DNA of 64,000 nucleotides from Bacteroidia bacterium (GTDB lineage: Bacteria; Bacteroidota; Bacteroidia; NS11-12g; UBA955): positions 58,048 to 122,047 of the forward strand of contig JAMNXP010000005.1 in assembly GCA_023653095.1 (NCBI GenBank), given 5' to 3'. The first letter of the stretch is position 1. Every line of letters begins with the position of its first letter. The notes under the pieces were generated by a model. The model saw nothing but the letters and a program-made list of their open reading frames with translations, had not been told where the DNA came from and searched no databases. The translations under genes were made by a program, and so were the position numbers. Shown piece by piece: positions 1-64,000 of the stretch.

Positions 1-1
1 A

Positions 2-802
2 CAAGAAATGGCTTGGATTGTTGACGAGTACAGTAAAATCAAAGGGCAAAATGCCTGGGCGGTAGTTACAGGAAAACCCATTGTTCTGGGCGGTTCTTTG
101 GGACGTGTGGAAGCAACAGGACGTGGCGTTATGGTGAGCACCCGCAGTGCATTAGCCAAAATGGGATTAAAGCCTACGGAAGCAAATTGCGCGGTGCAAG
201 GTTTTGGAAACGTTGGTTCTATTTCTGCAAAATTGATTTCTCAAATGGGAGTTAAAATTGTCGCTATTTCTGATATATCAGGCGGTTATTTTGATTCTAA
301 AGGAATTGATGTTGATGCAGCAATTGCCCATGTAGCAAATTCAAGCAGCAGATCTTTAGAAGGATTCCCATGCGAGCGTAAAATCACAAACGGTGAACTT
401 TTGGAATTGGATGTAACGGTTCTTGTTCCTGCCGCTATGGAAGATCAAATTACTCCTGAGAATGCACATAACATCAAAGCAAAATTAATTGTTGAAGGTG
501 CTAACGGACCTACAACTGCAGAAGCTGATAAAATTCTTGATGATAAAGGTATTTTAGTGGTTCCAGATATTTTGGCTAACGCCGGTGGTGTTACTGTTTC
601 TTATTTTGAATGGGTACAAAACCGTTTGGGTTATTATTGGACAGAAGAGCGCGTAAATAGACGTGCAGATCGCGCAATGAAAATGGCCTTCGATAACATA
701 TACAATGCATCTTCAAAGTACGGCGTAAATATGCGTTTAGCCGCTTATTGTGTAGCATTAGACAAGGTATCGTCGGTTCTTAAATTGAGAGGGTCTTTCT
801 AA
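2..802 (+). CDS. Glutamate dehydrogenase (Glu/Leu/Phe/Val family), 5'-truncated by window edge
   Basis: The frame is open from base 2, so this is the C-terminal part (about 266 residues) of a protein usually 420-470 residues long. The listed ATG is internal. The nucleotide-binding domain is complete, with the Rossmann glycine motif GFGNVG. ISDISGGYFDSKG follows, and EGANGPTTAEAD and the C-terminal DILANAGGVTVSYFEWVQN are typical of hexameric glutamate dehydrogenases that interconvert glutamate and 2-oxoglutarate in the cytoplasm. Substrate and cofactor choice (NAD or NADP) cannot be read safely because the catalytic N-terminal domain is outside the window. A second family member, a leucine dehydrogenase, lies at 3.9 kb. 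The decarboxylase gene starts 16 bp downstream. Confidence 0.9.
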   Translation, partial: QEMAWIVDEYSKIKGQNAWAVVTGKPIVLGGSLGRVEATGRGVMVSTRSALAKMGLKPTEANCAVQGFGNVGSISAKLISQMGVKIVAISDISGGYFDSKGIDVDAAIAHVANSSSRSLEGFPCERKITNGELLELDVTVLVPAAMEDQITPENAHNIKAKLIVEGANGPTTAEADKILDDKGILVVPDILANAGGVTVSYFEWVQNRLGYYWTEERVNRRADRAMKMAFDNIYNASSKYGVNMRLAAYCVALDKVSSVLKLRGSF

Positions 803-818
803 TTTAGACATATTTTCA

Positions 819-1475
819 ATGATCAGAATTCACAGAGAAGGTTACTCCATCATTTTTTACACCATGGTTGCTTTGGTTCTAATCAATGCACCATTGGGTT
901 ACTGGTTTGAAGGTACTTGGTACACCCAAGTAGTTTTCGGATTGTCAATCTTGTTTTTTATTGCCATTGTGCAATTCTTCCGTCACCCCAATCGAAATAC
1001 ACCCCAAGACGATGATTTAGTGATTGCGCCAGCTGATGGTAAGGTGGTTGTAATTGAAGAGGTTGATGAACCAGAATTTATCAAAGGAAAATGCAAACAA
1101 GTGAGTATTTTCATGTCACCCATCAATGTCCACGTAAACCGATATCCGGTTGCAGGAAATGTGGTGTACGAAAAATACCATCCAGGTAAATACTTGGTGG
1201 CATGGCATCCAAAAAGTTCAACCGAAAATGAAAGAACTACTGTGGCTGTTAAAAACGAACACGGTATTATTCTCTTCAGACAAATTGCAGGTGCATTGGC
1301 TAAACGTATTGTTTGTTATGCCAAAGAAGGGCATAAGGCCAAAGCCGGCAAAGAGTTTGGATTTATCAAGTTTGGTTCAAGAGTGGATATCTATTTGCCC
1401 TTGGCTGCCGAAATTACGGTGAAACTTGACCAAAAAACGACAGGCGGTGAGACGGTCATTGCTAAATTTCCATAG
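819..1475 (+). CDS. psd: Phosphatidylserine decarboxylase family protein (short type)
   Basis: This 218-residue protein matches the short, archaeal-type phosphatidylserine decarboxylases that make phosphatidylethanolamine at the inner membrane. Two hydrophobic segments (about residues 10-28 and 36-52) anchor the N-terminus. The core carries PADGKVV, the FMSPINVHVNRYPVAG segment, and near residue 183 the FGSRVDIYLP motif. The Gly-Ser bond in that motif is where these proenzymes self-cleave to make the pyruvoyl group. The length is usual for this subfamily. It follows the dehydrogenase gene closely and may share its transcript, and no terminator is visible between them. Confidence 0.9.
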   Translation: MIRIHREGYSIIFYTMVALVLINAPLGYWFEGTWYTQVVFGLSILFFIAIVQFFRHPNRNTPQDDDLVIAPADGKVVVIEEVDEPEFIKGKCKQVSIFMSPINVHVNRYPVAGNVVYEKYHPGKYLVAWHPKSSTENERTTVAVKNEHGIILFRQIAGALAKRIVCYAKEGHKAKAGKEFGFIKFGSRVDIYLPLAAEITVKLDQKTTGGETVIAKFP

Positions 1476-1483
1476 ATATAACG

Positions 1484-1491
1484 TATATTCG
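1484..1491 (+). promoter_or_regulatory. Putative -7 promoter element
   Basis: TATATTCG differs at one base from the Bacteroidota -7 consensus TAnnTTTG and lies 23 nt before the start codon of the Cys-rich secreted protein. No clear -33 TTG was identified. Confidence 0.4.
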
Positions 1492-1514
1492 TACTAATTA
1501 AAATTTTATACAAA

Positions 1515-1895
1515 ATGAAAAAATTCTTTGCATTGTTGGCTATTACCGTAGGTTTTGCCACAGTATCATTCGCTCAAACAGCAGAAGCCGCTCCTAAGCA
1601 AGAGGTAAAAAAGGAATGTAAATCAGAAAACGGAGAAGCTAAAGCTTGTTGTAAGAAGTCACATTCAACTGATGCTTCTGCCAAGCCTGCTTGTCATGGT
1701 GCTGAAAAAACTGCTTCAGCTGAAGGTGCAGCTAAAAAAGAATGTTCTAAAGGTGGCGAAGCTAAGGCTTGTTGCAAGAAAGACGGTGCAAGTGCAACCG
1801 CTTCTGCAGAAGGCGCTGCCAAAAAAGAGTGTTCTAAAGACGGCGAAGCCAAAGCTTGTTGCAAAAAAGCAGGTGACGCTAAAACCAAAGAATAA
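1515..1895 (+). CDS. Small secreted Cys/Lys-rich repeat protein
   Basis: This is a 126-residue protein of no recognised family. Residues 1-21 form a signal peptide ending in SFAQ. The rest is low complexity: three imperfect repeats built on KKEC(K)S..GEAKACCKK, separated by Ala/Ser/Thr-rich linkers (TASAEGAAKKEC). Each unit carries a lone Cys and a Cys-Cys pair in a Lys/Glu-rich setting, which would suit metal binding or disulfide cross-linking in the periplasm. That function is an inference from composition only. The repeats are nearly identical at the DNA level, so copy number could change by slippage. A good terminator follows. The overlapping ORFs on both strands are shadows of the repeat. 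Confidence 0.75.
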   Translation: MKKFFALLAITVGFATVSFAQTAEAAPKQEVKKECKSENGEAKACCKKSHSTDASAKPACHGAEKTASAEGAAKKECSKGGEAKACCKKDGASATASAEGAAKKECSKDGEAKACCKKAGDAKTKE

Positions 1896-1916
1896 TATTT
1901 CAACACATTTTATAGA

Positions 1917-1943
1917 AAAGGTCGGCTTTTGTCGGCCTTTTTT
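1917..1943 (+). terminator. Rho-independent terminator
   Basis: AAAGGTCGGC-TTTT-GTCGGCCTTT forms a ten-pair RNA stem with G-U wobbles and a TTTT loop, followed by a T run. It lies 20 bp after the stop of the Cys-rich protein. Confidence 0.7.
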
Positions 1944-1979
1944 GTTTTTATTAGAGAAAAGTTTGCCCTTTATCTGTTG

Positions 1980-1987
1980 TATCTTTG
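1980..1987 (+). promoter_or_regulatory. -7 promoter element TAnnTTTG
   Basis: TATCTTTG is an exact match to the Bacteroidota -7 consensus, placed only 4 nt before the ATG at 1992. A transcript starting a few bases downstream would be leaderless or nearly so. This placement supports the ATG at 1992 over the upstream start in the ORF track. Confidence 0.65.
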
Positions 1988-1991
1988 CAGC

Positions 1992-2864
1992 ATGGATTCT
2001 AGAGGCTTCAGAAGAACCACGCTTTCTTTGATGGTTATCATTACCATAACCGTGGTAGCTTTCGGTATTTATCTCTACTTTAATTTTACCTCTCGCTCTA
2101 GTTTGCCTGTAATTGTTCCTGCTAAGGTGGAACAATTTGTTCATTTTCAAACCCGTAAATTTAGAGATGATTTTGCTTCGGCTAAACCCACAAGTTTTAT
2201 TGACAGCATTTCTAATTTGGTAGGGAGTTGGGTAATTTTTTCACATTGTGATAAACCCGCTGAACCGGGTATCGCACTTTTCTCTGATGTCGTATATTTT
2301 AAAACCAAAGAAGCCCGATTCATGGCTTTTACATTGACTTCTGAAGAATCATTCAGTAGTTTTTGCGATACACTAAAGAAACAGAACTTGATTTCCAATA
2401 AGATGGACTTGGGTACATACAACCTAGTTAAAGTAGCGGGTTCCCCAGTATATTTTGCCTTTAAACACAAAGTATTGGTTTTCGCCAAGCCTGTTGATTC
2501 CACAGTAAGCGATGAATCACTGAAATTTGCGCTCAGAGATGTTTTTTCAGGTAGGTCTGATGGATTTATCACAAATGCTGGTTTGCAAGCATTGTATGAC
2601 GCAAAAGTCCAATTCATAGCTTACAACTCAAATGCTCCAGAAAAAGTCTTTGGTTATCATTTTCAACCAAATCAGTTGCCAAAAGAATTAGTGGCTTCAC
2701 TCAAAGATAAATCAGAGCCTAAAGCGGAGAAATTCTCAGTGAACGGCCCTTTTGCTCAAATTTACCAATCATTAGGGCAAGAATTTCCGTCCCCAGGAAA
2801 TCAAATAGAATCATTGTTTAACGGAGTTTTTAATACGCTTAAAAGCGATACAATTTTAAAATAA
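1992..2864 (+). CDS. Membrane-anchored protein of unknown function
   Basis: I do not recognise this 290-residue protein. From the start at 1992 it has a short basic N-terminus (MDSRGFRRT), one hydrophobic segment (about residues 10-32) and an exported domain of about 255 residues. That domain mixes beta-like stretches with little Cys. The upstream in-frame start at 1929 would put the -7 box inside the coding region, so it was rejected. The stop codon is 1 bp from the metH start, implying co-transcription and coupled translation, but nothing in the protein suggests a methionine-related role. Confidence 0.7.
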   Translation: MDSRGFRRTTLSLMVIITITVVAFGIYLYFNFTSRSSLPVIVPAKVEQFVHFQTRKFRDDFASAKPTSFIDSISNLVGSWVIFSHCDKPAEPGIALFSDVVYFKTKEARFMAFTLTSEESFSSFCDTLKKQNLISNKMDLGTYNLVKVAGSPVYFAFKHKVLVFAKPVDSTVSDESLKFALRDVFSGRSDGFITNAGLQALYDAKVQFIAYNSNAPEKVFGYHFQPNQLPKELVASLKDKSEPKAEKFSVNGPFAQIYQSLGQEFPSPGNQIESLFNGVFNTLKSDTILK

Positions 2865-2865
2865 C

Positions 2866-3864
2866 ATGAGTATTCATCAATTATTGAATGAACGGATAGT
2901 AATCATTGACGGTGCAATGGGCACCATGATCCAGAAGTACAAACTGTCAGAAGAAGATTACCGCGGTGAGAAATTTGCCAATTATGAGCATTCCTTGAAG
3001 GGAAATAATGATTTATTGGTGATAACCCAGCCTCAAATCATTAAAGAGATTCACAAAGATTTCTTGAAAGCGGGAGCCGATATTTTGGAAACCAATACGT
3101 TCAATGCCAATTCTATATCAATGGGCGATTATCACATGCAAAAGTGGGTGATTGAGCTCAATGTAGAAGCAGTTAAAGTGGCGAAGGCAGCGAGAAAGGA
3201 ATACGTTCAAGAGTTTGGTGAAAGACCTATTTTCATCGCCGGTGCAATTGGACCAACCAATAAAACCGCTAGTTTAAGTCCAGATGTCAACAATCCAGGA
3301 TACAGAGGTGTAACCTTTGACGAACTTGTTGAAGCGTATACTGAACAAGTTTTGGCCTTGATTGATGCGGGTGCAGATATACTTTTGGTAGAAACCGTAT
3401 TTGATACATTGAATTGCAAAGCAGCATTGTACGCAATCAATACTTTAAAAGAGGAGAGAGGACTAGATATTCCATTGATGGTAAGCGGTACCATTACAGA
3501 TGCATCAGGCAGGACATTGAGCGGACAAACAACAGAGGCCTTTTACAACAGCATTTCTCACGGCAATTTAATGAGTGTAGGACTTAATTGTGCTTTGGGC
3601 GCTGATCAAATGCGTCAATATGTGGAGGAACTTTCAAGAGTATCTGAAGTGTTTGTGAGTTGTTATCCAAACGCTGGGTTACCCAATGAATTTGGAGAAT
3701 ACGATGACAGTCCTGAGGGAATGGCAAAAGTAATTGCGGAATGGTGCAGTCATGGCTGGGTAAATATTGTGGGAGGTTGCTGTGGAACTACCCCAGATCA
3801 TATTCGCGCAATTGCCCATGAATGCAAGAAATTCGCGCCAAGACCAATACCATCAAGGGCGTAA
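2866..3864 (+). CDS. metH: Homocysteine S-methyltransferase domain of cobalamin-dependent methionine synthase (split MetH, N-terminal part)
   Basis: These 332 residues match the N-terminal homocysteine-binding module of MetH, starting with IVIIDGAMGTMIQ. The zinc-binding cysteines are present: one in VGLNCALGADQ and a Cys pair in VGGCCGTTPDHI. Full-length MetH has about 1,200 residues and adds pterin-binding, cobalamin-binding and activation domains. Here the gene ends cleanly after the first module, and the next gene is a leucine dehydrogenase. Some Bacteroidota carry MetH as two ORFs, normally side by side, so the partner must lie outside this window. The frame shows no decay, so the gene looks functional as a separate subunit. 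Confidence 0.88.
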   Translation: MSIHQLLNERIVIIDGAMGTMIQKYKLSEEDYRGEKFANYEHSLKGNNDLLVITQPQIIKEIHKDFLKAGADILETNTFNANSISMGDYHMQKWVIELNVEAVKVAKAARKEYVQEFGERPIFIAGAIGPTNKTASLSPDVNNPGYRGVTFDELVEAYTEQVLALIDAGADILLVETVFDTLNCKAALYAINTLKEERGLDIPLMVSGTITDASGRTLSGQTTEAFYNSISHGNLMSVGLNCALGADQMRQYVEELSRVSEVFVSCYPNAGLPNEFGEYDDSPEGMAKVIAEWCSHGWVNIVGGCCGTTPDHIRAIAHECKKFAPRPIPSRA

Positions 3865-3912
3865 GTGTCATTCTGACACTTTGAAAATCAATAATTTTAA
3901 AGAAAAAAAGGT

Positions 3913-3920
3913 TAAATTTG
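3913..3920 (+). promoter_or_regulatory. -7 promoter element TAnnTTTG
   Basis: TAAATTTG is an exact match, 12 nt before the ATG at 3933. It overlaps the TTG at 3918 that the ORF track used as a start, which argues for 3933. Confidence 0.65.
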
Positions 3921-3932
3921 CACTTTAATTCA

Positions 3933-5036
3933 ATGGCAGACGTTCAATTTGAAACAAAACCTGCGACTCAGTTCGACTTATTTGCAGGATTAGAATCAAC
4001 CAACCACGAGCAAATCGTTTTTTGTCAAGACAACGCAACCGGTTTGAAAGCAATCATTGCTATTCACAACACCGTGTTGGGTCCTGGGTTGGGTGGTACG
4101 AGGATGTGGTATTACGAGCACGAAAAAGATGCCGTAAGAGACGCTTTAAGATTGTCACGCGGAATGACCTACAAGGCGGCCGTTGCTGGTTTGAACTTGG
4201 GCGGAGCAAAAGCAGTGATCATTGGCGATCCAAAAACTCAAAAAAGCGAAGCTTTGATGAGAAAATTTGGTCGTTTTGTCAATAATTTAAACGGTAAGTA
4301 CATTACCGCTGAAGATGTTGGAACCACCACCAAAGATATGGAGTACGTTCAAATGGAAACTGATCACGTTGTAGGTTTACCAGAATCAATGGGCGGAGGC
4401 GGAGATCCTTCTCCAGTTACTGCTTATGGTACTTACATGGGTATTAAAGCATCTGCAAAGATTGCATATGGTACCGATTCTCTAGAAGGTAAAAGTGTAG
4501 CCGTTTTAGGTATTGGTAAAGTGGGTTGGCATTTATTGGAATATCTTCATAAAGAAGGTGTGAAATTATATGTTGCCGATATCAACCAAGATATTTTAGC
4601 TAAAGCAGCCAACGAATTTGGAGCAATTGTTGTTTCCATTGATGATATGATTGGTTTAGATGTTGATGTATTTGCACCTTGTGCTTTGGGAGGGATTTTA
4701 AATGAAAATACCATCTCAAAATTAAAGTGTCAAATCATTGCAGGTGCTGCCAATAACCAATTGGAAGACGAAAAAGTTCACGGCGATAAATTGAAAGAAA
4801 TGGGCATTATTTATGCTCCTGATTTTGTGATTAATTCTGGCGGACTTATCAACGTTTATTCTGAATATACTGGGTATGTGAGAGAGAGAGCCTTAGCACA
4901 AACAGAAAACATTTACCAAACCATTCTTGATATCAATAAAATGGCCGTTGATCACAATATCAATAACCAAATTGCAGCTATTAAGCACGCTGAAAAGCGC
5001 ATCAATGATATGATGTTGGTGAAGAGCACTTATTAA
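3933..5036 (+). CDS. Leucine (branched-chain amino acid) dehydrogenase
   Basis: This Glu/Leu/Phe/Val dehydrogenase of 367 residues oxidatively deaminates branched-chain amino acids to 2-oxo acids with NAD. The N-terminal domain has LGGTRMWYY and the catalytic-lysine segment GMTYKAAVAGLNLGGAKAV. The C-terminal Rossmann domain has VLGIGKVG, then PCALGGILN, AGAANNQL and DFVINSGGLI, all typical of the leucine dehydrogenase subgroup rather than glutamate dehydrogenase. I start it at MADVQF because a -7 box occupies the upstream alternative start. It appears monocistronic, with its own promoter and a strong terminator. Confidence 0.9.
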   Translation: MADVQFETKPATQFDLFAGLESTNHEQIVFCQDNATGLKAIIAIHNTVLGPGLGGTRMWYYEHEKDAVRDALRLSRGMTYKAAVAGLNLGGAKAVIIGDPKTQKSEALMRKFGRFVNNLNGKYITAEDVGTTTKDMEYVQMETDHVVGLPESMGGGGDPSPVTAYGTYMGIKASAKIAYGTDSLEGKSVAVLGIGKVGWHLLEYLHKEGVKLYVADINQDILAKAANEFGAIVVSIDDMIGLDVDVFAPCALGGILNENTISKLKCQIIAGAANNQLEDEKVHGDKLKEMGIIYAPDFVINSGGLINVYSEYTGYVRERALAQTENIYQTILDINKMAVDHNINNQIAAIKHAEKRINDMMLVKSTY

Positions 5037-5065
5037 TTTAAAATTACACACATTTTAATTTTATA

Positions 5066-5093
5066 AAAAGCCCCGAATTCGGGGCTTTTCTTT
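5066..5093 (+). terminator. Rho-independent terminator
   Basis: AAAAGCCCCGAATTCGGGGCTTTT is a perfect GC-rich hairpin followed by a T-rich run. It ends the leucine dehydrogenase transcript, directly before the next promoter. Confidence 0.9.
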
Positions 5094-5101
5094 TATTTTC
5101 G
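5094..5101 (+). promoter_or_regulatory. Putative -7 promoter element
   Basis: TATTTTCG is one base from TAnnTTTG, only 4 nt before the ATG at 5106. It lies right after the terminator, so transcription of the next gene would be leaderless or nearly so. Confidence 0.45.
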
Positions 5102-5105
5102 CCTT

Positions 5106-6617
5106 ATGTCCCAAAAAACTTTGTGGTCAAACTTTTTTAAAGTCCGCAGAAATTCCAGTGCAGCCATTGTTGCTTTGCTCGGAATAACGTTGGTTTACCT
5201 GGGTGTTGCCTTTACCGCTGAAGATCCAGCAGGTGGACAAGATTCTTGGAATCACTATTTATTTGCACGTTGGTGTTTTAAACACCCTGAGCTCATGCTC
5301 GATTTGTGGGCAAAACCGTTTTTTACCATTCTTGCCGCTCCATTTGCTCAAATATCTATTGACGCAGTCTATGCTTTAAACATGGTCGCCACCCTTGGTG
5401 CTGCTTGGATGACCTATCTTACCGGCCGAAAATTGGGTATGAGAAACCCATGGACGTTGGTACTTCTCGTGGGTTTACAGCCCGTGGTTCTGGCAAATGT
5501 ATATTCAGCACTTACTGAGCCAACAAACGCTCTCGTTCTGAGTGTGATTTTGTATTTGTTTGCTTCCCATCGATTCAAAACAGCTTTGATTATAGCTTCT
5601 TTTTTGCCCTTGGTTAGAAGTGAAGGGTTGGTCATGATTGCTTGTATTGTTCCCTATGTTGTCTCCCGCAAGCAATGGAAAAGTTTATATTGGCTATTCT
5701 CAGGTACCCTGGTTTTCGCCATTTTAGGTGCCATAATCACCAAGGAATGGGATTATTTCTTTACTCACAATCCATACATCAAGTTTGAAAAAGAAGGCGT
5801 TTTTGATCCTGGACACGGCTCATTTCTACATTATATTGAATCTCAACGCTACATTACCGGAATTTGGATCACCATTCTCATGGCTTTTGCCCTGTTTTTG
5901 AGCATTCAGTATGTTGTTCAGCGCTTGCAGAATAAAACTCCACACGAAATGAGTCAGTTATTGGTCTGGCTTTGGTTGCCCCTTTTCTTGGGATATGGAT
6001 TTGTGCACAGTTTCATTTGGTGGACAGGAACGATGGGGTCACATGGTCTACATCGGGTTTTTATGGCTGTCGCCCCCGTATCAGCATTAATTGCTCAATT
6101 TTCCATTCACAGAATGATGTCTTACGATGTAAGATTTATCAATATTTCATTAAAAGTTTTAACCTCATTGGGTTGCTTTTTTATTGCATTTCCTGGTGCT
6201 CAAATGCCTTATCCTTGGAAATGGAATAGCCAGCCGCCCATAGAAGGATTTCCCGGCAATAAAAACCTAGAAAAAGCATTTACTTTCATAGATTCTGCTG
6301 GCTATAAGCAGTTGCCTTTGGTTCATCAAATTCCGCAAATCAATGTTAAGCGCGATTTAGATCCATTTTTTGATGCAAGCAACCTGAATGACGCCTCCAC
6401 GTTTTACATTTGGAGTATTGACAAAAGACCCGGTTATGATTGGTTGCCCGACTCTCTAGTAGTTATTTGGGATAATTTCCATGCCCGCAGAGACGCACCC
6501 ATGCCTTTAAATGAAATGAGAGCATTAGAAGGGTACAAGGAAATAGCGTATTTCCCATCTAACAGAGATTCAATTTACGATGTGCGAGTATTTCTTAAGT
6601 CGCGCAAACGCAACTGA
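5106..6617 (+). CDS. Polytopic membrane protein, glycosyltransferase-like (GT-C fold suspected)
   Basis: This 503-residue integral membrane protein has roughly ten hydrophobic helices in its first 380 residues and a soluble C-terminal tail of about 130 residues. The order fits GT-C type lipid-linked sugar transferases: an early loop with acidic residues (AEDPAGGQDSWNHYLFARW) after the first helix, then repeated helices and a C-terminal domain. I see no diagnostic family signature, so the enzymatic role is an inference. The ORF ends inside the converging recJ gene, with a 43-bp overlap, and no terminator is visible. Confidence 0.6.
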   Translation: MSQKTLWSNFFKVRRNSSAAIVALLGITLVYLGVAFTAEDPAGGQDSWNHYLFARWCFKHPELMLDLWAKPFFTILAAPFAQISIDAVYALNMVATLGAAWMTYLTGRKLGMRNPWTLVLLVGLQPVVLANVYSALTEPTNALVLSVILYLFASHRFKTALIIASFLPLVRSEGLVMIACIVPYVVSRKQWKSLYWLFSGTLVFAILGAIITKEWDYFFTHNPYIKFEKEGVFDPGHGSFLHYIESQRYITGIWITILMAFALFLSIQYVVQRLQNKTPHEMSQLLVWLWLPLFLGYGFVHSFIWWTGTMGSHGLHRVFMAVAPVSALIAQFSIHRMMSYDVRFINISLKVLTSLGCFFIAFPGAQMPYPWKWNSQPPIEGFPGNKNLEKAFTFIDSAGYKQLPLVHQIPQINVKRDLDPFFDASNLNDASTFYIWSIDKRPGYDWLPDSLVVIWDNFHARRDAPMPLNEMRALEGYKEIAYFPSNRDSIYDVRVFLKSRKRN

Positions 6618-8287
6618 AGTTTAACTTGTCCGTTGTAGAAGTTCTCTTCAATGCAGTAACATGCATCGAAGATGGCACCATTGGTTACAATGGGTAACTG
6701 CTCTGCCAAACCAAATCCTATTCCATCAATCATGAAACGGCTATTGTTTTGTTGAAGCTGTAATTTTAGATGCTTATCTTTTAAGATTCGTGGACTGTTA
6801 TTCGATTTGAGTCGTTGAGACATGAAGATAGGCTGGGGGTTTCCTGGTCCGAACGGCGACATTTGCCCAATGAGCTTCATCATATTTGGGGTGATACTAT
6901 CAATGTCAATTTCTAAATCGTATTCTACTTCTGGAGTTAAAGATGCATTTTGAATGTCACGAGCAACTAGGCCCTCAAATTTTTCAACGAATGCATCAAA
7001 ATTTTCAGCTTTTACACTCAGTCCAGCAGCGTATTTATGTCCCCCGAACTGTTCAACCAAATCAGAACATTGAGTGATGGCTTCGTGGATGTCAAAATTC
7101 TTAACACTTCGGGCGGAGCCTGTTAGCATGCCGTCATTGAGTGAAAACACAATGGTGGGTTTGTAATATTGCTCAACCATTCTGCTTGCAACAATTCCAA
7201 TTACGCCTTTGTGCCATTCATCACCCTTAATGACAACACTTCGGCGGTTGGCCATATCGGGATGCGAATTGATCAATTCAATGGCCGTTTTGGTAATATC
7301 GGTATCTAGTTCTTTGCGTTCATCGTTGCGGTCGTTTAACACGCGCGACAATTGCATGGCTTTGGTATATTCTGTTTCAATGAGGACTCTTACAGCGGCT
7401 TTGGCATCTGAAATTCGACCTGCAGCATTGATTTTAGGTCCAATTCCAAATACGATGTCTTGAATGCTGTAGGACTGTTTTTTAGGGCCTCCATCCATGA
7501 GGGCTTGCAAACCTAAGGACGGATTTTCATTGAGCTTTTTAAGTCCGTAGTAAGCGAGAATTCTATTTTCACCTCTCATATCTACCATGTCAGCGGCAAT
7601 ACTCACAGCAACAAGGTCAATGTACTCCATGGCTTTGTCTTCAGAGAAGCCTTCGCGTTTGGAATAACCCTGTAGGAGTTTGAAGCCAATTCCGGCACCA
7701 GAAAGTTCTTTATAGGGGTAATCGCAATCTTTTCTTTTGGGATTGAGAATGGCAACGGCATTGGGCAACTCTGCACCTGGAAGGTGGTGGTCACAAATGA
7801 TGAAATCAATGCCTATGGATTTTGCATAATCAACCAATTCGTTAGAACGGATTCCACAATCAAGAGCAATGATTAGAGTCACGCCATTGGTTTTGGCATG
7901 GTCAATTCCCATTTTAGAGATTCCGTAACCTTCTTTGTAACGATCTGGAATATAGTACTCAATGTTTTGATTGAGTGTTTTAAAGTATGAATAAACAAGG
8001 CTTACGGCTGTAGTACCGTCAACATCATAATCGCCGTAAACCATGAGAGATTCTTGGGCTTTTATGGCATCTTTAATACGTCTATATGCTAATTCCATAT
8101 CCTTCATTAAATAAGGATCATGCAATTCGCTCAGGGCTGGTCGGAAGAAGTTTTTGGCCTTTTCAAAGGTGTCAATTTCGCGTTGCACCAAGATGGTTGC
8201 CATAGGCTCAGAAACGTTCAATTCCTTGGAAAGCCGAGCTACAATTTCTTGATTGGGAAGTGATTTTGCAGTCCACCGAATTTCCAT
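6575..8287 (-). CDS. recJ: Single-stranded-DNA-specific exonuclease RecJ
   Basis: This 570-residue RecJ degrades single-stranded DNA 5' to 3' in recombination and mismatch repair. The DHH phosphoesterase core shows VYGDYDVDGTTA (about residues 83-94), DCGI, and the DHH motif CDHHLPG (about 165-171). The DHHA1 part has GGHKYAAG, followed by the OB-fold C-terminus with MSPFGPGNPQP. The length matches the family. It converges on the membrane-protein gene with a 43-bp overlap, and its upstream region is shared with the divergent secreted-protein gene at 8.34 kb. Confidence 0.95.
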   Translation of the reverse strand: MEIRWTAKSLPNQEIVARLSKELNVSEPMATILVQREIDTFEKAKNFFRPALSELHDPYLMKDMELAYRRIKDAIKAQESLMVYGDYDVDGTTAVSLVYSYFKTLNQNIEYYIPDRYKEGYGISKMGIDHAKTNGVTLIIALDCGIRSNELVDYAKSIGIDFIICDHHLPGAELPNAVAILNPKRKDCDYPYKELSGAGIGFKLLQGYSKREGFSEDKAMEYIDLVAVSIAADMVDMRGENRILAYYGLKKLNENPSLGLQALMDGGPKKQSYSIQDIVFGIGPKINAAGRISDAKAAVRVLIETEYTKAMQLSRVLNDRNDERKELDTDITKTAIELINSHPDMANRRSVVIKGDEWHKGVIGIVASRMVEQYYKPTIVFSLNDGMLTGSARSVKNFDIHEAITQCSDLVEQFGGHKYAAGLSVKAENFDAFVEKFEGLVARDIQNASLTPEVEYDLEIDIDSITPNMMKLIGQMSPFGPGNPQPIFMSQRLKSNNSPRILKDKHLKLQLQQNNSRFMIDGIGFGLAEQLPIVTNGAIFDACYCIEENFYNGQVKLQLRLRDLRNTRTS

Positions 8288-8328
8288 AGAACTGCAAAAA
8301 TCGGCATTTTTTTATGATGTTTTATAAC

Positions 8329-8336
8329 TATCTTTG
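8329..8336 (+). promoter_or_regulatory. -7 promoter element TAnnTTTG
   Basis: TATCTTTG is an exact match, 7 nt before the ATG at 8344. It lies in the short divergent region shared with recJ. Confidence 0.6.
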
Positions 8337-8343
8337 AATTAAT

Positions 8344-9429
8344 ATGAAAAAACACTCCATGCTTTGGCTGTTGTTTGGTTTGGTGAGCGTCGCAAAAGGC
8401 CAAATCACCATCTCAAAATCCTCCATGCCAGTCGCTGGAGATACCATTCGTTTTTCTACGGCCTTGGCAACAGATTTACCTGTTGGGTGGTTGAAAAAAG
8501 GAGCTAGTCAATCTTGGGACTTTTCTAAACTAGAGGCTCAAACTTCAGAGTTAAGACAATATCAGAGCGCAGCGAAAACCCCTTATGCTTTCTATTTCTT
8601 AGGGCAAACGGGTTTGAAAACAGCTGATACCATTGGTGGAGGTCCCATTACATTTACCAATGTCTACTCGTTTTATACTGCGTCAAATTCTGTATTTAAA
8701 GCAGAAGGATTGGGTTATTCATACACGGGTATTCCTTTGGCGAGCATGTATGAAGACGAAGATGAAATTTACCAATTTCCATTGCAGTACAACGACTCAG
8801 ATGTAAGTACTTACAAATTTACGTTTGCCATTCCGGGTCAACAACTGTTCAGTTTCAAACAAGCAGGTAAAAGAACCAATGTGGTTGATGCCTGGGGTAG
8901 TATCAAAACGCCTTATAAAGAATATACCGATGTTATACGGGTGAGAACATTTGTAGATGGAACAGATACCATAGAAACTCAATTTTTCAAACAGGGTCTC
9001 CCCCGCAAACAAATCATCTATCAATGGCTTGCAACTTCGGAAAAGATTCCTGTGATGGAAGTTTCTGGTCAGTTGAGTCCAACCAATCAGTTTGTGCCAA
9101 ACCAAGTGAGATTCAGAGATAAATATAACGGATTAAGTAGCGGTGGTGGATTTAATCCCTTGGGAGTTGAAGAATATACTTCAAAAACAATGGCGGTTCA
9201 TCCCAATCCGTCATCTGATAAAATTACTATTTCTTGTTTGGTGCCTACTTTTGTACCTTTTGTCGCTCCAGAGGAACTTTCAGTGTTTAACAGCATTGGA
9301 CAATCATTCATCTTGAAGAGATTGCCCATGACCGAAGAAAATTACAACTCGTATTCCATAGAAAATTTGCCTTCTGGACTTTACTGGATGCAAATTTGGG
9401 GTGGTGCGTTGCGATTTATAAAAGATTAA
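8344..9429 (+). CDS. Secreted protein with type IX secretion sorting domain
   Basis: This 361-residue exported protein has a signal peptide at residues 1-19 (ending VAKGQ) and a central domain I do not recognise, rich in Thr and aromatic residues. The C-terminal tail of about 80 residues has the form of a type A T9SS sorting domain: VHPNPSSDKITI, a middle strand around SVFNSIGQSF, then LPSGLYWMQI. The cargo would pass the outer membrane through the PorSS/T9SS machinery and be surface-bound or released. It sits 7 bp upstream of the transhydrogenase genes but has no evident functional link to them. Confidence 0.8.
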   Translation: MKKHSMLWLLFGLVSVAKGQITISKSSMPVAGDTIRFSTALATDLPVGWLKKGASQSWDFSKLEAQTSELRQYQSAAKTPYAFYFLGQTGLKTADTIGGGPITFTNVYSFYTASNSVFKAEGLGYSYTGIPLASMYEDEDEIYQFPLQYNDSDVSTYKFTFAIPGQQLFSFKQAGKRTNVVDAWGSIKTPYKEYTDVIRVRTFVDGTDTIETQFFKQGLPRKQIIYQWLATSEKIPVMEVSGQLSPTNQFVPNQVRFRDKYNGLSSGGGFNPLGVEEYTSKTMAVHPNPSSDKITISCLVPTFVPFVAPEELSVFNSIGQSFILKRLPMTEENYNSYSIENLPSGLYWMQIWGGALRFIKD

Positions 9430-9436
9430 TTTTTCA

Positions 9437-10519
9437 ATGATAATAGCAGTTTTTAAAGAAAAAAGAGTTGCCGAAAACAGAGTGTCAATGACACCTACAG
9501 TAGCGGCAAACTTATTAAAAATGGGTTTTGAGGTATGGGTTGAAAACGGTGCAGGTGCGTCTGCCCACTTTACCGATGAATCTTACATCTCAGTGGGTGC
9601 AAGTATCAAACCATTTAACGAACTTAAGTCGGCCGATGTGTACATTCAAATCAATGTACCAACCACCGAGATTTTAAATGAACTCCCAGACAATAAAATC
9701 TGGATTTCTAATGTATACCACCTCTCCAATACAAATTTGGTAGAACAGTTGAAGGCCAAAAAATGGTCTGTTTTCTCATTGGATGCCATTCCCCGAATTT
9801 CTCGGGCTCAATCTATGGACGTACTTTCTTCTCAAGCCAATTTAGCTGGTTACAGAGCTGTGATTGAAGGTGCCTACCATTTGGACAAGATTTTTCCTTT
9901 ATTGATGACAGCCGCTGGAACAGTAACACCAGCAAAAGTGTTGATTTTTGGTGTGGGTGTAGCGGGTTTACAAGCCATAGCCACTGCCAAGAGATTGGGA
10001 GCTGTCGTTGAGGCTACGGATGTCCGTCCCGAAACCAAAGAACAAGTTCAATCTTTGGGAGGAAAATTCATTGAAGTTAAAGGCGTTGAAGTAGGAAGTG
10101 AAGGCGGCTACGCAAAAGAAGCATCCGATGAATACAGAAAAGCTCAGCGCGAGGCTGTTAACAAATCATTGGCTCAAGCAGATTTGGTTATTACAACGGC
10201 CCTAGTCCCCGGTAAAAAAGCCCCAATTCTTATAGATGACGAGCAATTGGCTCTCATGAAAAACGGCAGTATCATTGTAGATATGGCTTCAGAACAGGGC
10301 GGAAACTGCGCTCAAACTAAGGCAAACGAAATTTACGTTCACAATGGTGTGAAAATCATTGGTTCCGTGAATTTGCCATCTAGCTTAAGTTCAAATGCTT
10401 CTGAACTTTTCGCTCGAAACATCTGGGAATTACTCAAACTAGTGGGACCTAAAGGAAATATAGAATTTAACCTTGAAGATGAAATTGTTCAAGGATGTTT
10501 AATCGCTCATCAATCTTAA
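9437..10519 (+). CDS. pntAA: NAD(P) transhydrogenase subunit alpha, part 1 (NAD-binding domain I)
   Basis: This 360-residue soluble domain I of the proton-translocating transhydrogenase passes hydride from NADH to NADP. It begins with IIAVFKEKRVAENRVSMTP and shows the alanine-dehydrogenase-like fold. The conserved RISRAQSMDVLSSQAN stretch and the dinucleotide motif FGVGVAGLQA follow. Splitting alpha into PntAA and PntAB is common in Bacteroidota and alphaproteobacteria. The three pnt genes follow with gaps of 4 and 3 bp, so they form one operon making a complete enzyme. Confidence 0.95.
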   Translation: MIIAVFKEKRVAENRVSMTPTVAANLLKMGFEVWVENGAGASAHFTDESYISVGASIKPFNELKSADVYIQINVPTTEILNELPDNKIWISNVYHLSNTNLVEQLKAKKWSVFSLDAIPRISRAQSMDVLSSQANLAGYRAVIEGAYHLDKIFPLLMTAAGTVTPAKVLIFGVGVAGLQAIATAKRLGAVVEATDVRPETKEQVQSLGGKFIEVKGVEVGSEGGYAKEASDEYRKAQREAVNKSLAQADLVITTALVPGKKAPILIDDEQLALMKNGSIIVDMASEQGGNCAQTKANEIYVHNGVKIIGSVNLPSSLSSNASELFARNIWELLKLVGPKGNIEFNLEDEIVQGCLIAHQS

Positions 10520-10523
10520 TCTT

Positions 10524-10838
10524 ATGAACAGTATTATTGAATTTATTGGACAAAATATCTCCTATATCTACCTCATTATTTTAATGGTTTTTGTAGGAAT
10601 TGAATTGATTTCTCATGTTCCTTCAGTTCTTCACACTCCTCTGATGAGCGGCGCAAACGCCATTCACGGTGTGGTATTGATTGGAGCTATCATTGTACTC
10701 GGACATTCAGCGTCTGACGATTATTTTTCATTAATCGTCGGATTTGTAGGTGTACTTGTTGGAACTCTTAATGTGATCGGTGGCTTTGTTGTGACTGATC
10801 GCATGTTGGAAATGTTTAAAAAGAAACCCAAAAAATAA
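10524..10838 (+). CDS. pntAB: NAD(P) transhydrogenase subunit alpha, part 2 (membrane)
   Basis: This 104-residue membrane subunit has three hydrophobic helices (about 14-34, 45-62 and 70-92). The signature HTPLMSGANAIHGVVLIGA, typical of PntA domain II, lies at about residues 37-56. Together with PntB it builds the proton channel. The basic C-terminus FKKKPKK is probably cytoplasmic. Confidence 0.95.
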   Translation: MNSIIEFIGQNISYIYLIILMVFVGIELISHVPSVLHTPLMSGANAIHGVVLIGAIIVLGHSASDDYFSLIVGFVGVLVGTLNVIGGFVVTDRMLEMFKKKPKK

Positions 10839-10841
10839 GCC

Positions 10842-12239
10842 ATGAATCACTTACAAGAAATTGCTTACCTCATCGGATCTGTTGGATTCGTGGTAGGATT
10901 AAAAATGATGGGTAAGGCCGATTCTGCCCGTAAAGGTAACTTGGTTGCTGCTTTTGGTATGGCAGTAGCCGTGATTGGCACATTGTTTATTGGCGAAAAT
11001 GGGTTCTATCTCATTCCAAATTTTGGGCTCATTATGGGTGCCATTCTTTTGGGAACCGTGGTTGGAACCTTGATGGCTAAGCGTGTTCAAATGACCGCTA
11101 TGCCCGAAATGGTTTCTCTGTTCAACGGAATGGGAGGTCTAGCAGCAGCGTTGATATCCATCATTGAATGGCAACATATTGAACCAGGAATCTCTTTGGG
11201 AAAGTTCATTCCCATCATTGCCGGTCTGATTATTGGTACCGTATCTTTCGTAGGAAGTATTGTTGCTTGGGGTAAATTGAATGGTAAAATTGGTGATTTC
11301 CGCTTCGCGGGACAACAGTACATCAATGCCATCGTATTGTTTGCGATCATTGGAGCAGCAGCTGTAACCTATTTAGAGGCTATTGTTAGTGGCGGACATG
11401 GATCTTTGCCATTCTTTTATCTTACCATGGGAGTAGCCATTGTTTATGGTTTGCTGTTTGTATTCCCTATTGGTGGAGCCGATATGCCTGTAGTGATTTC
11501 TTTGTTGAACTCTTTTACCGGTGTTGCGGCCGCCTGCGGCGGATTTTTGTACGAAAACAATGTCATGTTGATGGGCGGAGTTTTGGTTGGATCCGCAGGT
11601 ACTATCTTGACGGTGGTAATGTGTAAAGCCATGAACAGATCTTTGACCAATGTACTCATCGGTATGGCGGGTTCTAGCTCTGGTTCTTCTGGTGCAGCAG
11701 TTACTGGAAGCGTACGTGAAGTTCAAGCTACTGACGTGGCTATCATGATGAAATACGCTCAAAAAGTGGTGATAGTTCCAGGTTATGGTTTAGCGGTAGC
11801 ACAAGCACAACACGTTTGTCACGAATTGGAAAATATCCTCCGTGAGGAAGGTGTGGATGTGAAATATGCCATTCACCCTGTTGCAGGACGTATGCCAGGA
11901 CACATGAACGTGTTACTGGCTGAAAGTAACGTGGAGTATGACAAATTGATAGAAATGGAAGAGATCAATTCAGAGTTTGCCACCACCGATGTTGTTTTGG
12001 TTGTAGGTGCGAATGACGTAGTAAATCCAGCTGCGAAAAACGATCCTACCAGCCCAATTTACGGCATGCCTATATTAGATGTAGACAATTCAAAACAAGT
12101 AGTAGTACTAAAACGAAGCATGAAGTCAGGTTACGCGGGCATTGAAAATGCCCTGTTCTTTGACCCTAAATGTGGAATGTTGTTTGGCGATGCTAAAGAC
12201 AGCCTTCAAAAGTTAGTCAACGAAGTAAAGGCTTTGTAA
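10842..12239 (+). CDS. pntB: NAD(P) transhydrogenase subunit beta
   Basis: This 465-residue PntB has about nine transmembrane helices in residues 1-270 and the NADP-binding domain III from about residue 290. The channel region shows MPEMVSLFNGMGGLAAALIS. Domain III shows IVPGYGLAVAQAQH, HPVAGRMPGHMNVLLAE and VVGANDVVNPAA, followed by KRSMKSGYAGIEN. All regions of a complete beta subunit are present. Its stop codon directly abuts the stop codon of the convergent gene at 12240, leaving no room for a terminator between them. Confidence 0.95.
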   Translation: MNHLQEIAYLIGSVGFVVGLKMMGKADSARKGNLVAAFGMAVAVIGTLFIGENGFYLIPNFGLIMGAILLGTVVGTLMAKRVQMTAMPEMVSLFNGMGGLAAALISIIEWQHIEPGISLGKFIPIIAGLIIGTVSFVGSIVAWGKLNGKIGDFRFAGQQYINAIVLFAIIGAAAVTYLEAIVSGGHGSLPFFYLTMGVAIVYGLLFVFPIGGADMPVVISLLNSFTGVAAACGGFLYENNVMLMGGVLVGSAGTILTVVMCKAMNRSLTNVLIGMAGSSSGSSGAAVTGSVREVQATDVAIMMKYAQKVVIVPGYGLAVAQAQHVCHELENILREEGVDVKYAIHPVAGRMPGHMNVLLAESNVEYDKLIEMEEINSEFATTDVVLVVGANDVVNPAAKNDPTSPIYGMPILDVDNSKQVVVLKRSMKSGYAGIENALFFDPKCGMLFGDAKDSLQKLVNEVKAL

Positions 12240-14234
12240 TCAATCGATACTGAAGAGTTCATCCAGTAATTCTTCTACTTGTTCCCACGTTTGAACAGGT
12301 TCAAAACAGCGGTCACCAGAGCAGATGTAATGTCCCTCTTGGCCGCTGTTTTCTTTTGTAATGCTCATCCAAGATGGGTAATGGGCAAACTTTTGATTTT
12401 CGGGTGTTGGAAGATTCCCTCTAATGATGATGTGCGCATCTCCGTAGGTTAACATATTGTGTAATCTCGCCCAACCGCTGTACCAACCAGGAAACTTTTC
12501 AATGTGCTGAGCCATAGGCTTAATCAGGGTATCAAAAATTCCTTTGTATTCAAGGTTTGAAGTATGGCTAAACAAGAAATACAAAACTTCGGACATCAAC
12601 GTATTGCTACCTGGAATGACATCATCAGTAGAATCAGATTTTTTGATGATCAAATTTTCTGCTTCCGAAGATGTGAAACTGAATGTACCTTGATCTTTAT
12701 TATAAAACAATGCAACTGCACGGTCAGCCAGTTCTTTGGCGATGGTTAACCATTTTACGTCAAGGGTGGTTTTATACAGTTCAATAAATCCTAACGATAC
12801 CGATGCATAATCCTCCAAAAAGCCTTCTGTATAGGTTTCGCCTTGAGCGTGAATGCGATAAATGATGTTGTCTTTGATGAGGGTATCCTTGATCCAGCTA
12901 CCCAATTCAATGGCTTCTTGAATGTATTGCGCGTTCAAGAATTTACCCGCTTGACAAAGTCCCTTTAGCATCAAACCATTCCAAGAGGCAATGATTTTAT
13001 AGTCTAATGAGGGTCTGTTTCTAGTGGCCTGAGCATTGAATAATTTACCCAGCACCGAAAACTTCAGTGTGTGAAATTCTTCCGCCGTAATTTTTACATC
13101 CTCAAGTACTTGCAAAGGAGCCTTATTCACGTGAATGATATTCAGCTCGTGCTCCCAATTGCCGTCCTCCCTAATATCAGACCAATGCGTGAGCCATTCC
13201 AATTCTTTCGCGTTGAGAATTTCTTTTAATTCTTGGGACGTAAAAGTGTAGTATCTTCCTTCAATTCCATCAGAATCGGCATCCAACCCGGAGTAAAATC
13301 CGCCTTGAAGATTTTTCAGCTCGCGAATGCAAAAATCGATGGTTTGTTCAGCCACTTGTTTGAAAATATCGGCTTGACTCCAAGCAAATGCCCTAGAATA
13401 TAATCCAATCAACTGAGCATTGTCATAGAGCATCTTCTCAAAGTGGGGCGCAAACCATTTTGCATCGGTGCTGTATCGGTAAAAGCCTCCTCTAACATGA
13501 TCATAAATGCCGCCATTGGCCATTTTGAGTAAGCTTAGTTGCAAATAATCTTTGGCGGTAGGATCATTCGATGCCAAAAAATAATCAAACGTATATTCAA
13601 ACTGTATGGGAACTGGGAATTTGGGAGCACGTTTTTTCGCACCTTCTTCCCAATCAATGTCTTCTGCGTATTTTGCAAAAATTTCACCCGCCATCATTTT
13701 GGAAATGTGCAAATCTCCCAAAACTTTGGGTTGAGCATTCATCTTATTCAATTCCTCCATGAACTTATCGGCATATTCCAAGAACTTGTCAGGATCGCTT
13801 TGGTACTGAGTAGATAATTGTAAGACAATCTGTTGCCATTGTGGTTTTTGGAAATAGGTACCCGCGTATATGGGCCGTCCGTCAGGGAGACAAATAACAT
13901 TTAGTGGCCATCCCCCTCTGCCCGTCATCAATTGGCAAGCATCCATATAGACCATGTCAATGTCGGGTCGTTCCTCTCGGTCAACTTTGATGTTTATCAG
14001 GGCCAAATTCATGATTTCGGCGGTTTGATGATCTTCGAAACTTTCTCGTTCCATCACATGACACCAATGACAGGTGCTATAGCCAATACTCACCAGAACC
14101 AATTTGTTCTGGCTTTTTGCCTGTGTCCATGCACTTTCAGCCCAGGGTTGCCATTCAACTGGATTGTATGCGTGTTGTTGGAGGTAGGGGCTTTTACAAG
14201 CAATTAAAGCGTTCGGTGGATTATTGGAATTCAT
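12240..14234 (-). CDS. Thioredoxin-domain protein of the YyaL / SPATA20 family (DUF255)
   Basis: Starting at [10 protein letters not shown] (14234) gives 664 residues, the usual size for this family. The extra 49 N-terminal residues in the ORF track run into the divergent gene and look non-coding. The N-terminal thioredoxin-like domain has [12 protein letters not shown] and the CxxC-type site [15 protein letters not shown]. The rest is an alpha/alpha toroid resembling N-acylglucosamine epimerase, with [14 protein letters not shown] and [12 protein letters not shown]. The cellular role of the family is poorly defined. The divergent gene starts 22 bp away. Confidence 0.9.
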
Positions 14235-14256
14235 GGGAATGTTGTAGTTTAGCGGT

Positions 14257-14802
14257 ATGCCAAAGCGCATACAGTTCAAAGTTCGGAAGGTTTGGTTGAT
14301 TTTAGTCGTTTTTCTAGCGTCTTTTGTTGGGTCTTCATCGGCAAAATTTGCAAATCCCAAAGATTCTTCATTATTCCCCAATCCTAAAGCTTTTTACTCT
14401 ATTTCTCAAAGCATTGATAGTCTGATGCTTTGGTGCTTCGATAAGAAGGCCCCACTCGGATTCGGCCTCATGCCCGAGTCTGACTTTTTAATTATGGTTC
14501 GTATGGTAGATACCATCACTCCCGAAGTGATTGTTCACGGCCAGTACATGAATTATCGTTACCGCTTTCTCAACGGAATCAAACAAATTCGAAAAAAAGC
14601 CTCCAAACAAGGACTTTTTTACAAACAGATGGAATTCAATTCCACCCAATACATTTCATACCAAAATCAAGGAATCTTACCCATCTGGCGCATTGAATTC
14701 AAACTCAAACGCCGAAAAGTCTCCTACAACATGCGTTTCGAACTCATTGAATGGAACGGCAATTGGTACGTTTCTGGGAGTCCGGAGTTATTGAGACTTT
14801 AA
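14257..14802 (+). CDS. Hypothetical exported protein
   Basis: This 181-residue protein is of no family I recognise. The N-terminus ([29 protein letters not shown]) is a signal peptide or anchor. The mature part is basic and rich in Tyr, Phe and Lys, with probable beta strands near the end ([32 protein letters not shown]). That ending resembles small periplasmic domains that fold as antiparallel sheets. It is divergent from the YyaL-type gene, and a short-repeat tract follows its stop codon. Confidence 0.6.
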
Positions 14803-14805
14803 GAC

Positions 14806-14936
14806 TCACGCTGCGCTAGGACTTGCGCTTTGCGCTGCTTGGCACCTTCGGTGCCGCTTGGCGGCAGTGCCATGGCTGACTGCTGATCGCTGATGGCTGA
14901 CGGCCAACGGCTGATAGCTGATCACTGATCAGCGGT
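14806..14936. repeat. Interspersed short-repeat tract (GCTGAT-type heptamers plus a GC-rich hairpin unit)
   Basis: This non-coding tract holds a unit of about 45 bp (cgctgcgctaggacttgcg and onward, including the perfect hairpin GGCACCTTCGGTGCC at 14841-14855). It then has a run of degenerate GGCTGAT/GCTGATC heptamers. The 45-bp unit recurs in reverse orientation at about 38735-38785. No gene is visible. Confidence 0.8.
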
Positions 14937-15688
14937 CACCTCTCCCTAAACCCAATCATTTTCTCAATTTTTATTTCAATCTCGTCATCGAGGGCGGGGA
15001 AGAGGTCACGAGAGATAATGGCTTCGAGGTAATCAATGGGTACGGCGAATGTTGAAAGTGATGATTTACTCGAATGATTTGGAATGATGTAAGCCACGCC
15101 ACGGTCAACGCCCACGGTATCTACGATGGCTTTAAAGAAATAATCGGGTACGGTGACAGCGTTGCGCACGCCAATGTGACGCTTCAAAGTGTCCCCCAAA
15201 AGTGGACCCGTACAAATGAATAGGTGTGAGCCTGAACGAGCCCAGTCGCGAACTTTTTCTTCGAGAACTTTCCAAATGCCTCTGTTGAATCCAGGCACTT
15301 GTGGTGAAATATTGCTCATATAAAAGCTTTCGCGCATGGCGTCATCGTCCCAAAGCATATCAGCAGCCGGTACAAGATGCCCGCGATCGTAGCCCGATTT
15401 GGTGTAATCTGCGCTGAGGCAAGTGGGGGGCTTCACCATAGGGTCTTGGGTAAAACGGTTGTTTCTTTCAGTCACAGCTACCAATCGCTGATTGAAAAGT
15501 TCGTACGCCACCCAATTGGGCTGGTGGTGTTGATGATTGTAAGAAGTGGCGTAGCCCGTGTGCTGAATGATTTTTTCGTTGGGCCCGCGCTGGGGGATTT
15601 CTAATCGGGAAGTTTTAGGCTTGGGTTGAGCTGCTGTAGAGAATAATAGCAACGCAACGGAAACAAAGAATATTCCCGAGTTTTTCAT
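14936..15688 (-). CDS. Secreted DNA/RNA non-specific endonuclease (NUC1 / Serratia nuclease family)
   Basis: This 250-residue protein has a signal peptide at residues 1-20 (ending STAAQ). The beta-beta-alpha-metal nuclease motif DRGHLVPAADM is near residue 101, the active-site His signature of the NUC1 family. Other family landmarks are YMSNISPQVPGFNRGIWKVLE, carrying the metal-binding Asn, and FFKAIVD. The product would cut extracellular or periplasmic nucleic acid. It starts 2 bp after pyrD on the same strand, so it may be co-transcribed with the pyrimidine and purine genes, which would fit nucleotide scavenging (inference). Confidence 0.9.
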   Translation of the reverse strand: MKNSGIFFVSVALLLFSTAAQPKPKTSRLEIPQRGPNEKIIQHTGYATSYNHQHHQPNWVAYELFNQRLVAVTERNNRFTQDPMVKPPTCLSADYTKSGYDRGHLVPAADMLWDDDAMRESFYMSNISPQVPGFNRGIWKVLEEKVRDWARSGSHLFICTGPLLGDTLKRHIGVRNAVTVPDYFFKAIVDTVGVDRGVAYIIPNHSSKSSLSTFAVPIDYLEAIISRDLFPALDDEIEIKIEKMIGFRER

Positions 15689-15690
15689 AG

Positions 15691-16719
15691 CTAATTTTCG
15701 TATTGAATGTCTCTCAAGATATTGCGAACAATTCGAGGACCTTGGTAAATAAAGCCCGTGTAAACTTGGAGTAAGCTGGCTCCGCGCATGAGTTTTTCGG
15801 TGGCGTCTTCGCCGTTGAAAATTCCGCCAACACCAATGAGAGGTATTTTGCTTCCAAGTTCTATGCTCAAACTAGCAAGAATGGCATTGCTGGCTTCGAA
15901 CAAAGGCAAACCGCTCAATCCGCCAGCGCCAATTTTCTCGAGTTCATCAGAATTGGTGTTCAATCCATCTCTGGAAATCGTGGTATTGGTTGCGATAACA
16001 CCTTGAACATTGAGTTTTTTAATCACAGCTACCAATTTTTTCAATCCGCTCAACTGAAAGTCAGGGGCAATTTTGATGAAAATGGGCTTGAAAGCACTAC
16101 GTTGAGATCTGATGGTATTGAGTTTTTCAAAGAGAGGAACCAAGAAAGTTTCCGTTTGTAAATCTCTTAGTCCAGGTGTGTTGGGACTAGAAACGTTGAC
16201 TGTGATGTAGTCTACGTGGTCGTAAATTTTTTCAAAACAAATGATGTAATCGTCTTCGGCAAATTCGTTGGGAGTTTCTTTGTTCTTGCCAATGTTTCCT
16301 CCTACTATGATTCCTTGGGGACGTTTTTTCAAGCGCTCAACCATGGAATCAATTCCTTGGTTATTGAAGCCCATCCTGTTGATGATGGCTTGGTCTTGAA
16401 CCAAACGAAACAATCGGGGTTTGGGATTTCCGGGTTGTCCAACGGGAGTTACTGTTCCCACTTCAACGTGTCCAAAACCCAAGTCCTTCCAGAGGTTTAA
16501 ATGTTTAGCGTCTTTATCAAAACCTGCAGCAAGTCCTACGATATTTGGAAAAGTAATGCCCGCAAATTCAACGGGTTTATTTCCTACTGGTTTGACGTAA
16601 CTGCGCATCAGACTGTTTAGAATAGGAATGCGAAAAGCAGCTTCCATTAGACTGAGAGCCACTTCGTGTGCCCTCTCGGGGGACATGAGAAATAAAATGA
16701 AACGAACTATCTGATACAT
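15691..16719 (-). CDS. pyrD: Quinone-dependent dihydroorotate dehydrogenase (class 2)
   Basis: This 342-residue enzyme catalyses the quinone-linked oxidation of dihydroorotate in pyrimidine synthesis. The hydrophobic N-terminal helices (MYQIVRFILFLMSPERAHEVAL) are the class 2 membrane-docking region. The FMN barrel shows GLAAGFDKDAKH, VEVGTVTPVGQPGNPKPRLFR, NRMGFNN, the catalytic-serine stretch VNVSSPNTPGLR, KIAPD, and the phosphate site GVGGI. It lies between purH and the nuclease gene on the same strand. Confidence 0.95.
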   Translation of the reverse strand: MYQIVRFILFLMSPERAHEVALSLMEAAFRIPILNSLMRSYVKPVGNKPVEFAGITFPNIVGLAAGFDKDAKHLNLWKDLGFGHVEVGTVTPVGQPGNPKPRLFRLVQDQAIINRMGFNNQGIDSMVERLKKRPQGIIVGGNIGKNKETPNEFAEDDYIICFEKIYDHVDYITVNVSSPNTPGLRDLQTETFLVPLFEKLNTIRSQRSAFKPIFIKIAPDFQLSGLKKLVAVIKKLNVQGVIATNTTISRDGLNTNSDELEKIGAGGLSGLPLFEASNAILASLSIELGSKIPLIGVGGIFNGEDATEKLMRGASLLQVYTGFIYQGPRIVRNILRDIQYEN

Positions 16720-16758
16720 GAGTGTAAATCTACTTTGCTAAAATTATGCCAAAGTTGA

Positions 16759-18258
16759 TTAATGTTTAAAATGTCTGATGCCTGTAGTGACCATGGCCAT
16801 ATTGTGGTCATTGCAGTAATTGATGCTCTCTTGATCTTTGATGGATCCACCGGGTTGAATAACGGCTGTTATTCCTGCTTTGTCGGCAATTTCCACGCAA
16901 TCAGGGAAGGGGAAAAACGCGTCGCTCGCCATTACTGCACCTTTTAAATCAAAGCCAAATTTATTTGCCTTGTCAATGGCTTGAACCAATGCATCAACAC
17001 GGCTGGTCTGCCCTGTTCCGCTAGCAAGCAACTGTCCATTCTTAGTTAAAACAATGGTATTACTTTTGGTTTGCTTAACCAGCTTCACGGCAAATTCAAG
17101 GTCTTTATATTCTTGTTCTGTTGGTACAGTGTTTGTGACAACAGTCATATTGGCGCTTGTTTCGGTGGCGTTGTCACGTTCCTGCACCAAAGTTCCGTTT
17201 AATGCGGTTCTGTATATGGTTTGCTGAACCTGCTTAAGATCTTTAGAGCGGAGAATGATTCTATTGGTTTTGGCGCTTAATAGTTGCAAGGCTTCATCTG
17301 AATAAGATGGTGCGATCAGAACTTCAAAAAACAACCCATTTATTTGCTGAGCAGTCTCAGTATCAATGGCATGATTACACGCAAGAATACCACCAAAAGC
17401 ACTTACGGGGTCACAAGCCAAAGCATCTGTCCAACTTTGTAAAACCGTTGATCTTGTAGCAACTCCGCAAGCATTATTGTGTTTGATAATGACAAAGGTT
17501 GAACCTTCAGCCTCATTGAATTCATTCAATAAATTCACCGCGCTGTCAACATCTAATAGATTGTTGTAGCTTAATTCTTTGCCTTGAATTTTATCAAATA
17601 ACTCATCTAAATTACCTGTAAAATGGGCTTTTTGATGCGGATTTTCACCGTAGCGCAAGGGGGTAGTGGTATGTCCCGCAAACCAATCAGCGATTTGCCC
17701 GTCGTATTGAGCCGTAACTGCAAAGGCTTTACCAGCATATGATTTGCGTTGGTCATGACTTAAAGAACCGTTGCCATTTTGGAAATCTGACAAAAATTGT
17801 GTATATTCTCTTTTATCTGCTATGATGCAACAGTGAGCGTGATTCTTTGCCGCTGCGCGGATCAATGAAACACCCCCAATGTCAATTTTTTCAATGATTT
17901 CTTGTTCTGTTCCTCCGTCAGCTACGGTCTGTGCAAAAGGATATAAATCTACAATGACTAAATCGTACAAGGGTATCTCGTACTGAGATATTTCTTGCAT
18001 GTCAGATTGCAATTCTCTGCGAGCGAGAATTCCGCCAAATACTTTTGGGTGGAGTGTTTTTACGCGTCCACCTAGAATGCTAGGATAACCTGTTATGTCT
18101 TCAACGGCAACGCAGGGTAGTCCAAGATCTTCAATGAACTTTCTGGTTCCACCGGTGGAATAAAGGGTCACGTTTTGTTGATGCAGAGCCTTCACAATGG
18201 GCTCTAATCCGTCTTTGTAAAAAACTGAAATAAGTGCTGAACGAATAGGTGAATTCAC
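16759..18258 (-). CDS. purH: Bifunctional AICAR formyltransferase / IMP cyclohydrolase
   Basis: This 499-residue PurH carries out the last two steps of IMP synthesis. The N-terminal cyclohydrolase domain has LYSTGGT and GRVKTLHPKVFGGILARR. The formyltransferase domain has LRYGENPHQKA, the catalytic IKHNNACGVA, and the C-terminal MASDAFFPFPDCVEIA and IQPGGSIKDQESI. The start codon is GTG at 18258. The only ATG-like alternatives are inside the domain. A TAAATTCG box lies just upstream. Confidence 0.96.
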   Translation of the reverse strand: MNSPIRSALISVFYKDGLEPIVKALHQQNVTLYSTGGTRKFIEDLGLPCVAVEDITGYPSILGGRVKTLHPKVFGGILARRELQSDMQEISQYEIPLYDLVIVDLYPFAQTVADGGTEQEIIEKIDIGGVSLIRAAAKNHAHCCIIADKREYTQFLSDFQNGNGSLSHDQRKSYAGKAFAVTAQYDGQIADWFAGHTTTPLRYGENPHQKAHFTGNLDELFDKIQGKELSYNNLLDVDSAVNLLNEFNEAEGSTFVIIKHNNACGVATRSTVLQSWTDALACDPVSAFGGILACNHAIDTETAQQINGLFFEVLIAPSYSDEALQLLSAKTNRIILRSKDLKQVQQTIYRTALNGTLVQERDNATETSANMTVVTNTVPTEQEYKDLEFAVKLVKQTKSNTIVLTKNGQLLASGTGQTSRVDALVQAIDKANKFGFDLKGAVMASDAFFPFPDCVEIADKAGITAVIQPGGSIKDQESINYCNDHNMAMVTTGIRHFKH

Positions 18259-18262
18259 TCGG

Positions 18263-18270
18263 CGAATTTA
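18263..18270 (-). promoter_or_regulatory. Putative -7 promoter element for purH
   Basis: On the minus strand this reads TAAATTCG, one base from TAnnTTTG, 4 nt before the GTG start. It is the same TTCG variant as seen before the genes at 1515, 5106 and 36599. Confidence 0.4.
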
Positions 18271-18300
18271 CGAAATGCCAAGCCCTTAAAAGGTAAATGT

Positions 18301-18507
18301 TTACAACTTTTTGAGAACTTCGGGGTCTAAAGTCAAGCTACCAGCCCCATGTTTGGGTAGGTAAGGACAATGCCTGCATCCACTGCCGCAACACTGCTTT
18401 TTTTTAGCTAAAAAACGCTCAGTGAAAACGCAAAATCCGTTTTCCCAATAATAATCTTCGTGTTCTTTGGCTTTACTAAAAGTTCGTTTTACTCCTTCCC
18501 GTGACAT
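18301..18507 (-). CDS. Small Cys-rich protein, DUF5522-like
   Basis: This is a 68-residue protein with the compact cluster KKQCCGSGCRHCPYLP near residue 40, as in the short DUF5522 family found next to secA in Bacteroidota. Four cysteines in this spacing suggest a small metal site, but the function is unknown. It overlaps the 3' end of secA by 19 bp in another frame, so its translation is probably coupled to secA. Confidence 0.8.
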   Translation of the reverse strand: MSREGVKRTFSKAKEHEDYYWENGFCVFTERFLAKKKQCCGSGCRHCPYLPKHGAGSLTLDPEVLKKL

Positions 18508-21500
18508 TGCTTAAATTTCTTACCACTTCCGCAAGGACAGGGGTCGTTGCGTCCGACCTTCATTTCGTTTTTGATGGGGTTTTGGGTAGGAACTGCGCGT
18601 TGTTCTGCCTCAGAATTATTTCCTGAGGAAGTTTCTTCTTTAGATGCTACTACCTTTGGATTTTCACGACGGGGGGTATTTCTTGCTTCACTCACTTCAC
18701 CCTCAGTGTAAATGCGGGTTCTGAAAAGTAGTCCTAGAATTTTTTGGTTCAACCTTTGCAACATTTGACCGTACAATTCAAAACTTTCAATTTTATAAAT
18801 CAAAAGTGGATCTTTTTGCTCGTATTGTGCGTTTGAAGTACTTTGTTTTAAGTCGTCAAGTTCACGTAAATGTTCTTTCCATTCCTCGTCTATGGATTGA
18901 AGAGTTACCGACTTTTCAAAATCGCGAACCATAGATTCACATCCAGAACTCAATGCTGCTTGCATAGGTACTGTAACTTGGAAGTTGTGAATTCCATCTG
19001 TCATGGGTACCACTACATTTTCAATTCTATCGCCTTGTGCTTCTTTGATTTGTGAAAATACGGGGAATGCTTGGGCGGCAAGTTGTTGTGATTTTTCTTG
19101 ATATTGCGACGTCAATCCATCGAAAAGAAGGTCAACCAACTTCTCATCTTTACTGCTGTTGTATGTTGCTTCTTCAAATGGAGGGGCCATTGCAAGGGTA
19201 CGAATGACTTCCATTTCAAATTCTTCAAAGCTGTAGTTGTTGTTTTTGGCTTGTGAAACAGTTTCAACACACCAATTTTCTAACATATTGCGCAAATCAA
19301 TGCTCAATTTGTCACCAAACAAGGCATTTCTCCTGATACGATAGATGCTGCTTCTTTGCTGATTCATCACGTCATCGTATTCCAACAAACGCTTACGAAC
19401 CCCAAAGTTGTTTTGCTCCATGCGCTTCTGGTTGCGTTCAATGGTTTTGGTCATCCAAGAGTGTTCAATGACATCACCCTCTTTGTACCCAAATTTATCC
19501 ATGAAGTTGGCTACTTTTTCAGAGCCAAAAATGCGCATCAAATCGTCTTCTAAAGACACGTAAAATCTTGATGTACCAGGATCTCCCTGACGACCTGCAC
19601 GACCGCGTAACTGTCTGTCAACGCGTCTGCTTTCGTGTCTTTCAGTACCAATGATGGCCAATCCACCTGCCGCTTTTACTTCGTCAGAAATTTTGATGTC
19701 AGTACCACGACCAGCCATGTTCGTTGCAATGGTAACTGCTCCAGGCAATCCGGCATCAGCAACTACCTCTGCTTCTTTTTGGTGCTGTTTGGCATTCAAT
19801 ACGTTGTGTTTGATACCGCGAAGTTTCAACATTCTTGAAAGTAATTCGCTGACCTCTACAGAGGTTGTACCCACCAGAACCGGACGTTTTTGTTCGGTCA
19901 TGGCCACAATCTCATCAATTACCGCGTTGTATTTTTCGCGCTTGGTTTTGTAAACCAAATCTTCTCGGTCAATACGCGCAATTGGGCGGTTGGTGGGAAT
20001 TACCTTCACACCTAATTTGTAAATATCCCAAAGTTCTTGTGCTTCCGTTTCAGCTGTACCTGTCATACCCGAAAGTTTATGGTACATACGGAAGTAGTTC
20101 TGCAAAGTAATGGTAGCATACGTTTGAGTAGCCGCTTCTACTTTGACGTTTTCTTTGGCTTCAATAGCTTGGTGTAGTCCATCGCTGTATCTACGTCCAT
20201 CCATGACACGACCGGTTTGCTCATCAACAATTTTTACTTTGCTGTCTTGCAAAATATACTCAACATCACGCTCAAACAAGGTATACGCTTTCAGCAGTTG
20301 ATGAACGGAGTGGATACGTTCGCTTTTTTCAGAGAATTCCTGCATCAAGCGAGTTTTTCTTTGGGTTTTTTCTTCGGGGGATGCTGAGCTGCGCTCAATT
20401 TCAGCCATTTCCGAACCCACATCGGGCAAAACGAAGAAAAGAGGGTCTTCGCCGCCTGTTGTGATCATTTCGATACCCTTATCGGTCAAATCAACCGAGT
20501 TGGATTTTTCATCGATGGTAAAAAACAAAGGGGCATCTGCTTTAGGCATTTCTTTTTGTTGGTCGGCCAAATAGTGGTTTTCTACTTTGATCAACAAACT
20601 TCTCATACCCGATTCACCCAAGAACTTGATTAAATTTCGGTTCTTCGGAAGTGCTCTATGAGCTCTGAATAAGGCCAATCCTCCTTCTCCTTCCAACGGG
20701 CCATCTTTGCCTTCGGCAAGTAGGCGTTTAGCATCAGAAAGACATTGTGTAGCATATTTCTTTTGTGCTTCAACCAATGCATGAATGCGAGGTTTTAGTA
20801 CATCGAATTGCTGGATATCTCCACGTGGGGTTGGTCCGCTTATGATTAACGGTGTTCTAGCATCGTCAATCAAAACCGAGTCAACCTCATCTATGATGGC
20901 GAAATGGTGTTTTCCTTGAACCAATTCATTGGGTTCGTGCACCATATTGTCGCGCAAATAGTCAAAACCAAATTCGTTGTTGGTACCGTAGGTAATGTCA
21001 GCTTGGTAGGCTTTGCGGCGCTCCTCGCTGTTGGGACGGTGGTATTCCAAACAATCGACTGTAAGTCCCAAGAAATTAAAAACGGGCATGTTCCACTCGG
21101 CGTCACGACGAGCAAGGTAATCATTGACTGTTACCATATGCACTCCGCGTCCGCCAAGGGCGTTCAAATAGGCAGGAAGTGTCGAAACCAAGGTTTTACC
21201 CTCACCCGTTCCCATTTCGGCAATGTTTCCGCTGTGCAGGGCATAACCTCCAATCAACTGAACATCATAATGAACCATGTTCCACTTGATTTTTCCACCT
21301 GCAGCAAGCCATTCATTGGCGTATTGAACTTGATCACCGCTGATTTGGATGTGCGGTTTGATGGTAGCTAATTCACGATCTAACGGGGTGGCGGTAGCAG
21401 AAACAATTTCATTTTCAGAAAATCTGCGGGCCGTTTCTTTGATGGTGGCAAAGGCCTCAGGAAGAAGGTCTTTTAATATTTCTTCCAATTTGGCATCTCT

Positions 21501-21800
21501 GCTTTTTTCTAATTCAGCTACTTCCTTGAAAAGCTGTTCTTTTTGATCAATCGCTTCGTTGCCCAGTTCTTTGATCTGATTTTGAACGTCAAGCAGTTGA
21601 CTGTCAATGTCTTTTAAATATTCAGCAATTCTATTTTTGAATTCGGTGGTTTTACCTCGAAGTTCGTCGTTGCTTAAAGTTGAATAAGAATTGTAGTATT
21701 CATTGATGGCGTCTACCACGGGTTGAACCTCTTTCAAGGCCTTTTCGTGAGCGCTTCCACCGAAGATTTTAGCGATACCGCCTAATATATTTCCAAACAT
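18489..21800 (-). CDS. secA: Preprotein translocase ATPase SecA
   Basis: Starting at MFGNILGGIAKIFGG (21800) gives 1,103 residues, the long form typical of Bacteroidota. Motifs include EMGTGEGKTLVSTLPAYLNAL (Walker A), the DEAD-box-like IDEVDSVLIDDARTPLIISG, TNMAGRGTDI and GRAGRQGDPG. The C-terminus has the SecB/zinc-binding tail RNDPCPCGSGKKFKQCHGK. The ORF-track start five codons upstream overlaps the region just after the -7 box and is less likely. The product drives Sec-dependent export through SecYEG. Confidence 0.97.
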   Translation of the reverse strand: MFGNILGGIAKIFGGSAHEKALKEVQPVVDAINEYYNSYSTLSNDELRGKTTEFKNRIAEYLKDIDSQLLDVQNQIKELGNEAIDQKEQLFKEVAELEKSRDAKLEEILKDLLPEAFATIKETARRFSENEIVSATATPLDRELATIKPHIQISGDQVQYANEWLAAGGKIKWNMVHYDVQLIGGYALHSGNIAEMGTGEGKTLVSTLPAYLNALGGRGVHMVTVNDYLARRDAEWNMPVFNFLGLTVDCLEYHRPNSEERRKAYQADITYGTNNEFGFDYLRDNMVHEPNELVQGKHHFAIIDEVDSVLIDDARTPLIISGPTPRGDIQQFDVLKPRIHALVEAQKKYATQCLSDAKRLLAEGKDGPLEGEGGLALFRAHRALPKNRNLIKFLGESGMRSLLIKVENHYLADQQKEMPKADAPLFFTIDEKSNSVDLTDKGIEMITTGGEDPLFFVLPDVGSEMAEIERSSASPEEKTQRKTRLMQEFSEKSERIHSVHQLLKAYTLFERDVEYILQDSKVKIVDEQTGRVMDGRRYSDGLHQAIEAKENVKVEAATQTYATITLQNYFRMYHKLSGMTGTAETEAQELWDIYKLGVKVIPTNRPIARIDREDLVYKTKREKYNAVIDEIVAMTEQKRPVLVGTTSVEVSELLSRMLKLRGIKHNVLNAKQHQKEAEVVADAGLPGAVTIATNMAGRGTDIKISDEVKAAGGLAIIGTERHESRRVDRQLRGRAGRQGDPGTSRFYVSLEDDLMRIFGSEKVANFMDKFGYKEGDVIEHSWMTKTIERNQKRMEQNNFGVRKRLLEYDDVMNQQRSSIYRIRRNALFGDKLSIDLRNMLENWCVETVSQAKNNNYSFEEFEMEVIRTLAMAPPFEEATYNSSKDEKLVDLLFDGLTSQYQEKSQQLAAQAFPVFSQIKEAQGDRIENVVVPMTDGIHNFQVTVPMQAALSSGCESMVRDFEKSVTLQSIDEEWKEHLRELDDLKQSTSNAQYEQKDPLLIYKIESFELYGQMLQRLNQKILGLLFRTRIYTEGEVSEARNTPRRENPKVVASKEETSSGNNSEAEQRAVPTQNPIKNEMKVGRNDPCPCGSGKKFKQCHGKE

Positions 21801-21812
21801 AACTGAAAAATG

Positions 21813-21820
21813 CAAAGTTA
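21813..21820 (-). promoter_or_regulatory. -7 promoter element TAnnTTTG for secA
   Basis: The minus strand reads TAACTTTG, an exact consensus match 12 nt before the chosen start of secA. Confidence 0.65.
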
Positions 21821-21959
21821 CGCTTTTTTGACGTGCCTTTAAAGTGACTTATAGCCTCTTTTTACATTTTCGTCGGAATTTATTTTGTTAAATTTATAGA
21901 GTAAAGATTAAACAAAACCTTCAACAGTGTGTTTATCTGTCATAGAGTTAAAAGTTTCG

Positions 21960-24359
21960 ATGAAAAAGTATGTGTTCTTAATCTTGTTGACATGGTTCTT
22001 TGCAACAGGAGTGCAGGCTCAAAGCCTGGAAATTAGAGGTGTAGTTGTTAATTCAGAAGATAATCTTCCTGTATCTGGAGCTAAACTCAGTATTTACAAA
22101 ACCGATTATTCAGCCACCTCAGATAAGGAGGGTAAATTTACCATGGTTATCAAAGAACCTGGGTTTTACTCGGTAACCGCCGAAGCAACGGGTTACAAAT
22201 CAGCAAATAGTTACGAGCAGTTATTCACTTTCGATAAACAAATTTCCATCACCATTGAGCTTGTTCGCGAATCAAACATTGATGCTATTGGCGAGGTGAA
22301 TATCAGAAAATCGTCCCTCCAAAAAAGAAGTGCCGAATCGCCCTTGTCTTCGCAAGAACTTTCCATTCGCGAGATTGAAAGAAATCCAGGCGGTAACAGA
22401 GATATCTCAAAAATCATTCAGTCTTTGCCTGGGGTCATCAGCATTCCCGGCTTCAGAAATGATGTAGTGATTAGAGGTGGGGCTCCTTCAGAGAATAAAT
22501 TTTACCTCGACGGAATTGAAATCCCCGTCATCAATCACTTTCAAACTCAAGGTAGCACCGGTGGACCTGTTGGACTTTTAAACGTCAACTTTATCAAGAG
22601 CGTAAATTTGAGCACCGGGGCGTTTCCCCTGAATTATAGCAACGGATTGAGTTCGGTGTTGGAGTTTCAGCAAATTGAAGGAAACAAGCAGAAAGGCAAA
22701 TACCGTTTCACGGTGGGAAGTTCTGATTTAGGACTTACCGCTGATGGTCCAATTGGTAAAAAAGCAACCTATATTTTTTCTGCTCGACAGAGTTATCTTC
22801 AAGGATTGTTTTCGTTGTTAGGCCTGCCGTTTTTGCCCAATTTTATCGATTACCAAGGTAAACTTAATGTAGACTTAGGTAAGCGCGATAAACTCGCCGT
22901 AATCGTAGTTGGTGCTTTCGATTTCTTTCGATTGAACACCGGTGTAAACGACCGTATAACCGATAGCCTTCAGTTGAAATCAAATAAGTACATTCTAGGT
23001 TATTTGCCTGATTACAATCAATGGAATTATGCCTTTGGTACCGTTTATACGCATTTAGGTAAACTCACAAAAACACAAGTGTTTTTGTCTAGAAACATGC
23101 TGTACAACGAAACCAACAAATACCAAGACAATGATGAAAGTAAGAACCTGATATTGAACTACGTCAGTACCGAAGAGGAAAACAAACTCAGAGTTGAACA
23201 TACTGGAAAAACCCGTCGTTGGAAATGGATGGTGGGAGGTGGCTCCGAGTATGCACAATACGGCATTGATAATATTGCCAATATTGTTACTCCATTTGGG
23301 GTTCAAAAGATAGATTTTGAAAGCAATCTCGAAGGATTCAAGTACAGTGCCTTTGGTAGAATATCTGGTGATTTTAAAGGTACACTGATTTCTGGTGGAC
23401 TTAGATTCGATGGTGCGAACTACGGAAAGAACACCCGCAATCCATTGGGTCAGCCAACCGTCAGTTTATCTGCATCAGTGCCGGTTGCGAAGAACATTTA
23501 TTTTAACGCCAACATTGGGCAGTTTCATCAATTGCCAACGTATTCCATCATTGGTTACAGAGTGGGCAACGCTTTGGTGAACCGCGATCGCATTGATTAC
23601 ATCAGAAATCGTATGGTGGCTGCTGGATTCCAATACAACAAGGGACAGGAAACGAAGATTACGGTGGAAGGTTTTTACAAGCACTATTCCAATTATCCAT
23701 TTGCATTGAACGATAGCATCAGTTTGGCGAATTTAGGCGTTGATTTTGCCGTGGTGGGAAATGAGCCGGTGAGTTCTTTTGGTAGGGGACGTGCATACGG
23801 TGCTGAATTTCTCATTCAGCGCAGATCAAGAACCGGACTCTACGGAATAGCCAGTTATACGTTGGCTTGGTCTCAGTTTGAAGACAAGCGCGGTCAATTT
23901 GTGGAGAGTTCATGGGATTCTCGCCATACGTTGAGTTTGACAGCGGGCAAAAAACTCAAGAAAAACTGGGAAATCGGCGCTAAATGGCGCTTTGTGACAG
24001 GTAGACCTTACACTCCAGATGATATCGCCCGAAGCATGCAGGTTCAATATTGGGATGTCAGAGGAATTGCGTTGCCTGATTATAATCGGTTGAATTCAGC
24101 AAGATTGAGTAATTTCAATCAATTTGACATTCGTGTAGACAAAGTTTGGTACAAGAAAAAATGGTCTTTAGATCTCTATTTTGATATACAAAACTTCTTC
24201 AATGCGAAGTTCTATGGCCCAGAAACACTAATAGCTGCCCAAGATAATCAGGGTAACTTAATTAAAGACCCTAACAACCCAGGCAGCTATCAGTCGGAGT
24301 TTCTTCCAAATTCGTCAGGAACGGTGCTCCCAACCATTGGAATTATTTTAGACTTTTAA
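21960..24359 (+). CDS. TonB-dependent outer-membrane receptor with carboxypeptidase-like regulatory domain
   Basis: From the ATG at 21960 the protein has 799 residues. It has a signal peptide (MKKYVFLILLTWFFATGVQAQ), then an N-terminal carboxypeptidase-D-like beta sandwich (about 22-110, IRGVVVNSEDNLPVSGAKLSIY). The plug domain has GGNRDISKIIQSLPGV and VIRGGAPSENKFYLDGIEIP, followed by a 22-strand-type barrel ending in the aromatic LPTIGIILDF. The gene lacks a SusD neighbour, so the ligand may be a small molecule or peptide rather than a glycan. This is inference. Its stop overlaps the stop of the convergent stress-protein gene by 4 bp. Confidence 0.9.
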   Translation: MKKYVFLILLTWFFATGVQAQSLEIRGVVVNSEDNLPVSGAKLSIYKTDYSATSDKEGKFTMVIKEPGFYSVTAEATGYKSANSYEQLFTFDKQISITIELVRESNIDAIGEVNIRKSSLQKRSAESPLSSQELSIREIERNPGGNRDISKIIQSLPGVISIPGFRNDVVIRGGAPSENKFYLDGIEIPVINHFQTQGSTGGPVGLLNVNFIKSVNLSTGAFPLNYSNGLSSVLEFQQIEGNKQKGKYRFTVGSSDLGLTADGPIGKKATYIFSARQSYLQGLFSLLGLPFLPNFIDYQGKLNVDLGKRDKLAVIVVGAFDFFRLNTGVNDRITDSLQLKSNKYILGYLPDYNQWNYAFGTVYTHLGKLTKTQVFLSRNMLYNETNKYQDNDESKNLILNYVSTEEENKLRVEHTGKTRRWKWMVGGGSEYAQYGIDNIANIVTPFGVQKIDFESNLEGFKYSAFGRISGDFKGTLISGGLRFDGANYGKNTRNPLGQPTVSLSASVPVAKNIYFNANIGQFHQLPTYSIIGYRVGNALVNRDRIDYIRNRMVAAGFQYNKGQETKITVEGFYKHYSNYPFALNDSISLANLGVDFAVVGNEPVSSFGRGRAYGAEFLIQRRSRTGLYGIASYTLAWSQFEDKRGQFVESSWDSRHTLSLTAGKKLKKNWEIGAKWRFVTGRPYTPDDIARSMQVQYWDVRGIALPDYNRLNSARLSNFNQFDIRVDKVWYKKKWSLDLYFDIQNFFNAKFYGPETLIAAQDNQGNLIKDPNNPGSYQSEFLPNSSGTVLPTIGIILDF

Positions 24360-25225
24360 TAGTCGTAGCTGAATCCAGTTTCGGTAGGGTGGATACACAT
24401 TACAGCCACCTTACCCGCTCTATTTACCAATTGTTGGGTCATGGTACCAATGATCAATTCACTGATTCCTTTTTCCATGTGAGTCATGGCAACAATTAAG
24501 TCTGCATCGGTGATGTTTGCGTAATTGTGAACTTCAGTAGCGAAGTTATCAAGCAATGAATCTTTGAACTCATAAAGCTTATATTTCACTTTGTGGGTAT
24601 TCAATGCAGATTCAACCAATTTGATGTTCGCCAACATTCTGTTGCTTAGGTATTCGTCATCTGGACGAGTATATACAATGTGAATTTCAGAATTGAATTT
24701 CTGTGCGATGTTAATACCCCAATCTAATTTTTGTCTTGATTCTATGGTCAAATCAAAGGGCATCACAATTTTCTTGTATCCTTCAGAAGAAACGGTAGAA
24801 TTTTTAACCACTACTACAGGTACTTCGGCATACTGAATGGTTCTTGATGCATTTGATCCTACTATGCGCTCCAATCCGCTAGCACCATGGCTTCCCATGA
24901 TGATAGAGTCATATTTTTCGATGTTTGCAGTTTCTGCAACTACTTTATACACTTTACCAGATCCAATTCTAGTAGCAACCTTGATGCCGGTTTCTTTAGC
25001 AATGGCTTCAGCACGAACTTGAAGCTTGGTTTGCATAGCATCTTTCAATAAATCAGATTGAGATTTTGAGAAAATGCTGCCTAAAAGTCCTTCTTCTATG
25101 ACATACATCAAAGTGATTTCATTCTTGTAGGCTTTAGCTACATTGATTGCATGCTTTACAGCGCATTCGGCCACATCCGAAAAATCGGTAGGCACCAAAA
25201 TATTGTTGTTGGTTTGTCTAGACAT
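24356..25225 (-). CDS. Universal stress protein with two tandem USP domains
   Basis: This 289-residue cytoplasmic protein is made of two USP domains (about 8-145 and 150-285). The first starts ILVPTDFSDVAECAVKHAINVAKAY and ends with the ATP-type signature GSHGASGLERIVGSNASRTIQYAEVPVVVVK. The second starts KKIVMPFDLTIESRQKLDWG and has a weaker nucleotide motif (MTHMEKGISELIIGTMTQQLVNRA). The tandem form is common in Bacteroidota and linked to stress or energy limitation. It has its own consensus promoter. Confidence 0.93.
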   Translation of the reverse strand: MSRQTNNNILVPTDFSDVAECAVKHAINVAKAYKNEITLMYVIEEGLLGSIFSKSQSDLLKDAMQTKLQVRAEAIAKETGIKVATRIGSGKVYKVVAETANIEKYDSIIMGSHGASGLERIVGSNASRTIQYAEVPVVVVKNSTVSSEGYKKIVMPFDLTIESRQKLDWGINIAQKFNSEIHIVYTRPDDEYLSNRMLANIKLVESALNTHKVKYKLYEFKDSLLDNFATEVHNYANITDADLIVAMTHMEKGISELIIGTMTQQLVNRAGKVAVMCIHPTETGFSYDY

Positions 25226-25246
25226 AACTGACTAATTCTAATGATG

Positions 25247-25254
25247 CAAAGTTA
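25247..25254 (-). promoter_or_regulatory. -7 promoter element TAnnTTTG
   Basis: The minus strand reads TAACTTTG, an exact match 21 nt upstream of the universal stress protein start. Confidence 0.65.
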
Positions 25255-25300
25255 CAAACAAAAGTGAGCAGAATCTATGACCTAAGTCATGATTGCTAAC

Positions 25301-27481
25301 TTATTGTTTTATTAATACATAGGAAGCGTTTTTGGCAGTTCCAGTCAATCTGATGTAATAGGTGCCGTTAGCAATGTCTCCTATATACAAGGCCTCTTCA
25401 GCCTGAATTTTCTTGGTCAATATGGTTTGTCCCAATGAATTGATCAATTCAACATTTAAGGCCTCGCTGTTGTTGAAAGTGATGTTATCAAACGCTGGAT
25501 TGGGTTGTGGTTGCCACAATCTAGATTCAAAACCTTGGGTGGAAGCTTTTCCGCAATAAACCCCAACCACTTTTGTGATGGCAGTATCACACTTGTTGCA
25601 AGTGTCAGTCATGACCAATTTCACCATATAGGCACCCCAAGCTGGGAATTTATAATCAACGGTTCTTGATGTTTTAATAATAGAAGATCCTTCTATATAC
25701 CACTTGTATTTAACACAACCATTAGCAAAATAGGGGGCTTCGAAAATCTTAACGCAAGAGTCTTTTGCTGATGTTCCCACGCCAAAATCTTTGCCTTGCA
25801 GGCTGCACTTATTAACGGGTGTAGTGTCTTTACAATTCACATAAACCGTTTGGCAAATCCAAGTATCGCAATTCAAGCACTCATTTTTAGCCCAGAAACA
25901 TACATTGTAATAGCCGTTTTCTTTGAAAGTATAAGTATGATTAGACCCTGTTTCATAGTAAATCACCGTGTTTCCACTCACAATTTTCATCTTTTGAACG
26001 ATACAAGAATCATTGGGAAGGGTTGATTCAAAACTGTATGTTTTGCATTTGTTTCCATAAGAAAAACCAAATTTACTCCAATCACATTTGGTGGTCTTAA
26101 TGCAATCAGTGCTCCACGTGGTACAAATGGTGGTATCACAGCCAGTGCACAAATTCTTGAAATTTAAACAAATGGAATACTTGCCATTTTGAGCCATGGT
26201 GTATTCATAGTATCTCGAATTATTGGCCAATGGCTTAATTGTGGTGTTGTTAACTACCGCTGTAATTTGGAAGCAAGAATCGTCAAACTCATTGATGCCA
26301 ATTTTTAATTTCGGACAAGTGGTCATAACCACCTTAAAGCCCATGTTGGCTGGCCAGGTGCATTTGGGTTTGGATAGACATTCAACAACAGCATACTTCC
26401 ATATGGTGGTGTCACAACCGGTGCATTTGTTCACATATCTAAATCCGAATGGATAATAACCATTTTTCGTAACTCGGGTTGACCATGCACGTTTATTTTC
26501 AATGAGGGTATTTCCCCAGTAAAAATCAATTCGGATGCAGGTATCTTTGATGGCTGTAGCTTCCATCACAATTTTACCACATGAATCTTTTACATTGGCG
26601 TAACCCGTGTTGAGTTGATAATTTGACCAATTGCAAGCCTTTGGAAGACAATCATTGTATACAACTCCGCAAATGGTAGTGTCGCAATTCAAACACGAAT
26701 TGTAAGCAATTAAACAATAACCAAAACTGTCTTTGGTGCTGAATTTATGATCAATAACACCGCCTTTGTATTTGGTGTTATCCAATGTCCAGTAATAAGA
26801 TATACATGAATCTGCAGGGGCAGCCTCAAATTTGAAGGCATTGCACTTATTGGTGATGCTGATTTTTGTTTTACTCCAATCGCACTTCTTGGTCTGAGTG
26901 GAACATTTCACGGTGATGGTTTCGCAAACTGTTTTGGTACAGTTAGTTGTGCTGTTCAAGGTCCATTTTACCGTAACACATGTTTTGTAAGAACCGTCTT
27001 TTGTATAGGTTTGCGTAGGATCTGCATTGGTAGAAGTTGCACTATTTCCAAAATCCCAGCTGTAGGTATATTTAATGCTAGAATTTGAAGAATTTTTTGG
27101 GGTTACATTGAATTTGTACTTGCCACAAGTCACAGTGTCTTTTGTTATTTTCATGACCACTTTGGTGGTGTCGCAAGGACAAGCAGCTACTTTAATTTGT
27201 TGGCAAATGGTAGTGTCCCATTTTTTGCAATTGTTCACTACTTTCATACACAAGGTATAAGTGCCGGCAGTAGAGAAGGTGTATTTTAAACTACTGGTTT
27301 TCCCAATAACGGTATTGCTCACTGACCATGAGATACTCTCACAGCTGTCATAATAATAAGGGCTTGCATAAACGGTTAAACACTGAGATTGAGTTGAAAA
27401 ACCAACCTTTGATTGAGCTGAAGAAGTTTTTACAAATAACAATAATAAGAACAGTGCCAAAATACGTAGCAGTGATTTCAT
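25301..27481 (-). CDS. Secreted Cys-rich PKD-like repeat protein with type IX sorting domain
   Basis: This 726-residue exported protein has a signal peptide at residues 1-22 (MKSLLRILALFLLLLFVKTSSA). The body is about seven beta-sandwich repeats of roughly 80-100 residues, several with PKD character (YTYSWDFGNSATSTNADPTQTY). Most repeats end in C..CDTTIC followed by a Cys and a KCDWS-like strand that opens the next unit. The C-terminus is a type A T9SS tail (PQPNPAFDNITF, then IANGTYYIRL and SYVLIKQ). The regular cysteines suggest disulfide-stabilised stacked domains at the cell surface, perhaps adhesive. It lies alone with a consensus promoter. Confidence 0.85.
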   Translation of the reverse strand: MKSLLRILALFLLLLFVKTSSAQSKVGFSTQSQCLTVYASPYYYDSCESISWSVSNTVIGKTSSLKYTFSTAGTYTLCMKVVNNCKKWDTTICQQIKVAACPCDTTKVVMKITKDTVTCGKYKFNVTPKNSSNSSIKYTYSWDFGNSATSTNADPTQTYTKDGSYKTCVTVKWTLNSTTNCTKTVCETITVKCSTQTKKCDWSKTKISITNKCNAFKFEAAPADSCISYYWTLDNTKYKGGVIDHKFSTKDSFGYCLIAYNSCLNCDTTICGVVYNDCLPKACNWSNYQLNTGYANVKDSCGKIVMEATAIKDTCIRIDFYWGNTLIENKRAWSTRVTKNGYYPFGFRYVNKCTGCDTTIWKYAVVECLSKPKCTWPANMGFKVVMTTCPKLKIGINEFDDSCFQITAVVNNTTIKPLANNSRYYEYTMAQNGKYSICLNFKNLCTGCDTTICTTWSTDCIKTTKCDWSKFGFSYGNKCKTYSFESTLPNDSCIVQKMKIVSGNTVIYYETGSNHTYTFKENGYYNVCFWAKNECLNCDTWICQTVYVNCKDTTPVNKCSLQGKDFGVGTSAKDSCVKIFEAPYFANGCVKYKWYIEGSSIIKTSRTVDYKFPAWGAYMVKLVMTDTCNKCDTAITKVVGVYCGKASTQGFESRLWQPQPNPAFDNITFNNSEALNVELINSLGQTILTKKIQAEEALYIGDIANGTYYIRLTGTAKNASYVLIKQ

Positions 27482-27508
27482 GGTTTTGTGTTTAGTTTAT
27501 TTGTTCTA

Positions 27509-27516
27509 CAAAAATA
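27509..27516 (-). promoter_or_regulatory. -7 promoter element TAnnTTTG
   Basis: The minus strand reads TATTTTTG, an exact match 27 nt upstream of the start of the T9SS repeat protein. Confidence 0.6.
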
Positions 27517-27568
27517 TGATGTATGACGTTAGAAATCTCTAATTCGTTGTATTGGAAGTGTAAAAAAA

Positions 27569-28693
27569 TCAATCAATTAACATAAGTTCTGAAATTATAT
27601 AATCAGATATAAGTTTTCCATCATTTGTGAGCGATATGAAATTTTTAAAATCTGATATCCAACCGTTTTGGCGCGCGTTTTTTAAAAAAATGAAATTGTT
27701 GGATTTGAATTTTTCTGACCATTTACCTAATTCACTAATTTGAAATCCTTCCCTGGTTCTCAATTTGGTCATGATGAGTTCATTGCAACGATCAATGGAA
27801 GTTAAATTCTCGAATTCTACAGCAGGGTTTCCCTTTTTTTCACTTTCAATGTAAAGAGCGTTATTGCTGATATTCCAACTTCTCGTTAGCGAACCATCAA
27901 AAGAATGAGCTGAAGGTCCAAGTCCCAAATAAGCCGAACCTTTCCAATAATTGGAATTGTGTTTTGATCGGTGTCCTGATTTGCAATAATTGCTGATTTC
28001 ATAGGCGTCCCAATCATATTCAAGCATCAATTTTTGTAAAAGCATGAAATCTTCAGTCATTCGCTCGTCTGCGGGTTCTTGAACTTGACCTTTTTTAACC
28101 TGATGCGCCAATGCGGTTTTTGGTTCTACCGTTAACGCATAGGCAGATAAGTGGTTTATACCGGAGTTGAGCGCCCATCGAAGTTCGTTTTCCCATTCAT
28201 CAAGGGATTTCCAAGGGGTTCCATAGATCAAATCAATGGTCAAGTTTTGAAATCCGGTTTCTACTGCGAGTTGAACCGATTTTTTGGATTGTTCGGCGTG
28301 GTGGTTACGGTTCATCAATCGCAATTCAGTGTCGTTGAGCGATTGCACCCCAATACTCAGTCTATTTATACCCAGTTCCAGCCAAGATTCCAGTTGTTTT
28401 GAAGTGATGTCTTCGGGGTTACATTCTAAAGTTATTTCTTGGATTTGGGAAAGATTAAACGAAGAATTCAGTGCATCCAAAATTTGGTGCAACTCATCTT
28501 TTTCAAGCAGGGATGGAGTGCCACCACCAAAATAGATGGTTTCAAGTGACAGCTGTTGATTCTTTTTGCGGTCAATTTCTAGAAGGAGCGCTTCAAGAAA
28601 TTCATTCTTTAGTTTCAGCGATGTGCTGAAATGGAAGTTACAATAGTGGCACGCTTTTCTGCAAAAGGGAATGTGCAAATAGATGCCCGACAT
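27569..28693 (-). CDS. hemW: Radical SAM protein HemW (coproporphyrinogen III oxidase-like, heme chaperone)
   Basis: This 374-residue radical SAM protein begins MSGIYLHIPFCRKACHYCNFHF, with the CxxxCxxC iron-sulfur ligands followed by the extra Cys-free NF typical of HemW. Further landmarks are YFGGGTPSLL, EITLECNPED, NRLSIGVQSL and DLIYGTPWKS. The HemN residues needed for decarboxylation cannot be confirmed, so HemW, which handles heme insertion, is preferred over a true HemN. Its start overlaps the upstream in-frame extension of the divergent DUF4271 gene, and the short region between them carries that gene's promoter. Confidence 0.92.
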   Translation of the reverse strand: MSGIYLHIPFCRKACHYCNFHFSTSLKLKNEFLEALLLEIDRKKNQQLSLETIYFGGGTPSLLEKDELHQILDALNSSFNLSQIQEITLECNPEDITSKQLESWLELGINRLSIGVQSLNDTELRLMNRNHHAEQSKKSVQLAVETGFQNLTIDLIYGTPWKSLDEWENELRWALNSGINHLSAYALTVEPKTALAHQVKKGQVQEPADERMTEDFMLLQKLMLEYDWDAYEISNYCKSGHRSKHNSNYWKGSAYLGLGPSAHSFDGSLTRSWNISNNALYIESEKKGNPAVEFENLTSIDRCNELIMTKLRTREGFQISELGKWSEKFKSNNFIFLKNARQNGWISDFKNFISLTNDGKLISDYIISELMLID

Positions 28694-28708
28694 AGTGCGA
28701 AGTTATTG

Positions 28709-28716
28709 TATTTTTG
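28709..28716 (+). promoter_or_regulatory. -7 promoter element TAnnTTTG
   Basis: TATTTTTG is an exact match, 14 nt before the ATG at 28731. It lies inside the longer ORF drawn from 28683, so the later start is preferred. Confidence 0.65.
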
Positions 28717-28730
28717 CCAATCTCACTTTT

Positions 28731-29678
28731 ATGAGCTCAAAGGTTAAGTGGCTATTTTTTTGGTTTCTTTGGATGTTAACAGCCCAATCCAACAGATTGA
28801 AGGCTCAGACTCTCCCTTTAGAAATGGTGGCAGATACATTGCAATTGCTTGATAGCAACAGAAATGTCATAAAATACAGTAGAGCGGGATTTAGATTTTG
28901 GGATTCTGTTGCGAAGGATTCTGGTTCAGGTAGATTCAAAAGTGCACTCAATTGGCAAACTCCTTCGGATAAGGTTGGTCGAGTTTACGAACCTTACTCG
29001 CCTTTTATTCATGAAACGTATTTGAGAATTTCAAGAGTGAAGTTTTGGTTTTTTGGCGTAAGTATTTTCATCATATTGTATTACCTCTATTTTAGAGCGG
29101 CTTTCGCCAAGCAATTCCAGCTCAGAATGAGCAGTTTTACCAAACAATATTATTTCGAAGACTTGATGCGTGAACAAGCCATAAGCTCTGCTGCCGGCAG
29201 TATACATGCTTTTAACTTGGGATTGTTGGTCTTTTGTCAGGGAATTCTCCTTTACCTAGTGGCCGCTGATTACAACCGATTGAACAGTATTTATACCTTT
29301 ATTTTAGCAATTATAGTGACTGGTATTTTTAATGGCTTATTGCTCTTTGCTCAATACATTTTCACCCAAAGCATGGATATGGGAGGGGTGTTGTTGCGAC
29401 AATTTCAAAGGCAAATAAATGTCAATCTGTTGTTTGGCCTCATTTGCATGCCGGTATTTCTTCTAAGTTATTACAATGCTGACTACTCCAACAATTCTTT
29501 GTGGTTGAAAATCATTTATTCGTCTTTAATTATTTGGATATCAATTCGTTTATTGTATCAAGTTTACGGATTAATAAAAGATAACACATTAAATTTCACT
29601 TCAATTTTGTACCTTTGCACCTTGGAAATTATCCCTTATTTGCTTTTGCTAAAGTTTTTAGGAATAAACATATCATAA
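28731..29678 (+). CDS. DUF4271 integral membrane protein
   Basis: From MSSKVKWLFF the protein has 315 residues, with a signal-like first helix ending in LKAQ, a soluble stretch to about residue 95, and then six to seven hydrophobic helices. The arrangement, and the position 3 bp upstream of a uroporphyrinogen-III synthase gene, match the DUF4271 family conserved in Bacteroidota. Function is unknown. The steady pairing with hemD suggests a link to tetrapyrrole or envelope metabolism, but that is inference. Confidence 0.82.
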   Translation: MSSKVKWLFFWFLWMLTAQSNRLKAQTLPLEMVADTLQLLDSNRNVIKYSRAGFRFWDSVAKDSGSGRFKSALNWQTPSDKVGRVYEPYSPFIHETYLRISRVKFWFFGVSIFIILYYLYFRAAFAKQFQLRMSSFTKQYYFEDLMREQAISSAAGSIHAFNLGLLVFCQGILLYLVAADYNRLNSIYTFILAIIVTGIFNGLLLFAQYIFTQSMDMGGVLLRQFQRQINVNLLFGLICMPVFLLSYYNADYSNNSLWLKIIYSSLIIWISIRLLYQVYGLIKDNTLNFTSILYLCTLEIIPYLLLLKFLGINIS

Positions 29679-29681
29679 TTC

Positions 29682-30443
29682 ATGTACCCGGAAAGAGAAA
29701 CCAAAGTCAAATCCATTCTGATCACGCAACCCCCGCCAGAACCGGGCAGAAACGTGTATGAAGAGTTTGCAAAAAAGTACAAAATCACCATTGATTTCAG
29801 GGCGTTTATTCACATTGAACCATTAACTCCCAAAGAAATTAGAAAGCAAAAAGTCAATTTTGCTGATTTTACGGCAGTAATCTTTAATTCCAAAAATGCC
29901 GTAGATTATTTCTTTTCTTTGGCCCAAGAAATGAAGGTGGAAATTTCTCCTGAGATGAAGTATTTTTCAATCAATGAGAATGTTTCTAATTACGTTCAGA
30001 AGTACATCGTTCCTCGTAAACGTAAAATGTTTACATCCAAAGGAAACGAAAAAGATTTCTTGACCCTCTTCAAAACCCACAAGAAAGAGAAATTCTTGTT
30101 TCCCTGCAGCGATATTCGCAAACCAAGCATCCCTGATTACTTTACTCAAAATGAATTTGACTTCACCGAAGTCATCATCTATCGCACCGTTTCTTCCGAT
30201 TTGAGCGACCTTGAGAACGTTTTCTACGATGTGATTGTATTCTTTTCACCCGCCGATATCAAATCTTTGTACGATAACTTCCCCGGTTTTGTTCAGAATA
30301 AAACCAGAATCGCCGGTTTCGGAAGTTCTACCCAGCAGGCCATCGAAGAACACAATCTGATTTTAGACATTCCTGCACCTGCAGTGAACATTCCCAGTAT
30401 GGTGGCTGCTTTAGAAGATTATCTGTCTAGAGTAAACAAGTAA
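29682..30443 (+). CDS. hemD: Uroporphyrinogen-III synthase
   Basis: This 253-residue protein matches the Bacteroidota HemD branch, which closes hydroxymethylbilane to uroporphyrinogen III in heme and siroheme synthesis. HemD sequences are poorly conserved. The visible cues are the N-terminal SILITQPPPEP, DFTAVIFNSKNAVDYFF, a central FLFPCSDIRKPSIPDYF, VIIYRTVSSD, VIVFFSPADIKSLYDNFP, and the C-terminal AGFGSSTQQAIEEHNL. It follows the DUF4271 gene by 3 bp, and its 3' end overlaps the convergent methyltransferase gene by 25 bp. Confidence 0.88.
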   Translation: MYPERETKVKSILITQPPPEPGRNVYEEFAKKYKITIDFRAFIHIEPLTPKEIRKQKVNFADFTAVIFNSKNAVDYFFSLAQEMKVEISPEMKYFSINENVSNYVQKYIVPRKRKMFTSKGNEKDFLTLFKTHKKEKFLFPCSDIRKPSIPDYFTQNEFDFTEVIIYRTVSSDLSDLENVFYDVIVFFSPADIKSLYDNFPGFVQNKTRIAGFGSSTQQAIEEHNLILDIPAPAVNIPSMVAALEDYLSRVNK

Positions 30444-31651
30444 ATACCTATCCAGGCCCTGAATTCTGATCCTCTTTTGGTGATGAAAACAACCTGATTC
30501 CCGCCGTCTTTTATTCCCAAAAATTTCAAGATTTCTTGGCCTTTCATGCCCCCACAATCCCTGGGTGTTACAGTCGCCTGAACAATGTTTTGATCTTTCA
30601 ACATTCGTTTGAGCTCTTTCAAACTACCAACAAACTCAAAATCTACCCGTATAGTCCTTCCTAAATAATTTGGAAATGGCATGGGTCCCACAAACAAGGT
30701 GCTTTGAGTTGTAACCGATACCAAATCAGCGAGCCCTTTGAATTTCTCATTCAACCCCAACACGTTCAAATGTCCGTGTGGTTCAAAAATGTATTTTTCG
30801 CCATCTCTCGCACTTTCTAATGTTTTCAAATCATCGTCTTCGTGGAAGATGTCAGCTTCTCCGTTTTCTTTGATATATACCGCGCTGCGGAGGATGTTTT
30901 GAGTTTTCTGGGGATGAACTTTCACCAATAATTCCTTCACTTCCGATTTGTGCATGACACTGTAAAAGTGCAATTCGCCCGGCAGCCATTTTCTAATTTC
31001 TCTGAAATCTGTAGCAGGACTCAATTTGATCAGCCAAGGAATATTTTGGGTGCCATATTTATCTATCAACTCCACAATATTGGGTTGGAAAATGGAAAAG
31101 TTGCCTCCCAATCGTTCATTTTCTTGTCTACGGTCTGGGTCTATGTAAATTAAATCTGTGCTCGAATCAATGCTATGGGCGGCTAAATATTCTTCGCAAG
31201 TTACAGTCAATCTGGTGTAACCCAAATGCGCATCTAACCTGCTGAAATTGAAGTTGACCAACTGATTCAGTGCCTCATTCGGGTCTAAACTGATGACCGT
31301 GCTTCCGGTTTTAAGCCAAGCCCAATCATCAATGCCCAATCCGCCAGTGAGGCTGAGCACCATTTTTGCTGAAAAGTAAGCCGATTTCCAAAGGGCTACA
31401 GCTTCTGAGGTTGATTGCTCAAGACTTCGTTGTTCGAATAAACATCCCCCGGAAACAAAAGAAGGCAATTTCTTGACAGCCTTATCTTTAAGCTTGTACT
31501 GTTCTAAGGCGAGGGGCAAGAATTCACCGAACTTTTTCTGCAGTTCGCCGAGAGTTGGCGTTTTCTGCAACGATTTTTCCGAATTTATGGAGGATAAAGC
31601 AAGAGAAATGCCCTCAAAAGCGTTTAATTTGCATATTAAATTGGAAATCAT
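30419..31651 (-). CDS. Class I SAM-dependent methyltransferase with THUMP-like domain
   Basis: Starting at MISNLICKLN gives 410 residues. The N-terminal helical part (LPLALEQYKLKDKAVKKLPSFV) leads into a methyltransferase core with DLTGGLG-like LSLTGGLGIDDWAWL, STVISLDPNEAL and the acidic motif LIYIDPDRRQ. The C-terminal part contains a THUMP-like end (VTPRDCGGMKGQEILKFLGIKDGGNQ). Family members in Porphyromonas and relatives are thought to modify RNA, but the substrate here is unknown. The 37 extra residues in the ORF track read backward through the small divergent lipoprotein gene and are rejected. Confidence 0.85.
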   Translation of the reverse strand: MISNLICKLNAFEGISLALSSINSEKSLQKTPTLGELQKKFGEFLPLALEQYKLKDKAVKKLPSFVSGGCLFEQRSLEQSTSEAVALWKSAYFSAKMVLSLTGGLGIDDWAWLKTGSTVISLDPNEALNQLVNFNFSRLDAHLGYTRLTVTCEEYLAAHSIDSSTDLIYIDPDRRQENERLGGNFSIFQPNIVELIDKYGTQNIPWLIKLSPATDFREIRKWLPGELHFYSVMHKSEVKELLVKVHPQKTQNILRSAVYIKENGEADIFHEDDDLKTLESARDGEKYIFEPHGHLNVLGLNEKFKGLADLVSVTTQSTLFVGPMPFPNYLGRTIRVDFEFVGSLKELKRMLKDQNIVQATVTPRDCGGMKGQEILKFLGIKDGGNQVVFITKRGSEFRAWIGIYLFTLDR

Positions 31652-31769
31652 GAAGACTGCAAAATTAATCGCAATTATTGGTATCGCTGCAACTCTGTTT
31701 ACTGCATGTGGCGTTCGCAAAAAAGACAAATGCCCAAGCATGGGTGAGAGAACCACCATCAACCGCTAA
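31650..31769 (+). CDS. Very small lipoprotein
   Basis: This 39-residue ORF, hidden inside a longer unlikely frame in the track, reads MKTAKLIAIIGIAATLFTACGVRKKD and ends in TINR. It has a basic start, a hydrophobic core and a lipobox-like LFTAC, leaving a mature peptide of about 21 residues. Its ATG overlaps the start codon of the divergent methyltransferase gene (shared CATG). A near-consensus TTAATTTG lies 18 nt upstream. The stop codon is 4 bp before ytxJ, so the two may be co-transcribed. Similar tiny lipoproteins precede ytxJ in some relatives, as far as I recall. Confidence 0.6.
   Translation: MKTAKLIAIIGIAATLFTACGVRKKDKCPSMGERTTINR
31660..31667 (-). promoter_or_regulatory. -7 promoter element TAnnTTTG for the methyltransferase gene
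   Basis: The minus strand reads TAATTTTG, an exact match 8 nt before the ATG at 31651. It lies inside the coding region of the small divergent lipoprotein. Confidence 0.55.
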
Positions 31770-31773
31770 TAGA

Positions 31774-32109
31774 ATGCAGGGTTGGCACGATTTATTGAGC
31801 ACTGAACAAGTAGATCAAGCCGTTCAAAACTCGGCCCATAAACCGGTCGTTTTTTTTAAACATTCTACCCGTTGTTCCATATCTACCATGGCCATGAACC
31901 GGTTGAAAAATTTAGAATCGAGTGCATTGGAAAAGGCAGATTTCTATTATCTAGATCTCATTGCTCACAGGCCTGTGTCAAATTATATCGCTGAGAAACT
32001 CCATGTTTATCACGAATCACCCCAAATTATTGTGGTGAAAAACGGCGAGTGCACCTACGATGCTTCGCACATGGAAATTTCGCCCAAAGATTTGTTACAA
32101 GAACTCTAA
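31774..32109 (+). CDS. ytxJ: Bacillithiol-system redox protein YtxJ
   Basis: Starting at MQGWHDLLS gives a 111-residue monothiol thioredoxin-fold protein. It has FFKHSTRCSISTMAMNRL, where the CSIS site is the YtxJ signature, then YYLDLIAHRPVSNYIAEKLHVYHESPQIIVVKNG. YtxJ proteins occur with bacillithiol and are believed to act as bacilliredoxin-like proteins that reduce mixed disulfides. The longer ORF-track start would read through the preceding lipoprotein gene. Its stop codon overlaps the next start (TAATG). Confidence 0.92.
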   Translation: MQGWHDLLSTEQVDQAVQNSAHKPVVFFKHSTRCSISTMAMNRLKNLESSALEKADFYYLDLIAHRPVSNYIAEKLHVYHESPQIIVVKNGECTYDASHMEISPKDLLQEL

Positions 32110-32504
32110 TGAAACCGAATCACCAAGTTGGCGATGAAACCCAATTGTCGTTTTTAGTCTCTGAAAATGACTTGGCCGCCTTCAACGGTGAACGGGTACA
32201 TCCTTTTTATTCTACTTTTTCCTTGGGACGTGACGCCGAATGGACCTGCCGACAGTTCGTGCTCAACATGAAAGAAGATCACGAAGAAGGCATAGGAACT
32301 TTTCTGAATATCAAACACGCCTCACCCGCGTTATTAGGCGAAACGGTTTTGATCAAGGCTAGAGTTGTGCGAATGGAAGGCAACAGCATTGACTGTGATT
32401 TCTGGGTTTATGTAGGGGATAGGCTAGTGGCTGAAGGACAACAAGGACAAAAAATCCTTCTAAAGGAAAAAGTACAACGCATCATTGATCAAATATCAAA
32501 GTGA
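32109..32504 (+). CDS. Thioesterase-family (hotdog fold) protein
   Basis: The start at 32109 overlaps the ytxJ stop by one base. The 131-residue product has the hotdog fold of FlK-like thioesterases: VSENDLAAFNGERVHPFYSTFSLGRDAEWTCRQFVL, then GIGTFLNIKHASPALLGETVLIKARVV and the final strand VAEGQQGQKILL. The His near residue 30 and a Glu/Thr elsewhere could form the catalytic set. The substrate (an acyl-CoA) is unknown. It overlaps the smpB start by four bases, indicating a tightly coupled operon with ytxJ and smpB. Confidence 0.82.
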   Translation: MKPNHQVGDETQLSFLVSENDLAAFNGERVHPFYSTFSLGRDAEWTCRQFVLNMKEDHEEGIGTFLNIKHASPALLGETVLIKARVVRMEGNSIDCDFWVYVGDRLVAEGQQGQKILLKEKVQRIIDQISK

Positions 32505-32956
32505 GCAAGGGAGTAAAGAAAATAGAAATCCACAACCGAAAAGCGTCGTTCAATTATCACATTGAAGAACGATTTGAAGCGGGCATGGAATTGAAAGGTT
32601 CTGAGGTAAAATCTATTAGAAGCAATTCTGTGAACATGGGAGATGGGTATTGCTACATGGAAAATGGAGAACTCTTCTTGAGAAATGTGCATATATCGGA
32701 ATGGAAGCAGGCCAGTTATGATGCCCACGAACCCATGCGCGATCGTAAATTGCTGTTAAATAAACGCGAATTGGCCAAAATTGAAGCTCGCATCAAATCA
32801 AAAGGCTATGCCGTTTTTCCAGTAAGGTTGTTTGAAAGCGACCGCGGATTTTTTAAGCTTGAAATAGGTCTTGGTCAGGGTAAGAAGACGTTCGATAAGC
32901 GCGAAGACCTTAAAGAAAAAGACATCCAACGCGACTTAGATCGCACTCGTTATTGA
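32501..32956 (+). CDS. smpB: SsrA-binding protein SmpB
   Basis: This 151-residue SmpB binds tmRNA and brings it to stalled ribosomes. The conserved OB-fold segments are NRKASFNYHIEERFEAGMELKGSEVKSIR, GYCYMENGELFLRNVHISEW and LLLNKREL. The basic C-terminal tail includes KREDLKEKDIQRDLDRTRY. The start is GTG within GTGA, overlapping the previous gene. It converges on menD with a 7-bp overlap. The partner tmRNA gene is not in this window. Confidence 0.96.
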   Translation: MSKGVKKIEIHNRKASFNYHIEERFEAGMELKGSEVKSIRSNSVNMGDGYCYMENGELFLRNVHISEWKQASYDAHEPMRDRKLLLNKRELAKIEARIKSKGYAVFPVRLFESDRGFFKLEIGLGQGKKTFDKREDLKEKDIQRDLDRTRY

Positions 32957-34545
32957 GAAATAAGCTCAATAAGTTTTGCATTTTTTGCAAAAAATAAATC
33001 CTGTATACTGCTTTCAATTTCCAAAATGCGGTAAGAAGCATGTTCAATCTCAAATTGGGAAGCTAGATGCTGAAAGTTAAACTTTCTGGGTGTATGAATG
33101 AACTCTCGTAAGGGTTTGTATGAGTTAGGTCCTTCAATCCAATCAAAAATTCGTCCACCGGCATTGTTGAATATGACCACTCTCAAATTTGGAGGTAGGT
33201 TGGTCCAAAAGGCGTTTGAATCATATATTGCGGTCACATCTCCTACTACGGCAATCACGGTTTTATTTGGATTTGCCCATGCTGAGCCCACCGCTGTGCT
33301 CAAACAACCATCAATGCCGCTGACTCCGCGGTTGGAATAAATCTGAGCTTGGGTAGGAGTGGACCAACTACCGTAGCGAACCGACATTGAATTACCCAAA
33401 TGCACCAAATGATCTCCATTCAGTTTCTGAAATAGCGCATTCATCCAAGCCAATTCAGAGGCGAAGGGCTCAGATAAATCTTGGGGTTTTAAGGTTTGAT
33501 TTCCTAAAAAGAGATTCCACTCACTCAGGTAATTTTGGTGTATATGAGAATTCTGCTCTTTTAAACTTTCAACAACCCCTTGCAAAAAATCTGCTTCGAA
33601 GCAGGGTATCCAAGTGGGTTCTGTTTCAAAGGGATCTCCAATTTCATCAAATGCACTCAAATGCAGGTGCTTGGGTTTGTGCTTTTTGAGGAAGTTTTTA
33701 AGCGGTTTGGATAAGGTAACCGTTCCTAAGGTGATCAATAAATCAGGTGCTAAATCTGCGGGAATATCTCGTTTGAGTAGGGCGAAATCCCAACCTTTTA
33801 AACCGTAATTCTGCTGGGAACTGCAGACATCGCTGAATACAGGAACGGTATTTTCTAATTGAGATAAAACAGATGAAAGTGTATCTGATGGAGGATTTTG
33901 TCCCACCAAAACGGCAATTTTTGAAAATCCATTCAACTGTTGCGCGACCGAGTCTATGGTGACTTCGGGTTGCTTAACCGATTTAAATACAAACGGAGGA
34001 ACCTCAAAATGAGTGGCATTTTCTGAAATGCCTTCGTAAATGGGCTCCGAAAGGGCTATATTTAAATGGATTGGACCGGGAATATCAATAAATGCTTCGG
34101 TAAATAAAGAGTAGAGTTCTTCTTTAAGTTCAGCAAAATCAGTTTTTCTCGGATTGCAATGATGTGCGTGGCGGGAATAGGTTCCAAAAATACCGGGTTG
34201 TCGGAGGGTTTGGCCGTCCCATTGGTCAATGAGTTCTTCGGGGCGGTCAGCCGATACTATCAGCAAGGGTATGCGTTGGTAATAAGCTTCAACCACCGCT
34301 GGAAAAGCATTAACCAAAGCCGATCCCGATGTGCAAAGAAACGCAGCAGGGAATTGATTTGCTTGAGCCATGCCTAGGGCAGCAAATGCCGCAGAACGCT
34401 CATCTGGGAGGCTGTGAAGCTTATGTCCGTTGCGTAAAAGTGCTGCTACAATGGGGGCATTTCTAGAGCCGGGAGATACTACCCATTGGGTGATTCCGAC
34501 TTCGGTGAGCAATTGGGCGATATAATCTAGCTTTTGAGACAGCAC
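32950..34545 (-). CDS. menD: Menaquinone synthesis enzyme MenD (SEPHCHC synthase)
   Basis: This 531-residue thiamine-diphosphate enzyme adds the succinate semialdehyde unit to isochorismate in menaquinone synthesis. It shows VVSPGSRNAPIVAAL, HSLPDERSAAFAALGMA, PAAFLCTSGSALVNAFPAVVEA and PLLIVSADRPEELI. The cofactor-binding end has NRGVSGIDGCLSTAVG and VVGDVTAIYDSNA. The start codon is GTG at 34545, 15 bp after the metallo-hydrolase stop, so it probably belongs to the lpd-MBL-menD transcript. Confidence 0.95.
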   Translation of the reverse strand: MLSQKLDYIAQLLTEVGITQWVVSPGSRNAPIVAALLRNGHKLHSLPDERSAAFAALGMAQANQFPAAFLCTSGSALVNAFPAVVEAYYQRIPLLIVSADRPEELIDQWDGQTLRQPGIFGTYSRHAHHCNPRKTDFAELKEELYSLFTEAFIDIPGPIHLNIALSEPIYEGISENATHFEVPPFVFKSVKQPEVTIDSVAQQLNGFSKIAVLVGQNPPSDTLSSVLSQLENTVPVFSDVCSSQQNYGLKGWDFALLKRDIPADLAPDLLITLGTVTLSKPLKNFLKKHKPKHLHLSAFDEIGDPFETEPTWIPCFEADFLQGVVESLKEQNSHIHQNYLSEWNLFLGNQTLKPQDLSEPFASELAWMNALFQKLNGDHLVHLGNSMSVRYGSWSTPTQAQIYSNRGVSGIDGCLSTAVGSAWANPNKTVIAVVGDVTAIYDSNAFWTNLPPNLRVVIFNNAGGRIFDWIEGPNSYKPLREFIHTPRKFNFQHLASQFEIEHASYRILEIESSIQDLFFAKNAKLIELISQ

Positions 34546-34560
34546 GCCTATACTAACACT

Positions 34561-35202
34561 TTACTGAAAAAAAGGATTGTGTTTGATTTCGTGTTCCACG
34601 GTGGTGGAAGGGCCATGTCCGCAGAACAATTTCATGTCTGCCGGAAGGGTAAAGATTTCGGTACGAATTTTTTCTAAGAGTTGATCGTGGTTTCCACCGG
34701 GAAGATCGGTTCTTCCTATAGATCCTTGGAAAACACAATCACCCACAATGGCTATATTCTCGTCTTCTTGGATGTAAATCACGTGTCCCGGTGAATGTCC
34801 AGGAACAAATCTAACATCCAACTTCAGGGTTCCAATGACGATGGAATCTCCGTGTTGAACGTAATGATCGGGGAGGGGAGAAGGAGTATAATCAAGACTC
34901 CAAACAGCGGCCATGGCGTCGGAACGCTGAATCATTTTCACGTCATCGGCATGAAGGTAGTATGGTACATCAGCAAATTCTTGCTTGATGTACCAATTAC
35001 CAAAAATATGATCAATGTGTGCGTGAGTACCTAACAAGTGAGTAAGTGTCAATTGATGGTCTTCTAAAAAAGACTTAATTTGTTGACATTCGTCTCGGTT
35101 GTACATGCCGGCATCAATGATGGCGGCGTGTTTGGTGTTGTCATCCCAGAGGATGTAGGTGTTCTCAGCGAGAGGATTGAAGGTAAACGACTGCAAAGGC
35201 AT
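34561..35202 (-). CDS. MBL-fold metallo-hydrolase (glyoxalase II-like)
   Basis: Starting at MPLQSFTFNPL gives 213 residues and avoids overlap with lpd. The metallo-beta-lactamase metal motif is THAHIDHIFGN, with the downstream GHSPGHVIYI and GDCVFQGSIGRTDLPGG and the final CGHGPSTTVEHE. It matches the YcbL/glyoxalase II-type hydrolases common in Bacteroidota. The exact thioester or persulfide substrate cannot be read. It lies between lpd and menD in the same direction. Confidence 0.88.
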   Translation of the reverse strand: MPLQSFTFNPLAENTYILWDDNTKHAAIIDAGMYNRDECQQIKSFLEDHQLTLTHLLGTHAHIDHIFGNWYIKQEFADVPYYLHADDVKMIQRSDAMAAVWSLDYTPSPLPDHYVQHGDSIVIGTLKLDVRFVPGHSPGHVIYIQEDENIAIVGDCVFQGSIGRTDLPGGNHDQLLEKIRTEIFTLPADMKLFCGHGPSTTVEHEIKHNPFFQ

Positions 35203-35210
35203 GCCTCTGC

Positions 35211-36599
35211 TTATAAGTGTATACACTCATCGTAGGCCTGTGCTACTGCTTCCATCACGGCTTCGCTCATGGTTGGATGCGGATGCACTGACTTCAACAC
35301 TTCCATACCGGTAGTTTCAAGGTTACGAGCAACCACTGCTTCAGCGATCATGTCTGTAACACCTTCGCCCATCATGTGGCAACCCAACCACTCACCGTAT
35401 TTCTTGTCGAAAATAACCTTAACAAATCCGTCTTTATGTCCGCTAGCGCTGGCTTTTCCACTTGCACTGAAGGGGAATTTACCCACGCGAATTTCGTACC
35501 CTTTTTCCTTAGCTTGAGCTTCAGTAAGTCCCACAGAAGCAACCTCAGGATGAGTGTAAGTACAACCTGGGATGTTGCCGTAGTTCAAAGGCTGAGGATG
35601 GTGTCCGCAGATCGCTTCAACGCAAATGATTCCTTCAGCAGAAGCCACGTGCGCAAGAGCTGGACCTGGTACGATGTCACCGATGGCATAAACGCCAGGA
35701 ACGGTAGTTTTGTAGAACTCGTCTACCACTACTTTACCTCTTTCGGTTTTAACACCCATTTCTTCCAAACCTAGGTTTTCAAGGTTGGTTTCAACGCCTG
35801 CTGCGCTCAAAACGATGTCGCATTCGCGGGTTTCAACACCTTTTGCGGTCTTGATGCTCACGGTGCAACGGTCGCCTTTGATATCTACTTTCTCAACGCT
35901 TGATTCTGTAAGAATTTCAACGCCTTTTTTCTTGTATGACATGGCCATTGCCTTGCTCACTTCCTCATCTTCGACAGGAAGAATGCGGCTCATGAACTCA
36001 ACGATGGTCACTTTGGTACCGATGGTGTTGTAGAAGTATGCGAACTCCATACCAATAGCACCGCTACCAATGATCAACATTTCTTTAGGTTGCTTAGGAA
36101 GAACCATTGCTTCGCGGTACCCAATGACGTGTTTTCCGTCAATAGGAATGTTTGGCAATTGGCGGCTTCTTGACCCTGTAGCAAGAATGGTATGATCTAC
36201 CTCAACGGTATTTACTTTCCCATCTTCTCCGGTAACCGCAATTTTGCCTTTTCCGGCCAATTTTGCAGTTCCTTTGATGACTTCAATCTTGTTTTTCTTC
36301 ATCAAGAAGGCAATACCCTTGCTCATTCCATCGGCAACTCCACGGCTGCGTTTTACCATGCCGTCGAAATCGCTTTTAACATCAGCTACGGAAATTCCGT
36401 AGTCAGAAGCGTGGTTGATGTAATCGAACACCTGAGCACTCTTTAACAAGGCTTTGGTGGGTATACAACCCCAGTTCAAACACACACCACCTAAATCTGC
36501 TTTTTCGATGATGGCAACTTTTTTACCCAATTGTGAAGCGCGGATGGCAGCAACGTAACCGCCGGGTCCACTACCTATGACAGCAATATCAAATTTCAT
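35211..36599 (-). CDS. lpdA: Dihydrolipoyl dehydrogenase
   Basis: This 462-residue flavoprotein is the E3 component of 2-oxo acid dehydrogenase complexes. It has the FAD motif IGSGPGGYVAAIRASQLG, the redox-active disulfide GGVCLNWGCIPTKALL and the NAD motif IIGSGAIGMEF. It also has YAIGDIVPGPALAHVAS and the dimer-interface catalytic His-Glu segment SVHPHPTMSEAVMEA. Length and motifs are complete. The E1/E2 genes are not in the window. A TTCG-type -7 box precedes it. Confidence 0.96.
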   Translation of the reverse strand: MKFDIAVIGSGPGGYVAAIRASQLGKKVAIIEKADLGGVCLNWGCIPTKALLKSAQVFDYINHASDYGISVADVKSDFDGMVKRSRGVADGMSKGIAFLMKKNKIEVIKGTAKLAGKGKIAVTGEDGKVNTVEVDHTILATGSRSRQLPNIPIDGKHVIGYREAMVLPKQPKEMLIIGSGAIGMEFAYFYNTIGTKVTIVEFMSRILPVEDEEVSKAMAMSYKKKGVEILTESSVEKVDIKGDRCTVSIKTAKGVETRECDIVLSAAGVETNLENLGLEEMGVKTERGKVVVDEFYKTTVPGVYAIGDIVPGPALAHVASAEGIICVEAICGHHPQPLNYGNIPGCTYTHPEVASVGLTEAQAKEKGYEIRVGKFPFSASGKASASGHKDGFVKVIFDKKYGEWLGCHMMGEGVTDMIAEAVVARNLETTGMEVLKSVHPHPTMSEAVMEAVAQAYDECIHL

Positions 36600-36618
36600 G
36601 GTCTGATCTTTTGTGATG

Positions 36619-36626
36619 CGAAGATA
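36619..36626 (-). promoter_or_regulatory. Putative -7 promoter element for lpdA
   Basis: The minus strand reads TATCTTCG, one base from TAnnTTTG, 19 nt before the lpdA start. It would also drive the MBL and menD genes. Confidence 0.4.
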
Positions 36627-36632
36627 ATATAA

Positions 36633-38447
36633 TTAACTCATGGTTTCTAACTTATTGGATGCGCGCTTACGCTCGTTCTCATCCAATAAAATCTTTCTCA
36701 AACGAATGTTTTCAGGGGTTACCTCAACGTACTCATCTCCCTGAATGTATTCCATTGCTTCCTCCAATGAAAACACCTTTGGTGGCGCCAAAACAGTGCT
36801 ATCGTCTTTACCCGCAGCACGGAAGTTGGTCAACTGCTTAGCAGTACATAGGTTCAACACCAGATCTCCTGGCTTGATGTGCTCACCCACAATCTGTCCG
36901 GCATAAATTTCCGAATTCGTAGGAATGAAATAGTTTCCTCTGTCTTTCAACTTGTCCATAGAATAGCCCGTAGAGCTTCCTTTTTCTTTGGATATCAATA
37001 CTCCGTTGATACGACCCGGAATCTCCCCTTTGTAGGGCTCGTAGGCCTTGAATCTATGCGCCATGATCGCCTCCCCTTGAGTAGCGGTCAACAAATTGTT
37101 TCTCAAGCCAATAAGTCCGCGAGAAGGAACCTCAAATTCCAAACGAACCATATCTCCCTTAGGTTCCATGCTGAGCATTTCTCCTTTTCTTTGGGACACG
37201 TATTCAATTACTTTACCTGAGTGTGCATCAGGAACGTCAACGGTCAATATCTCAATAGGCTCACATCTAACTCCGTCGATTTCTTTCAAAATGACGCGGG
37301 GCTGACCCAATTGCAATTCATAACCTTCACGACGCATGGTTTCAACCAATACTCCCAAGTGAAGAATTCCACGTCCAAAAACCAAAAACTGATCGGCAGA
37401 ATTGGTCTCTTGAACTCTCAATGCCAAGTTTTTCTCGGTCTCTTTCATCAAACGTTCACGAATCTTCTGAGAAGTTACGTGCTTACCCTCTTTACCAAAG
37501 AAAGGAGAGTTGTTGATGGCAAAAAGCATACTCATGGTAGGCTCGTCAATCTTCATTTGTGGCAATGCTTCTGGATTTTCAAGATCGCAGATACAATCAC
37601 CAATTTCGAAGTTTTCCAATCCTGTAACCGCACAAATATCACCAGCAGTAACCTCGGTTACTTTGGCTTTACCCAATCCGGTAAAAGTATAAATTTCCTT
37701 GATTTTATGCTTTTCAATACGTCCATCGCGCTTCACCAACGAAACGGGCATGTTCTCTTTCAAATGTCCGCGCTTCAATCTACCAATGGCAATACGACCG
37801 GTAAAGCTAGAATAGTCTAAGCTGGTGATTTGCATTTGGTTAGTGCCTTCCTCTACATGAGGCTCAGGAATTACTTTCACGATGGTATCCATCAAGAAAG
37901 TCAAATCGGGCGTAGGATTTCTAAAATCAGGACCAAACCAACCATTTTTACCAGAACCGAAAACGGTGGTAAAGTCGAGTTGCTCTTCGTTAGCACCTAG
38001 GTTAAAGAACAGGTCGAAGATATCGTCGTGGGTTTTTTCAGGGTCGCAGTTAGGTTTATCCACCTTATTAATAACCACAATGGGCTTCTTACCAAGGGCA
38101 AGGGCTTTTTGCAATACAAAACGGGTTTGGGGCATAGGTCCTTCGAAGGCATCTACAAGAAGAAGCACACCGTCTGCCATATTCAATACACGTTCAACTT
38201 CACCGCCAAAGTCGGCGTGACCAGGGGTATCGATGATATTAATTTTGGTACCTTTCCAGATGACGCTAACATTTTTCGCTAGGATGGTAATTCCGCGTTC
38301 GCGTTCGAGGTCATTATTATCTAGAATAAGTTCGCCGAAGTCTTGATTTTCACGAAATAGTTTGGCTTGGTGGAGCATTTTGTCGACCAGAGTGGTTTTC
38401 CCGTGGTCAACGTGGGCGATGATTGCAATGTTGCGCAGTTGAGACAT
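36633..38447 (-). CDS. typA: Translational GTPase TypA/BipA
   Basis: This 604-residue ribosome-associated GTPase has G1 AHVDHGKTTLVDKML, G2 RERGITI, G3 DTPGHADFGGEVERVL and G4 NKVDKPNCDP. The EF-G-like domains follow, ending in the TypA-specific C-terminal region (KGSSTGYSMDKLKDRGNYFIPTNSEIY). It acts in ribosome assembly and stress adaptation. It is the last core gene before the accessory patch, and a repeat tract begins about 60 bp beyond its start codon. Confidence 0.97.
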   Translation of the reverse strand: MSQLRNIAIIAHVDHGKTTLVDKMLHQAKLFRENQDFGELILDNNDLERERGITILAKNVSVIWKGTKINIIDTPGHADFGGEVERVLNMADGVLLLVDAFEGPMPQTRFVLQKALALGKKPIVVINKVDKPNCDPEKTHDDIFDLFFNLGANEEQLDFTTVFGSGKNGWFGPDFRNPTPDLTFLMDTIVKVIPEPHVEEGTNQMQITSLDYSSFTGRIAIGRLKRGHLKENMPVSLVKRDGRIEKHKIKEIYTFTGLGKAKVTEVTAGDICAVTGLENFEIGDCICDLENPEALPQMKIDEPTMSMLFAINNSPFFGKEGKHVTSQKIRERLMKETEKNLALRVQETNSADQFLVFGRGILHLGVLVETMRREGYELQLGQPRVILKEIDGVRCEPIEILTVDVPDAHSGKVIEYVSQRKGEMLSMEPKGDMVRLEFEVPSRGLIGLRNNLLTATQGEAIMAHRFKAYEPYKGEIPGRINGVLISKEKGSSTGYSMDKLKDRGNYFIPTNSEIYAGQIVGEHIKPGDLVLNLCTAKQLTNFRAAGKDDSTVLAPPKVFSLEEAMEYIQGDEYVEVTPENIRLRKILLDENERKRASNKLETMS

Positions 38448-38509
38448 GTTAAAATTAAAATTGCGCGAATTTCGGTATAATTTATGAATTAATTGTTATG
38501 TTGGGGCGG

Positions 38510-38825
38510 TAATCGGTTTTCGGTGGTCGGTTTTCGGTGGTCGGTTTTCGGTGATCGGTGATCAGCCGACAGACGATTAGTGTAGAGTGTAGAGTGTAGA
38601 GTGTAGAGTGTAGAGGCAGCGGTCAGCTTCGCTTGGCGGTCAGCTCTCAGCGGTCAGCGGTCAGCCGCGGCTTTGCCGCCAGCAGCTCTCAGCCTACAGC
38701 CTTCAGCGGTGGTTCTGACGCCAAGCAGCACCAAAGGTGCCAAGCAGCGCGAAGCGCAAGTCCTAGCGAAGCGCCAGTCATAAAGTCTCCGGCGCAGCCG
38801 TCAACTCTCAATCCTAAACTCTAAG
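38510..38825. repeat. Composite short-repeat tract between typA and a DUF1016 remnant
   Basis: This gene-free stretch of about 350 bp holds GGTCGGTTTTC repeats, five tandem TGTAGAG units (38581-38615), degenerate GCGGTCA heptamers, and the 45-bp unit ccaagcagcgcgaagcgcaagtc shared in reverse with 14.8 kb. It ends in caactctcaatcctaaactct, whose complement encodes the tail of the next ORF. Confidence 0.85.
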
Positions 38826-39672
38826 GTAGCAGCAATCACTCTATTTCTTGCCCGTTTCAATATCAAATATTTCGTGTAGTTTTTGTTGTAAAATTTTCTT
38901 GTCAGGTAGTTTTGTTTTAATTCAGAAACCATTGTTGAAGAAAGGCTTCTACTCATAGCATATTCTACAACTTCACTATCTTTATCCTTGCACAATAGAA
39001 CTCCAATGCTAGGATTTTCATTTGGCTTTTTAAGGTTTCTGTCTAATGCTTCCAAGTAAAAGTTAATCTGACCCAAGTGTTCGGCTTTAAACTTGTCTGC
39101 TTTAAGTTCGAAAGCTACCAAGCATTGAAGCCCACGATGGTAAAAAAGCAGGTCAATATAAAAGTTGCTATTGCCAACTTGTAACTTGTATTCTTCTCTA
39201 AAAAATAAGTAATATTTTCCAAGTTCGAGAATGAAATTTTTCATTTGGCTTACAAGTCCACGCTATAAGTCGGTTTCACTGTGGTGGTCCGGCAAGTTCA
39301 AAAATTCAAACACATAGCTGTCTTTGAAGGTGTTAGAATTGTTTTTATTTCTTTCTCTGCTTGTTTGGTGTAGAAGCTGATTTTAAGTTCGTTTTCGGAA
39401 CGTAAAATTTCAAAATAATGACTCCAACTCAATACGTTAGACAGCGACTCACTTTTTGGGAAAGCCAGGTAAAGTTTTCTCATGTAAAGCAAGTTAGACC
39501 TACTAAATCCCTTCCCATATAATCGTGTAAGGTCCTTTGAAAGCTTCTCAAAAAGGAAACTTCCATATTCTGCCTTTTCCTTGCCTCCTTGCTCAAATTC
39601 AACGATGTTTCTGCCGATTAGCCAATAAGTCTGAACTAAAATAGTATTTACAGATTTAGCAACACGCTGTAA
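38801..39672 (-). pseudogene. Broken DUF1016 (YhcG-type) PDDEXK nuclease gene
   Basis: Two track ORFs are pieces of one DUF1016 gene. The N-terminal piece is open from 39672 and reads VNTILVQTYWLIGRNIVEFE and FSRSNLLYMRKLYLAFP. It then runs through SENELKISFYTKQAEKE, where most of the middle (the NWSVRELKRQ-type region) is missing and the frame shifts. In another frame YVFEFLNLPDHHSETDL can be read, followed by an in-frame stop. The C-terminal nuclease piece resumes at FILELGKYYLFFREE, with FYIDLLFYHRGLQCLVAFELK. The first residues of the family are also missing. The last residues (LEFRIES) come from a short-repeat sequence. The gene is decayed. Confidence 0.85.
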
Positions 39673-39687
39673 CTACCTGGTGAGGCT

Positions 39688-40044
39688 TCACGACTGACGT
39701 TCGACTTCTAAAACCCTTAAAATGTCAGCATAATTCTGAGGCAAATGTTTGGTTGCAATGTCCCAAAGAATTTCATAGTCAATTCCAAAGTACTCGTGTG
39801 ATATTCTATTTCTTAATCTGTACATTTCTTCCCACGGAATATTCGAATATTTATCTTTTAACTGCCGAGGCAAATTTTTACTCGCTTCACCAATAATTTC
39901 GAAATTTCGGATTACTGCATCAACAGTCTTATAGTCCCACTTGAAATGTTGAAAGTCTAGTCCCTCAATGTATTCCTGAACTCTTGCCATAGACAATTGC
40001 ATGTCTTCCAAATAAAGAATTGGATCTCTTTCGCTCGGTTTCAA
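39688..40044 (-). CDS. HEPN-domain protein, HepT-like (DUF86) toxin
   Basis: This 118-residue HEPN protein keeps the RNase-type motif Rx4-6H as RNRISHEYFG near residue 80, together with MARVQEYIEG and IRNFEIIGEASKNLP, typical of HepT. In studied pairs HepT is a toxin neutralised when the MntA nucleotidyltransferase adds AMP near this motif. It starts four bases inside the end of the MntA-like gene at 40041-40331, so the pair is translationally coupled and looks intact. Confidence 0.88.
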   Translation of the reverse strand: MKPSERDPILYLEDMQLSMARVQEYIEGLDFQHFKWDYKTVDAVIRNFEIIGEASKNLPRQLKDKYSNIPWEEMYRLRNRISHEYFGIDYEILWDIATKHLPQNYADILRVLEVERQS

Positions 40045-40331
40045 ATGTAGTGGACTTGGTTTAAAATAGGATCTTTGATTCTTTCTTTAAGAGCATTTTT
40101 TGTTACGAGGTCAATTGGGATTCCAAATGATTGTTCCAGAAAACGTTCAAGTGTAAAGAACTCCCAGCCGATTGGCTCTGAAAATTCAACAAGTATATCT
40201 AGGTCGCTACTTTCGTTTTGTTTATCATTTGCGAATGAGCCGAAATAGCCAATTTGACTAACGTGAAACTTGTAAGTAAGTTCCGGCTTTATTTGCCTTA
40301 ATTTAGTTTCTATTTCTGCTCTGGTCAACAT
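40041..40331 (-). CDS. MntA-like minimal nucleotidyltransferase (antitoxin)
   Basis: This 96-residue protein has the nucleotidyltransferase signature GSX10DXD (GSFANDKQNESSDLD) near residue 31 and the third acidic position in PIDLV. It is the partner of the HepT-like gene immediately downstream, with a 4-bp overlap. The 5' end overlaps by 29 bp the truncated HEPN remnant of the upstream module, suggesting that the two modules were joined by a deletion. Confidence 0.88.
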   Translation of the reverse strand: MLTRAEIETKLRQIKPELTYKFHVSQIGYFGSFANDKQNESSDLDILVEFSEPIGWEFFTLERFLEQSFGIPIDLVTKNALKERIKDPILNQVHYI

Positions 40332-40521
40332 ATATGCAATTTATGAAATTTTCTTGGATTACATTCTTAAGTTTATAGTCCATTTGCCGTGAACAAGCAA
40401 ATCTCATCATTGAATTGTTCAGAAATGCTTCATAATCAGTGTCGATTAAATAGGATTCTATTTCGACAATTGCATCAAGAATATGTTTCAACCGAGCATT
40501 GTCTCCCAATCTACCGCGCAT
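40303..40521 (-). pseudogene. Truncated HepT-like HEPN remnant
   Basis: This 72-residue ORF begins like HepT (RLKHILDAIVEIESYLIDTDYEAFLNNSMMRFACSRQ). It then departs from the family where an EIIGEA-type helix is expected and ends in an unrelated tail overlapping the next gene. The catalytic Rx4-6H motif is lost, so it cannot act as an RNase toxin. It overlaps the upstream MntA-like gene by 11 bp. Confidence 0.7.
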
Positions 40522-40804
40522 AAATTAGCTTCTTTTCGTTGTCAACTATTGGCTTAATGTATTTTGACAGGCTGTTAGAAGAGACTAAGTCTACTTTCTT
40601 TTTAAGAATTCGCTCAAGATCTATCTGCATTTGAACGAAACCCAAACCGATCCTTTGAGAATAATCTAATTCGACTAAAATATCAATATCGCTTTGGTTG
40701 TCAGATTGTCCCCTAACATAAGAGCCAAATAAATATGCTTTAAGAACTGGTCGAGTTCTAAAGTACTCTTTGATGGCTTCTAAAGTTGGGTTGTCCAAAT
40801 ACAT
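40511..40804 (-). CDS. MntA-like minimal nucleotidyltransferase (first module)
   Basis: This 97-residue nucleotidyltransferase keeps GSYVRGQSDNQSDID (GSX10DXD) and KVDLV. It has lost its full-length HEPN partner (only the truncated remnant at 40303-40521 follows). It may therefore be an orphan antitoxin, or it may act on the HEPN protein of the second module. The second possibility is inference. It is not closely identical to the other MntA copy, so the two modules are not a recent duplication. Confidence 0.85.
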   Translation of the reverse strand: MYLDNPTLEAIKEYFRTRPVLKAYLFGSYVRGQSDNQSDIDILVELDYSQRIGLGFVQMQIDLERILKKKVDLVSSNSLSKYIKPIVDNEKKLIYAR

Positions 40805-40835
40805 AACACAAAAATAAGGTTTTCAACCATCTTTT

Positions 40836-40868
40836 TAGTTGGCCCTCAACTCTCAACCCTAAACTCTA
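40836..40868. repeat. Short-repeat segment (CTCAACC/CTAAACT)
   Basis: The segment ccctcaactctcaaccctaaactcta has the same family as the tracts at 38.8 and 60.6 kb. It overlaps the 3' end of the ADP-ribosylglycohydrolase gene. Confidence 0.6.
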
Positions 40869-41808
40869 TGCGCTCTGCGAGATTCACAATGTCTTCTGAA
40901 CGGGCGAGTTGCGATAACCAATGGGCGGGAATGGAGCTGAGGGGGTAAAAAAGTCCTGCAATTCCCCCGGTAACACATCCCACGGTATCGGTATCATCGC
41001 CGAGGTTCACCGCCTTGAGAACGGCATCCGAAAAGTTGGAGGTGTTCAGGAAGCACCACATGCTGGCTTCGAGAGTGTCAATCACAAATCCGGTGCTTTT
41101 TATTTCGGGGGACGCTAAACTGTCGAAATCTGCTGAAAGTAGCCGCTCGAAATAGGGCATGGTGCCTTCATCAGGGGATATGGTAGAGAGGAAATTCGTG
41201 AAGTTCAGGATGTGATTTTGGAATGCCTCTTCCTTGGTTTTGGCTTGGATGAGTTCGCGGGCGAATTCGGTGTAATAAAAGCAACTGATATAGGATAAGG
41301 CATGCGCATGAGTGATTTTGGACACTTCCGTGGTGATGCGAAAGCGCTCGTGGATGGGCAGATTGGCGGTGTAAAATGCTAAGGGCAAAGTACGCATGAG
41401 GGAACCATTTCCGTTGCTGTTGATGGTGTATTTGCCGCTAAATTTTGGTGAATGGCCATCGGCGAGTTTTTCCATGACTTCTTGGGTTGTAAGTCCAATA
41501 TCGAAAATGCTACCTCGTGCCGTCCAGAATCGCTCCTTGTACCATTTAAGAAAATAATGAGCTGTACGATCTAATTCATATCCTTCAATCAAACTTTCGG
41601 CAAGGCAAAACGCCATCGATGCATCGTCGGAAAAGGTACCTGGCACCTGCGAATGCGTTCCAAATCCCATAAAATCTGTCACCGGATGTTCAATCAGGTA
41701 TTCTCTTGGCTTAAACTCCACCGGAACCCCCATCGCATCACCAATGGCTAGGCCTAGGAAGGCAGATTTAATGGTGTTGGTGGCAATGATAATAGGAGCG
41801 TGAGGCAT
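40846..41808 (-). CDS. ADP-ribosylglycohydrolase family protein
   Basis: This 320-residue protein of the DraG/ARH fold removes ADP-ribose from proteins or nucleic acids. The metal ligands lie in AIGDAMGVPVEF, FSDDASMAF and LGDDTDTVGCVTGGIAGLFY. These are the three acidic clusters of the family, although Ala replaces the usual Thr in the second. The last residues (IEFRVES) are encoded by a repeat-tract sequence, suggesting that the original C-terminus was replaced. It sits beside toxin-antitoxin genes, consistent with a role in reversing toxic ADP-ribosylation (inference). Confidence 0.88.
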   Translation of the reverse strand: MPHAPIIIATNTIKSAFLGLAIGDAMGVPVEFKPREYLIEHPVTDFMGFGTHSQVPGTFSDDASMAFCLAESLIEGYELDRTAHYFLKWYKERFWTARGSIFDIGLTTQEVMEKLADGHSPKFSGKYTINSNGNGSLMRTLPLAFYTANLPIHERFRITTEVSKITHAHALSYISCFYYTEFARELIQAKTKEEAFQNHILNFTNFLSTISPDEGTMPYFERLLSADFDSLASPEIKSTGFVIDTLEASMWCFLNTSNFSDAVLKAVNLGDDTDTVGCVTGGIAGLFYPLSSIPAHWLSQLARSEDIVNLAERIEFRVES

Positions 41809-41876
41809 TTATTGGTTTTTTTGAAACTAATTTGGAGTAGTCTTGCGACTTGAAAAACGACTTGTTTATTTTGGAA

Positions 41877-42365
41877 TTAGAATTTGGAAAAATCTACAGT
41901 GCCTTCCATGTAACCTTTGTAAATAATTAAATCTAAATTCTCAGTGATCATTTTTAGCACAAATACAACTCCTTGGGGTTTATATATTTTAATTACTTGT
42001 ACTTTAGCCGTGCCTTTTTTGCCATCATAAGTGTTAATATACCTCCAATTAAAGTAAAAAACATCTGCCTCATAAGTTTCATATGTTTCTCTGTTTGTGT
42101 GACTTTTGATTGAATACATAGGGCCATAACTCTGAGATCTTGATTTTGGCCAAATATTTGCCATGTAAATTGAGCCCTTTCTGTCGCTTTTGTAAAATGC
42201 TGTATAGGCATTATTCTCAATTAGAGTGGGTGTAATATCTATTCCATTTTTAGTTGCATCAGTAATAATAAATTTCGCAATAATTTCTTGGCCTTTACCT
42301 TGGCCAAGCGAATTGTTAATTGAAGTAATTTGAAGAATTAATAATATTACATTACGAAAATTCAT
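41877..42365 (-). CDS. Hypothetical exported protein, last gene of the chaperone-kinase cluster
   Basis: I do not recognise this 162-residue protein. It has a hydrophobic N-terminus (about residues 5-20, ending SLGQ) consistent with a signal peptide, then a basic, Tyr-rich domain with mixed strands (KAQVIKIYKPQ-like VQVIKIYKPQGVVFVLKMI). It lies about 55 bp beyond the tail of the SH3 pseudogene and has the same AT-rich composition as the rest of the cluster. It may be a periplasmic accessory protein. Confidence 0.6.
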   Translation of the reverse strand: MNFRNVILLILQITSINNSLGQGKGQEIIAKFIITDATKNGIDITPTLIENNAYTAFYKSDRKGSIYMANIWPKSRSQSYGPMYSIKSHTNRETYETYEADVFYFNWRYINTYDGKKGTAKVQVIKIYKPQGVVFVLKMITENLDLIIYKGYMEGTVDFSKF

Positions 42366-42419
42366 TTATTTACGCATTTTTAAGCTGTGAAAATATACTA
42401 TTGAGCTATTTATGTAATT

Positions 42420-42518
42420 TTAAAAATAGGATTTTACTAACCAACCAGCTACATAACCGTATTTAGTCTCAAGCTGATAATTGTAATTGTTAAAATGGCT
42501 GTAACTTACATAATACTA
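42420..42518 (-). pseudogene. Detached 3' end of the SH3-domain gene (after in-frame TAG)
   Basis: Directly after the TAG at 42516-42518 the same frame continues YYVSYSHFNNYNY and TKYGYVAGWLVKSYF to a TAA at 42420. This is the expected second half of a bacterial SH3 domain, including the GW strand. The TAG stands where SH3_3 domains have Trp (sgdW), so a single TGG to TAG change is likely. Confidence 0.75.
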
Positions 42519-42932
42519 ATCCCCAGATCGCTCAATAATAGTTAAACCTTCAAATGAAGAAACAGAATTTAAGATTGAGTAATTGGTTCCTGGACCCGAC
42601 CTTACGTTGATGGTAGATTTTGCATATACAAGTTGACCTCTACTATAAGATTGAATATATCGATAGTTTGATCTATTTCGAGTGCTAGGATAACTGTAAT
42701 TATAGTTATAAGAATTTCTTTCGGTTTTTGAGTATGTCTGATTTTCATAGCCCCATCTTACCCCGCAGTGTGGGCAATACATGCCAATTGTGGAATTTGA
42801 TGAAACACTGCCGCGGCATGACCCGCAGGACTTACTAGTTGTTGTGTAGGTGCTTTGGCTAAATGCTTTTTGGGATGCGGAGAAAAACAATGCGACAAAA
42901 AGCAGTAGAAATATATTTTTTAAATATATCAT
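42516..42932 (-). CDS. Exported zinc-ribbon/SH3 protein, C-terminus cut by an in-frame stop
   Basis: This 138-residue product has a signal peptide (about 1-25), a possible zinc ribbon made of two CxxC pairs (SCGSCRG and YCPHCGVRWG), a Tyr/Ser/Asn-rich linker, and the first half of an SH3_3 domain (AKSTINVRSGPGTNYSILNSV). The ORF stops at TAG within the SH3 domain, and the rest of the domain follows in frame to 42420. So the protein is either truncated or made by stop read-through. It starts 6 bp after the larger SH3 gene. Confidence 0.7.
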   Translation of the reverse strand: MIYLKNIFLLLFVALFFSASQKAFSQSTYTTTSKSCGSCRGSVSSNSTIGMYCPHCGVRWGYENQTYSKTERNSYNYNYSYPSTRNRSNYRYIQSYSRGQLVYAKSTINVRSGPGTNYSILNSVSSFEGLTIIERSGD

Positions 42933-42938
42933 TTTTAA

Positions 42939-43724
42939 TTATTTATTGAATTCGGCTTCCGAAATTACATCCGTATCTAAATGATTGCCAATGCTATTAA
43001 TAACACTGAGTGAAAGTGAGTAGGAGGGAAAAGAAGTGACCTTGTTCTCTTTGCCATATTCATATTCAGTTGAATATTTTTTTCTAAAATCTAGTTCTTG
43101 TTCACCAATTTCATATTGGGCATTTTTCATGAATTTAACATGGCAATTGCCGTAATATATCTTTTTGCGATAATCATTGCCGTAGGCGATTTTTAAATAA
43201 TAAATACCTTCAGGTATGTTTTGCATGTTGTATGAGTCTCCAGATCTTATATACGCAATTCGTATACAGACATCTGATTGATTATAGAGCTTTACGATAC
43301 AGTCTGTATTGCCATGAACATTGATTTCCAGTTTGTTTTTCATGGAATAATCGTACAATGGTGAAATGTTAGAACAATCTGGCATACTTCCTGTATAACT
43401 GGTTGTTTTATTCCATCCCTCAGCTGGACGCAAATCAAGGAATTGCCCAATTATCCAGCCATCGGATCTGAAATTTCCATTGTTATCTTCAAAGTCTACA
43501 GGATACCAATTTCTATTCTTTTCATCTTTTTCGGCTTGGCCAGTAATTTCAACTTTAGTGCCTTTTTTTAAACTACAAATGGACTCATTAGAAACACTTG
43601 GACCATACCTAACATTAACAGTGGGACTATTGACATAAGCAGTTGTTGGTGCTTGCGAAAATGCGGTATTGGCAATAATGAATAGTGCCAATTTTACGAT
43701 AATTAGGGTTGTTTTTGATGACAT
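42939..43724 (-). CDS. Exported SH3-domain protein with a C-terminal beta domain
   Basis: This 261-residue protein has a signal peptide (1-23), an SH3_3 domain (about 28-95: VNSPTVNVRYGPSVSNESICSL to WYPVDF and DGWIIGQFL), and a second domain (about 125-260). The second domain has AYIRSGDSYNMQNIPEGIYYLKIAYG and ends SIGNHLDTDVISEAEF. This domain recurs in the lipoprotein-like product at 47584-48234 (AYISSGDQYTFSFPDGTYQAFFYYG). It is probably periplasmic and may sense or bind the cell wall. Spacing to its neighbours is 6 and 12 bp, so it is an operon member. Confidence 0.72.
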   Translation of the reverse strand: MSSKTTLIIVKLALFIIANTAFSQAPTTAYVNSPTVNVRYGPSVSNESICSLKKGTKVEITGQAEKDEKNRNWYPVDFEDNNGNFRSDGWIIGQFLDLRPAEGWNKTTSYTGSMPDCSNISPLYDYSMKNKLEINVHGNTDCIVKLYNQSDVCIRIAYIRSGDSYNMQNIPEGIYYLKIAYGNDYRKKIYYGNCHVKFMKNAQYEIGEQELDFRKKYSTEYEYGKENKVTSFPSYSLSLSVINSIGNHLDTDVISEAEFNK

Positions 43725-43736
43725 AATTTCAACTAT

Positions 43737-44225
43737 TTAAAATATCCTGAACTCAGGAATAGAATGTGAATTGAAGAAATCACTCTGAATTGTACTTAAA
43801 TAAGTTGGGCTGATAATGTCGTCTTCTAGATATTCTTCAAAATCAGGATGAACATTCATAATCAAGTCATTGCTTATTTTCAACTTGCTCTTGATTACTT
43901 TGAAAAACTTTATTTCACTGTATTCAATTTTATCATCTGCCTTGATGGTATCAATAGCAGTTTCGATGATTTTAAGTTCCTCTGCTTCAGAGAGGTCAGC
44001 ATTGGTTAAGTCTTGGAAATACATCTTCAAAAATCCATGACCTTCGTTATTGATCGAAACAACCATTGTTGTTAATTCTTCATTTAGATTGATGTCGCCA
44101 AAAATTTGCTTTTCGGAGTGCATTTTTCTGATCATTTCAATTTCTTTATTGTCAATTTCACCGTCACACGCCATGCAGGAAAATGCAGTTTTTAGTAGTA
44201 ATTGATTAAAACTTTCTTGTTCCAT
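43737..44225 (-). CDS. TerB-like protein
   Basis: This is a 162-residue soluble, acidic helical protein. Residues 8-36 (LLKTAFSCMACDGEIDNKEIEMIRKMH) resemble the first half of TerB (tellurite resistance B) domains, with the conserved acidic DGEID. A second, related half lies at about 85-120 (IIETAIDTIKADDKIEYSEIKFFKVI). TerB domains are proposed metal-binding adaptors in stress and conflict systems and are often found near kinases. It starts 12 bp after the kinase-AAA gene, consistent with a shared complex (inference). Confidence 0.7.
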   Translation of the reverse strand: MEQESFNQLLLKTAFSCMACDGEIDNKEIEMIRKMHSEKQIFGDINLNEELTTMVVSINNEGHGFLKMYFQDLTNADLSEAEELKIIETAIDTIKADDKIEYSEIKFFKVIKSKLKISNDLIMNVHPDFEEYLEDDIISPTYLSTIQSDFFNSHSIPEFRIF

Positions 44226-44237
44226 AATTTTAATATT

Positions 44238-46004
44238 TTAAAATCCGATTTTATTAGGTTTGTTGGTATTGTCGTTGTTTCCGTCAAAATGAGATTGTAT
44301 ATCGGTATACCGTTTTAACTCGCTTCTTGAAAGTGAGGGTTTTTTCATTTCAATAGATTTATGAATCATTTCTGATGTAATTCTTGACTTTGCTTTTAAG
44401 GCCATTCTAGAAGCTTCATCGCACAAGAACTTGATATCGCTTGAAACATAATATTCAGTTGCATGTGCAAAGGATTGATAATTCATTCCAATTTCAATTG
44501 GTCGATCTTTTAGGTATAATTTGAACATCAATTCGCGAGCTTCCAAATCCGGAGGTGGGAGATAAATGTGTTTGTCTAATCTCCCTGCTCTTAAAATCGC
44601 TGGATCAATTGCGTTAGGTCTATTTGTTGCGCCAATTACGAAAACACCTTCGGCTCCAATGTTATTCATTTGGGCTAAAAACTCGTTCACAGCGCTTGTA
44701 TTCATGTGGTTAACTCCAGAATCATCCCGGTTTGGCACCAGTGCGTCTAATTCATCAATGAAAACGATACTTGGGGCATTTTTTCGGGCTTGATCAAAAA
44801 GATTTTTGATGTTTTCTTGGGACGCATTTACCCATTTACTTTGGATGTCTGAAGGTTTAATTTGGAAAAAGTCAAATCCAATTTCTTCAGCCAACTTTTC
44901 AGCAAAAAAGGTTTTACCACAACCTGGAGGGCCATAAAGTAACATGCCATTTGGGATTGTAAGACCGTACTCTCTGTATCTGTCTTTTTCGGTCAATGCG
45001 TCAATTACATCGAGTTTTAGAGTGTCCTTCAAATCTTGCATTCCAGCAATTGATTTAAATCCATCTCCCTTTTTTGTAATATTATTGGGAGTTTTTGTAT
45101 TTGTATCCTCAGAAATAATAGAATTTTCAAATTGAAACTCCCCGTTTAATGCCTTTATGAATTCATTGGTGCTTTGAAATCGACTTTCTGGTTGAAGGTG
45201 TAATGCTTTAGAAATTATTTCTATGGTTTCTGGGCTGATTTTATTATTGCTTTGTAATACTTTAAGGGGTTTTCTGCGTTCAGATAAAATTTGGTCTTCA
45301 ATTAATAGCGCGTCTGATTTATAATTTGATATCTCAAAAAACCAGGGAGTAATTCCAAACAATAAATGATAATAAAGTGCTCCCACAGAGAAAATATCAC
45401 CTTGAATTGAAAATACTAGATTGAATTTTTCACCAGCGGTATAAAAAGGATTTAATCCTATTTTATTGAAGTCTTTATTTGGTTGGCTTTGAAAACGGGC
45501 ATAACCAAAATCTATGATTTTTGGAACTGGAATTTTATTGGAAAGGTCCAACATGACATTCAAATTTGTAATGTCATTATGAATGATTGGATCGGCCTGA
45601 TTATGAAGGTAATTTAAACCATTGAGTACGCCAGATATGATGTCTTTTGCTTCATATGGATTTAAATTTTGTTCTCTTTTCATTTTATCTGAAAGAGTTT
45701 CACCACTAATGAAATCTAAAATTGCAAAGGCAAATTTTTGATTGTCAATTACCACATCTCCACTGTCGTGAAATTTAACAATGTTCGGATGATTTAATTT
45801 CTTTAGGATTTCAATTTCCACAATTTCTGCATTTGCATTAAATTGAGTTCTATGTAGTCTAGAGTAAAAAAACAGTTTTAGCAGTTTGATGTTATTGTTG
45901 CTATCTTTAACTCGATATGTTTCTGCGTAGCTTCCTCTTTTTAAGAAGAAGACAACGGTATATTTACCATTAATTGTCTGGCCTTGGGATAAAACGGAAT
46001 TCAC
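44238..46004 (-). CDS. Protein kinase fused to a p97/Vps4-like AAA+ ATPase
   Basis: This single 588-residue protein has two enzymatic domains. Residues 14-290 are a Ser/Thr-kinase fold: glycine loop LKRGSYAETY, possible lysine KLLKLFF, catalytic loop IHNDITNLNVML (HND replaces HRD but the Asp and Asn are kept), DFG as KIIDFGYARF, and the conserved GDIFSVGALYYHLL helix. After a 25-residue linker, residues 318-560 are an AAA+ module: Walker A GPPGCGKTFF, pore-loop SKWVNAS, Walker B IVFIDELDAL, sensor/arginine-finger stretch GATNRPNAIDPAILRAGRLDK. Kinase activity could gate an unfoldase or remodelling hexamer. No membrane segment is seen. The combination is unusual. Confidence 0.88.
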   Translation of the reverse strand: MNSVLSQGQTINGKYTVVFFLKRGSYAETYRVKDSNNNIKLLKLFFYSRLHRTQFNANAEIVEIEILKKLNHPNIVKFHDSGDVVIDNQKFAFAILDFISGETLSDKMKREQNLNPYEAKDIISGVLNGLNYLHNQADPIIHNDITNLNVMLDLSNKIPVPKIIDFGYARFQSQPNKDFNKIGLNPFYTAGEKFNLVFSIQGDIFSVGALYYHLLFGITPWFFEISNYKSDALLIEDQILSERRKPLKVLQSNNKISPETIEIISKALHLQPESRFQSTNEFIKALNGEFQFENSIISEDTNTKTPNNITKKGDGFKSIAGMQDLKDTLKLDVIDALTEKDRYREYGLTIPNGMLLYGPPGCGKTFFAEKLAEEIGFDFFQIKPSDIQSKWVNASQENIKNLFDQARKNAPSIVFIDELDALVPNRDDSGVNHMNTSAVNEFLAQMNNIGAEGVFVIGATNRPNAIDPAILRAGRLDKHIYLPPPDLEARELMFKLYLKDRPIEIGMNYQSFAHATEYYVSSDIKFLCDEASRMALKAKSRITSEMIHKSIEMKKPSLSRSELKRYTDIQSHFDGNNDNTNKPNKIGF

Positions 46005-46018
46005 GATATTTTTTAATA

Positions 46019-47539
46019 TTAATGGTTAACGGTATTTTGGGCTACAATTAATTCAATTTCTTTTAGGGTATTGTGAAGATTTATTTGATTATTATTGGTG
46101 CTTATTTCATCATACAGTAGCTGAAAAAAAGTAGAGGTTATTATGTTTTCTTGTGCGAGTTGAAATATTAATTCTTCTATTTGAAATTGCTCTAAAGTTT
46201 GATTGTTCCGAATTGAATCTGAAATGCCAAGACTTTCTATAACAACGGATAATTTCTGCGGATCAATAATATGGCAACAAGTATTTTCAGCTTTTGTTGT
46301 AATCTGTCTACTTTCGTCTATATCTTCAATAGTCTTATTGTTAAGCCAGTTATAAAAGGATGTTCTATTTGTGTTTTGTTGCAATTGATGATTTAAATTT
46401 TCTGTTTCTGAAGTCCAATGTATTTTTGATGCATAAACAGCAGCACCTTCTGCAACTGCGGTGATTGGATCTAAGCTTGTATCAGGGGTGCAAATTTGTT
46501 TAGAGAGCATTTTTCTCAAAATAGGTGATATTGTAGGGCCACCTACAAGAATTAGGGATGATATAGACTTCTCATCCAGTCCATTTCGCTTTAATAGTGT
46601 TAACGAGATATCAATCGCTCTTTGAATTAAGGGCGCAATGACTAATTCTAAATCTTCACGATTAACAGAAATTTCCAATTCGAATTCACTGCCGTTGTCA
46701 TCTTCCCAGGGTATGTTACCTAAATTGGAGAGTATGGTAGTTGCTTCATTGAATGAAAGTTGTTCTTGAATTTCCTGAGCATAAAATTTCATTTCGTTCC
46801 GGATTTTTTTATTTTTTTCCGGATCCTCAAGCAGTTCGTCAACGGCATATTTCCGCTTCAAGTATGGAATTATGATATTATCTATTATTGCTTCAACAAG
46901 GGATTTATTTCCTAAATATTGATTACCCTCTGTATCTATAACTTTAATGCCTTCGTTATTTGTACTCAATAGAGTAGCGTCGAAAGTTCCCTCACAAAAA
47001 TGAAAAATCAGGTCAATTCCCACTTTTTCTTCTGACTTTGAATAATATAGATGACCTACTGCTTCGGCTTCTGAAATTATCTCACAATCATCAAAACCAG
47101 CCAATTTTGCGGCTTCTCGAGTATGTTCTATTTGGCTTTTTCCAAATTTGAATGGAACTGTAATCACTGCTGCAATTATAGTTTCATCTTTTTCGAATGA
47201 TTTAAGGGTCTTCAAGACCTCTGCCGATAATTCAATTGAGTTGAAAGATCGATTGGCATTTGAACTACAATATTTAAGATCAGACCCCATGGTTCGTGTG
47301 AATTCTATGAATGAATTGTCATTTTCAGTATTCCAATCTTTCATCGCACTCAATTTTTCTAGCTTATGAGCAGAGAAAGCCCCATCGCCGACATGCATTG
47401 CACCTTTTCGATTTATAAAAACCACCGTTGGCGTAAATGGTCTCAATGTGTTACTCCTTATTATCTGGGTAATACCGTTTTGAAATTTCACAATACTGGA
47501 ATTATATATTCCTAGATGAATTCCATAACTTGAGACCAT
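46019..47539 (-). CDS. Degenerate Hsp70 paralogue (pseudo-ATPase) without substrate-binding domain
   Basis: These 506 residues are clearly homologous to the ATPase domain of the Hsp70 at 48.2 kb, but the catalytic signatures are altered. Phosphate-1 DLGTTNS is HLGIYNS, the catalytic Lys position (FKRTMG) is FTRTMG, EPEAA is EAEAV, and phosphate-2 FDFGGGTFD is FHFCEGTFD. The adenosine motif LVGGPTISPILRK is intact. ATP hydrolysis is unlikely. In place of a substrate-binding domain there are about 130 residues, including a helical end (FQIEELIFQLAQENIITSTFFQLLYDEI) that looks like a small protein-interaction domain. It may regulate or scaffold the active Hsp70. Confidence 0.85.
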   Translation of the reverse strand: MVSSYGIHLGIYNSSIVKFQNGITQIIRSNTLRPFTPTVVFINRKGAMHVGDGAFSAHKLEKLSAMKDWNTENDNSFIEFTRTMGSDLKYCSSNANRSFNSIELSAEVLKTLKSFEKDETIIAAVITVPFKFGKSQIEHTREAAKLAGFDDCEIISEAEAVGHLYYSKSEEKVGIDLIFHFCEGTFDATLLSTNNEGIKVIDTEGNQYLGNKSLVEAIIDNIIIPYLKRKYAVDELLEDPEKNKKIRNEMKFYAQEIQEQLSFNEATTILSNLGNIPWEDDNGSEFELEISVNREDLELVIAPLIQRAIDISLTLLKRNGLDEKSISSLILVGGPTISPILRKMLSKQICTPDTSLDPITAVAEGAAVYASKIHWTSETENLNHQLQQNTNRTSFYNWLNNKTIEDIDESRQITTKAENTCCHIIDPQKLSVVIESLGISDSIRNNQTLEQFQIEELIFQLAQENIITSTFFQLLYDEISTNNNQINLHNTLKEIELIVAQNTVNH

Positions 47540-47583
47540 TTTATATTGTATTTAATGTAGACTGTTCTTTGCAAAATTTTTAT

Positions 47584-48234
47584 TTACAATGCTTCATCTG
47601 GGTCACTTGGTAAGGTCTGGAAATTGCCGTTTGTTTGCAACTTTAGCTCGTAAGTTAGAGTTGAGTTTTGCAGTAATTGGGGTTCATCTTTACCAAATGC
47701 TTCATCAGTGATAAAGCCACCCTTGAGCTTGCCACCCTTCATTTCTTTGTTCGGATTCCACCCTTTGCCATAATAGAAAAACGCTTGGTAAGTTCCATCA
47801 GGAAAAGAAAAGGTATATTGGTCGCCTGAACTAATGTAGGCATGTCTGAATACCCTGCCATTTTTCTTGATTGTTACAACTACATCCGAATTGCTTGTTT
47901 GTACCTTGATTTGAGAACAACCATATGAATTACAACTACTGTTCCCTCCATAATACTTGGCGTATGGTGTTCTTCCTGTTGGTAGGGTATTGTTGATGTA
48001 TTTTTCATATTCAAGCTGCTCAATCCTCTTTCGCTCTGCCTCCGCTTCTTGTTCAATACGGAGACGTTCCATTTCTTGAGCTTGTCTTTCTTGTTCTACT
48101 ATATCCAGCTGTTCAAGCCTAGTCGCTTCTTGTTCCTCTTCGTATAATCTAAGTTTTCTTTGAGCATCGCTTTCACATGATGTTAAAAACCCTACATTTA
48201 ATAATAGTAAAAGTGAGATTGTGTATCTTTTCAT
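47584..48234 (-). CDS. Lipoprotein with coiled coil and shared beta domain
   Basis: This 216-residue protein has a signal peptide with a lipobox-like FLTSC near residue 20. It then has a charged coiled coil (about 25-78, EEEQEATRLEQLDIVEQERQ onward), a Gly/Asn/Cys spacer (NSSCNSYGCS), and a beta domain with AYISSGDQYTFSFPDGTYQAFFYYG. That domain is also found in the SH3 protein at 42939-43724. It would be anchored in the inner or outer membrane facing the periplasm. It lies between the two Hsp70 genes (gaps of 11 and 44 bp). Confidence 0.68.
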   Translation of the reverse strand: MKRYTISLLLLLNVGFLTSCESDAQRKLRLYEEEQEATRLEQLDIVEQERQAQEMERLRIEQEAEAERKRIEQLEYEKYINNTLPTGRTPYAKYYGGNSSCNSYGCSQIKVQTSNSDVVVTIKKNGRVFRHAYISSGDQYTFSFPDGTYQAFFYYGKGWNPNKEMKGGKLKGGFITDEAFGKDEPQLLQNSTLTYELKLQTNGNFQTLPSDPDEAL

Positions 48235-48245
48235 AACTTTAATTA

Positions 48246-50804
48246 TTAACCTCTTAGAACTCCTATTGGAGGACCGCCAGGCCCTCCGTCTTTGGGGCCA
48301 TTTTCTCCATAGCCAGCATTATCAAAAATATCGTTGACAATCGGTTGAAGGTTATCAATTGTGGGTGAGTCATAAATGATATTTTTACCTTGGTCAACAG
48401 TTATTCTTGCTGATCTCCTGTCTTTCCAGTTGATCTCATTGAAATCTCTATCATGCCACAAAATAAACGCCATTAAATGTTCAATTCTCTCTAATTCAAA
48501 TGCAACAGAATTTATCATTTTGATTAGTTCTGGAGTATTCTTCTTATCCTGATCCTTGATTGCTTGTTCCACATTTGCTCTTATTTCATTGACCTTATGA
48601 GCAGTGTGTTCATTTCCTTTTTTCTTGTTAACATCTTCTAATTTATGAAATGCTGCCTTGAGCTCTTTTTCTAACTTAGGCCATTCGCTTTCTTCTTCAA
48701 TGCTATCTACAGATTTTAAAACTTTCCGCAAATTTTCCAAAGTCTGTTGTTGGTTATCTGGGGATATTTTGTCTCTTTCAAATTGGATTTTAATATTTTC
48801 TAATTCTACTTCTATCTTTTTAAATTCATCTTCATCTCCAATTGTTCCTTTGGATTTCAATTGTTTAATTGAATCTAATCCTTTGTCGATTTCCGATGTA
48901 AGTAAAGTAGCCATATCAGTCCCGGTTTTATCTGTATTTGTCTCGCATATGAAATAATGAGTATGGTCTAAATAGGGGAAAATGGCTTTGCCGTGGATCA
49001 CCTGATTTATATCAACTTTTAATTCTACATCAACATCACTATTTGCCGGCAATAGAGCAGGAAGATCATTTCCTGTAATATAAATTGTATTCACGTGATG
49101 ATTGTAAATAGCTCTGGACCTGTCAACATTATGTTCTCCTTGATATATGGCAATTTTCAAATAGTCAGAGGCCATTCCAGGGCGAATTTGTGAAGGTGTT
49201 TTCAAATTAGGCTTAACGCCAACAGCAGGCAACTGTTTTGATTTAGTAAGTCCTTCAACTACACGGAATTCTAGTTTTCCAGTATTTATGTCTTGAATCT
49301 CAATTCCGATATTGTATGGTAAGACAGCATTTCCTCCCTTACTACCTTGTATAATATTGAAGCTCGATGGTTCACATTCTAATTTGTTACCTGTGTCGTC
49401 AAATAGGGTGATTTCAAAATTATTTAATTTGCCAGAAATTAGCTGTACAGAAATGATTTCTCCCAATTCGTTTATGGAAACACTGCCACTGGACCAGCCA
49501 CCATCTTGACGACTAATATGAACAAATAATTTATCTGGTATTTTATTTTCGGTTTTTTCTTTCAGTATTTTAACGACAACATGCTCTTCCAATTCAACCG
49601 TTGCTGATTCATGGTTAATTTCCAATTGTATTTTTGTTGGGTTAAATACCGTGGTTTCTTGGTTCCGCTTAATGGTGGAGGCATAAATTGCGGCACCTTT
49701 TGCTACAGCAGTCATTGGATCAACGCTTGTATCTGGAGTGCAAATTTGTTGAGAAAGCATTTTTCTCAATATTGGTGACATCGTAGGGCCACCTACAAGA
49801 ATTAGAGAGGATAATGATTTACCATCCAAGCCATTTCGCTTTAATAGGGTTAACGAGATATCAATCGCTCTCTGGAATAAAGGCGCAATGGCAACTTCTA
49901 ATTCTTCACGGTTAACAGTTATTTCTAATTCGAATTCATTGCCGTTGTCATCCTCCCCTGGAATGTCGCCTAAATTGGTGAGTATGATAGTTACTTCGCT
50001 GAAAGAAAGTTGTTTTTTAATTTCCTCAGCATAGAACTTCATTGCGTTCCGAATGATTTTATTTTTGTTTGAATCTTTCAGGAGTTCATCAATGTCAAAA
50101 TTTTCCTGAAGATATGGAATTATAATACTGTCAACAATCGCTTCGTCAAGGTTTTTACCTCCTAGATAATTGTCTCCTTCCGTATCTATAACTTGTCTGA
50201 TTCCATCGGTTACTCTGAGTAGGGCAGAATCAAAAGTTCCCCCTCCAAAGTCAAAGACGAGCCAATAACCATCTTTTTTATCTCCATTGAAACCATAAAC
50301 CCATGCCGCTGCTTCTGGTTCTGTGATAATCTCTACTTGGTCAAAGCCAGCTAATTTACCCGCTTGTCGGGTATGCTCAATTTGATTGCTTTTGAATGCA
50401 GCAGGAACAGTAATAACAGCTGTGTTTATAGTTTCATCTTTCTCAAATGATTTAAGGGTCTTCAAGACCTCTGCCGATAACTCAATTGAGTTGAAAGATC
50501 GATTGGCATTTGAACTTTTATACTGAGCATCAGACCCCATGGTACGTTTGAATTCTATGTAAGAATTGTCATTTTCAGCATTCCAATCCTTCATCGCATT
50601 CAATTTTTCTGCCTTAAGTGCATTAAAAGCAGCGTCACCAACTTGCATTGCACCTTTTCTATTTACATACACACAAGAAGGCATTGTGTCTTTTAGTGTA
50701 TTGCTTCTTACACTTTCTGAGGTTCCGTTGTTGATTTTGGAAATGGCAGAATTGGTGGTGCCTAAGTCTATGCCAAAGTCAACGGTTGTTCTACTTTTTG
50801 TCAT
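48246..50804 (-). CDS. Hsp70-family chaperone with an insertion between ATPase and substrate domains
   Basis: This 852-residue Hsp70 is longer than DnaK (about 640). The ATPase domain (1-385) is complete: GIDLGTTNSAI, FKRTMG, TEPEAAAWVYG, FDFGGGTFD, LILVGGPTMSPILRKML. About 100 residues of beta-rich sequence (VHISRQDGGWSSGSVSINEL and onward) then lie where DnaK has its short linker. A SubBD-like part follows (PYNIGIEI, DYLKIAIYQGEHNVDRSRAIYNHH), then a long helical lid (about 620-810) and a Gly/Pro tail. It is likely the working ATPase of the cluster, served by the J-like and GrpE-like products upstream. It is not the housekeeping DnaK. Confidence 0.9.
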   Translation of the reverse strand: MTKSRTTVDFGIDLGTTNSAISKINNGTSESVRSNTLKDTMPSCVYVNRKGAMQVGDAAFNALKAEKLNAMKDWNAENDNSYIEFKRTMGSDAQYKSSNANRSFNSIELSAEVLKTLKSFEKDETINTAVITVPAAFKSNQIEHTRQAGKLAGFDQVEIITEPEAAAWVYGFNGDKKDGYWLVFDFGGGTFDSALLRVTDGIRQVIDTEGDNYLGGKNLDEAIVDSIIIPYLQENFDIDELLKDSNKNKIIRNAMKFYAEEIKKQLSFSEVTIILTNLGDIPGEDDNGNEFELEITVNREELEVAIAPLFQRAIDISLTLLKRNGLDGKSLSSLILVGGPTMSPILRKMLSQQICTPDTSVDPMTAVAKGAAIYASTIKRNQETTVFNPTKIQLEINHESATVELEEHVVVKILKEKTENKIPDKLFVHISRQDGGWSSGSVSINELGEIISVQLISGKLNNFEITLFDDTGNKLECEPSSFNIIQGSKGGNAVLPYNIGIEIQDINTGKLEFRVVEGLTKSKQLPAVGVKPNLKTPSQIRPGMASDYLKIAIYQGEHNVDRSRAIYNHHVNTIYITGNDLPALLPANSDVDVELKVDINQVIHGKAIFPYLDHTHYFICETNTDKTGTDMATLLTSEIDKGLDSIKQLKSKGTIGDEDEFKKIEVELENIKIQFERDKISPDNQQQTLENLRKVLKSVDSIEEESEWPKLEKELKAAFHKLEDVNKKKGNEHTAHKVNEIRANVEQAIKDQDKKNTPELIKMINSVAFELERIEHLMAFILWHDRDFNEINWKDRRSARITVDQGKNIIYDSPTIDNLQPIVNDIFDNAGYGENGPKDGGPGGPPIGVLRG

Positions 50805-50827
50805 TCGTTAATGTTTTTATTGTTAAA

Positions 50828-51766
50828 TTATTCACCTATACTTACTTCAATTTGAGCAGATTGAATCATTTTCCCATTGAAATTTACTTGTGGTTTTATG
50901 ACACGTGTGATTATTCTTTTACCAACTTCAATTGAATCACTTGGGATAAAGTTTGCGGTAACATTCATGCCTTCGTTGTATTCTAATTCCAGCATTTCAA
51001 CAATTTCATAACCTTTGGCCAAATAATTTTCTTTAATGCTTTTTACGGCACTTTTGAGTTGCTTAAGGCCTTTGGTATTTGGATCCATTCGATAGTGATT
51101 GGTCTCCATAGCAGTTAGACGGTCAGCTATTTTTAGAACTAATGAATGGTCCTCAGTCGAACTTTCATTGCCTTTTTCTCGGATGAGCTCAATTTGTTGT
51201 TCGAGAATTTTAACCAATTGACCATCAAGTTTTAAACTTTCTTCCTCTAAGGCCGTTTTTGTTTTAAGGATTTGTGTTTCAATAGCAGATTTATTTGATT
51301 TGATTATTTTATTTATCTGGAGAAACATAAAGGATCCCAATAGCACAATCAATAAACTTCCTCCAACCCAATAAACACTATTTGTTTGGAGGTTATTGTC
51401 TATCTTATCAATTTGGTTTTTTGTGGCAGAAGTTGTTGTATCAATTTTTAATCCTAATTCTTTTGAAATAGTATTTAAATTTTGATTTATTAAAAGAGTT
51501 TTTTGAAGTAAACTATCATATTTTAGTTCACTATTAGTCAATTTTGATTCAACAGTCTTTAACTGTTTTTTTAACTTAGATATTTCAATTGAATGCTCTT
51601 TTAATGCGATTTTCTGCTGATCAAAGTCTATTTTTCCTTCAATCTTTAATGAACTAACCTTGGAAATGGCTTGGATTGACCTATTTGGATTTGCTGCTAG
51701 ACTGAAATTAAAAGTTGAAAAGGAAATCAACCATAAAATTAGTGATGGTATAAATGTGTTTTTCAT
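50828..51766 (-). CDS. Membrane-anchored coiled-coil protein with GrpE-like C-terminal domain
   Basis: This 312-residue protein has a signal peptide (1-24), a periplasmic coiled coil (about 45-128), one transmembrane helix (about 132-151, WVGGSLLIVLLGSFMFLQI) and a cytoplasmic part. The cytoplasmic part has a second coiled coil (155-200), a short helical region (205-250) and a beta-rich end. The end reads KGYEIVEMLELEYNEGMNV, then IITRVIKPQVNFNGKMIQSAQIEVSIGE. This parallels GrpE: long helix pair, helical bundle, beta wing. It lies 23 bp upstream of the Hsp70 gene, so I infer a membrane-tethered nucleotide exchange factor. Sequence similarity is weak, so this needs a profile search. Confidence 0.6.
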   Translation of the reverse strand: MKNTFIPSLILWLISFSTFNFSLAANPNRSIQAISKVSSLKIEGKIDFDQQKIALKEHSIEISKLKKQLKTVESKLTNSELKYDSLLQKTLLINQNLNTISKELGLKIDTTTSATKNQIDKIDNNLQTNSVYWVGGSLLIVLLGSFMFLQINKIIKSNKSAIETQILKTKTALEEESLKLDGQLVKILEQQIELIREKGNESSTEDHSLVLKIADRLTAMETNHYRMDPNTKGLKQLKSAVKSIKENYLAKGYEIVEMLELEYNEGMNVTANFIPSDSIEVGKRIITRVIKPQVNFNGKMIQSAQIEVSIGE

Positions 51767-51771
51767 GTTGT

Positions 51772-53280
51772 TTAATTTTTTAAGTTAATGTTTACCCAAA
51801 CTAATAGGCTGATAATAAGTATTGCAGCAGCCCAACCAGCGCCGAATGCGGCCCAAACAATCAATACTATAGCAATAAATACCAATAGTAACTGAAAGTA
51901 GAAAATTCTATCTTGTTCTTCTTTCTTTTTACGTTCTTCTTCTTTTTCTTTTCTCTTTAATTCTTCATCTTGTTTGCGTTTTTCCTCCGCAATTACAAAT
52001 GGATGCGTATTGGGCAAGTGGGCAACAAATTTGTTGATAATCACAAATATTTCTAGACTAGCACCGTTTTTTCGAATGTAATCAGCTAATTCGATGAAAT
52101 TAGTGATGTACTCACTTCTATCAGTAGATGCGATTTTTTGTAAAACAGAGTTCGTTATTTCTTTCCTCAAGAACTCATCTACTTTAAAAATATTTAATTG
52201 TTTGGTATAATCTCGGTTGGTATCAATAATGATTTCCTTTAGTCGTTTTAAAATTTCTAAAGCAAAAAGTATATCAGAATATTTTAGGTCATCTAACTCC
52301 TTGAGATTCGAATCAATACGTTCAATGGTTACCGATGTTTTTGCAATTTGTTTTGCAGATTTTAATAATTCGATCGATTTTTTAATGGATAAATCACTTT
52401 TATCTCCTTTTGAATATGAGTCTATTCCGCATTGAATAATTTCTTTGGCAACATTGTCAGAAATCATTCTGTACTGCAAGTTGTTTTGGCCTAAAAGATT
52501 ATGAATTAAGTTTAAACCTTCGCGAGATTTATTGAGTAAATCCTTGCCATATAAGTAACCATCTTTTGGACTGTTTTTGCGTTTTGATTTTGTGTCTTCA
52601 ATTAATAGTTGAATTTCATGTAATGGCCCTTCGGTAAATTTTTTATTTATGTATGTAATTACATTCTGAGAGGAGTTATTAAATAGGTTTGCAATTTGGA
52701 CGCGATCAAATCGAGGAAGTAAACCAATTAATATGTCATCTATGAATTTTTCAAGTTGTTGCTGATTTGTAAAAGTGTAGGTTTGGGCATCACCAACATT
52801 CTTTACGAAATCAATAAAATTTTCTGATTCAATTAACTTGATTTTGAATTCTAAACCTTCTTTTATTTCATCTATGGTATTACTTAATAATTTTAATGTG
52901 CCGATATTATTGAAATATGAGAAGTTTTTAGAACTAAGTTCTTTTCCAGACGTAACTTTTGTCCAAATTTCAATCGCTTTATTCTTGTCACCATTTTTCA
53001 AATAGTTCAGAGCGGTACCGTCAAAATTGTTAACCTCAATAAACCAGAATAACGAGTTATTTATTTTGTCTTGATTTATTTCGATTTTAGTTGAAGCTTG
53101 AACTACCGTTGATTCATTTAATTGAATGGGGGTTAAAAAACTAAAATTATAATGGGAGTCATAGGATCGCCCAATGCTCAAGTTTTTTATTATAAGACTT
53201 TTTCTATTTTGAATCTCCCTTTCTGAAGAATTGGCCAACAAGCCCAAGATTCTGTAAGGATTATTCTCTATTAACTCCAT
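51772..53280 (-). CDS. J-like N-terminal domain protein with C-terminal membrane helices, HPD absent
   Basis: This 502-residue protein begins ENNPYRILGLLANSSEREIQNRKSL, which resembles helix I and the turn of J-domains. The HPD tripeptide that activates Hsp70 ATPase is not present. A long helical middle follows, with repeated WxKV and coiled stretches. It then has a charged coiled coil (about 425-455, KRKQDEELKRKEKEEERKKK) and two hydrophobic segments at the end (LLLVFIAIVLIVWAAFGAGWAAAILIISLLVW). It precedes the GrpE-like gene by 5 bp. I infer a divergent Hsp70 co-factor held at the inner membrane. The J assignment is tentative. Confidence 0.6.
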   Translation of the reverse strand: MELIENNPYRILGLLANSSEREIQNRKSLIIKNLSIGRSYDSHYNFSFLTPIQLNESTVVQASTKIEINQDKINNSLFWFIEVNNFDGTALNYLKNGDKNKAIEIWTKVTSGKELSSKNFSYFNNIGTLKLLSNTIDEIKEGLEFKIKLIESENFIDFVKNVGDAQTYTFTNQQQLEKFIDDILIGLLPRFDRVQIANLFNNSSQNVITYINKKFTEGPLHEIQLLIEDTKSKRKNSPKDGYLYGKDLLNKSREGLNLIHNLLGQNNLQYRMISDNVAKEIIQCGIDSYSKGDKSDLSIKKSIELLKSAKQIAKTSVTIERIDSNLKELDDLKYSDILFALEILKRLKEIIIDTNRDYTKQLNIFKVDEFLRKEITNSVLQKIASTDRSEYITNFIELADYIRKNGASLEIFVIINKFVAHLPNTHPFVIAEEKRKQDEELKRKEKEEERKKKEEQDRIFYFQLLLVFIAIVLIVWAAFGAGWAAAILIISLLVWVNINLKN

Positions 53281-53372
53281 AGATGTGTTTCGCGTTTAAT
53301 GTTATGGTATAAGTTTAGTTTCGAGGGGACTTTCAAGATTTAAAACATGAATAATGCCTGGTTGTGAAAGTG

Positions 53373-54383
53373 TTATTTTTGACTTTGGATGGATTGATCC
53401 AACTCCTTGGTCATGTTGTTAATCGTGTGAATTCGTGTGTAGATTTGATATTCTAAAAGTTTTTCTAAATCGGTTTTTTGACCGTAAACTTTAGTGAATA
53501 CCACCAATAATTCGAGACTCAGTAAAAAGATGAAAACAAGAATATAAACAATTAGTGCGATTCTAGAATCTCTTAAAATTCCAATCATAAGTGAGAGTTC
53601 ATCTAAAAATCCTCTATTTTCTTCCAATTCTTTTTTAATGTTTTCATACAGATTTATTTTTTCGTCTTCTATTTTGCTAATCATATTATTTAAAAGCACA
53701 ATCTGCTGGCTGATTCTTTTTTTATCTTCGAATGCCGGATTGGTAATTTGAGTTCGATTGGTTTGTGTGACAGGTAATAAATTCAAATCTATATTTAGCT
53801 GTTCCTTGTCAATATCTTTTGGAATTTGTTTGCGGGTTGTCGACTCTGATATCACATTAATCAAAGGATTTTTGTTTAATTCGTCGGTTAATACTTGCTC
53901 CTTGCTTTTTTGCTCTTGCAATTGAATTTCCAGCTCGTTTTTGCGATTTTCGAGCTGCTTAGATTGGGAGGTTGTTATTTTTGTGGCTTCTTCGCCAACA
54001 ATCATGGTTTTTCTTTTATCGAGGTCATCAGAGTAAATGATTTGGTCCAAAATAAGTGAACCAATAATTGACATGACAATAGCCAGAGTGACACGGAAGC
54101 CTACGACTGCTCTATTTGAACTATTCGCCAAAATGATTTGGCGCTCAATTTGGATGACTATAAATGCAAGAATACATGCAGTGGCGATACTCGCAAATGT
54201 GCTCACATCCAAGTATCTGTGTGCAAATGAAAAGCCTACTAAAAACCAAAGAATAGAAATGATGAACAAACCTGCCAAATACTGTTTTATCTTCCCTTTG
54301 GCGGCTTCACTGCAGGTATTCAATAATTGGTAATTGAATCCGGTCAAAAAACAACCGAATTTTAAAATTCTATTTTCAATCAT
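53373..54383 (-). CDS. DUF4407 family membrane protein
   Basis: This 336-residue integral membrane protein matches the DUF4407 pattern. Three to four N-terminal helices include IKQYLAGLFIISILWFLVGFSFAHRYLD and FRVTLAIVMSIIGSLILDQIIY. A long coiled-coil/helical region (about 135-265) follows, then a final helix (IALIVYILVFIFLLSLELLVVFTK) and a short cytoplasmic tail. Function is unknown. In this cluster it could be the receptor or pore through which the periplasmic proteins signal to the chaperones. This is inference. It starts 1 bp after the unknown gene at 54385. Confidence 0.82.
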   Translation of the reverse strand: MIENRILKFGCFLTGFNYQLLNTCSEAAKGKIKQYLAGLFIISILWFLVGFSFAHRYLDVSTFASIATACILAFIVIQIERQIILANSSNRAVVGFRVTLAIVMSIIGSLILDQIIYSDDLDKRKTMIVGEEATKITTSQSKQLENRKNELEIQLQEQKSKEQVLTDELNKNPLINVISESTTRKQIPKDIDKEQLNIDLNLLPVTQTNRTQITNPAFEDKKRISQQIVLLNNMISKIEDEKINLYENIKKELEENRGFLDELSLMIGILRDSRIALIVYILVFIFLLSLELLVVFTKVYGQKTDLEKLLEYQIYTRIHTINNMTKELDQSIQSQK

Positions 54384-54384
54384 T

Positions 54385-54978
54385 TTAGTTCAAGAATTTT
54401 GAAACTGAAATTGCATTTAATCCTCTCAAAAAACCTTTATTGTAGGAGAGTAGGATACGTTTTAGTGCACCTGATCCATTAGGTATTTCTGATTTGAACT
54501 TATTTAATTGATCAACATGGGTTTTGAGTTTTACCGTATGCTGTTTTAACTCTTCCACTAGATCTATGAGGCCCGCTTTTGACCTTGTATTGATGTGGAA
54601 TTCAATCTCATTTAATTTGTCGCTATATGTTAATAATAGTTGATCTACCTTAAGTTCAAAATCTATGGTTAAAAACTCTAAGTTGTCCTTACGATAACTA
54701 TCGTCAGGATTTGCAAGGGCATCATTGAATCCATTTTCTTCCCAATTATTTTGGAGGAATAAATACAAACCTTCAATGTCAATTATTTTATCGTTGATTG
54801 AATGTGTTTGTTTTTGATTAGAATTAGCAACGGTATCAAAATTTGTAATTTTAGGAGTCTCATTAAGTTCAGATTGGTTAGATTTCTCAATGAATAAATC
54901 CTCCGGAATATCATTATTAGATTGATTTTCGGTAGGGGCAGGTACTGTGGATTTGTTTAAAAAACTGAATATTGACAT
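54385..54978 (-). CDS. Hypothetical soluble protein
   Basis: I do not recognise this 197-residue protein. The first 75 residues are polar and Asn/Gln/Ser-rich, probably disordered. The rest is predicted helical, with YLFLQNNWEENGFNDAL and a stretch of heptad-like Leu/Lys (VDQLLLTYSDKLNEIEF, then LVEELKQHTVKLKTHVDQLNKF), suggesting a coiled-coil adaptor. It lies 1 bp from both neighbours, HNH and DUF4407, so it is translated with them. Confidence 0.65.
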   Translation of the reverse strand: MSIFSFLNKSTVPAPTENQSNNDIPEDLFIEKSNQSELNETPKITNFDTVANSNQKQTHSINDKIIDIEGLYLFLQNNWEENGFNDALANPDDSYRKDNLEFLTIDFELKVDQLLLTYSDKLNEIEFHINTRSKAGLIDLVEELKQHTVKLKTHVDQLNKFKSEIPNGSGALKRILLSYNKGFLRGLNAISVSKFLN

Positions 54979-54979
54979 G

Positions 54980-55333
54980 TTATTTTTTTATTATCGGAAC
55001 TTCGTACTTAGTGTGTCCTAACCCATGGCATTTTTTGCATAAGGTTACAAGTAAAGGGTTGCTGTATTCCCAAGGTTCAACGAATCTTCCAAGTTCTGAA
55101 TTGAAATGGTATTGCCTGTGATGAACTTGCAAGTCTTCGCCGGTTCCACAATTTCTACACTTGTTATTGTCTCGCTGAAGAATTTCTTGACGTTTGTTCT
55201 TCCATTCGATTTTGAACAGCGCTTCTTTGTAGCCACCGTGTTTTAAAGGTAAACTGACTGAGTATTGTGTATTGCTTTTAACCTCATTAATGCTGTTTTT
55301 TTGGCGATTTTTAAGTATATACCTTGATTTCAT
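54980..55333 (-). CDS. HNH endonuclease, first gene of the chaperone-kinase cluster
   Basis: Starting at MKSRYILKNRQKN (55333) gives 117 residues. The ORF-track start is a TTG five codons upstream. The HNH fold has two CxxC pairs (NKCRNCG and LCKKCHGLGH) around the core LQVHHRQY and NPLLVTLC. It is small enough to be a stand-alone nuclease or a zinc-finger-like adaptor. As first gene of the operon, next to the regulator, it could be the effector of a conflict system (inference). A consensus promoter lies 30 bp upstream. Confidence 0.8.
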   Translation of the reverse strand: MKSRYILKNRQKNSINEVKSNTQYSVSLPLKHGGYKEALFKIEWKNKRQEILQRDNNKCRNCGTGEDLQVHHRQYHFNSELGRFVEPWEYSNPLLVTLCKKCHGLGHTKYEVPIIKK

Positions 55334-55362
55334 TAGGCGTAAAAGCAATTATAGTCGAGCAC

Positions 55363-55370
55363 CAAAACTA
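55363..55370 (-). promoter_or_regulatory. -7 promoter element TAnnTTTG of the chaperone-kinase operon
   Basis: The minus strand reads TAGTTTTG, an exact match 29 nt before the HNH start. It touches the palindrome at 55370-55384, which lies on its upstream side. Confidence 0.6.
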
Positions 55371-55384
55371 TCATTTGAAATGAT
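55370..55384. promoter_or_regulatory. Palindromic operator candidate
   Basis: ATCATTTGAAATGAT is a perfect 7-bp inverted repeat around a central G, placed between the divergent promoters of the HNH operon and the XRE gene. This is the expected spot for binding by the XRE dimer, which could repress the operon and itself. Confidence 0.6.
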
Positions 55385-55406
55385 TGTATCCCACAAAAAA
55401 AAATTG

Positions 55407-55414
55407 TATTTTTG
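55407..55414 (+). promoter_or_regulatory. -7 promoter element TAnnTTTG of the XRE gene
   Basis: TATTTTTG is an exact match, 36 nt before the ATG at 55451. Confidence 0.55.
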
Positions 55415-55450
55415 AAAATTTAGTGTAAATTGCTTTTTAATTAGTAGATT

Positions 55451-55831
55451 ATGGAAAAAGATATCAAATACGAACGACCTTCGACAATAAGAATCATCAG
55501 AGAAAGTAATGGGTTTTCACAAGAATATGTGGCTTCGAAACTAGAAATTACACAACAAGCATATTCCAATATTGAGAAAAATCCTGAAAATGCTTCAGTG
55601 AAGCGACTAAAGCAGATTTCATCTATTTTTTCTGTTCCGGTTACAAGTTTAATTGGTGAGTCTGAGCATTACGTTCAGCAGAATTTTCAACAGCAAGGTG
55701 GGCAAGCTGCAACAATTATTCATGTACAAGGAATGCCTGAAAATGAGAGACAACTTTACGAGCGGTTGATTGAGGAAATGAAATCGGAAATTCAATTGCT
55801 CAAGTCAATGCTAGAAGTGAAGTCGAATTAA
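55451..55831 (+). CDS. XRE-family transcriptional regulator
   Basis: This 126-residue protein has an N-terminal helix-turn-helix of the lambda Cro/XRE type (about 14-68: IRESNGFSQEYVASKLEITQQAYSNIEKNP). The C-terminal tail has a Gln-rich stretch (YVQQNFQQQGGQA) and a coiled coil (RQLYERLIEEMKSEIQLLKSML) suited to dimerisation. It is divergent from the thirteen-gene chaperone-kinase cluster, with two promoters and a palindrome between them, so it is the likely local regulator. Confidence 0.88.
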   Translation: MEKDIKYERPSTIRIIRESNGFSQEYVASKLEITQQAYSNIEKNPENASVKRLKQISSIFSVPVTSLIGESEHYVQQNFQQQGGQAATIIHVQGMPENERQLYERLIEEMKSEIQLLKSMLEVKSN

Positions 55832-55953
55832 TTTTTAAATATCAATTATTTTTACAGAGTAAGATTTCGTAAGTTCAACTTTGAAGTCGTCTTCGACATT
55901 ATCCACATCCCCCGAAAAAGAAAAGGGATAGAATAAATAGAGAACCAATAAAT

Positions 55954-56244
55954 TTATTTCTCATCCCTCTTGTAAAACGCGCTGAATAAAAGTCCTAAGC
56001 CAATAATAACATCGATGATGTTCCAGAGTTCGCGGCCAAAAGCAAGTTTGAAAAACGGTTGAAACATGAGGGCGAGAGCCCCGAAAATGAACATTTCGGT
56101 TTCGCGGCCCTCTTGGTTGGACTTGTAAGCAAGAATGCCGAAGCCAATCATGCTCGCGAACCTAACGAATTGATAATAGCCGTAAGGCATGTCTGCCAAA
56201 CATATAAACAATAGGGCTGCAAGGGCGATTTTCAGGATTTTCAT
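55954..56244 (-). CDS. Small DUF6804-like membrane protein
   Basis: Starting at MKILKIALAALLF gives 96 residues with three hydrophobic helices. The pattern MPYGYYQFVRFASMIGFGILAY, then ALALMFQPFFKLAFGRELWNIIDVIIGLGLLFSAF matches small DUF6804 proteins found widely in Bacteroidota accessory regions. Function is unknown. The ORF-track start adds 29 residues overlapping the divergent gene and was rejected. Confidence 0.75.
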   Translation of the reverse strand: MKILKIALAALLFICLADMPYGYYQFVRFASMIGFGILAYKSNQEGRETEMFIFGALALMFQPFFKLAFGRELWNIIDVIIGLGLLFSAFYKRDEK

Positions 56245-56331
56245 ATTCAGCAATTTAAATAAAAAAGTAAATTGACGTGTATTTCTTTGAAATTTAACGG
56301 TAATTTCCCCATCAGGATTTTTAACAACCAC

Positions 56332-56868
56332 ATGCTCCTAGATTCCGCTTCATCATTTACCTATACTGTCTTGCCAACGCTAAAGAAATTGGCCGCTTTT
56401 GCGATGTTTTTTCTGCTGTTTCGGAGGATTTACTACTCAAATGTTAAGCATAGGTTAAAGAATCTATTCCTACGGATCAAGAAGGGGAGTGTTCGATTGT
56501 TTAGGGTTGCTGCTGGGAGGAAAAACCATCAACAGTGGGTGTGGAACGAGCTGAAAAAGTATCATAAAAAGCAAGAATTTTATTACGGCGTGTACGAAGG
56601 CACAAATTCGGTTTTAGCGTCCCACCTGAACAGCATCGTCAGTGCGGGACGAGTGGTTGTGAATGTTCAAGAGAATAGGGTGGAGTACAACCTCGAAAAA
56701 GATCTGACATTGTTTGCCATCTATCCCTAAGAAATTGATGCATCGGTGGGTGAACACTTTGCGTGGTCTGTTCGCATCTATTGGGCATTCAATCAGTTGC
56801 ACGAATACGGCGAGGACCCGTTGGATATTATGATTGATTACAGGAGGCGGTATAAGAAGGATCGATGA
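56332..56868 (+). pseudogene. Unknown gene interrupted by an in-frame stop (copy A of a duplicated 3' end)
   Basis: From the ATG at 56332 the frame reads a possible membrane segment (LKKLAAFAMFFLLFRRIYY) and a basic region. It stops at TAA 56728-56730 within FAIYP-stop-EIDASVGEHFAW. The frame then continues to a TGA at 56868 (LDIMIDYRRRYKKDR). The second copy at 59.2 kb has GAA (Glu) where this copy has TAA, so this is a nonsense change. Without it the protein would have 178 residues. The family is not recognised. Confidence 0.7.
56715..56858 (+). repeat. 144-bp direct repeat, copy A
   Basis: The 144 bp from tgccatctatccc to gcggtataagaa recur at 59172-59315 in the same direction with no indels and about nine mismatches. 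They encode the C-terminus of an unknown protein and bracket the DUF4062/AlbA pair. Confidence 0.9.
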
Positions 56869-57139
56869 GATAGCATTCTTCGGCGATTTCCAAGATCGGA
56901 AAGGGAAGTGTAAAATTCAATGAACACCCTAAAAGGTTCTTTGGATTTATCAAAGGCGAATTTGAAAATAAGTATTTAAACATTGTACATTATAAAACGC
57001 AAGGGCTAAAGGTGATGAGTCGCCCCAGTTTCCTTCTTTTATTAATAACATGACTTAATTATTTTGAATCGATTAAGAATTGTACTAATTTAGTCCAACT
57101 TAACTGAAACCACTACACTATTCAAAGAAAGTAGATAGA

Positions 57140-57730
57140 ATGGCAAAAGCAACGCAAAAAATCAAGATAATGGTCGGCTCTACGGTATATGGCTTTGAAG
57201 ACCAGCTTTCGCAGATTGTGGCTCAGTTGCAATTGCTTGATTATGAAGTCATTAACTCTTATAGTGGAAGTGTTAAAGTAAACCCTATTTTATCTAATTT
57301 AGATAATTGTCTCAATGCAGTAAAAGAATGTGATTTGTTTTTAGGCATCATTCGGCCATATTATGGCACGGGCAATATTGGCGAAAAGAACATCACTTTC
57401 GAGGAAATAAAATTAGCCATTAAACTCAAAAAGCCTTACTGGTTTTTAGTGCATCGAGATGTTGTTTTCTCCCGGTTGCTTTTTAGTAAATTGAAACTGA
57501 AGTCTGGCGATGAAATTGTGATAGAACCTAATCGCTTTTTTGATAAACGTACCATTGAAATTTATGATTATATAATCAAGAATCATGAACGGATAACAAT
57601 GCGTAATGGAAATTGGGCGCAGGAGTTTTACCGACTTGATGAAATGATGACTTACATCAATACACAATTTTCTGATTCGGATTTTGTTCAAAATATTCTT
57701 AATGAAAAAATGGTAAAAAATGGAAAATAG
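57140..57730 (+). CDS. DUF4062 domain protein
   Basis: This 196-residue protein has a DUF4062 pattern in residues 5-115: KIMVGSTVYGFEDQLSQIVAQL, CLNAVKECDLFLGIIRPYYGTG, then ITFEEIKLAIKLKKPYWFLVH. The fold is regarded as TIR-like and is often found at the N-terminus of NTPase-type sensors, though no catalytic Glu can be claimed here. It overlaps the next gene by 11 bp, so the two are translationally coupled. Pairing with an AlbA-type ATP-binding protein is seen in other accessory regions, in my recollection. Confidence 0.82.
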   Translation: MAKATQKIKIMVGSTVYGFEDQLSQIVAQLQLLDYEVINSYSGSVKVNPILSNLDNCLNAVKECDLFLGIIRPYYGTGNIGEKNITFEEIKLAIKLKKPYWFLVHRDVVFSRLLFSKLKLKSGDEIVIEPNRFFDKRTIEIYDYIIKNHERITMRNGNWAQEFYRLDEMMTYINTQFSDSDFVQNILNEKMVKNGK

Positions 57731-59144
57731 TTTTATCATAGAAAATTTGCTGGAGCAACAGGTAGGTGATCGTTTAGAGTTTCAAGGAACTGTAAACAAA
57801 CAAGCTATTGCCAAAACAATTGCAGCTTTCATTAATGCTGAGGGTGGTGATTTACTGATTGGGGTGCATGGTAATAAGAGAATTGTTGGTGTTGAGAATG
57901 CGGAGAAAGTGCGTGTAACTATTCAGGAAATGCTGGTCGAATACATACAACCTATTGCTCCAATTTTTACACAGGTAGTTAATTACAAAAGGAAAGATTT
58001 AATTCACATTAGTGTTTGGGAAGGTGCAAAAAAGCCCTATCAGTTTAAAGGTAATATTTTTATCCGTGAAAACGATAGTACTAAATTGTCCTCTATCAGT
58101 AATTTAACTTCACTCATTAAAGACCGAAAAGAGGCCGATTTTCATTGGGAACGCAGAGCTGTTTTGGGCGCTACTCTACTGGATTTAGATACTGAAGAAA
58201 TCAATCAAACCATTGCTTTGTATAAAGAATACAAGCCCAATAATGTAATTCAAGATGTTGAGGATTTTTTAATTCAAATGGGCTTGATCCAAAACGGAAA
58301 TCTCACCAATGCTTGTATTGTTTTGTTTGGAAACAACCCAAGCCAATTTATTTCGCAATCTAAAATCAGGATCACCGTATATCCTTCCTCTATCTCAGGC
58401 GATAATTTTTTAAACGACAAAATATTTGATGGAAGCTTGTTCCAAAATATTACCGCAATACTCAATTTTATAGAAATCTCATTTGGCAAAAACATTGTTG
58501 TAGATGGTATCTTGCGCAAAGAGCAGTACAATTATCCATTATTAGCCGTTCGTGAAGGATTGCTAAACGCCATGGTTCACAGAGATTACAACTCAGTAAA
58601 CGGCTTCTTGCAGATTTCTATTTTTAGCGATAGAACCGAAATTTCCAATTATGGGGGATTGCCCCACGGAATAACTATCAAGGATTTAAAAAAGGAGCAC
58701 AACTCTATCCTCCGTAACCCAGATATCGCTCAGATATGTTTTATCAGAAAATATATAGAAATGCTGGGCAGCGGCACATTGCGTATGGTAAGTGATTGCA
58801 AAAAGAATGGATTTAGAATGCCCTTTTGGACAGATAAAAATAATATTACAACGGTAACTTTCCCCGGTCTTTCTATCAAAACCAAAGTTGCTAAAGGTGT
58901 AAATGAAGGTGTAAATGAAGGTGTAAAAAAAGTCTATTTTAAAGCCGAAAGTGAAGGTGTAAACGAAGAGCTAAACCTAATTTACTCAGTAATTGAGAAA
59001 ACGCCAGGATTAAAAGCACCGGCCATCGCAAAGGCTTTAGGTGTAAGCCTTTCAACAGCTGAAAGATATATTAGAAAATTGAAAGATGCTCAGTATATCA
59101 AATTTGTAGGCATACCCAAAACAGGTGGTTATTTTACCAATTAA
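57720..59144 (+). CDS. AlbA-type (divergent AAA-4) ATP-binding protein with winged-helix end
   Basis: This 474-residue protein has an N-terminal AlbA_2 domain (about 15-125: DRLEFQGTVNKQAIAKTIAAFINAEGGDLLIGVHGNKRIVGVE). It has the RecG-like C-terminal ATP-binding region (LLNAMVHRDYNSVNG, EISNYGGLPHGI, RNPDIAQICF, IEMLGSGTLRM) and a winged helix at the end (IEKTPGLKAPAIAKALGVSLSTAERYIRKLK). A run of GVNEGVNEGVKK...GVNEEL, coded by a 12-bp tandem repeat, links the last two. It is probably a regulator or sensor. With DUF4062 it may form a two-gene defence or stress unit (inference). Confidence 0.85.
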   Translation: MENSFIIENLLEQQVGDRLEFQGTVNKQAIAKTIAAFINAEGGDLLIGVHGNKRIVGVENAEKVRVTIQEMLVEYIQPIAPIFTQVVNYKRKDLIHISVWEGAKKPYQFKGNIFIRENDSTKLSSISNLTSLIKDRKEADFHWERRAVLGATLLDLDTEEINQTIALYKEYKPNNVIQDVEDFLIQMGLIQNGNLTNACIVLFGNNPSQFISQSKIRITVYPSSISGDNFLNDKIFDGSLFQNITAILNFIEISFGKNIVVDGILRKEQYNYPLLAVREGLLNAMVHRDYNSVNGFLQISIFSDRTEISNYGGLPHGITIKDLKKEHNSILRNPDIAQICFIRKYIEMLGSGTLRMVSDCKKNGFRMPFWTDKNNITTVTFPGLSIKTKVAKGVNEGVNEGVKKVYFKAESEGVNEELNLIYSVIEKTPGLKAPAIAKALGVSLSTAERYIRKLKDAQYIKFVGIPKTGGYFTN

Positions 59145-59322
59145 TATTTATGGGTCAAGTATTGATGAATATGCCATCTATCCCGAAGAAATCAAAGCAT
59201 CGGTGGGTGAACACTTTGCGTGGTCAGTTCGCATCTATTGGGCATTCAATCAGTTGCACGCCTTCGGCGAGGACCCGTTGGATATTATGATTGATTACAG
59301 AAGGCGGTATAAGAAAAGCTGA
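59125..59322 (+). pseudogene. 3' fragment of unknown gene (copy B of the duplicated end)
   Basis: This frame overlaps the end of the AlbA-type gene by 20 bp and reads DEYAIYPEEIKASVGEHFAW and LDIMIDYRRRYKKS. It is the intact version of the C-terminus in copy A. There is no convincing start or ribosome site, and the upstream part of the protein is absent, so this is a gene remnant. Confidence 0.65.
59172..59315 (+). repeat. 144-bp direct repeat, copy B
   Basis: This is the partner of 56715-56858, in the same orientation at a distance of 2,457 bp, about 94 percent identical by eye. It defines the right end of the DUF4062/AlbA cassette. Confidence 0.9.
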
Positions 59323-59328
59323 ATTCAA

Positions 59329-60519
59329 TCACTTCAACATCCGCCACTTCAACATGGCGGGGATTTTCTTGGTTTTTGCTATGTGGATCCAGGTGAAAAT
59401 TAAGTCATCGCGGTAGTACTTTTTCATGCGCTTGAACTTTTCGGCGTTCGATAGTCTGGACTCAGCCAATGCCCATAAATTGTATTTGCAGGTGTACATT
59501 TCGATGTTTTCTTGTAGCAATTTTCGGCCCTGCTCGAAGTCCGGAAACTCCACCTTGCCCTGCTTTTGCGCTTTCTGCGGAATGGGGTACAACCGACGAG
59601 TATGCGGCAGAAAAGCATAAGGAATATCAAATCCCCGAAACTCCGACTGACTGTAATTTCCGTATCTTTCCGAATACAACATCCCCCGAAATTCGTCTGG
59701 AAATGGGTCCAAATAATCTGCCGAAGAGCTGGTCCACAGCGGATTAGGGCTCAAATTTCGCTCCACTTCCCGCATTAACTCCGCCTCATTGTACGTGTTC
59801 ACCGCCGCGTTGATGTGCTCCTGATCTCGAGCATTCAAAATCTCCGCATCCCGCAGAATCGTTGCCCCGTCCAGCTCAAAATCCGCATCCCAATCCATCA
59901 AATGCGCCGCATATCGTGCCCGCTGGCCCGACAAATTCTCGTGGAGCCAATGTTCTTTAACCCACTCGGCGATTTTTTTGTTTCCTTGGGACGTTTGCTC
60001 GATGATGCTTGCCACCCTCTCGTTGGTTAACGCATGGGCCAAAATCCAGTCAATTTGATCATCATTTAGGGGTACACGCATCAAGATTTCGGCCAGATGC
60101 CAGAAGTTGCTGCTGCCTTGGGAGCGGAAAAGCATGTCGTATTGATCGGTGCTGACTCGTTGAAACAACTGGAAACACAGGTCCACCACCTCGGCGCTGG
60201 GAGTCTTTTGAAACACCCTAATCGATCGTCTCATCGGGGCATCGGGGTGCGGCAAATAATCCCAAATAAAGCGAACAGTCTGACTAAACAGCAAATACCG
60301 GTTCATCCGTCTCTCCTCATCAAAATACTTCAAATTGAGCCTAATCAAATCGGCCATCACCGCGTCATTGTACTTGTAATAATCAAGATCGTTTCTCACA
60401 CTGTAATACGCTTTCAAGTCCGGCAGCCGAAAATTCGCCTTCGGCCGGGTCATCTTGAGGTATTGCCTATTAATTTCTTTCTGAATGTACGAATTCATAA
60501 CCACCGTTGAATGAATCAA
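59329..60519 (-). CDS. Hypothetical protein, GC-richer than its surroundings
   Basis: I do not recognise this 396-residue protein (389 if it starts at the second Met, 60498). It is soluble, helix-rich and Trp/Tyr/Arg-rich, with no signal peptide. Segments such as TQTVRFIWDYLPHPDAPMRRSIRVFQ-like SQTVRFIWDYLPHP and FDIPYAFLPHTRRLYPIP look conserved rather than random. Its third-codon positions are much richer in G and C than the neighbouring accessory genes. It converges on copy B of the repeat and is followed upstream by a repeat tract. Its role is unknown. Confidence 0.65.
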   Translation of the reverse strand: MIHSTVVMNSYIQKEINRQYLKMTRPKANFRLPDLKAYYSVRNDLDYYKYNDAVMADLIRLNLKYFDEERRMNRYLLFSQTVRFIWDYLPHPDAPMRRSIRVFQKTPSAEVVDLCFQLFQRVSTDQYDMLFRSQGSSNFWHLAEILMRVPLNDDQIDWILAHALTNERVASIIEQTSQGNKKIAEWVKEHWLHENLSGQRARYAAHLMDWDADFELDGATILRDAEILNARDQEHINAAVNTYNEAELMREVERNLSPNPLWTSSSADYLDPFPDEFRGMLYSERYGNYSQSEFRGFDIPYAFLPHTRRLYPIPQKAQKQGKVEFPDFEQGRKLLQENIEMYTCKYNLWALAESRLSNAEKFKRMKKYYRDDLIFTWIHIAKTKKIPAMLKWRMLK

Positions 60520-60574
60520 TAAAGGTATAAAATGCGTTGAATTTTTATTGAAATAATTGTTAACATTTGTCGGC

Positions 60575-60845
60575 CTTCAGCCGATTAGTTTAGAGTTTAG
60601 AGTTTAGAGTTTAGAGTTTAGAGTTTAGAGGGCAGCGGTCAACTCTCAACTCTCAACTCTAAACTCTCAACTCTAAACTCTAAACTCTCAGCTCTCAGCG
60701 GGCAGCCAAAGACCAAAGACCAAAGACCAAAGTCCAAAGACCAAAGACCAAAGACCAAAGACCAAAGTCCAAAGTCCAAAGACCAAAGACCAAAGACCAA
60801 AGACCAAAGTCCAAAGACCAAAGTCCAAAGACCAAAGACCAAAGT
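60575..60845. repeat. Heptamer-type tandem repeat tract (TTTAGAG and CCAAAGA/CCAAAGT)
   Basis: The tract has two blocks. The first has tandem TTTAGAG units (about 60589-60630), then CTCAACT/CTAAACT heptamers. The second has some twenty CCAAAG(A/T) heptamers to about 60845. Its complement gives a spurious 67-residue ORF rich in FGLWSL. The tract ends 14 bp before the metK -7 box. No gene is visible in it. Confidence 0.9.
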
Positions 60846-60858
60846 CTCAAAAATTAAC

Positions 60859-60866
60859 TATCTTTG
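60859..60866 (+). promoter_or_regulatory. -7 promoter element TAnnTTTG of metK
   Basis: TATCTTTG is an exact match, placed just upstream of the leader RNA. The region where a -33 box should be is filled by the CCAAAGA repeats. Confidence 0.65.
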
Positions 60867-60873
60867 CTCCCAG

Positions 60874-60946
60874 TATCACGAGACCCGTGGGTCACCAACC
60901 GAGCGTTAACCTCGCTACGGTGGTAAAATGATGCGGACGACAAGTC
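60874..60946 (+). ncRNA. Probable S-adenosylmethionine riboswitch (SAM-I/IV variant-like)
   Basis: The metK leader has the skeleton of the SAM-I/SAM-IV clan. P1 is formed by ATCA (60875) and TGAT (60929). Then comes the GAG turn, and a P2 hairpin GACC-CGTG-GGTC. The CAACC element is followed by a P3 stem (CCGAGCG with CGCTACGG) and GGTGGTAAAATGAT closing P1. A small hairpin GAC-GACAA-GTC follows. S-adenosylmethionine synthase is a classic target of such RNAs. I see no strong terminator before the ATG, so control may act on translation. The subclass is my best guess from the element order. Confidence 0.6.
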
Positions 60947-61010
60947 AAAAACAAAAGGTCATTTCCGTTGATTTTCACGCACCCCCGTGTTTCGTAAAAA
61001 CAAAATTTTT

Positions 61011-62123
61011 ATGTCAAAACACACATTTCAATTTACCAGCGAGTCGGTGTCTGATGGACATCCCGACAAGGTAGCAGATCAGATTTCCGATGCCATTCTC
61101 GATGCTTATCTGCAGCAAGATCCCCAATCAAAAGTGGCCTGCGAATGCCTCATCACCACCCAAAAGCTCATCATCGCAGGCGAGGTAACATCCTCCGCAA
61201 ACGTCGATGCGGTCAGCATTGCCCAAAAAATTCTCAACCAAATTGGGTACAACAATCCCGAGGTGGGCTTCGATTGGCACACGGCCGACATCCAAAATCT
61301 CATCCACCAGCAGAGTCCCGAAATTTTCAATAGCGTGGTTGACGGCGGGGCAGGTGATCAGGGAATTATGTTCGGATATGCCTGCAACGAGACCCCCGAA
61401 TTTATGCCGCTGGCCATCTCGTTGTCGCACCAAATTCTCAAGAAATTGCGCGAGTTGAGGGTCAATAAAACCCTTCCGTGGCTTCGTCCCGATGCCAAGT
61501 CTCAGGTCACCGTGACCTACGAAAATCACGTACCCGTGAGCGTGGATACCGTGGTTTTGTCCACCCAACACACCGAAGAAATTGATCAAGAGTCCCTCAG
61601 AAACGCGGTAATTAAGCAGGTGATTGAGCCTGTTTTGGGACGTTGGCTCGAGGTCAAAACGCCCAAATATCTCATCAATCCGTCGGGAAGTTTCACCATT
61701 GGCGGGCCTCACGGCGATACCGGTCTCACGGGACGTAAAATTGTAGTTGACACTTACGGCGGAAGTTGTCCGCACGGTGGAGGCGCCTTCTCGGGCAAAG
61801 ACCCCAGCAAGGTTGACCGAAGTGCCGCCTACGCCGCCCGATATATTGCCAAGAATTTGGTTGCCGAGGGACTGATGGACTGTTGCACGGTACAACTTTC
61901 TTACGCCATTGGGGTGAGCGAACCCACGTCTATTTTCATTGATTCGCACGGCACTCACCGCTGCGACCTCCGCGAACTAGAGCAGCGCATTTACCGCGAA
62001 TTCCCGGTCACACCCCAGCAAATCATTGAACATTTCGGTCTGCGCCGCCCCATCTATTTGCCCACATCCACCTTCGGTCACTTCGGAAACGCAGATTACC
62101 CGTGGGAGGCTTTAAGAGTTTAG
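61011..62123 (+). CDS. metK: S-adenosylmethionine synthase
   Basis: From MSKHTFQFTSESVSDGHPDKVADQ the enzyme has 370 residues, close to the length of the E. coli enzyme. It makes SAM from methionine and ATP. Present are FTSESVSDGHPDK, DGGAGDQGIMFGYACNET, the phosphate loop GGAFSGKDPSKVDRSAAYAAR, HGDTGLTGRKI and GVSEPTS. Upstream lies the predicted SAM riboswitch, which would shut the gene down at high SAM. Codon use is GC-richer than in most of the window, like the gene at 59.3-60.5 kb. The ORF-track start nine codons earlier would fall inside the leader RNA. Confidence 0.95.
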   Translation: MSKHTFQFTSESVSDGHPDKVADQISDAILDAYLQQDPQSKVACECLITTQKLIIAGEVTSSANVDAVSIAQKILNQIGYNNPEVGFDWHTADIQNLIHQQSPEIFNSVVDGGAGDQGIMFGYACNETPEFMPLAISLSHQILKKLRELRVNKTLPWLRPDAKSQVTVTYENHVPVSVDTVVLSTQHTEEIDQESLRNAVIKQVIEPVLGRWLEVKTPKYLINPSGSFTIGGPHGDTGLTGRKIVVDTYGGSCPHGGGAFSGKDPSKVDRSAAYAARYIAKNLVAEGLMDCCTVQLSYAIGVSEPTSIFIDSHGTHRCDLRELEQRIYREFPVTPQQIIEHFGLRRPIYLPTSTFGHFGNADYPWEALRV

Positions 62124-62245
62124 GGTGTAGAGTTTAGGGTGTAGAGTTTAGAGGGGAGAGTTGATGGCTTGGCGGCAAAGCCGCTGCTGTCCGCTGACGG
62201 CTGTCAGCTGTCGGCTGAAGGCTGATAGCTGTCGGCTGATAGCTG
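62120..62245. repeat. Short-repeat tract after metK
   Basis: The tract begins inside the metK stop region with GTGTAGAGTTTAGG heptamers, then has a ttggcggcaaagccgctg hairpin-like segment and GGCTGATAGCTGTCG-type heptamers. It shares elements with the tracts at 38.5 and 63.7 kb. Confidence 0.85.
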
Positions 62246-62249
62246 GTTC

Positions 62250-62310
62250 CGCCAAACTCGGAAGTAAAAATGCGCCAAACTCGGAAGTGAAAGTGCGCCA
62301 AACTCGGAAA
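62250..62310. promoter_or_regulatory. Three 23-bp-spaced direct repeats before the DUF4143 gene
   Basis: CGCCAAACTCGGAA occurs at 62250, 62273 and 62296, each unit 23 bp apart. The spacer is agtaaaaatg in the first unit and agtgaaagtg in the second. The third unit ends 6 bp before the -7 box, so it covers the -33 region. A protein binding these sites could activate or repress the ATPase gene. Confidence 0.75.
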
Positions 62311-62316
62311 TTTTTG

Positions 62317-62324
62317 TATATTTG
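62317..62324 (+). promoter_or_regulatory. -7 promoter element TAnnTTTG
   Basis: TATATTTG is an exact match, 20 nt before the ATG at 62345. Confidence 0.65.
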
Positions 62325-62344
62325 TATTTGTTAAATGTCTAAAT

Positions 62345-63616
62345 ATGAATAAAATAAAGTATTTTGATAGGCTAGGAGATTTAGAGTTAAAATTAGCACT
62401 AGAAACTTCGGGTGCAGTTCTCATTGAAGGTCCTAAATGGTGTGGCAAAACCAGTACGGCTCTCATGGCGTCAAAGAGTGTGATTTATATGCAAAATCCT
62501 GATTACAGCGCGTCTTATTTGGAAGTAGCCAACCATCAACCATCAATTCTGTTGAGGGGTGAGGTTCCTCGACTGATTGACGAGTGGCAAATGGCCCCTG
62601 TTTTATGGGATGCTGTTCGATTTGAAGTGGATCAACGCGCTGAATTGGGGCAATTTATATTGACGGGTTCAGCTGTCCCAGTCGATAATTCAACTGCCCA
62701 CACTGGTACCGGTAGAATTGCACGGATGAGGATGAGGACTATGAGCTTATTTGAATCTAAAGAATCAAACGGTGAAATCTCTTTGAGTGATTTATTCGAG
62801 GGACGTCAAATTGTTGAAAACTCAATGTCTAGTTTGAAAATTGAAGATATAGCATATGTCATTTGCAGAGGCGGATGGCCTTCAACCCTAAAATTGAGTG
62901 AAAATGCAGCACTTAAAAATGCCTTCAATTACACTGAAGCTGTAATAAATTATGACGTTTCTGAGGTTGATCAAGTTGAAAAAAATCCAGAAAGAGTGAG
63001 ACACTTAATGAGATCTTTGGCAAGAAATATCGCAACAATTGCAAATTATCAGACCATAAAAGAAGACATGGAGGCCAATGACGCCGTAATCTCAGATAAA
63101 TCTATTGCTTCGTATATAAACGCACTAAAACGCATTTTTGTAGTCGAAGATGTACCCGCATGGATGCCGTCTCTTCGTTCAAAAACCGCCATTCGTACGT
63201 CTGAAAAAAGACATTTTGTAGATCCTTCCATCGCTACCGCTGTGATGAGAATAAAACCTCAAGCCCTATTAAACGATTTTGAATATTTTGGATTCTTATT
63301 CGAAAGTTTGTGCACCCGAGATGTTCGTGTGTATGCTCAATCGATTGATGGAGATGTATTCCATTACCGCGACAAGAACAATTTAGAAGCAGATCTTATT
63401 GTTCGTTTGCGCGACGGACGTTGGGCAGCGATAGAAGTAAAATTAGGACAAAAGCAAATAGATGAAGCCGCAGCAAATTTGTTGAAGCTAAAGAACATCA
63501 TAGACGTCGAAAAAATGGGTGAACCCTCATTTTTGATGGTAATTACCGGTGGACAATTCGCTTTCAAGAGACCCGATGGTGTCTGGGTTGTTCCTATTGG
63601 CTGTCTTCGGAATTGA
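62345..63616 (+). CDS. AAA+ ATPase with DUF4143 domain
   Basis: This 423-residue protein of the AAA_14/DUF4143 type has a Walker A at about residues 29-37 (EGPKWCGKTST), a Walker B-like LIDEWQMAP and a sensor-like ILTGSA. A helical linker follows, then the DUF4143 end with a PD-(D/E)XK-like core (EADLIVRLRDGRWAAIEVKLGQKQID). These proteins are common in accessory regions, often as single genes with repeats around them. Their role is not settled, though a DNA or defence function has been suggested. No partner gene is near. Confidence 0.9.
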   Translation: MNKIKYFDRLGDLELKLALETSGAVLIEGPKWCGKTSTALMASKSVIYMQNPDYSASYLEVANHQPSILLRGEVPRLIDEWQMAPVLWDAVRFEVDQRAELGQFILTGSAVPVDNSTAHTGTGRIARMRMRTMSLFESKESNGEISLSDLFEGRQIVENSMSSLKIEDIAYVICRGGWPSTLKLSENAALKNAFNYTEAVINYDVSEVDQVEKNPERVRHLMRSLARNIATIANYQTIKEDMEANDAVISDKSIASYINALKRIFVVEDVPAWMPSLRSKTAIRTSEKRHFVDPSIATAVMRIKPQALLNDFEYFGFLFESLCTRDVRVYAQSIDGDVFHYRDKNNLEADLIVRLRDGRWAAIEVKLGQKQIDEAAANLLKLKNIIDVEKMGEPSFLMVITGGQFAFKRPDGVWVVPIGCLRN

Positions 63617-63856
63617 TTCAAGGTAATCGGTTTTTAGATTTTGGTCCTTGGTCTTTGGTATTTGGTATTTGGCTGCAAGCTTGTTATCCTCTCTAAACAC
63701 TCCCTCTAAACTGACCTCTGTCGGCTGAAGGCTGATGGCTGATAGCTGACGGCTGACCGCTGACAACCGACCGCTGACCGCTGTCGGCTGATCACCGATC
63801 ACCGAAAACTGAAAACCACCAAAGACCAAAGTCTAAAGACCAAAGACCAAAGACCA
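63617..63856. repeat. Short-repeat tract after the ATPase gene
   Basis: This gene-free stretch has CTTGGTC/TTTGGTA units, then CGGCTGA/TAGCTGA/CCGCTGA heptamers, then TCACCGA units and finally CCAAAGA heptamers. The last unit runs into the IS element (gaccaa|tgtcgg). It is the same family as the other tracts. Confidence 0.85.
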
Positions 63857-64000
63857 ATGTCGGTGCCTGAAATATGTTGACCGTTTTAAAGGATTAAAAA
63901 CAAACTTTAAAACGATAAACAACATGGCAACAAGACAACAATTTGAACTCAGCACCGCGGAACGCAGAAAGCGAGTATTCAGCACCGAATTTAAGATTAA
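63857..64000 (+). mobile_element. Left end of an IS3-like insertion sequence (truncated by window)
   Basis: After the last CCAAAGA repeat the sequence changes to a non-repetitive leader (tgtcggtgcctgaaatatg) that precedes a transposase-like ORF. The exact left end is between about 63855 and 63890. The right end and target duplication lie outside the window. Confidence 0.6.
63924..64000 (+). CDS. Transposase OrfA (IS3 family), N-terminal fragment
   Basis: The ATG at 63924 opens a frame reading MATRQQFELSTAERRKRVFS and then TEFKI to the window end. The basic N-terminus followed by a TEFKIK-type start of a helix-turn-helix resembles IS3-family OrfA proteins of Bacteroidota. Only 25 residues are available, so the family is tentative. 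It was too short for the ORF track. Confidence 0.6.
   Translation, partial: MATRQQFELSTAERRKRVFSTEFKI

Follow-up and report, generated by a model that had tools for sequence, protein, structure and literature searches.

A degenerate Hsp70 paralog, probably a working pseudo-enzyme, encoded beside an active-type Hsp70 in an accessory operon of Bacteroidota

Results

The DNA analyzed here (termed the window; 64,000 nucleotides from a Bacteroidia bacterium) contains a run of minus-strand genes encoding, in order, a J-like membrane protein, a GrpE-like protein, an Hsp70, a lipoprotein-like protein, a second and degenerate Hsp70 (termed pseudo-Hsp70), a kinase-AAA protein and a TerB-like protein. 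The first of these (51772 to 53280) is a conserved protein with a J-like N terminus and a C-terminal transmembrane segment; no Pfam match to a J-domain and no HPD motif were detected in it, and its conserved NPYRxLG start recalls J-domains. The second (50828 to 51766) was identified from Pfam and a structure model as a membrane-anchored GrpE-like nucleotide exchange factor. Pfam GrpE matched 15 of 49 members of this protein family (best, 1.9e-5), and the 11 best PDB matches of a model of the C-terminal domain were all GrpE proteins (best E value, 1.3e-4). Inspection of the topology revealed a signal-like N terminus, a coiled coil, one transmembrane segment and the C-terminal GrpE fold; hence, this protein probably holds its GrpE part in the cytosol, tethered to the membrane. 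This possible transmembrane exchange factor was shared throughout the operon family. At loci L009 and L012, distant Hsp70s were adjoined by shorter GrpE-like ORFs that stand alone.

The active-type Hsp70 (48246 to 50804; 852 amino acids) has a long C-terminal half and all of its nucleotide motifs intact. It is separated from pseudo-Hsp70 (46019 to 47539) by the lipoprotein-like gene (47584 to 48234; 216 amino acids), which is present in a subset of operons. The first-pass annotation had described the two Hsp70 genes as tandem paralogs; they do share an operon but are not immediately adjacent. Directly downstream of pseudo-Hsp70 is a gene for a Ser/Thr protein kinase fused to a CDC48/FtsH-type AAA ATPase (44238 to 46004), followed by the TerB-like gene (43737 to 44225), assigned from a weak Pfam match, its conserved position and the RefSeq name of a relative.

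The source genome (2.04 Mb in 14 contigs, judged to be 74.8% complete) contains two stronger ordinary Hsp70 matches elsewhere, indicating that the Hsp70s of this operon are not the housekeeping DnaK. The accessory island around the operon also carries YhcG-type, HepT-like, Schlafen-AlbA_2 and DUF4143-AAA genes. At the edge of this island, a HepT-like ORF (39691 to 40044) lies beside a short piece of a YhcG PDDEXK nuclease (38804 to 39244) that matched only the C-terminal part of the longer PADLOC models. A cassette encoding a DUF4407 membrane protein, a 197-amino-acid protein and an HNH-like protein is present upstream of the operon (53373 to 55348), and the same trio was observed downstream of the related operon in L069. 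No CnuB/McrB-like GTPase or CnuC genes were found among the neighbors of the window operon.

The pseudo-Hsp70 reading frame is open from ATG to stop, as first annotated, and encodes 506 amino acids. A BLASTP alignment with the active-type protein contained 257 identities in 379 positions (68%) and 0 gaps. The nucleotide-binding domain (NBD) matched the Hsp70 superfamily model PF00012 with 127.9 bits (cutoff, 20.6), while the score with the DnaK equivalog model TIGR02350 was 131.4 bits, below the curated cutoff of 822.55, as was that of the active operon Hsp70 (215.4 bits). An AlphaFold2 model exhibited a confident Hsp70 NBD (residues 1 to 375), with a pLDDT mostly of >90 up to residue 370, and its best PDB match with Foldseek was DnaK (2v7y; E value, 9.8e-31); this model gives the fold, and nucleotide binding is not readable from it. 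The substrate-binding domain (SBD) is absent. Past residue ~375, it is replaced by a 131-amino-acid tail (residues 376 to 506; 46022 to 46414) unlike the active protein, which is predicted to be helical and was modeled with low to middling confidence (pLDDT of 28 to 71 beyond about residue 390). The tail is weakly similar to a pseudo-specific C-terminal extension of the second Hsp70 copies of Psychroflexus and Cryomorphaceae.

Four motif differences between the two proteins had been reported in the first-pass annotation (GIDLGTTNS to GIHLGIYNS, FKRTMG to FTRTMG, TEPEAAA to SEAEAVG and FDFGGGTFD to FHFCEGTFD), and all were letter-for-letter correct. Further motif losses were detected in GDN (to GNQ) and LGGK (to LGNK). 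The changes at ligand positions are D8H, T11I, T12Y, K81T, D180H, G182C, G183E and D206N; among these, D8H, K81T, D180H, G182C and G183E remove residues of a catalytically competent Hsp70. From established knowledge of Hsp70 motifs, we take K81 to be the catalytic lysine, D8 the phosphate-1 aspartate, and D180 with G182 to G184 the phosphate-2 residues. None of the 88 other family sequences varies at D8, T11, T12, K81, D180 or G182 to G184. Pseudo-Hsp70 had 24 changes at 80 sites that are nearly invariant, versus a mean of 1.5 in these relatives; the losses were not significantly concentrated on ligand positions relative to other conserved sites (Fisher p = 0.13 to 0.37). Residues that have been kept include the glutamate of the EP motif (E157), G184, and T185 and D187 of TFD, as well as the adenosine motif (G333, G334 and T336), LVGGPT and most of the connect-2 stretch. 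As judged from these residues, the ATP site has a destroyed phosphate/metal side but retains its adenosine side. The original statement that every key ATPase motif is altered goes too far, given the intact E157, TFD threonine and aspartate, LVGGPT and most of connect-2.

An NBD profile was used to scan 84,980 species genomes, and the best 80 loci were taken for analysis. Nearly all of these loci had one Hsp70 with intact motifs. In ~62 operons for which both genes were present in the available DNA, the Hsp70 was followed by the kinase-AAA gene, generally with the GrpE-like gene upstream and often with the TerB-like gene downstream. Only 4 of these ~62 operons contained a degenerate copy, indicating that pseudo-Hsp70 is an accessory component. 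A second Hsp70 was present in four of the loci examined, namely, those of the Psychroflexus planctonicus isolate genome (L051) and of Cryomorphaceae (L044), Sphingobacteriales (L094) and Tannerella (L072) metagenome assemblies; the window is probably also from a metagenome assembly. The second copies of L051, L044 and L094 were degenerate and occupied the same operon slot as pseudo-Hsp70, with the P. planctonicus locus having the full operon in the same gene order, including the lipoprotein gene, and the L094 copy having lost part of its C terminus. Their motifs were AIYIGIDSA, EFTRTLG and FDFEHKTFS (L051); GIYIGTSSA, EFTRTLG and FDLGVGAFD (L044); and AIYLNSSFL, GFTKTLG and FDFGKEEFK (L094). 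Comparison of the degenerate copies, in line with a check suggested at first annotation, revealed that one change is shared and another is not: K81T is common to all four degenerate copies, but the D8 change is to histidine in the window and to tyrosine in the three others. The glutamate of the EP motif was retained in 4/4 copies. Genes for KilA-N domain proteins were observed between the pseudo-Hsp70 and kinase-AAA genes of L044 (5826 to 6707) and L094 (14035 to 14853). In L072, the Hsp70s are in tandem (4541 to 9843), and the second NBD is nearly intact, with only a GGG-to-GDG change. Nucleotide identity between these copies was ~0.97 in the NBD and mostly 0.44 to 0.7 at the C terminus, which looks like conversion of the whole NBD.

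The operon was sporadic across Bacteroidota, with the Hsp70 family being detected in 6/396 genomes sampled from the phylum, 6/400 from the Psychroflexus family and 7/299 from the order of L094. A search of ~1,280 genomes for further pseudo copies yielded none beyond those already known. No relative was found in viral contigs, and phage records contained only ordinary DnaK-like matches (26 to 29% identity). The search of plasmids detected one related operon, lacking a pseudo copy, on the Haliscomenobacter plasmid pHALHY02 (J-like/GrpE-like/Hsp70/AAA/TerB; L140, 7348 to 19274). This operon adjoins the BREX genes brxL and pglZ, and a SIR2-family gene is located further upstream. Given this association with BREX and the accessory-island location of the window operon, a defense or stress role is likely, and the operon probably encodes a membrane-anchored Hsp70 machine with such a role. 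Hsp70 relatives from actinobacteria and Verrucomicrobiota/Kiritimatiellaeota (L113 to L122) were also detected, several with NPFR.LGL J-like proteins upstream and two with a kinase; these are possibly GAP1-N2-type or sister systems. Neither the operon nor a bacterial pseudo-Hsp70 of this kind was named in the open-access literature searched, an absence that is weak evidence.

The near identity of long stretches around the altered sites had been noted at first annotation. This identity is real but reflects gene conversion tracts rather than constraint around the dead sites. Nucleotide identity between the pseudo and active genes was patchy in all four genomes with a degenerate copy. In the window, it was 0.88 to 0.93 at amino acids 61 to 120 and 0.82 to 0.87 at amino acids 241 to 360 versus 0.54 to 0.68 elsewhere in the NBD. 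An unconverted segment, N1 (amino acids 5 to 60; 47360 to 47527; identity, 0.54 to 0.63), contains GIHLGIYNS and, hence, D8H, T11I and T12Y. Next are a conversion tract, T1 (amino acids 63 to 122; 47174 to 47353; identity, ~0.9; dS, 0.27), a second unconverted segment, N2, with SEAEAVG, FHFCEGTFD and GNQYLGN (amino acids 123 to 242; 46814 to 47173; dS, 1.8), and a second tract, T2 (amino acids 243 to 364; 46448 to 46813; identity, ~0.84; dS, 0.58). The tract dS values of 0.27 to 0.58 compare with ~1.8 or saturation outside the tracts, the tract borders being read from the same data as were used for dS. In the other genomes, tracts were located at amino acids 241 to 300 (L044), 271 to 450 (L051) and 331 to 390 (L094).

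Clustering of synonymous identity was assessed utilizing only codons with the same amino acid in both copies and the lowest 40-codon window of synonymous change. Clustering was significant in 4/4 within-genome pseudo-active pairs (P = 0.0026, 0.0006, 0.012 and 0.0002) but in 0/7 between-genome control pairs (P = 0.16 to 0.97), which rules out constraint as the explanation for the near identity. Trees of the unconverted segments joined the window and L044 active genes (96/82), with the window pseudo copy outside, while trees of the tract segments joined the two window genes at 100/100. This conflict indicates that the near-identical stretches were copied in later and that the window pseudo copy appears to have arisen before the active genes of the window and L044 diverged. 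On this sequence evidence, the near-identical stretches are recent conversions from the active gene, while the phosphate-binding segments are unconverted and old. The tracts avoid the phosphate-1, glutamate, phosphate-2 and GDN motifs (P ~0.03 under random placement), a post hoc result that is only suggestive. The K81T codon (47297 to 47299), a single-base change from AAA to ACA, is inside T1 and would either have survived conversion as an island or have arisen again afterwards.

Changes inside the tracts were polarized with outgroups and pooled over the four genomes. Since conversion, the pseudo lineages have acquired 57 nonsynonymous and 51 synonymous changes (omega, ~0.37), significantly different from a neutral expectation of 75% nonsynonymous changes (p = 6e-7) calculated with a transition bias of 3 and the gene's own base composition. 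The active lineages have acquired 19 and 42 changes, respectively (omega, ~0.15; Fisher p = 0.0097 versus the pseudo lineages). At 0.1 substitutions per site, the neutral probability of a frame of this length containing no stop codon is <=0.006. The dN/dS comparison, also suggested at first annotation, indicates that the pseudo copies are under selection that is purifying but relaxed relative to that on the active gene. Pseudo-Hsp70 thus has the features of a pseudoenzyme, with the catalytic residues gone and the fold and frame kept under selection, and not those of a pseudogene, as the frame is open and nonsynonymous changes, pooled over four genomes, are below neutral. The initial proposal of a maintained loss of ATPase activity gained support from the same-slot degenerate copies of three other bacteria, all with the lysine-to-threonine change, from the 57:51 ratio and from the open frames; the loss looks maintained rather than being due to plain decay.

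A single origin of the pseudo copies was examined by tree comparison (p-AU = 0.092 for all four, 0.101 for three, and 0.046 for window plus L044). Holding the four copies together was not rejected, and the lysine-to-threonine change may be recurrent or inherited, convergence not being proven. When a profile of the L044/L051 extension was run against the loci examined, the window tail was the best nontraining ORF (E value, 8e-4; next, 1.4), and 1/20,000 shuffles scored nearly as high. This match favors shared descent of the window, L044 and L051 copies but is supportive only.

Discussion

We lean toward pseudo-Hsp70 being a functional, ATPase-dead Hsp70 paralog, a non-cycling component of a dedicated Hsp70 machine anchored in the membrane, where it would dock onto the active protein's partners. 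The proposed parts of this machine would be the J-like membrane protein, the membrane GrpE-like factor, the active Hsp70, the kinase-AAA protein, the TerB-like protein and pseudo-Hsp70 itself. As pseudo-Hsp70 would be unable to run an ATP cycle and the window copy has no peptide-binding domain, we infer a non-cycling subunit that would dock on the GrpE-like factor, the J-like protein or the active Hsp70, the choice of partner being a guess. Rather than folding clients, such a subunit might hold the machine or slow it down, loosely comparable to Ssz1 of the eukaryotic ribosome-associated complex. Docking surfaces common to both copies would be held in step with the active one by gene conversion, and selection would preserve the inactive state of the ATP site. 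A regulatory or scaffold role is plausible both by analogy and from the operon context, and the best inference is that pseudo-Hsp70 serves a membrane-anchored Hsp70 machine as a scaffold or competitor that does not cycle. The more specific proposal of a subunit of an uncharacterized machine acting in stress or phage defense, with surfaces kept by conversion and the ATP site kept dead by selection, is offered only tentatively.

Slow decay is unlikely. A duplicate that had lost its ATP site would be drifting and would resemble the active gene in part only through unselected conversion. The losses of the SBD in the window copy and of part of the C terminus in L094, the weaker selection than on the active copy, the rarity of the gene and the demonstration of conversion independently of function are all consistent with such drift. 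However, frames are open in four genomes (neutral probability as above), nonsynonymous changes since conversion are significantly below neutral, the lysine-to-threonine change is present in 4/4 copies, and conversion has not restored the phosphate motifs, although the latter observation is post hoc. It is distinctly unlikely that the NBD has instead been repurposed to bind another ligand (RNA, a peptide or another protein), as has been proposed for CnuD of the CoCoNuT restriction systems. Degenerate Hsp70s with very low predicted ATPase activity have been described in defense operons (PMC11090510), and this possibility would also fit the pHALHY02 operon beside BREX genes and the adjacent DNA-binding KilA-N proteins of L044 and L094. 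However, no nucleic-acid-binding domain was recognized in pseudo-Hsp70, no McrB/CnuC genes were seen in the operon and an intact Hsp70 is nearby.

A decoy role within a defense system, luring phage or stress factors directed at the active Hsp70, would be in keeping with the accessory-island setting and sporadic distribution, but the conversion tracts single out no one surface and we regard this reading as very unlikely. It is highly improbable that pseudo-Hsp70 serves the active Hsp70 as an exchange factor of the Hsp110 type. Hsp110/Sse1 is, from established knowledge, likewise an atypical Hsp70 serving a canonical one, and pseudo-Hsp70 is encoded with a canonical Hsp70 and retains an NBD that could allow NBD-NBD pairing. 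Hsp110, however, has an intact ATP site, needs bound ATP and has an extended SBD, while pseudo-Hsp70 has neither a phosphate site nor an SBD, and a GrpE-like factor is already encoded in the operon.

Among known systems, pseudo-Hsp70 shares with DnaK/Hsp70 the NBD fold and, with the intact-motif Hsp70 of its own operon, 68% identity, but the catalytic lysine, the phosphate-1 and phosphate-2 aspartates and two phosphate-2 glycines are replaced and the SBD is missing. The nearest functional parallel, by analogy, is Ssz1, which binds ATP without hydrolyzing it and has a J-protein and a canonical Hsp70 as its partners (PMC7083937). Both are atypical Hsp70s with a reduced substrate-binding part, and the window operon likewise encodes an active-type Hsp70 and a J-like protein; however, Ssz1 still has bound ATP and the beta part of the SBD, whereas the window copy has a destroyed phosphate site and no SBD after amino acid 375, is bacterial and has no known link to ribosomes. 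Among bacterial systems, CnuD of CoCoNuTs and a second gene, limited to the Hsp70 domain, in some GAP1-N2 systems come closest. The degenerate Hsp70 NBD of CnuD/CnuCD in type III CoCoNuTs is predicted to hydrolyze ATP poorly if at all and is likewise found in bacterial defense-type operons, but CnuD is fused or linked to McrB/McrC-type proteins, and the parts of that account drawn on here describe no intact Hsp70 paralog or GrpE beside it (PMC11090510). A subset of GAP1-N2 conflict systems combines an Hsp70 and GrpE neighborhood with a second gene that has an Hsp70 domain and no peptide-binding domain (PMC7159879). These differ in being from Actinobacteria/Firmicutes and in having GTPase/GAP1 partners rather than kinase-AAA and TerB-like partners, and loss of the ATP site is not described in the parts of that source drawn on here. 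The tests made do not place pseudo-Hsp70 in the Ssz1, CnuD or GAP1-N2 groups.

Pseudo-enzymes are well known among kinases. To our knowledge, Hsp70s that no longer run an ATP cycle have been described mainly in eukaryotes (Ssz1), with CoCoNuTs being a prediction. Given that such broken copies are found again in other bacteria and that selection still acts on them, pseudo-Hsp70 is probably a working pseudo-enzyme. The finding also points to a seldom-studied operon whose GrpE-like exchange factor is membrane bound. A bacterial pseudo-Hsp70 beside its active parent in several genomes is a natural experiment in which conversion continues while the phosphate-binding segments stay dead, and the P. 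planctonicus isolate, with its full operon, makes Hsp70 function without an ATP cycle directly testable.

Follow-up and report, generated by a model that had tools for sequence, protein, structure and literature searches.

E312, the 312-residue product of an ATG-initiated gene at 50828-51766 (minus strand), is probably a membrane-tethered nucleotide exchange factor of the GrpE fold working for the Hsp70 of the adjacent gene, as judged from its open reading frame, its orthologues and a predicted structure. The gene lies in a window of 64,000 nucleotides from a Bacteroidia bacterium (contig JAMNXP010000005.1, positions 58,048 to 122,047). GrpE is normally a soluble factor that reloads Hsp70 chaperones with ATP. 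E312 appears to be part of a membrane-bound Hsp70 machine, together with its own Hsp70, a kinase-AAA protein and a TerB-like protein, that is unnamed in public family libraries.

The protein begins with a signal-peptide-like stretch (residues 1-24, 51695-51766; this and the following segments are on the minus strand), which by hydropathy is clear in several orthologues and weaker in the window copy. It is followed by a predicted periplasmic coiled coil (residues 25-130, 51377-51694) of poor sequence conservation, whose PDB matches are coiled-coil chains only, and by a transmembrane helix at about residues 131-152 (51311-51376), seen in the hydropathy of the window protein and its orthologues. 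Lysine and arginine residues directly follow this helix, which by the positive-inside rule indicates an N-out/C-in orientation, so that the last 160 residues should be cytoplasmic. The adjacent Hsp70 starts without a signal peptide and must therefore be cytoplasmic, on the same side as the C-terminal part of E312. In the structural model, this part comprises a long helix (residues 157-199, 51170-51298), which aligns with 1dkg residues from 37 onwards and is the equivalent of the GrpE dimer stalk, two short helices (residues 208-226 and 234-250, 51017-51145), which correspond to the GrpE helix bundle and contain a conserved DHxLxLK motif, and a six-stranded GrpE-like β-wing (residues 253-311, 50834-51010) with the conserved pattern GYE...PQVN..GKMIQxAQIEV.

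In an alignment of eight sequences, the first invariant residue is L143, within the transmembrane helix; all the others are cytoplasmic and cluster most closely in the final 60 residues. Conservation is highest in the wing, where P292 and Q293 are invariant. Orthologues with 26-54% identity retain the same layout, which is thus not due to chance. The E protein of locus L055 has a single N-terminal transmembrane helix and misses the periplasmic coil, and represents an intermediate form. With a transmembrane helix and a signal-peptide-like N terminus in its sequence, E312 is not a soluble protein of the GrpE kind. The order of signal peptide, periplasmic coiled coil, transmembrane helix and cytoplasmic C-terminal domain had been proposed in the original prediction, and is confirmed by the reading frame, the hydropathy, the orthologues and the structural model.

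The cytoplasmic domain (residues 155-312) was modelled with AlphaFold2 from a shallow alignment of 12 orthologous sequences, with a mean pLDDT of 83 and a pTM of 0.55. The model consists of three helices (3-45, 54-72 and 80-96 in the model numbering) followed by six strands (99-157). This succession agrees with the stalk, bundle and wing order described for GrpE (PMC4753570), and all the elements that define the GrpE fold, namely the stalk helix, the short helices and the six-stranded β-wing, are present. When the model was compared with the PDB using Foldseek, the 13 leading matches were all GrpE or GrpEL1 (E 1.9e-5 to 0.11, best probability 1.00), which is the reverse of the confident match to another fold that would have spoken against the original prediction. 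The first match outside GrpE had an E-value of 0.31 and a probability of 0.33. VIA-align superimposed the model onto E. coli GrpE (1dkg_A) with a Z-score of 8.8 over 151 residues, the best non-GrpE chain reaching 5.4. In the structural alignments with GrpE, the sequence identity is 7-19%, the TM-scores are moderate (0.33-0.54) and the r.m.s.d. is large, as the helix angles differ. A Z-score near 8-9 is by itself modest for a helical protein; it is the GrpE-exclusive list of matches to the predicted structure, together with the full-length coverage, that carries the case.

At the sequence level, E312 has no Pfam or NCBIfam GrpE match. The best full-length orthologue, in locus L054, scores 16.8 bits with the Pfam GrpE family PF01025 (E 0.0057, profile positions 12-164 of 165), under the gathering cut-off of 25.8 bits, and the best match in the C-terminal set of orthologues has an E-value of 0.00067. 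Searched against the PDB with hmmsearch, the full-length family profile retrieved coiled coils only, and neither the C-terminal profile alone nor that of a set of short soluble relatives retrieved GrpE. Plain HMMER is thus too insensitive here, and the assignment depends on the profile-profile and structural comparisons. When the profile of 14 E312 orthologues was compared with that of 36 GrpE sequences using hhalign, the probability was 78-85%; it rose to 88% upon addition of the member from locus L021, and to 95.1% (E 3.2e-8, 101 columns) with the short relatives. Two longer C-terminal cuts gave scores of 39-40, against at most 25 with 60 block-shuffled GrpE alignments and 12 with reversed GrpE, and homology to GrpE is thus detectable above the controls. 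In a profile comparison with 377 single proteins of the loci studied, 30 of which are GrpE, the 16 best matches were all GrpE. In the hhalign alignment, the GrpE pattern KGYxLN[DG][KR]x[LI]RxAxVxV pairs with KPQVNFNGKMIQSAQIEV of the E312 family, the K-G-Y of GrpE being replaced by P-Q-V-N. The family is thus supported as a divergent GrpE-fold family and not canonical GrpE; the name GrpE-like is proper, since its members fall under the Pfam cut-off and E312 is not soluble.

The wing is also found in shorter proteins. In genome G202 (locus L102), a 95-residue soluble protein with the same wing is encoded directly upstream of an Hsp70 gene. Proteins of 114-123 residues hold the same position on six plasmids (loci L058-L063) of Pseudomonas, Shewanella, Aminobacter, Vibrio, Aeromonas and Polaromonas, where an AAA or ATP-binding protein follows the Hsp70 in four of the six loci; two copies lie beside Tn7-like tnsA-E genes and one near zorA. 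These proteobacterial plasmid cassettes often also encode proteins with peptidoglycan-binding domains. The profile of the short plasmid proteins matches that of E312 with a probability of 92-93% (hhalign). Both the membrane anchor and the periplasmic coil are absent from the soluble relatives. Sequence comparison thus points to the wing as the constant part of a wider family, the anchor and periplasmic coil being seen here in Bacteroidota only.

The E312 gene stands directly upstream of the Hsp70 gene (48246-50804, minus strand), as the original prediction had it, at a distance of 23 bp, and 5 bp separate it from an upstream gene for a J-like helical protein (51772-53280, minus strand). The order J-like, E and Hsp70 is identical in ten Bacteroidota loci including the window, with 5-32 bp between E and Hsp70, and with an overlap of up to 35 bp or a gap of up to 9 bp between J and E. 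E also adjoins Hsp70 in loci L054 and L055. Further downstream, all ten loci have a gene for a kinase-AAA protein, in which a Ser/Thr kinase is joined to an AAA ATPase of the CDC48 type (44238-46004, minus strand, 588 residues; Pkinase 1.5e-34, AAA 5.7e-40). It is accompanied by the gene of a TerB-like protein (43737-44225, minus strand, 162 residues), which has a weak TerB match (0.0021) and keeps its place in the orthologous operons, with the exception of locus L020, where the AAA gene is close to the contig end. No GTPase, including GAP1-N2, was found among ten operon proteins scanned.

The dedicated Hsp70 (852 residues, Pfam HSP70 8e-58) has intact ATPase motifs (DLGTTNS, FKR, GGGTFD and VGGPT) and a helical C terminus. 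Its linker is replaced, and its substrate-binding part is strongly diverged: a putative SBD-β-like stretch aligns with 26% identity over 94 columns at a probability of 10%, and no PDB match to this part was found by sequence. In the nucleotide-binding domain, the loop NSEGRRTTPS of the DnaK of this genome is changed to NTLKDTMPS in the dedicated Hsp70, so that the classical contact between GrpE and Hsp70 may not apply.

In the window, two genes lie between those of the Hsp70 and the kinase-AAA protein. The first (47584-48234, minus strand) encodes a coiled-coil, lipoprotein-like protein of 216 residues, half of a related 417-residue protein in locus L053. The other encodes a second, truncated Hsp70 of 506 residues (46019-47539, minus strand; Pfam HSP70 4.7e-37), and a second Hsp70 occupies the same place in L053 (4794-7250, minus strand). 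The ATPase motifs are broken in both copies; in that of the window, which has also lost the substrate-binding part and is probably catalytically dead, GIDLGTT is changed to GIHLGIY, FKR to FTR and DFGGGTFD to HFCEGTFD. In the nucleotide-binding domain, each copy shares about 68% identity with its own neighbour but only 41% with the other copy, which suggests independent duplication followed by decay in two lineages. The window operon also encodes lipoprotein-like and SH3 proteins. A DUF4407 membrane protein (53373-54383, minus strand), not seen in the orthologous loci examined, is encoded directly upstream of the J-like gene, and a small HNH protein with a weak IscB match (E 3.9e-5, far under the cut-off) heads the operon (54980-55348, minus strand).

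The original prediction had placed E312 downstream of a J-like gene. The position is correct, whereas the J identity is weak. The protein (502 residues) starts with NPYRILGL and ends with a C-terminal transmembrane segment. In profile comparison, a stretch of 27 residues at its N terminus is similar to helices I-II of the J domain (score 24 versus 16 for shuffles), and the HPD motif is absent from all 11 aligned orthologues. The fold search retrieved helical repeats only, covering residues 83-423 well and remaining silent on the first 80. A normal J partner for E312 is therefore doubtful and, on its sequence, weakly supported.

E312 could instead have the GrpE fold but no exchange activity and be a membrane docking scaffold for the Hsp70 or for its dead paralogue, exchange being left to the housekeeping GrpE. 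The canonical GrpE encoded in the same genome, the dead Hsp70 paralogues in two loci and a wing conserved in its own pattern (PQVN, with the invariant P292 and Q293) in place of the KGY of GrpE would fit such a role. However, the conservation of the wing above all other parts speaks for a conserved contact there, and the cassette Hsp70 retains its ATPase motifs, so that the scaffold is considered unlikely. Another alternative, an ordinary coiled-coil membrane protein of the septum-formation-initiator or AtpF type whose likeness to GrpE is accidental, might be read from the PGAP name 'septum formation initiator' of a plasmid orthologue and from the transmembrane and first helices, which weakly match F0F1 subunit b in NCBIfam (E 0.014). 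It is highly improbable and largely refuted by the fold, profile and gene-neighbour evidence, which all favour GrpE. The main reading of the original prediction is supported, namely that E312 is anchored in the membrane, carries a GrpE-type domain and has an Hsp70 gene as its neighbour.

As a membrane-tethered exchange factor, E312 would have its N-terminal half exported to form the periplasmic coiled coil, with one helix crossing the inner membrane; in the cytoplasm, the stalk helix, the bundle and the β-wing would form a GrpE-like module. This module is presumed to work as GrpE does, dimerising through the stalk and placing one of its wings in the nucleotide cleft of the Hsp70 to release ADP. 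The tether would hold client release by the cassette Hsp70 at the inner membrane. The kinase-AAA protein would probably take over or remodel the same clients.

Clear relatives of E312 have a patchy spread. Of 395 genomes searched in the phylum with the C-terminal profile, six contain one, and so do six of 395 searched in the class with the full-length profile, the window's own genome being counted in both cases. In the class, 51 genomes were matched by the full-length profile, only six of them strongly; most of the others were coiled-coil matches and were discarded. Loci L056 and L103 were dropped as family members after inspection of their neighbourhoods. The 13 other genomes of the genus contain no relative and a scan of viral contigs found none, whereas one other was found among 57 relatives. 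Apart from the window operon, the window's own genome carries two more clear Hsp70 genes.

The cassette has BREX, PglZ and SIR2 genes as neighbours on a Haliscomenobacter plasmid (L057, NC_015512.1), type I restriction genes in L018, the PADLOC candidate protein PDC-S60 in L020, an integrase in L019 and a transposase in L051; other flanks are housekeeping genes (NFACT, POT transporter, M50 peptidase). The patchy spread and neighbours such as BREX, restriction, integrase and transposase genes fit a mobile, accessory five-gene cassette. The L057 orthologue (9965-10864) is the one annotated as a septum formation initiator by PGAP, very likely a misannotation caused by its coiled coil. In the window itself, the stretch downstream of the operon (38801-40804, minus strand) encodes a YhcG-type nuclease remnant, a HepT-like/nucleotidyltransferase (HEPN-MNT) pair and a second nucleotidyltransferase, and adjoins an ADP-ribosylglycohydrolase gene (40846-41808); this stretch is accessory or defence-like. 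Upstream (57140-59144, plus strand), the gene of a DUF4062 protein overlaps that of a Schlafen/AlbA_2 ATPase, a conflict-type pair.

The cassette most likely functions in phage defence or envelope stress. It is quite possible, if tentative, that the cassette is an anti-phage system in which E312 and the Hsp70 restrain the kinase-AAA effector until infection. The absence from the other genomes of the genus, the defence and mobility genes beside several copies, and the related Hsp70 pairs that are Tn7 cargo or lie near zorA argue for this use, whereas the housekeeping flanks of other copies and the lack of a recognisable nuclease or toxin among the five core genes argue against it. The PADLOC 2.0 models also miss the Hsp70: for the core genes no specific model was matched, the Hsp70s and TerB-like protein matching none, E and J nothing significant, and the kinase-AAA protein general kinase and AAA models only. 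A chaperone for envelope stress or membrane-protein quality control, in which the periplasmic coil would detect damage and adjust the cycling of Hsp70 inside the cell, is a more doubtful proposal. It would account for an exported coiled coil and a cytoplasmic exchange domain in one protein, and would suit the CDC48/FtsH-like AAA domain and the lipoprotein-like and SH3 proteins of the window operon, but the periplasmic part lacks sequence conservation and is missing in L055 and in the soluble relatives. More speculative still, and improbable at present, is a receptor function, whereby the periplasmic coil would report envelope damage or phage entry, set the exchange rate of the dedicated Hsp70 and so release the kinase-AAA effector. 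If so, Hsp70 nucleotide exchange would be a transmembrane signalling step.

The predicted fold of E312 agrees with GrpE (PF01025; 1dkg, 4ani, 3a6m, 8gb3) and mitochondrial GrpEL1 (9bls) in its long stalk helix, its pair of short helices and its six-stranded wing; E312 also shares with GrpE the wing pattern N-G-[RK]-x-[IL]-x-x-A-x-V-x-V and an Hsp70 as gene partner. It differs in its fusion to a transmembrane helix, a periplasmic coiled coil and a signal peptide, in its score under the Pfam cut-off, in being the second GrpE-like gene of its genome and in the P-Q-V-N that replaces K-G-Y in the wing. Neither a membrane-bound GrpE nor the five-gene order was found described in the open PMC literature.

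The GAP1-N2 GTPase systems of actinobacteria and firmicutes have neighbourhoods with Hsp70, GrpE and a truncated Hsp70 (Kaur et al. 2020, PMC7159879). Like the E312 cassette, they combine an accessory Hsp70 and GrpE in conflict-type loci, in some cases with a second Hsp70 devoid of the peptide-binding domain, and with DnaJ- or TPR-linked proteins. The E312 cassette, in contrast, has no GTPase, contains kinase-AAA and TerB-like proteins, is found in Bacteroidota and has a membrane-bound GrpE-like protein. The CnuD proteins of CoCoNuT systems (PMC11090510) are likewise diverged Hsp70-like proteins of accessory, defence-linked operons; that paper calls their Walker motifs degenerate and makes no mention of GrpE, whereas the main Hsp70 of the cassette retains its ATPase motifs and McrBC is absent. 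GrpS of Myxococcus xanthus (PMC10313047) is also an extra GrpE besides the housekeeping one; in the part of that report consulted, its conserved GrpE domain is recognised by alignment and no membrane anchor is described.

According to the review of Bracher and Verghese (PMC4753570), eubacterial genomes encode only one Hsp70 exchange factor, GrpE. In contrast, the genome studied here encodes, in addition to an ordinary GrpE, a membrane protein with a predicted GrpE-fold domain paired to its own Hsp70, and short soluble relatives accompany further accessory Hsp70s encoded by plasmids and Tn7-like elements. If this reading is true, release by Hsp70 can be restricted to the membrane, and current family libraries miss a class of mobile genes formed by dedicated triads of the J/E/K type.
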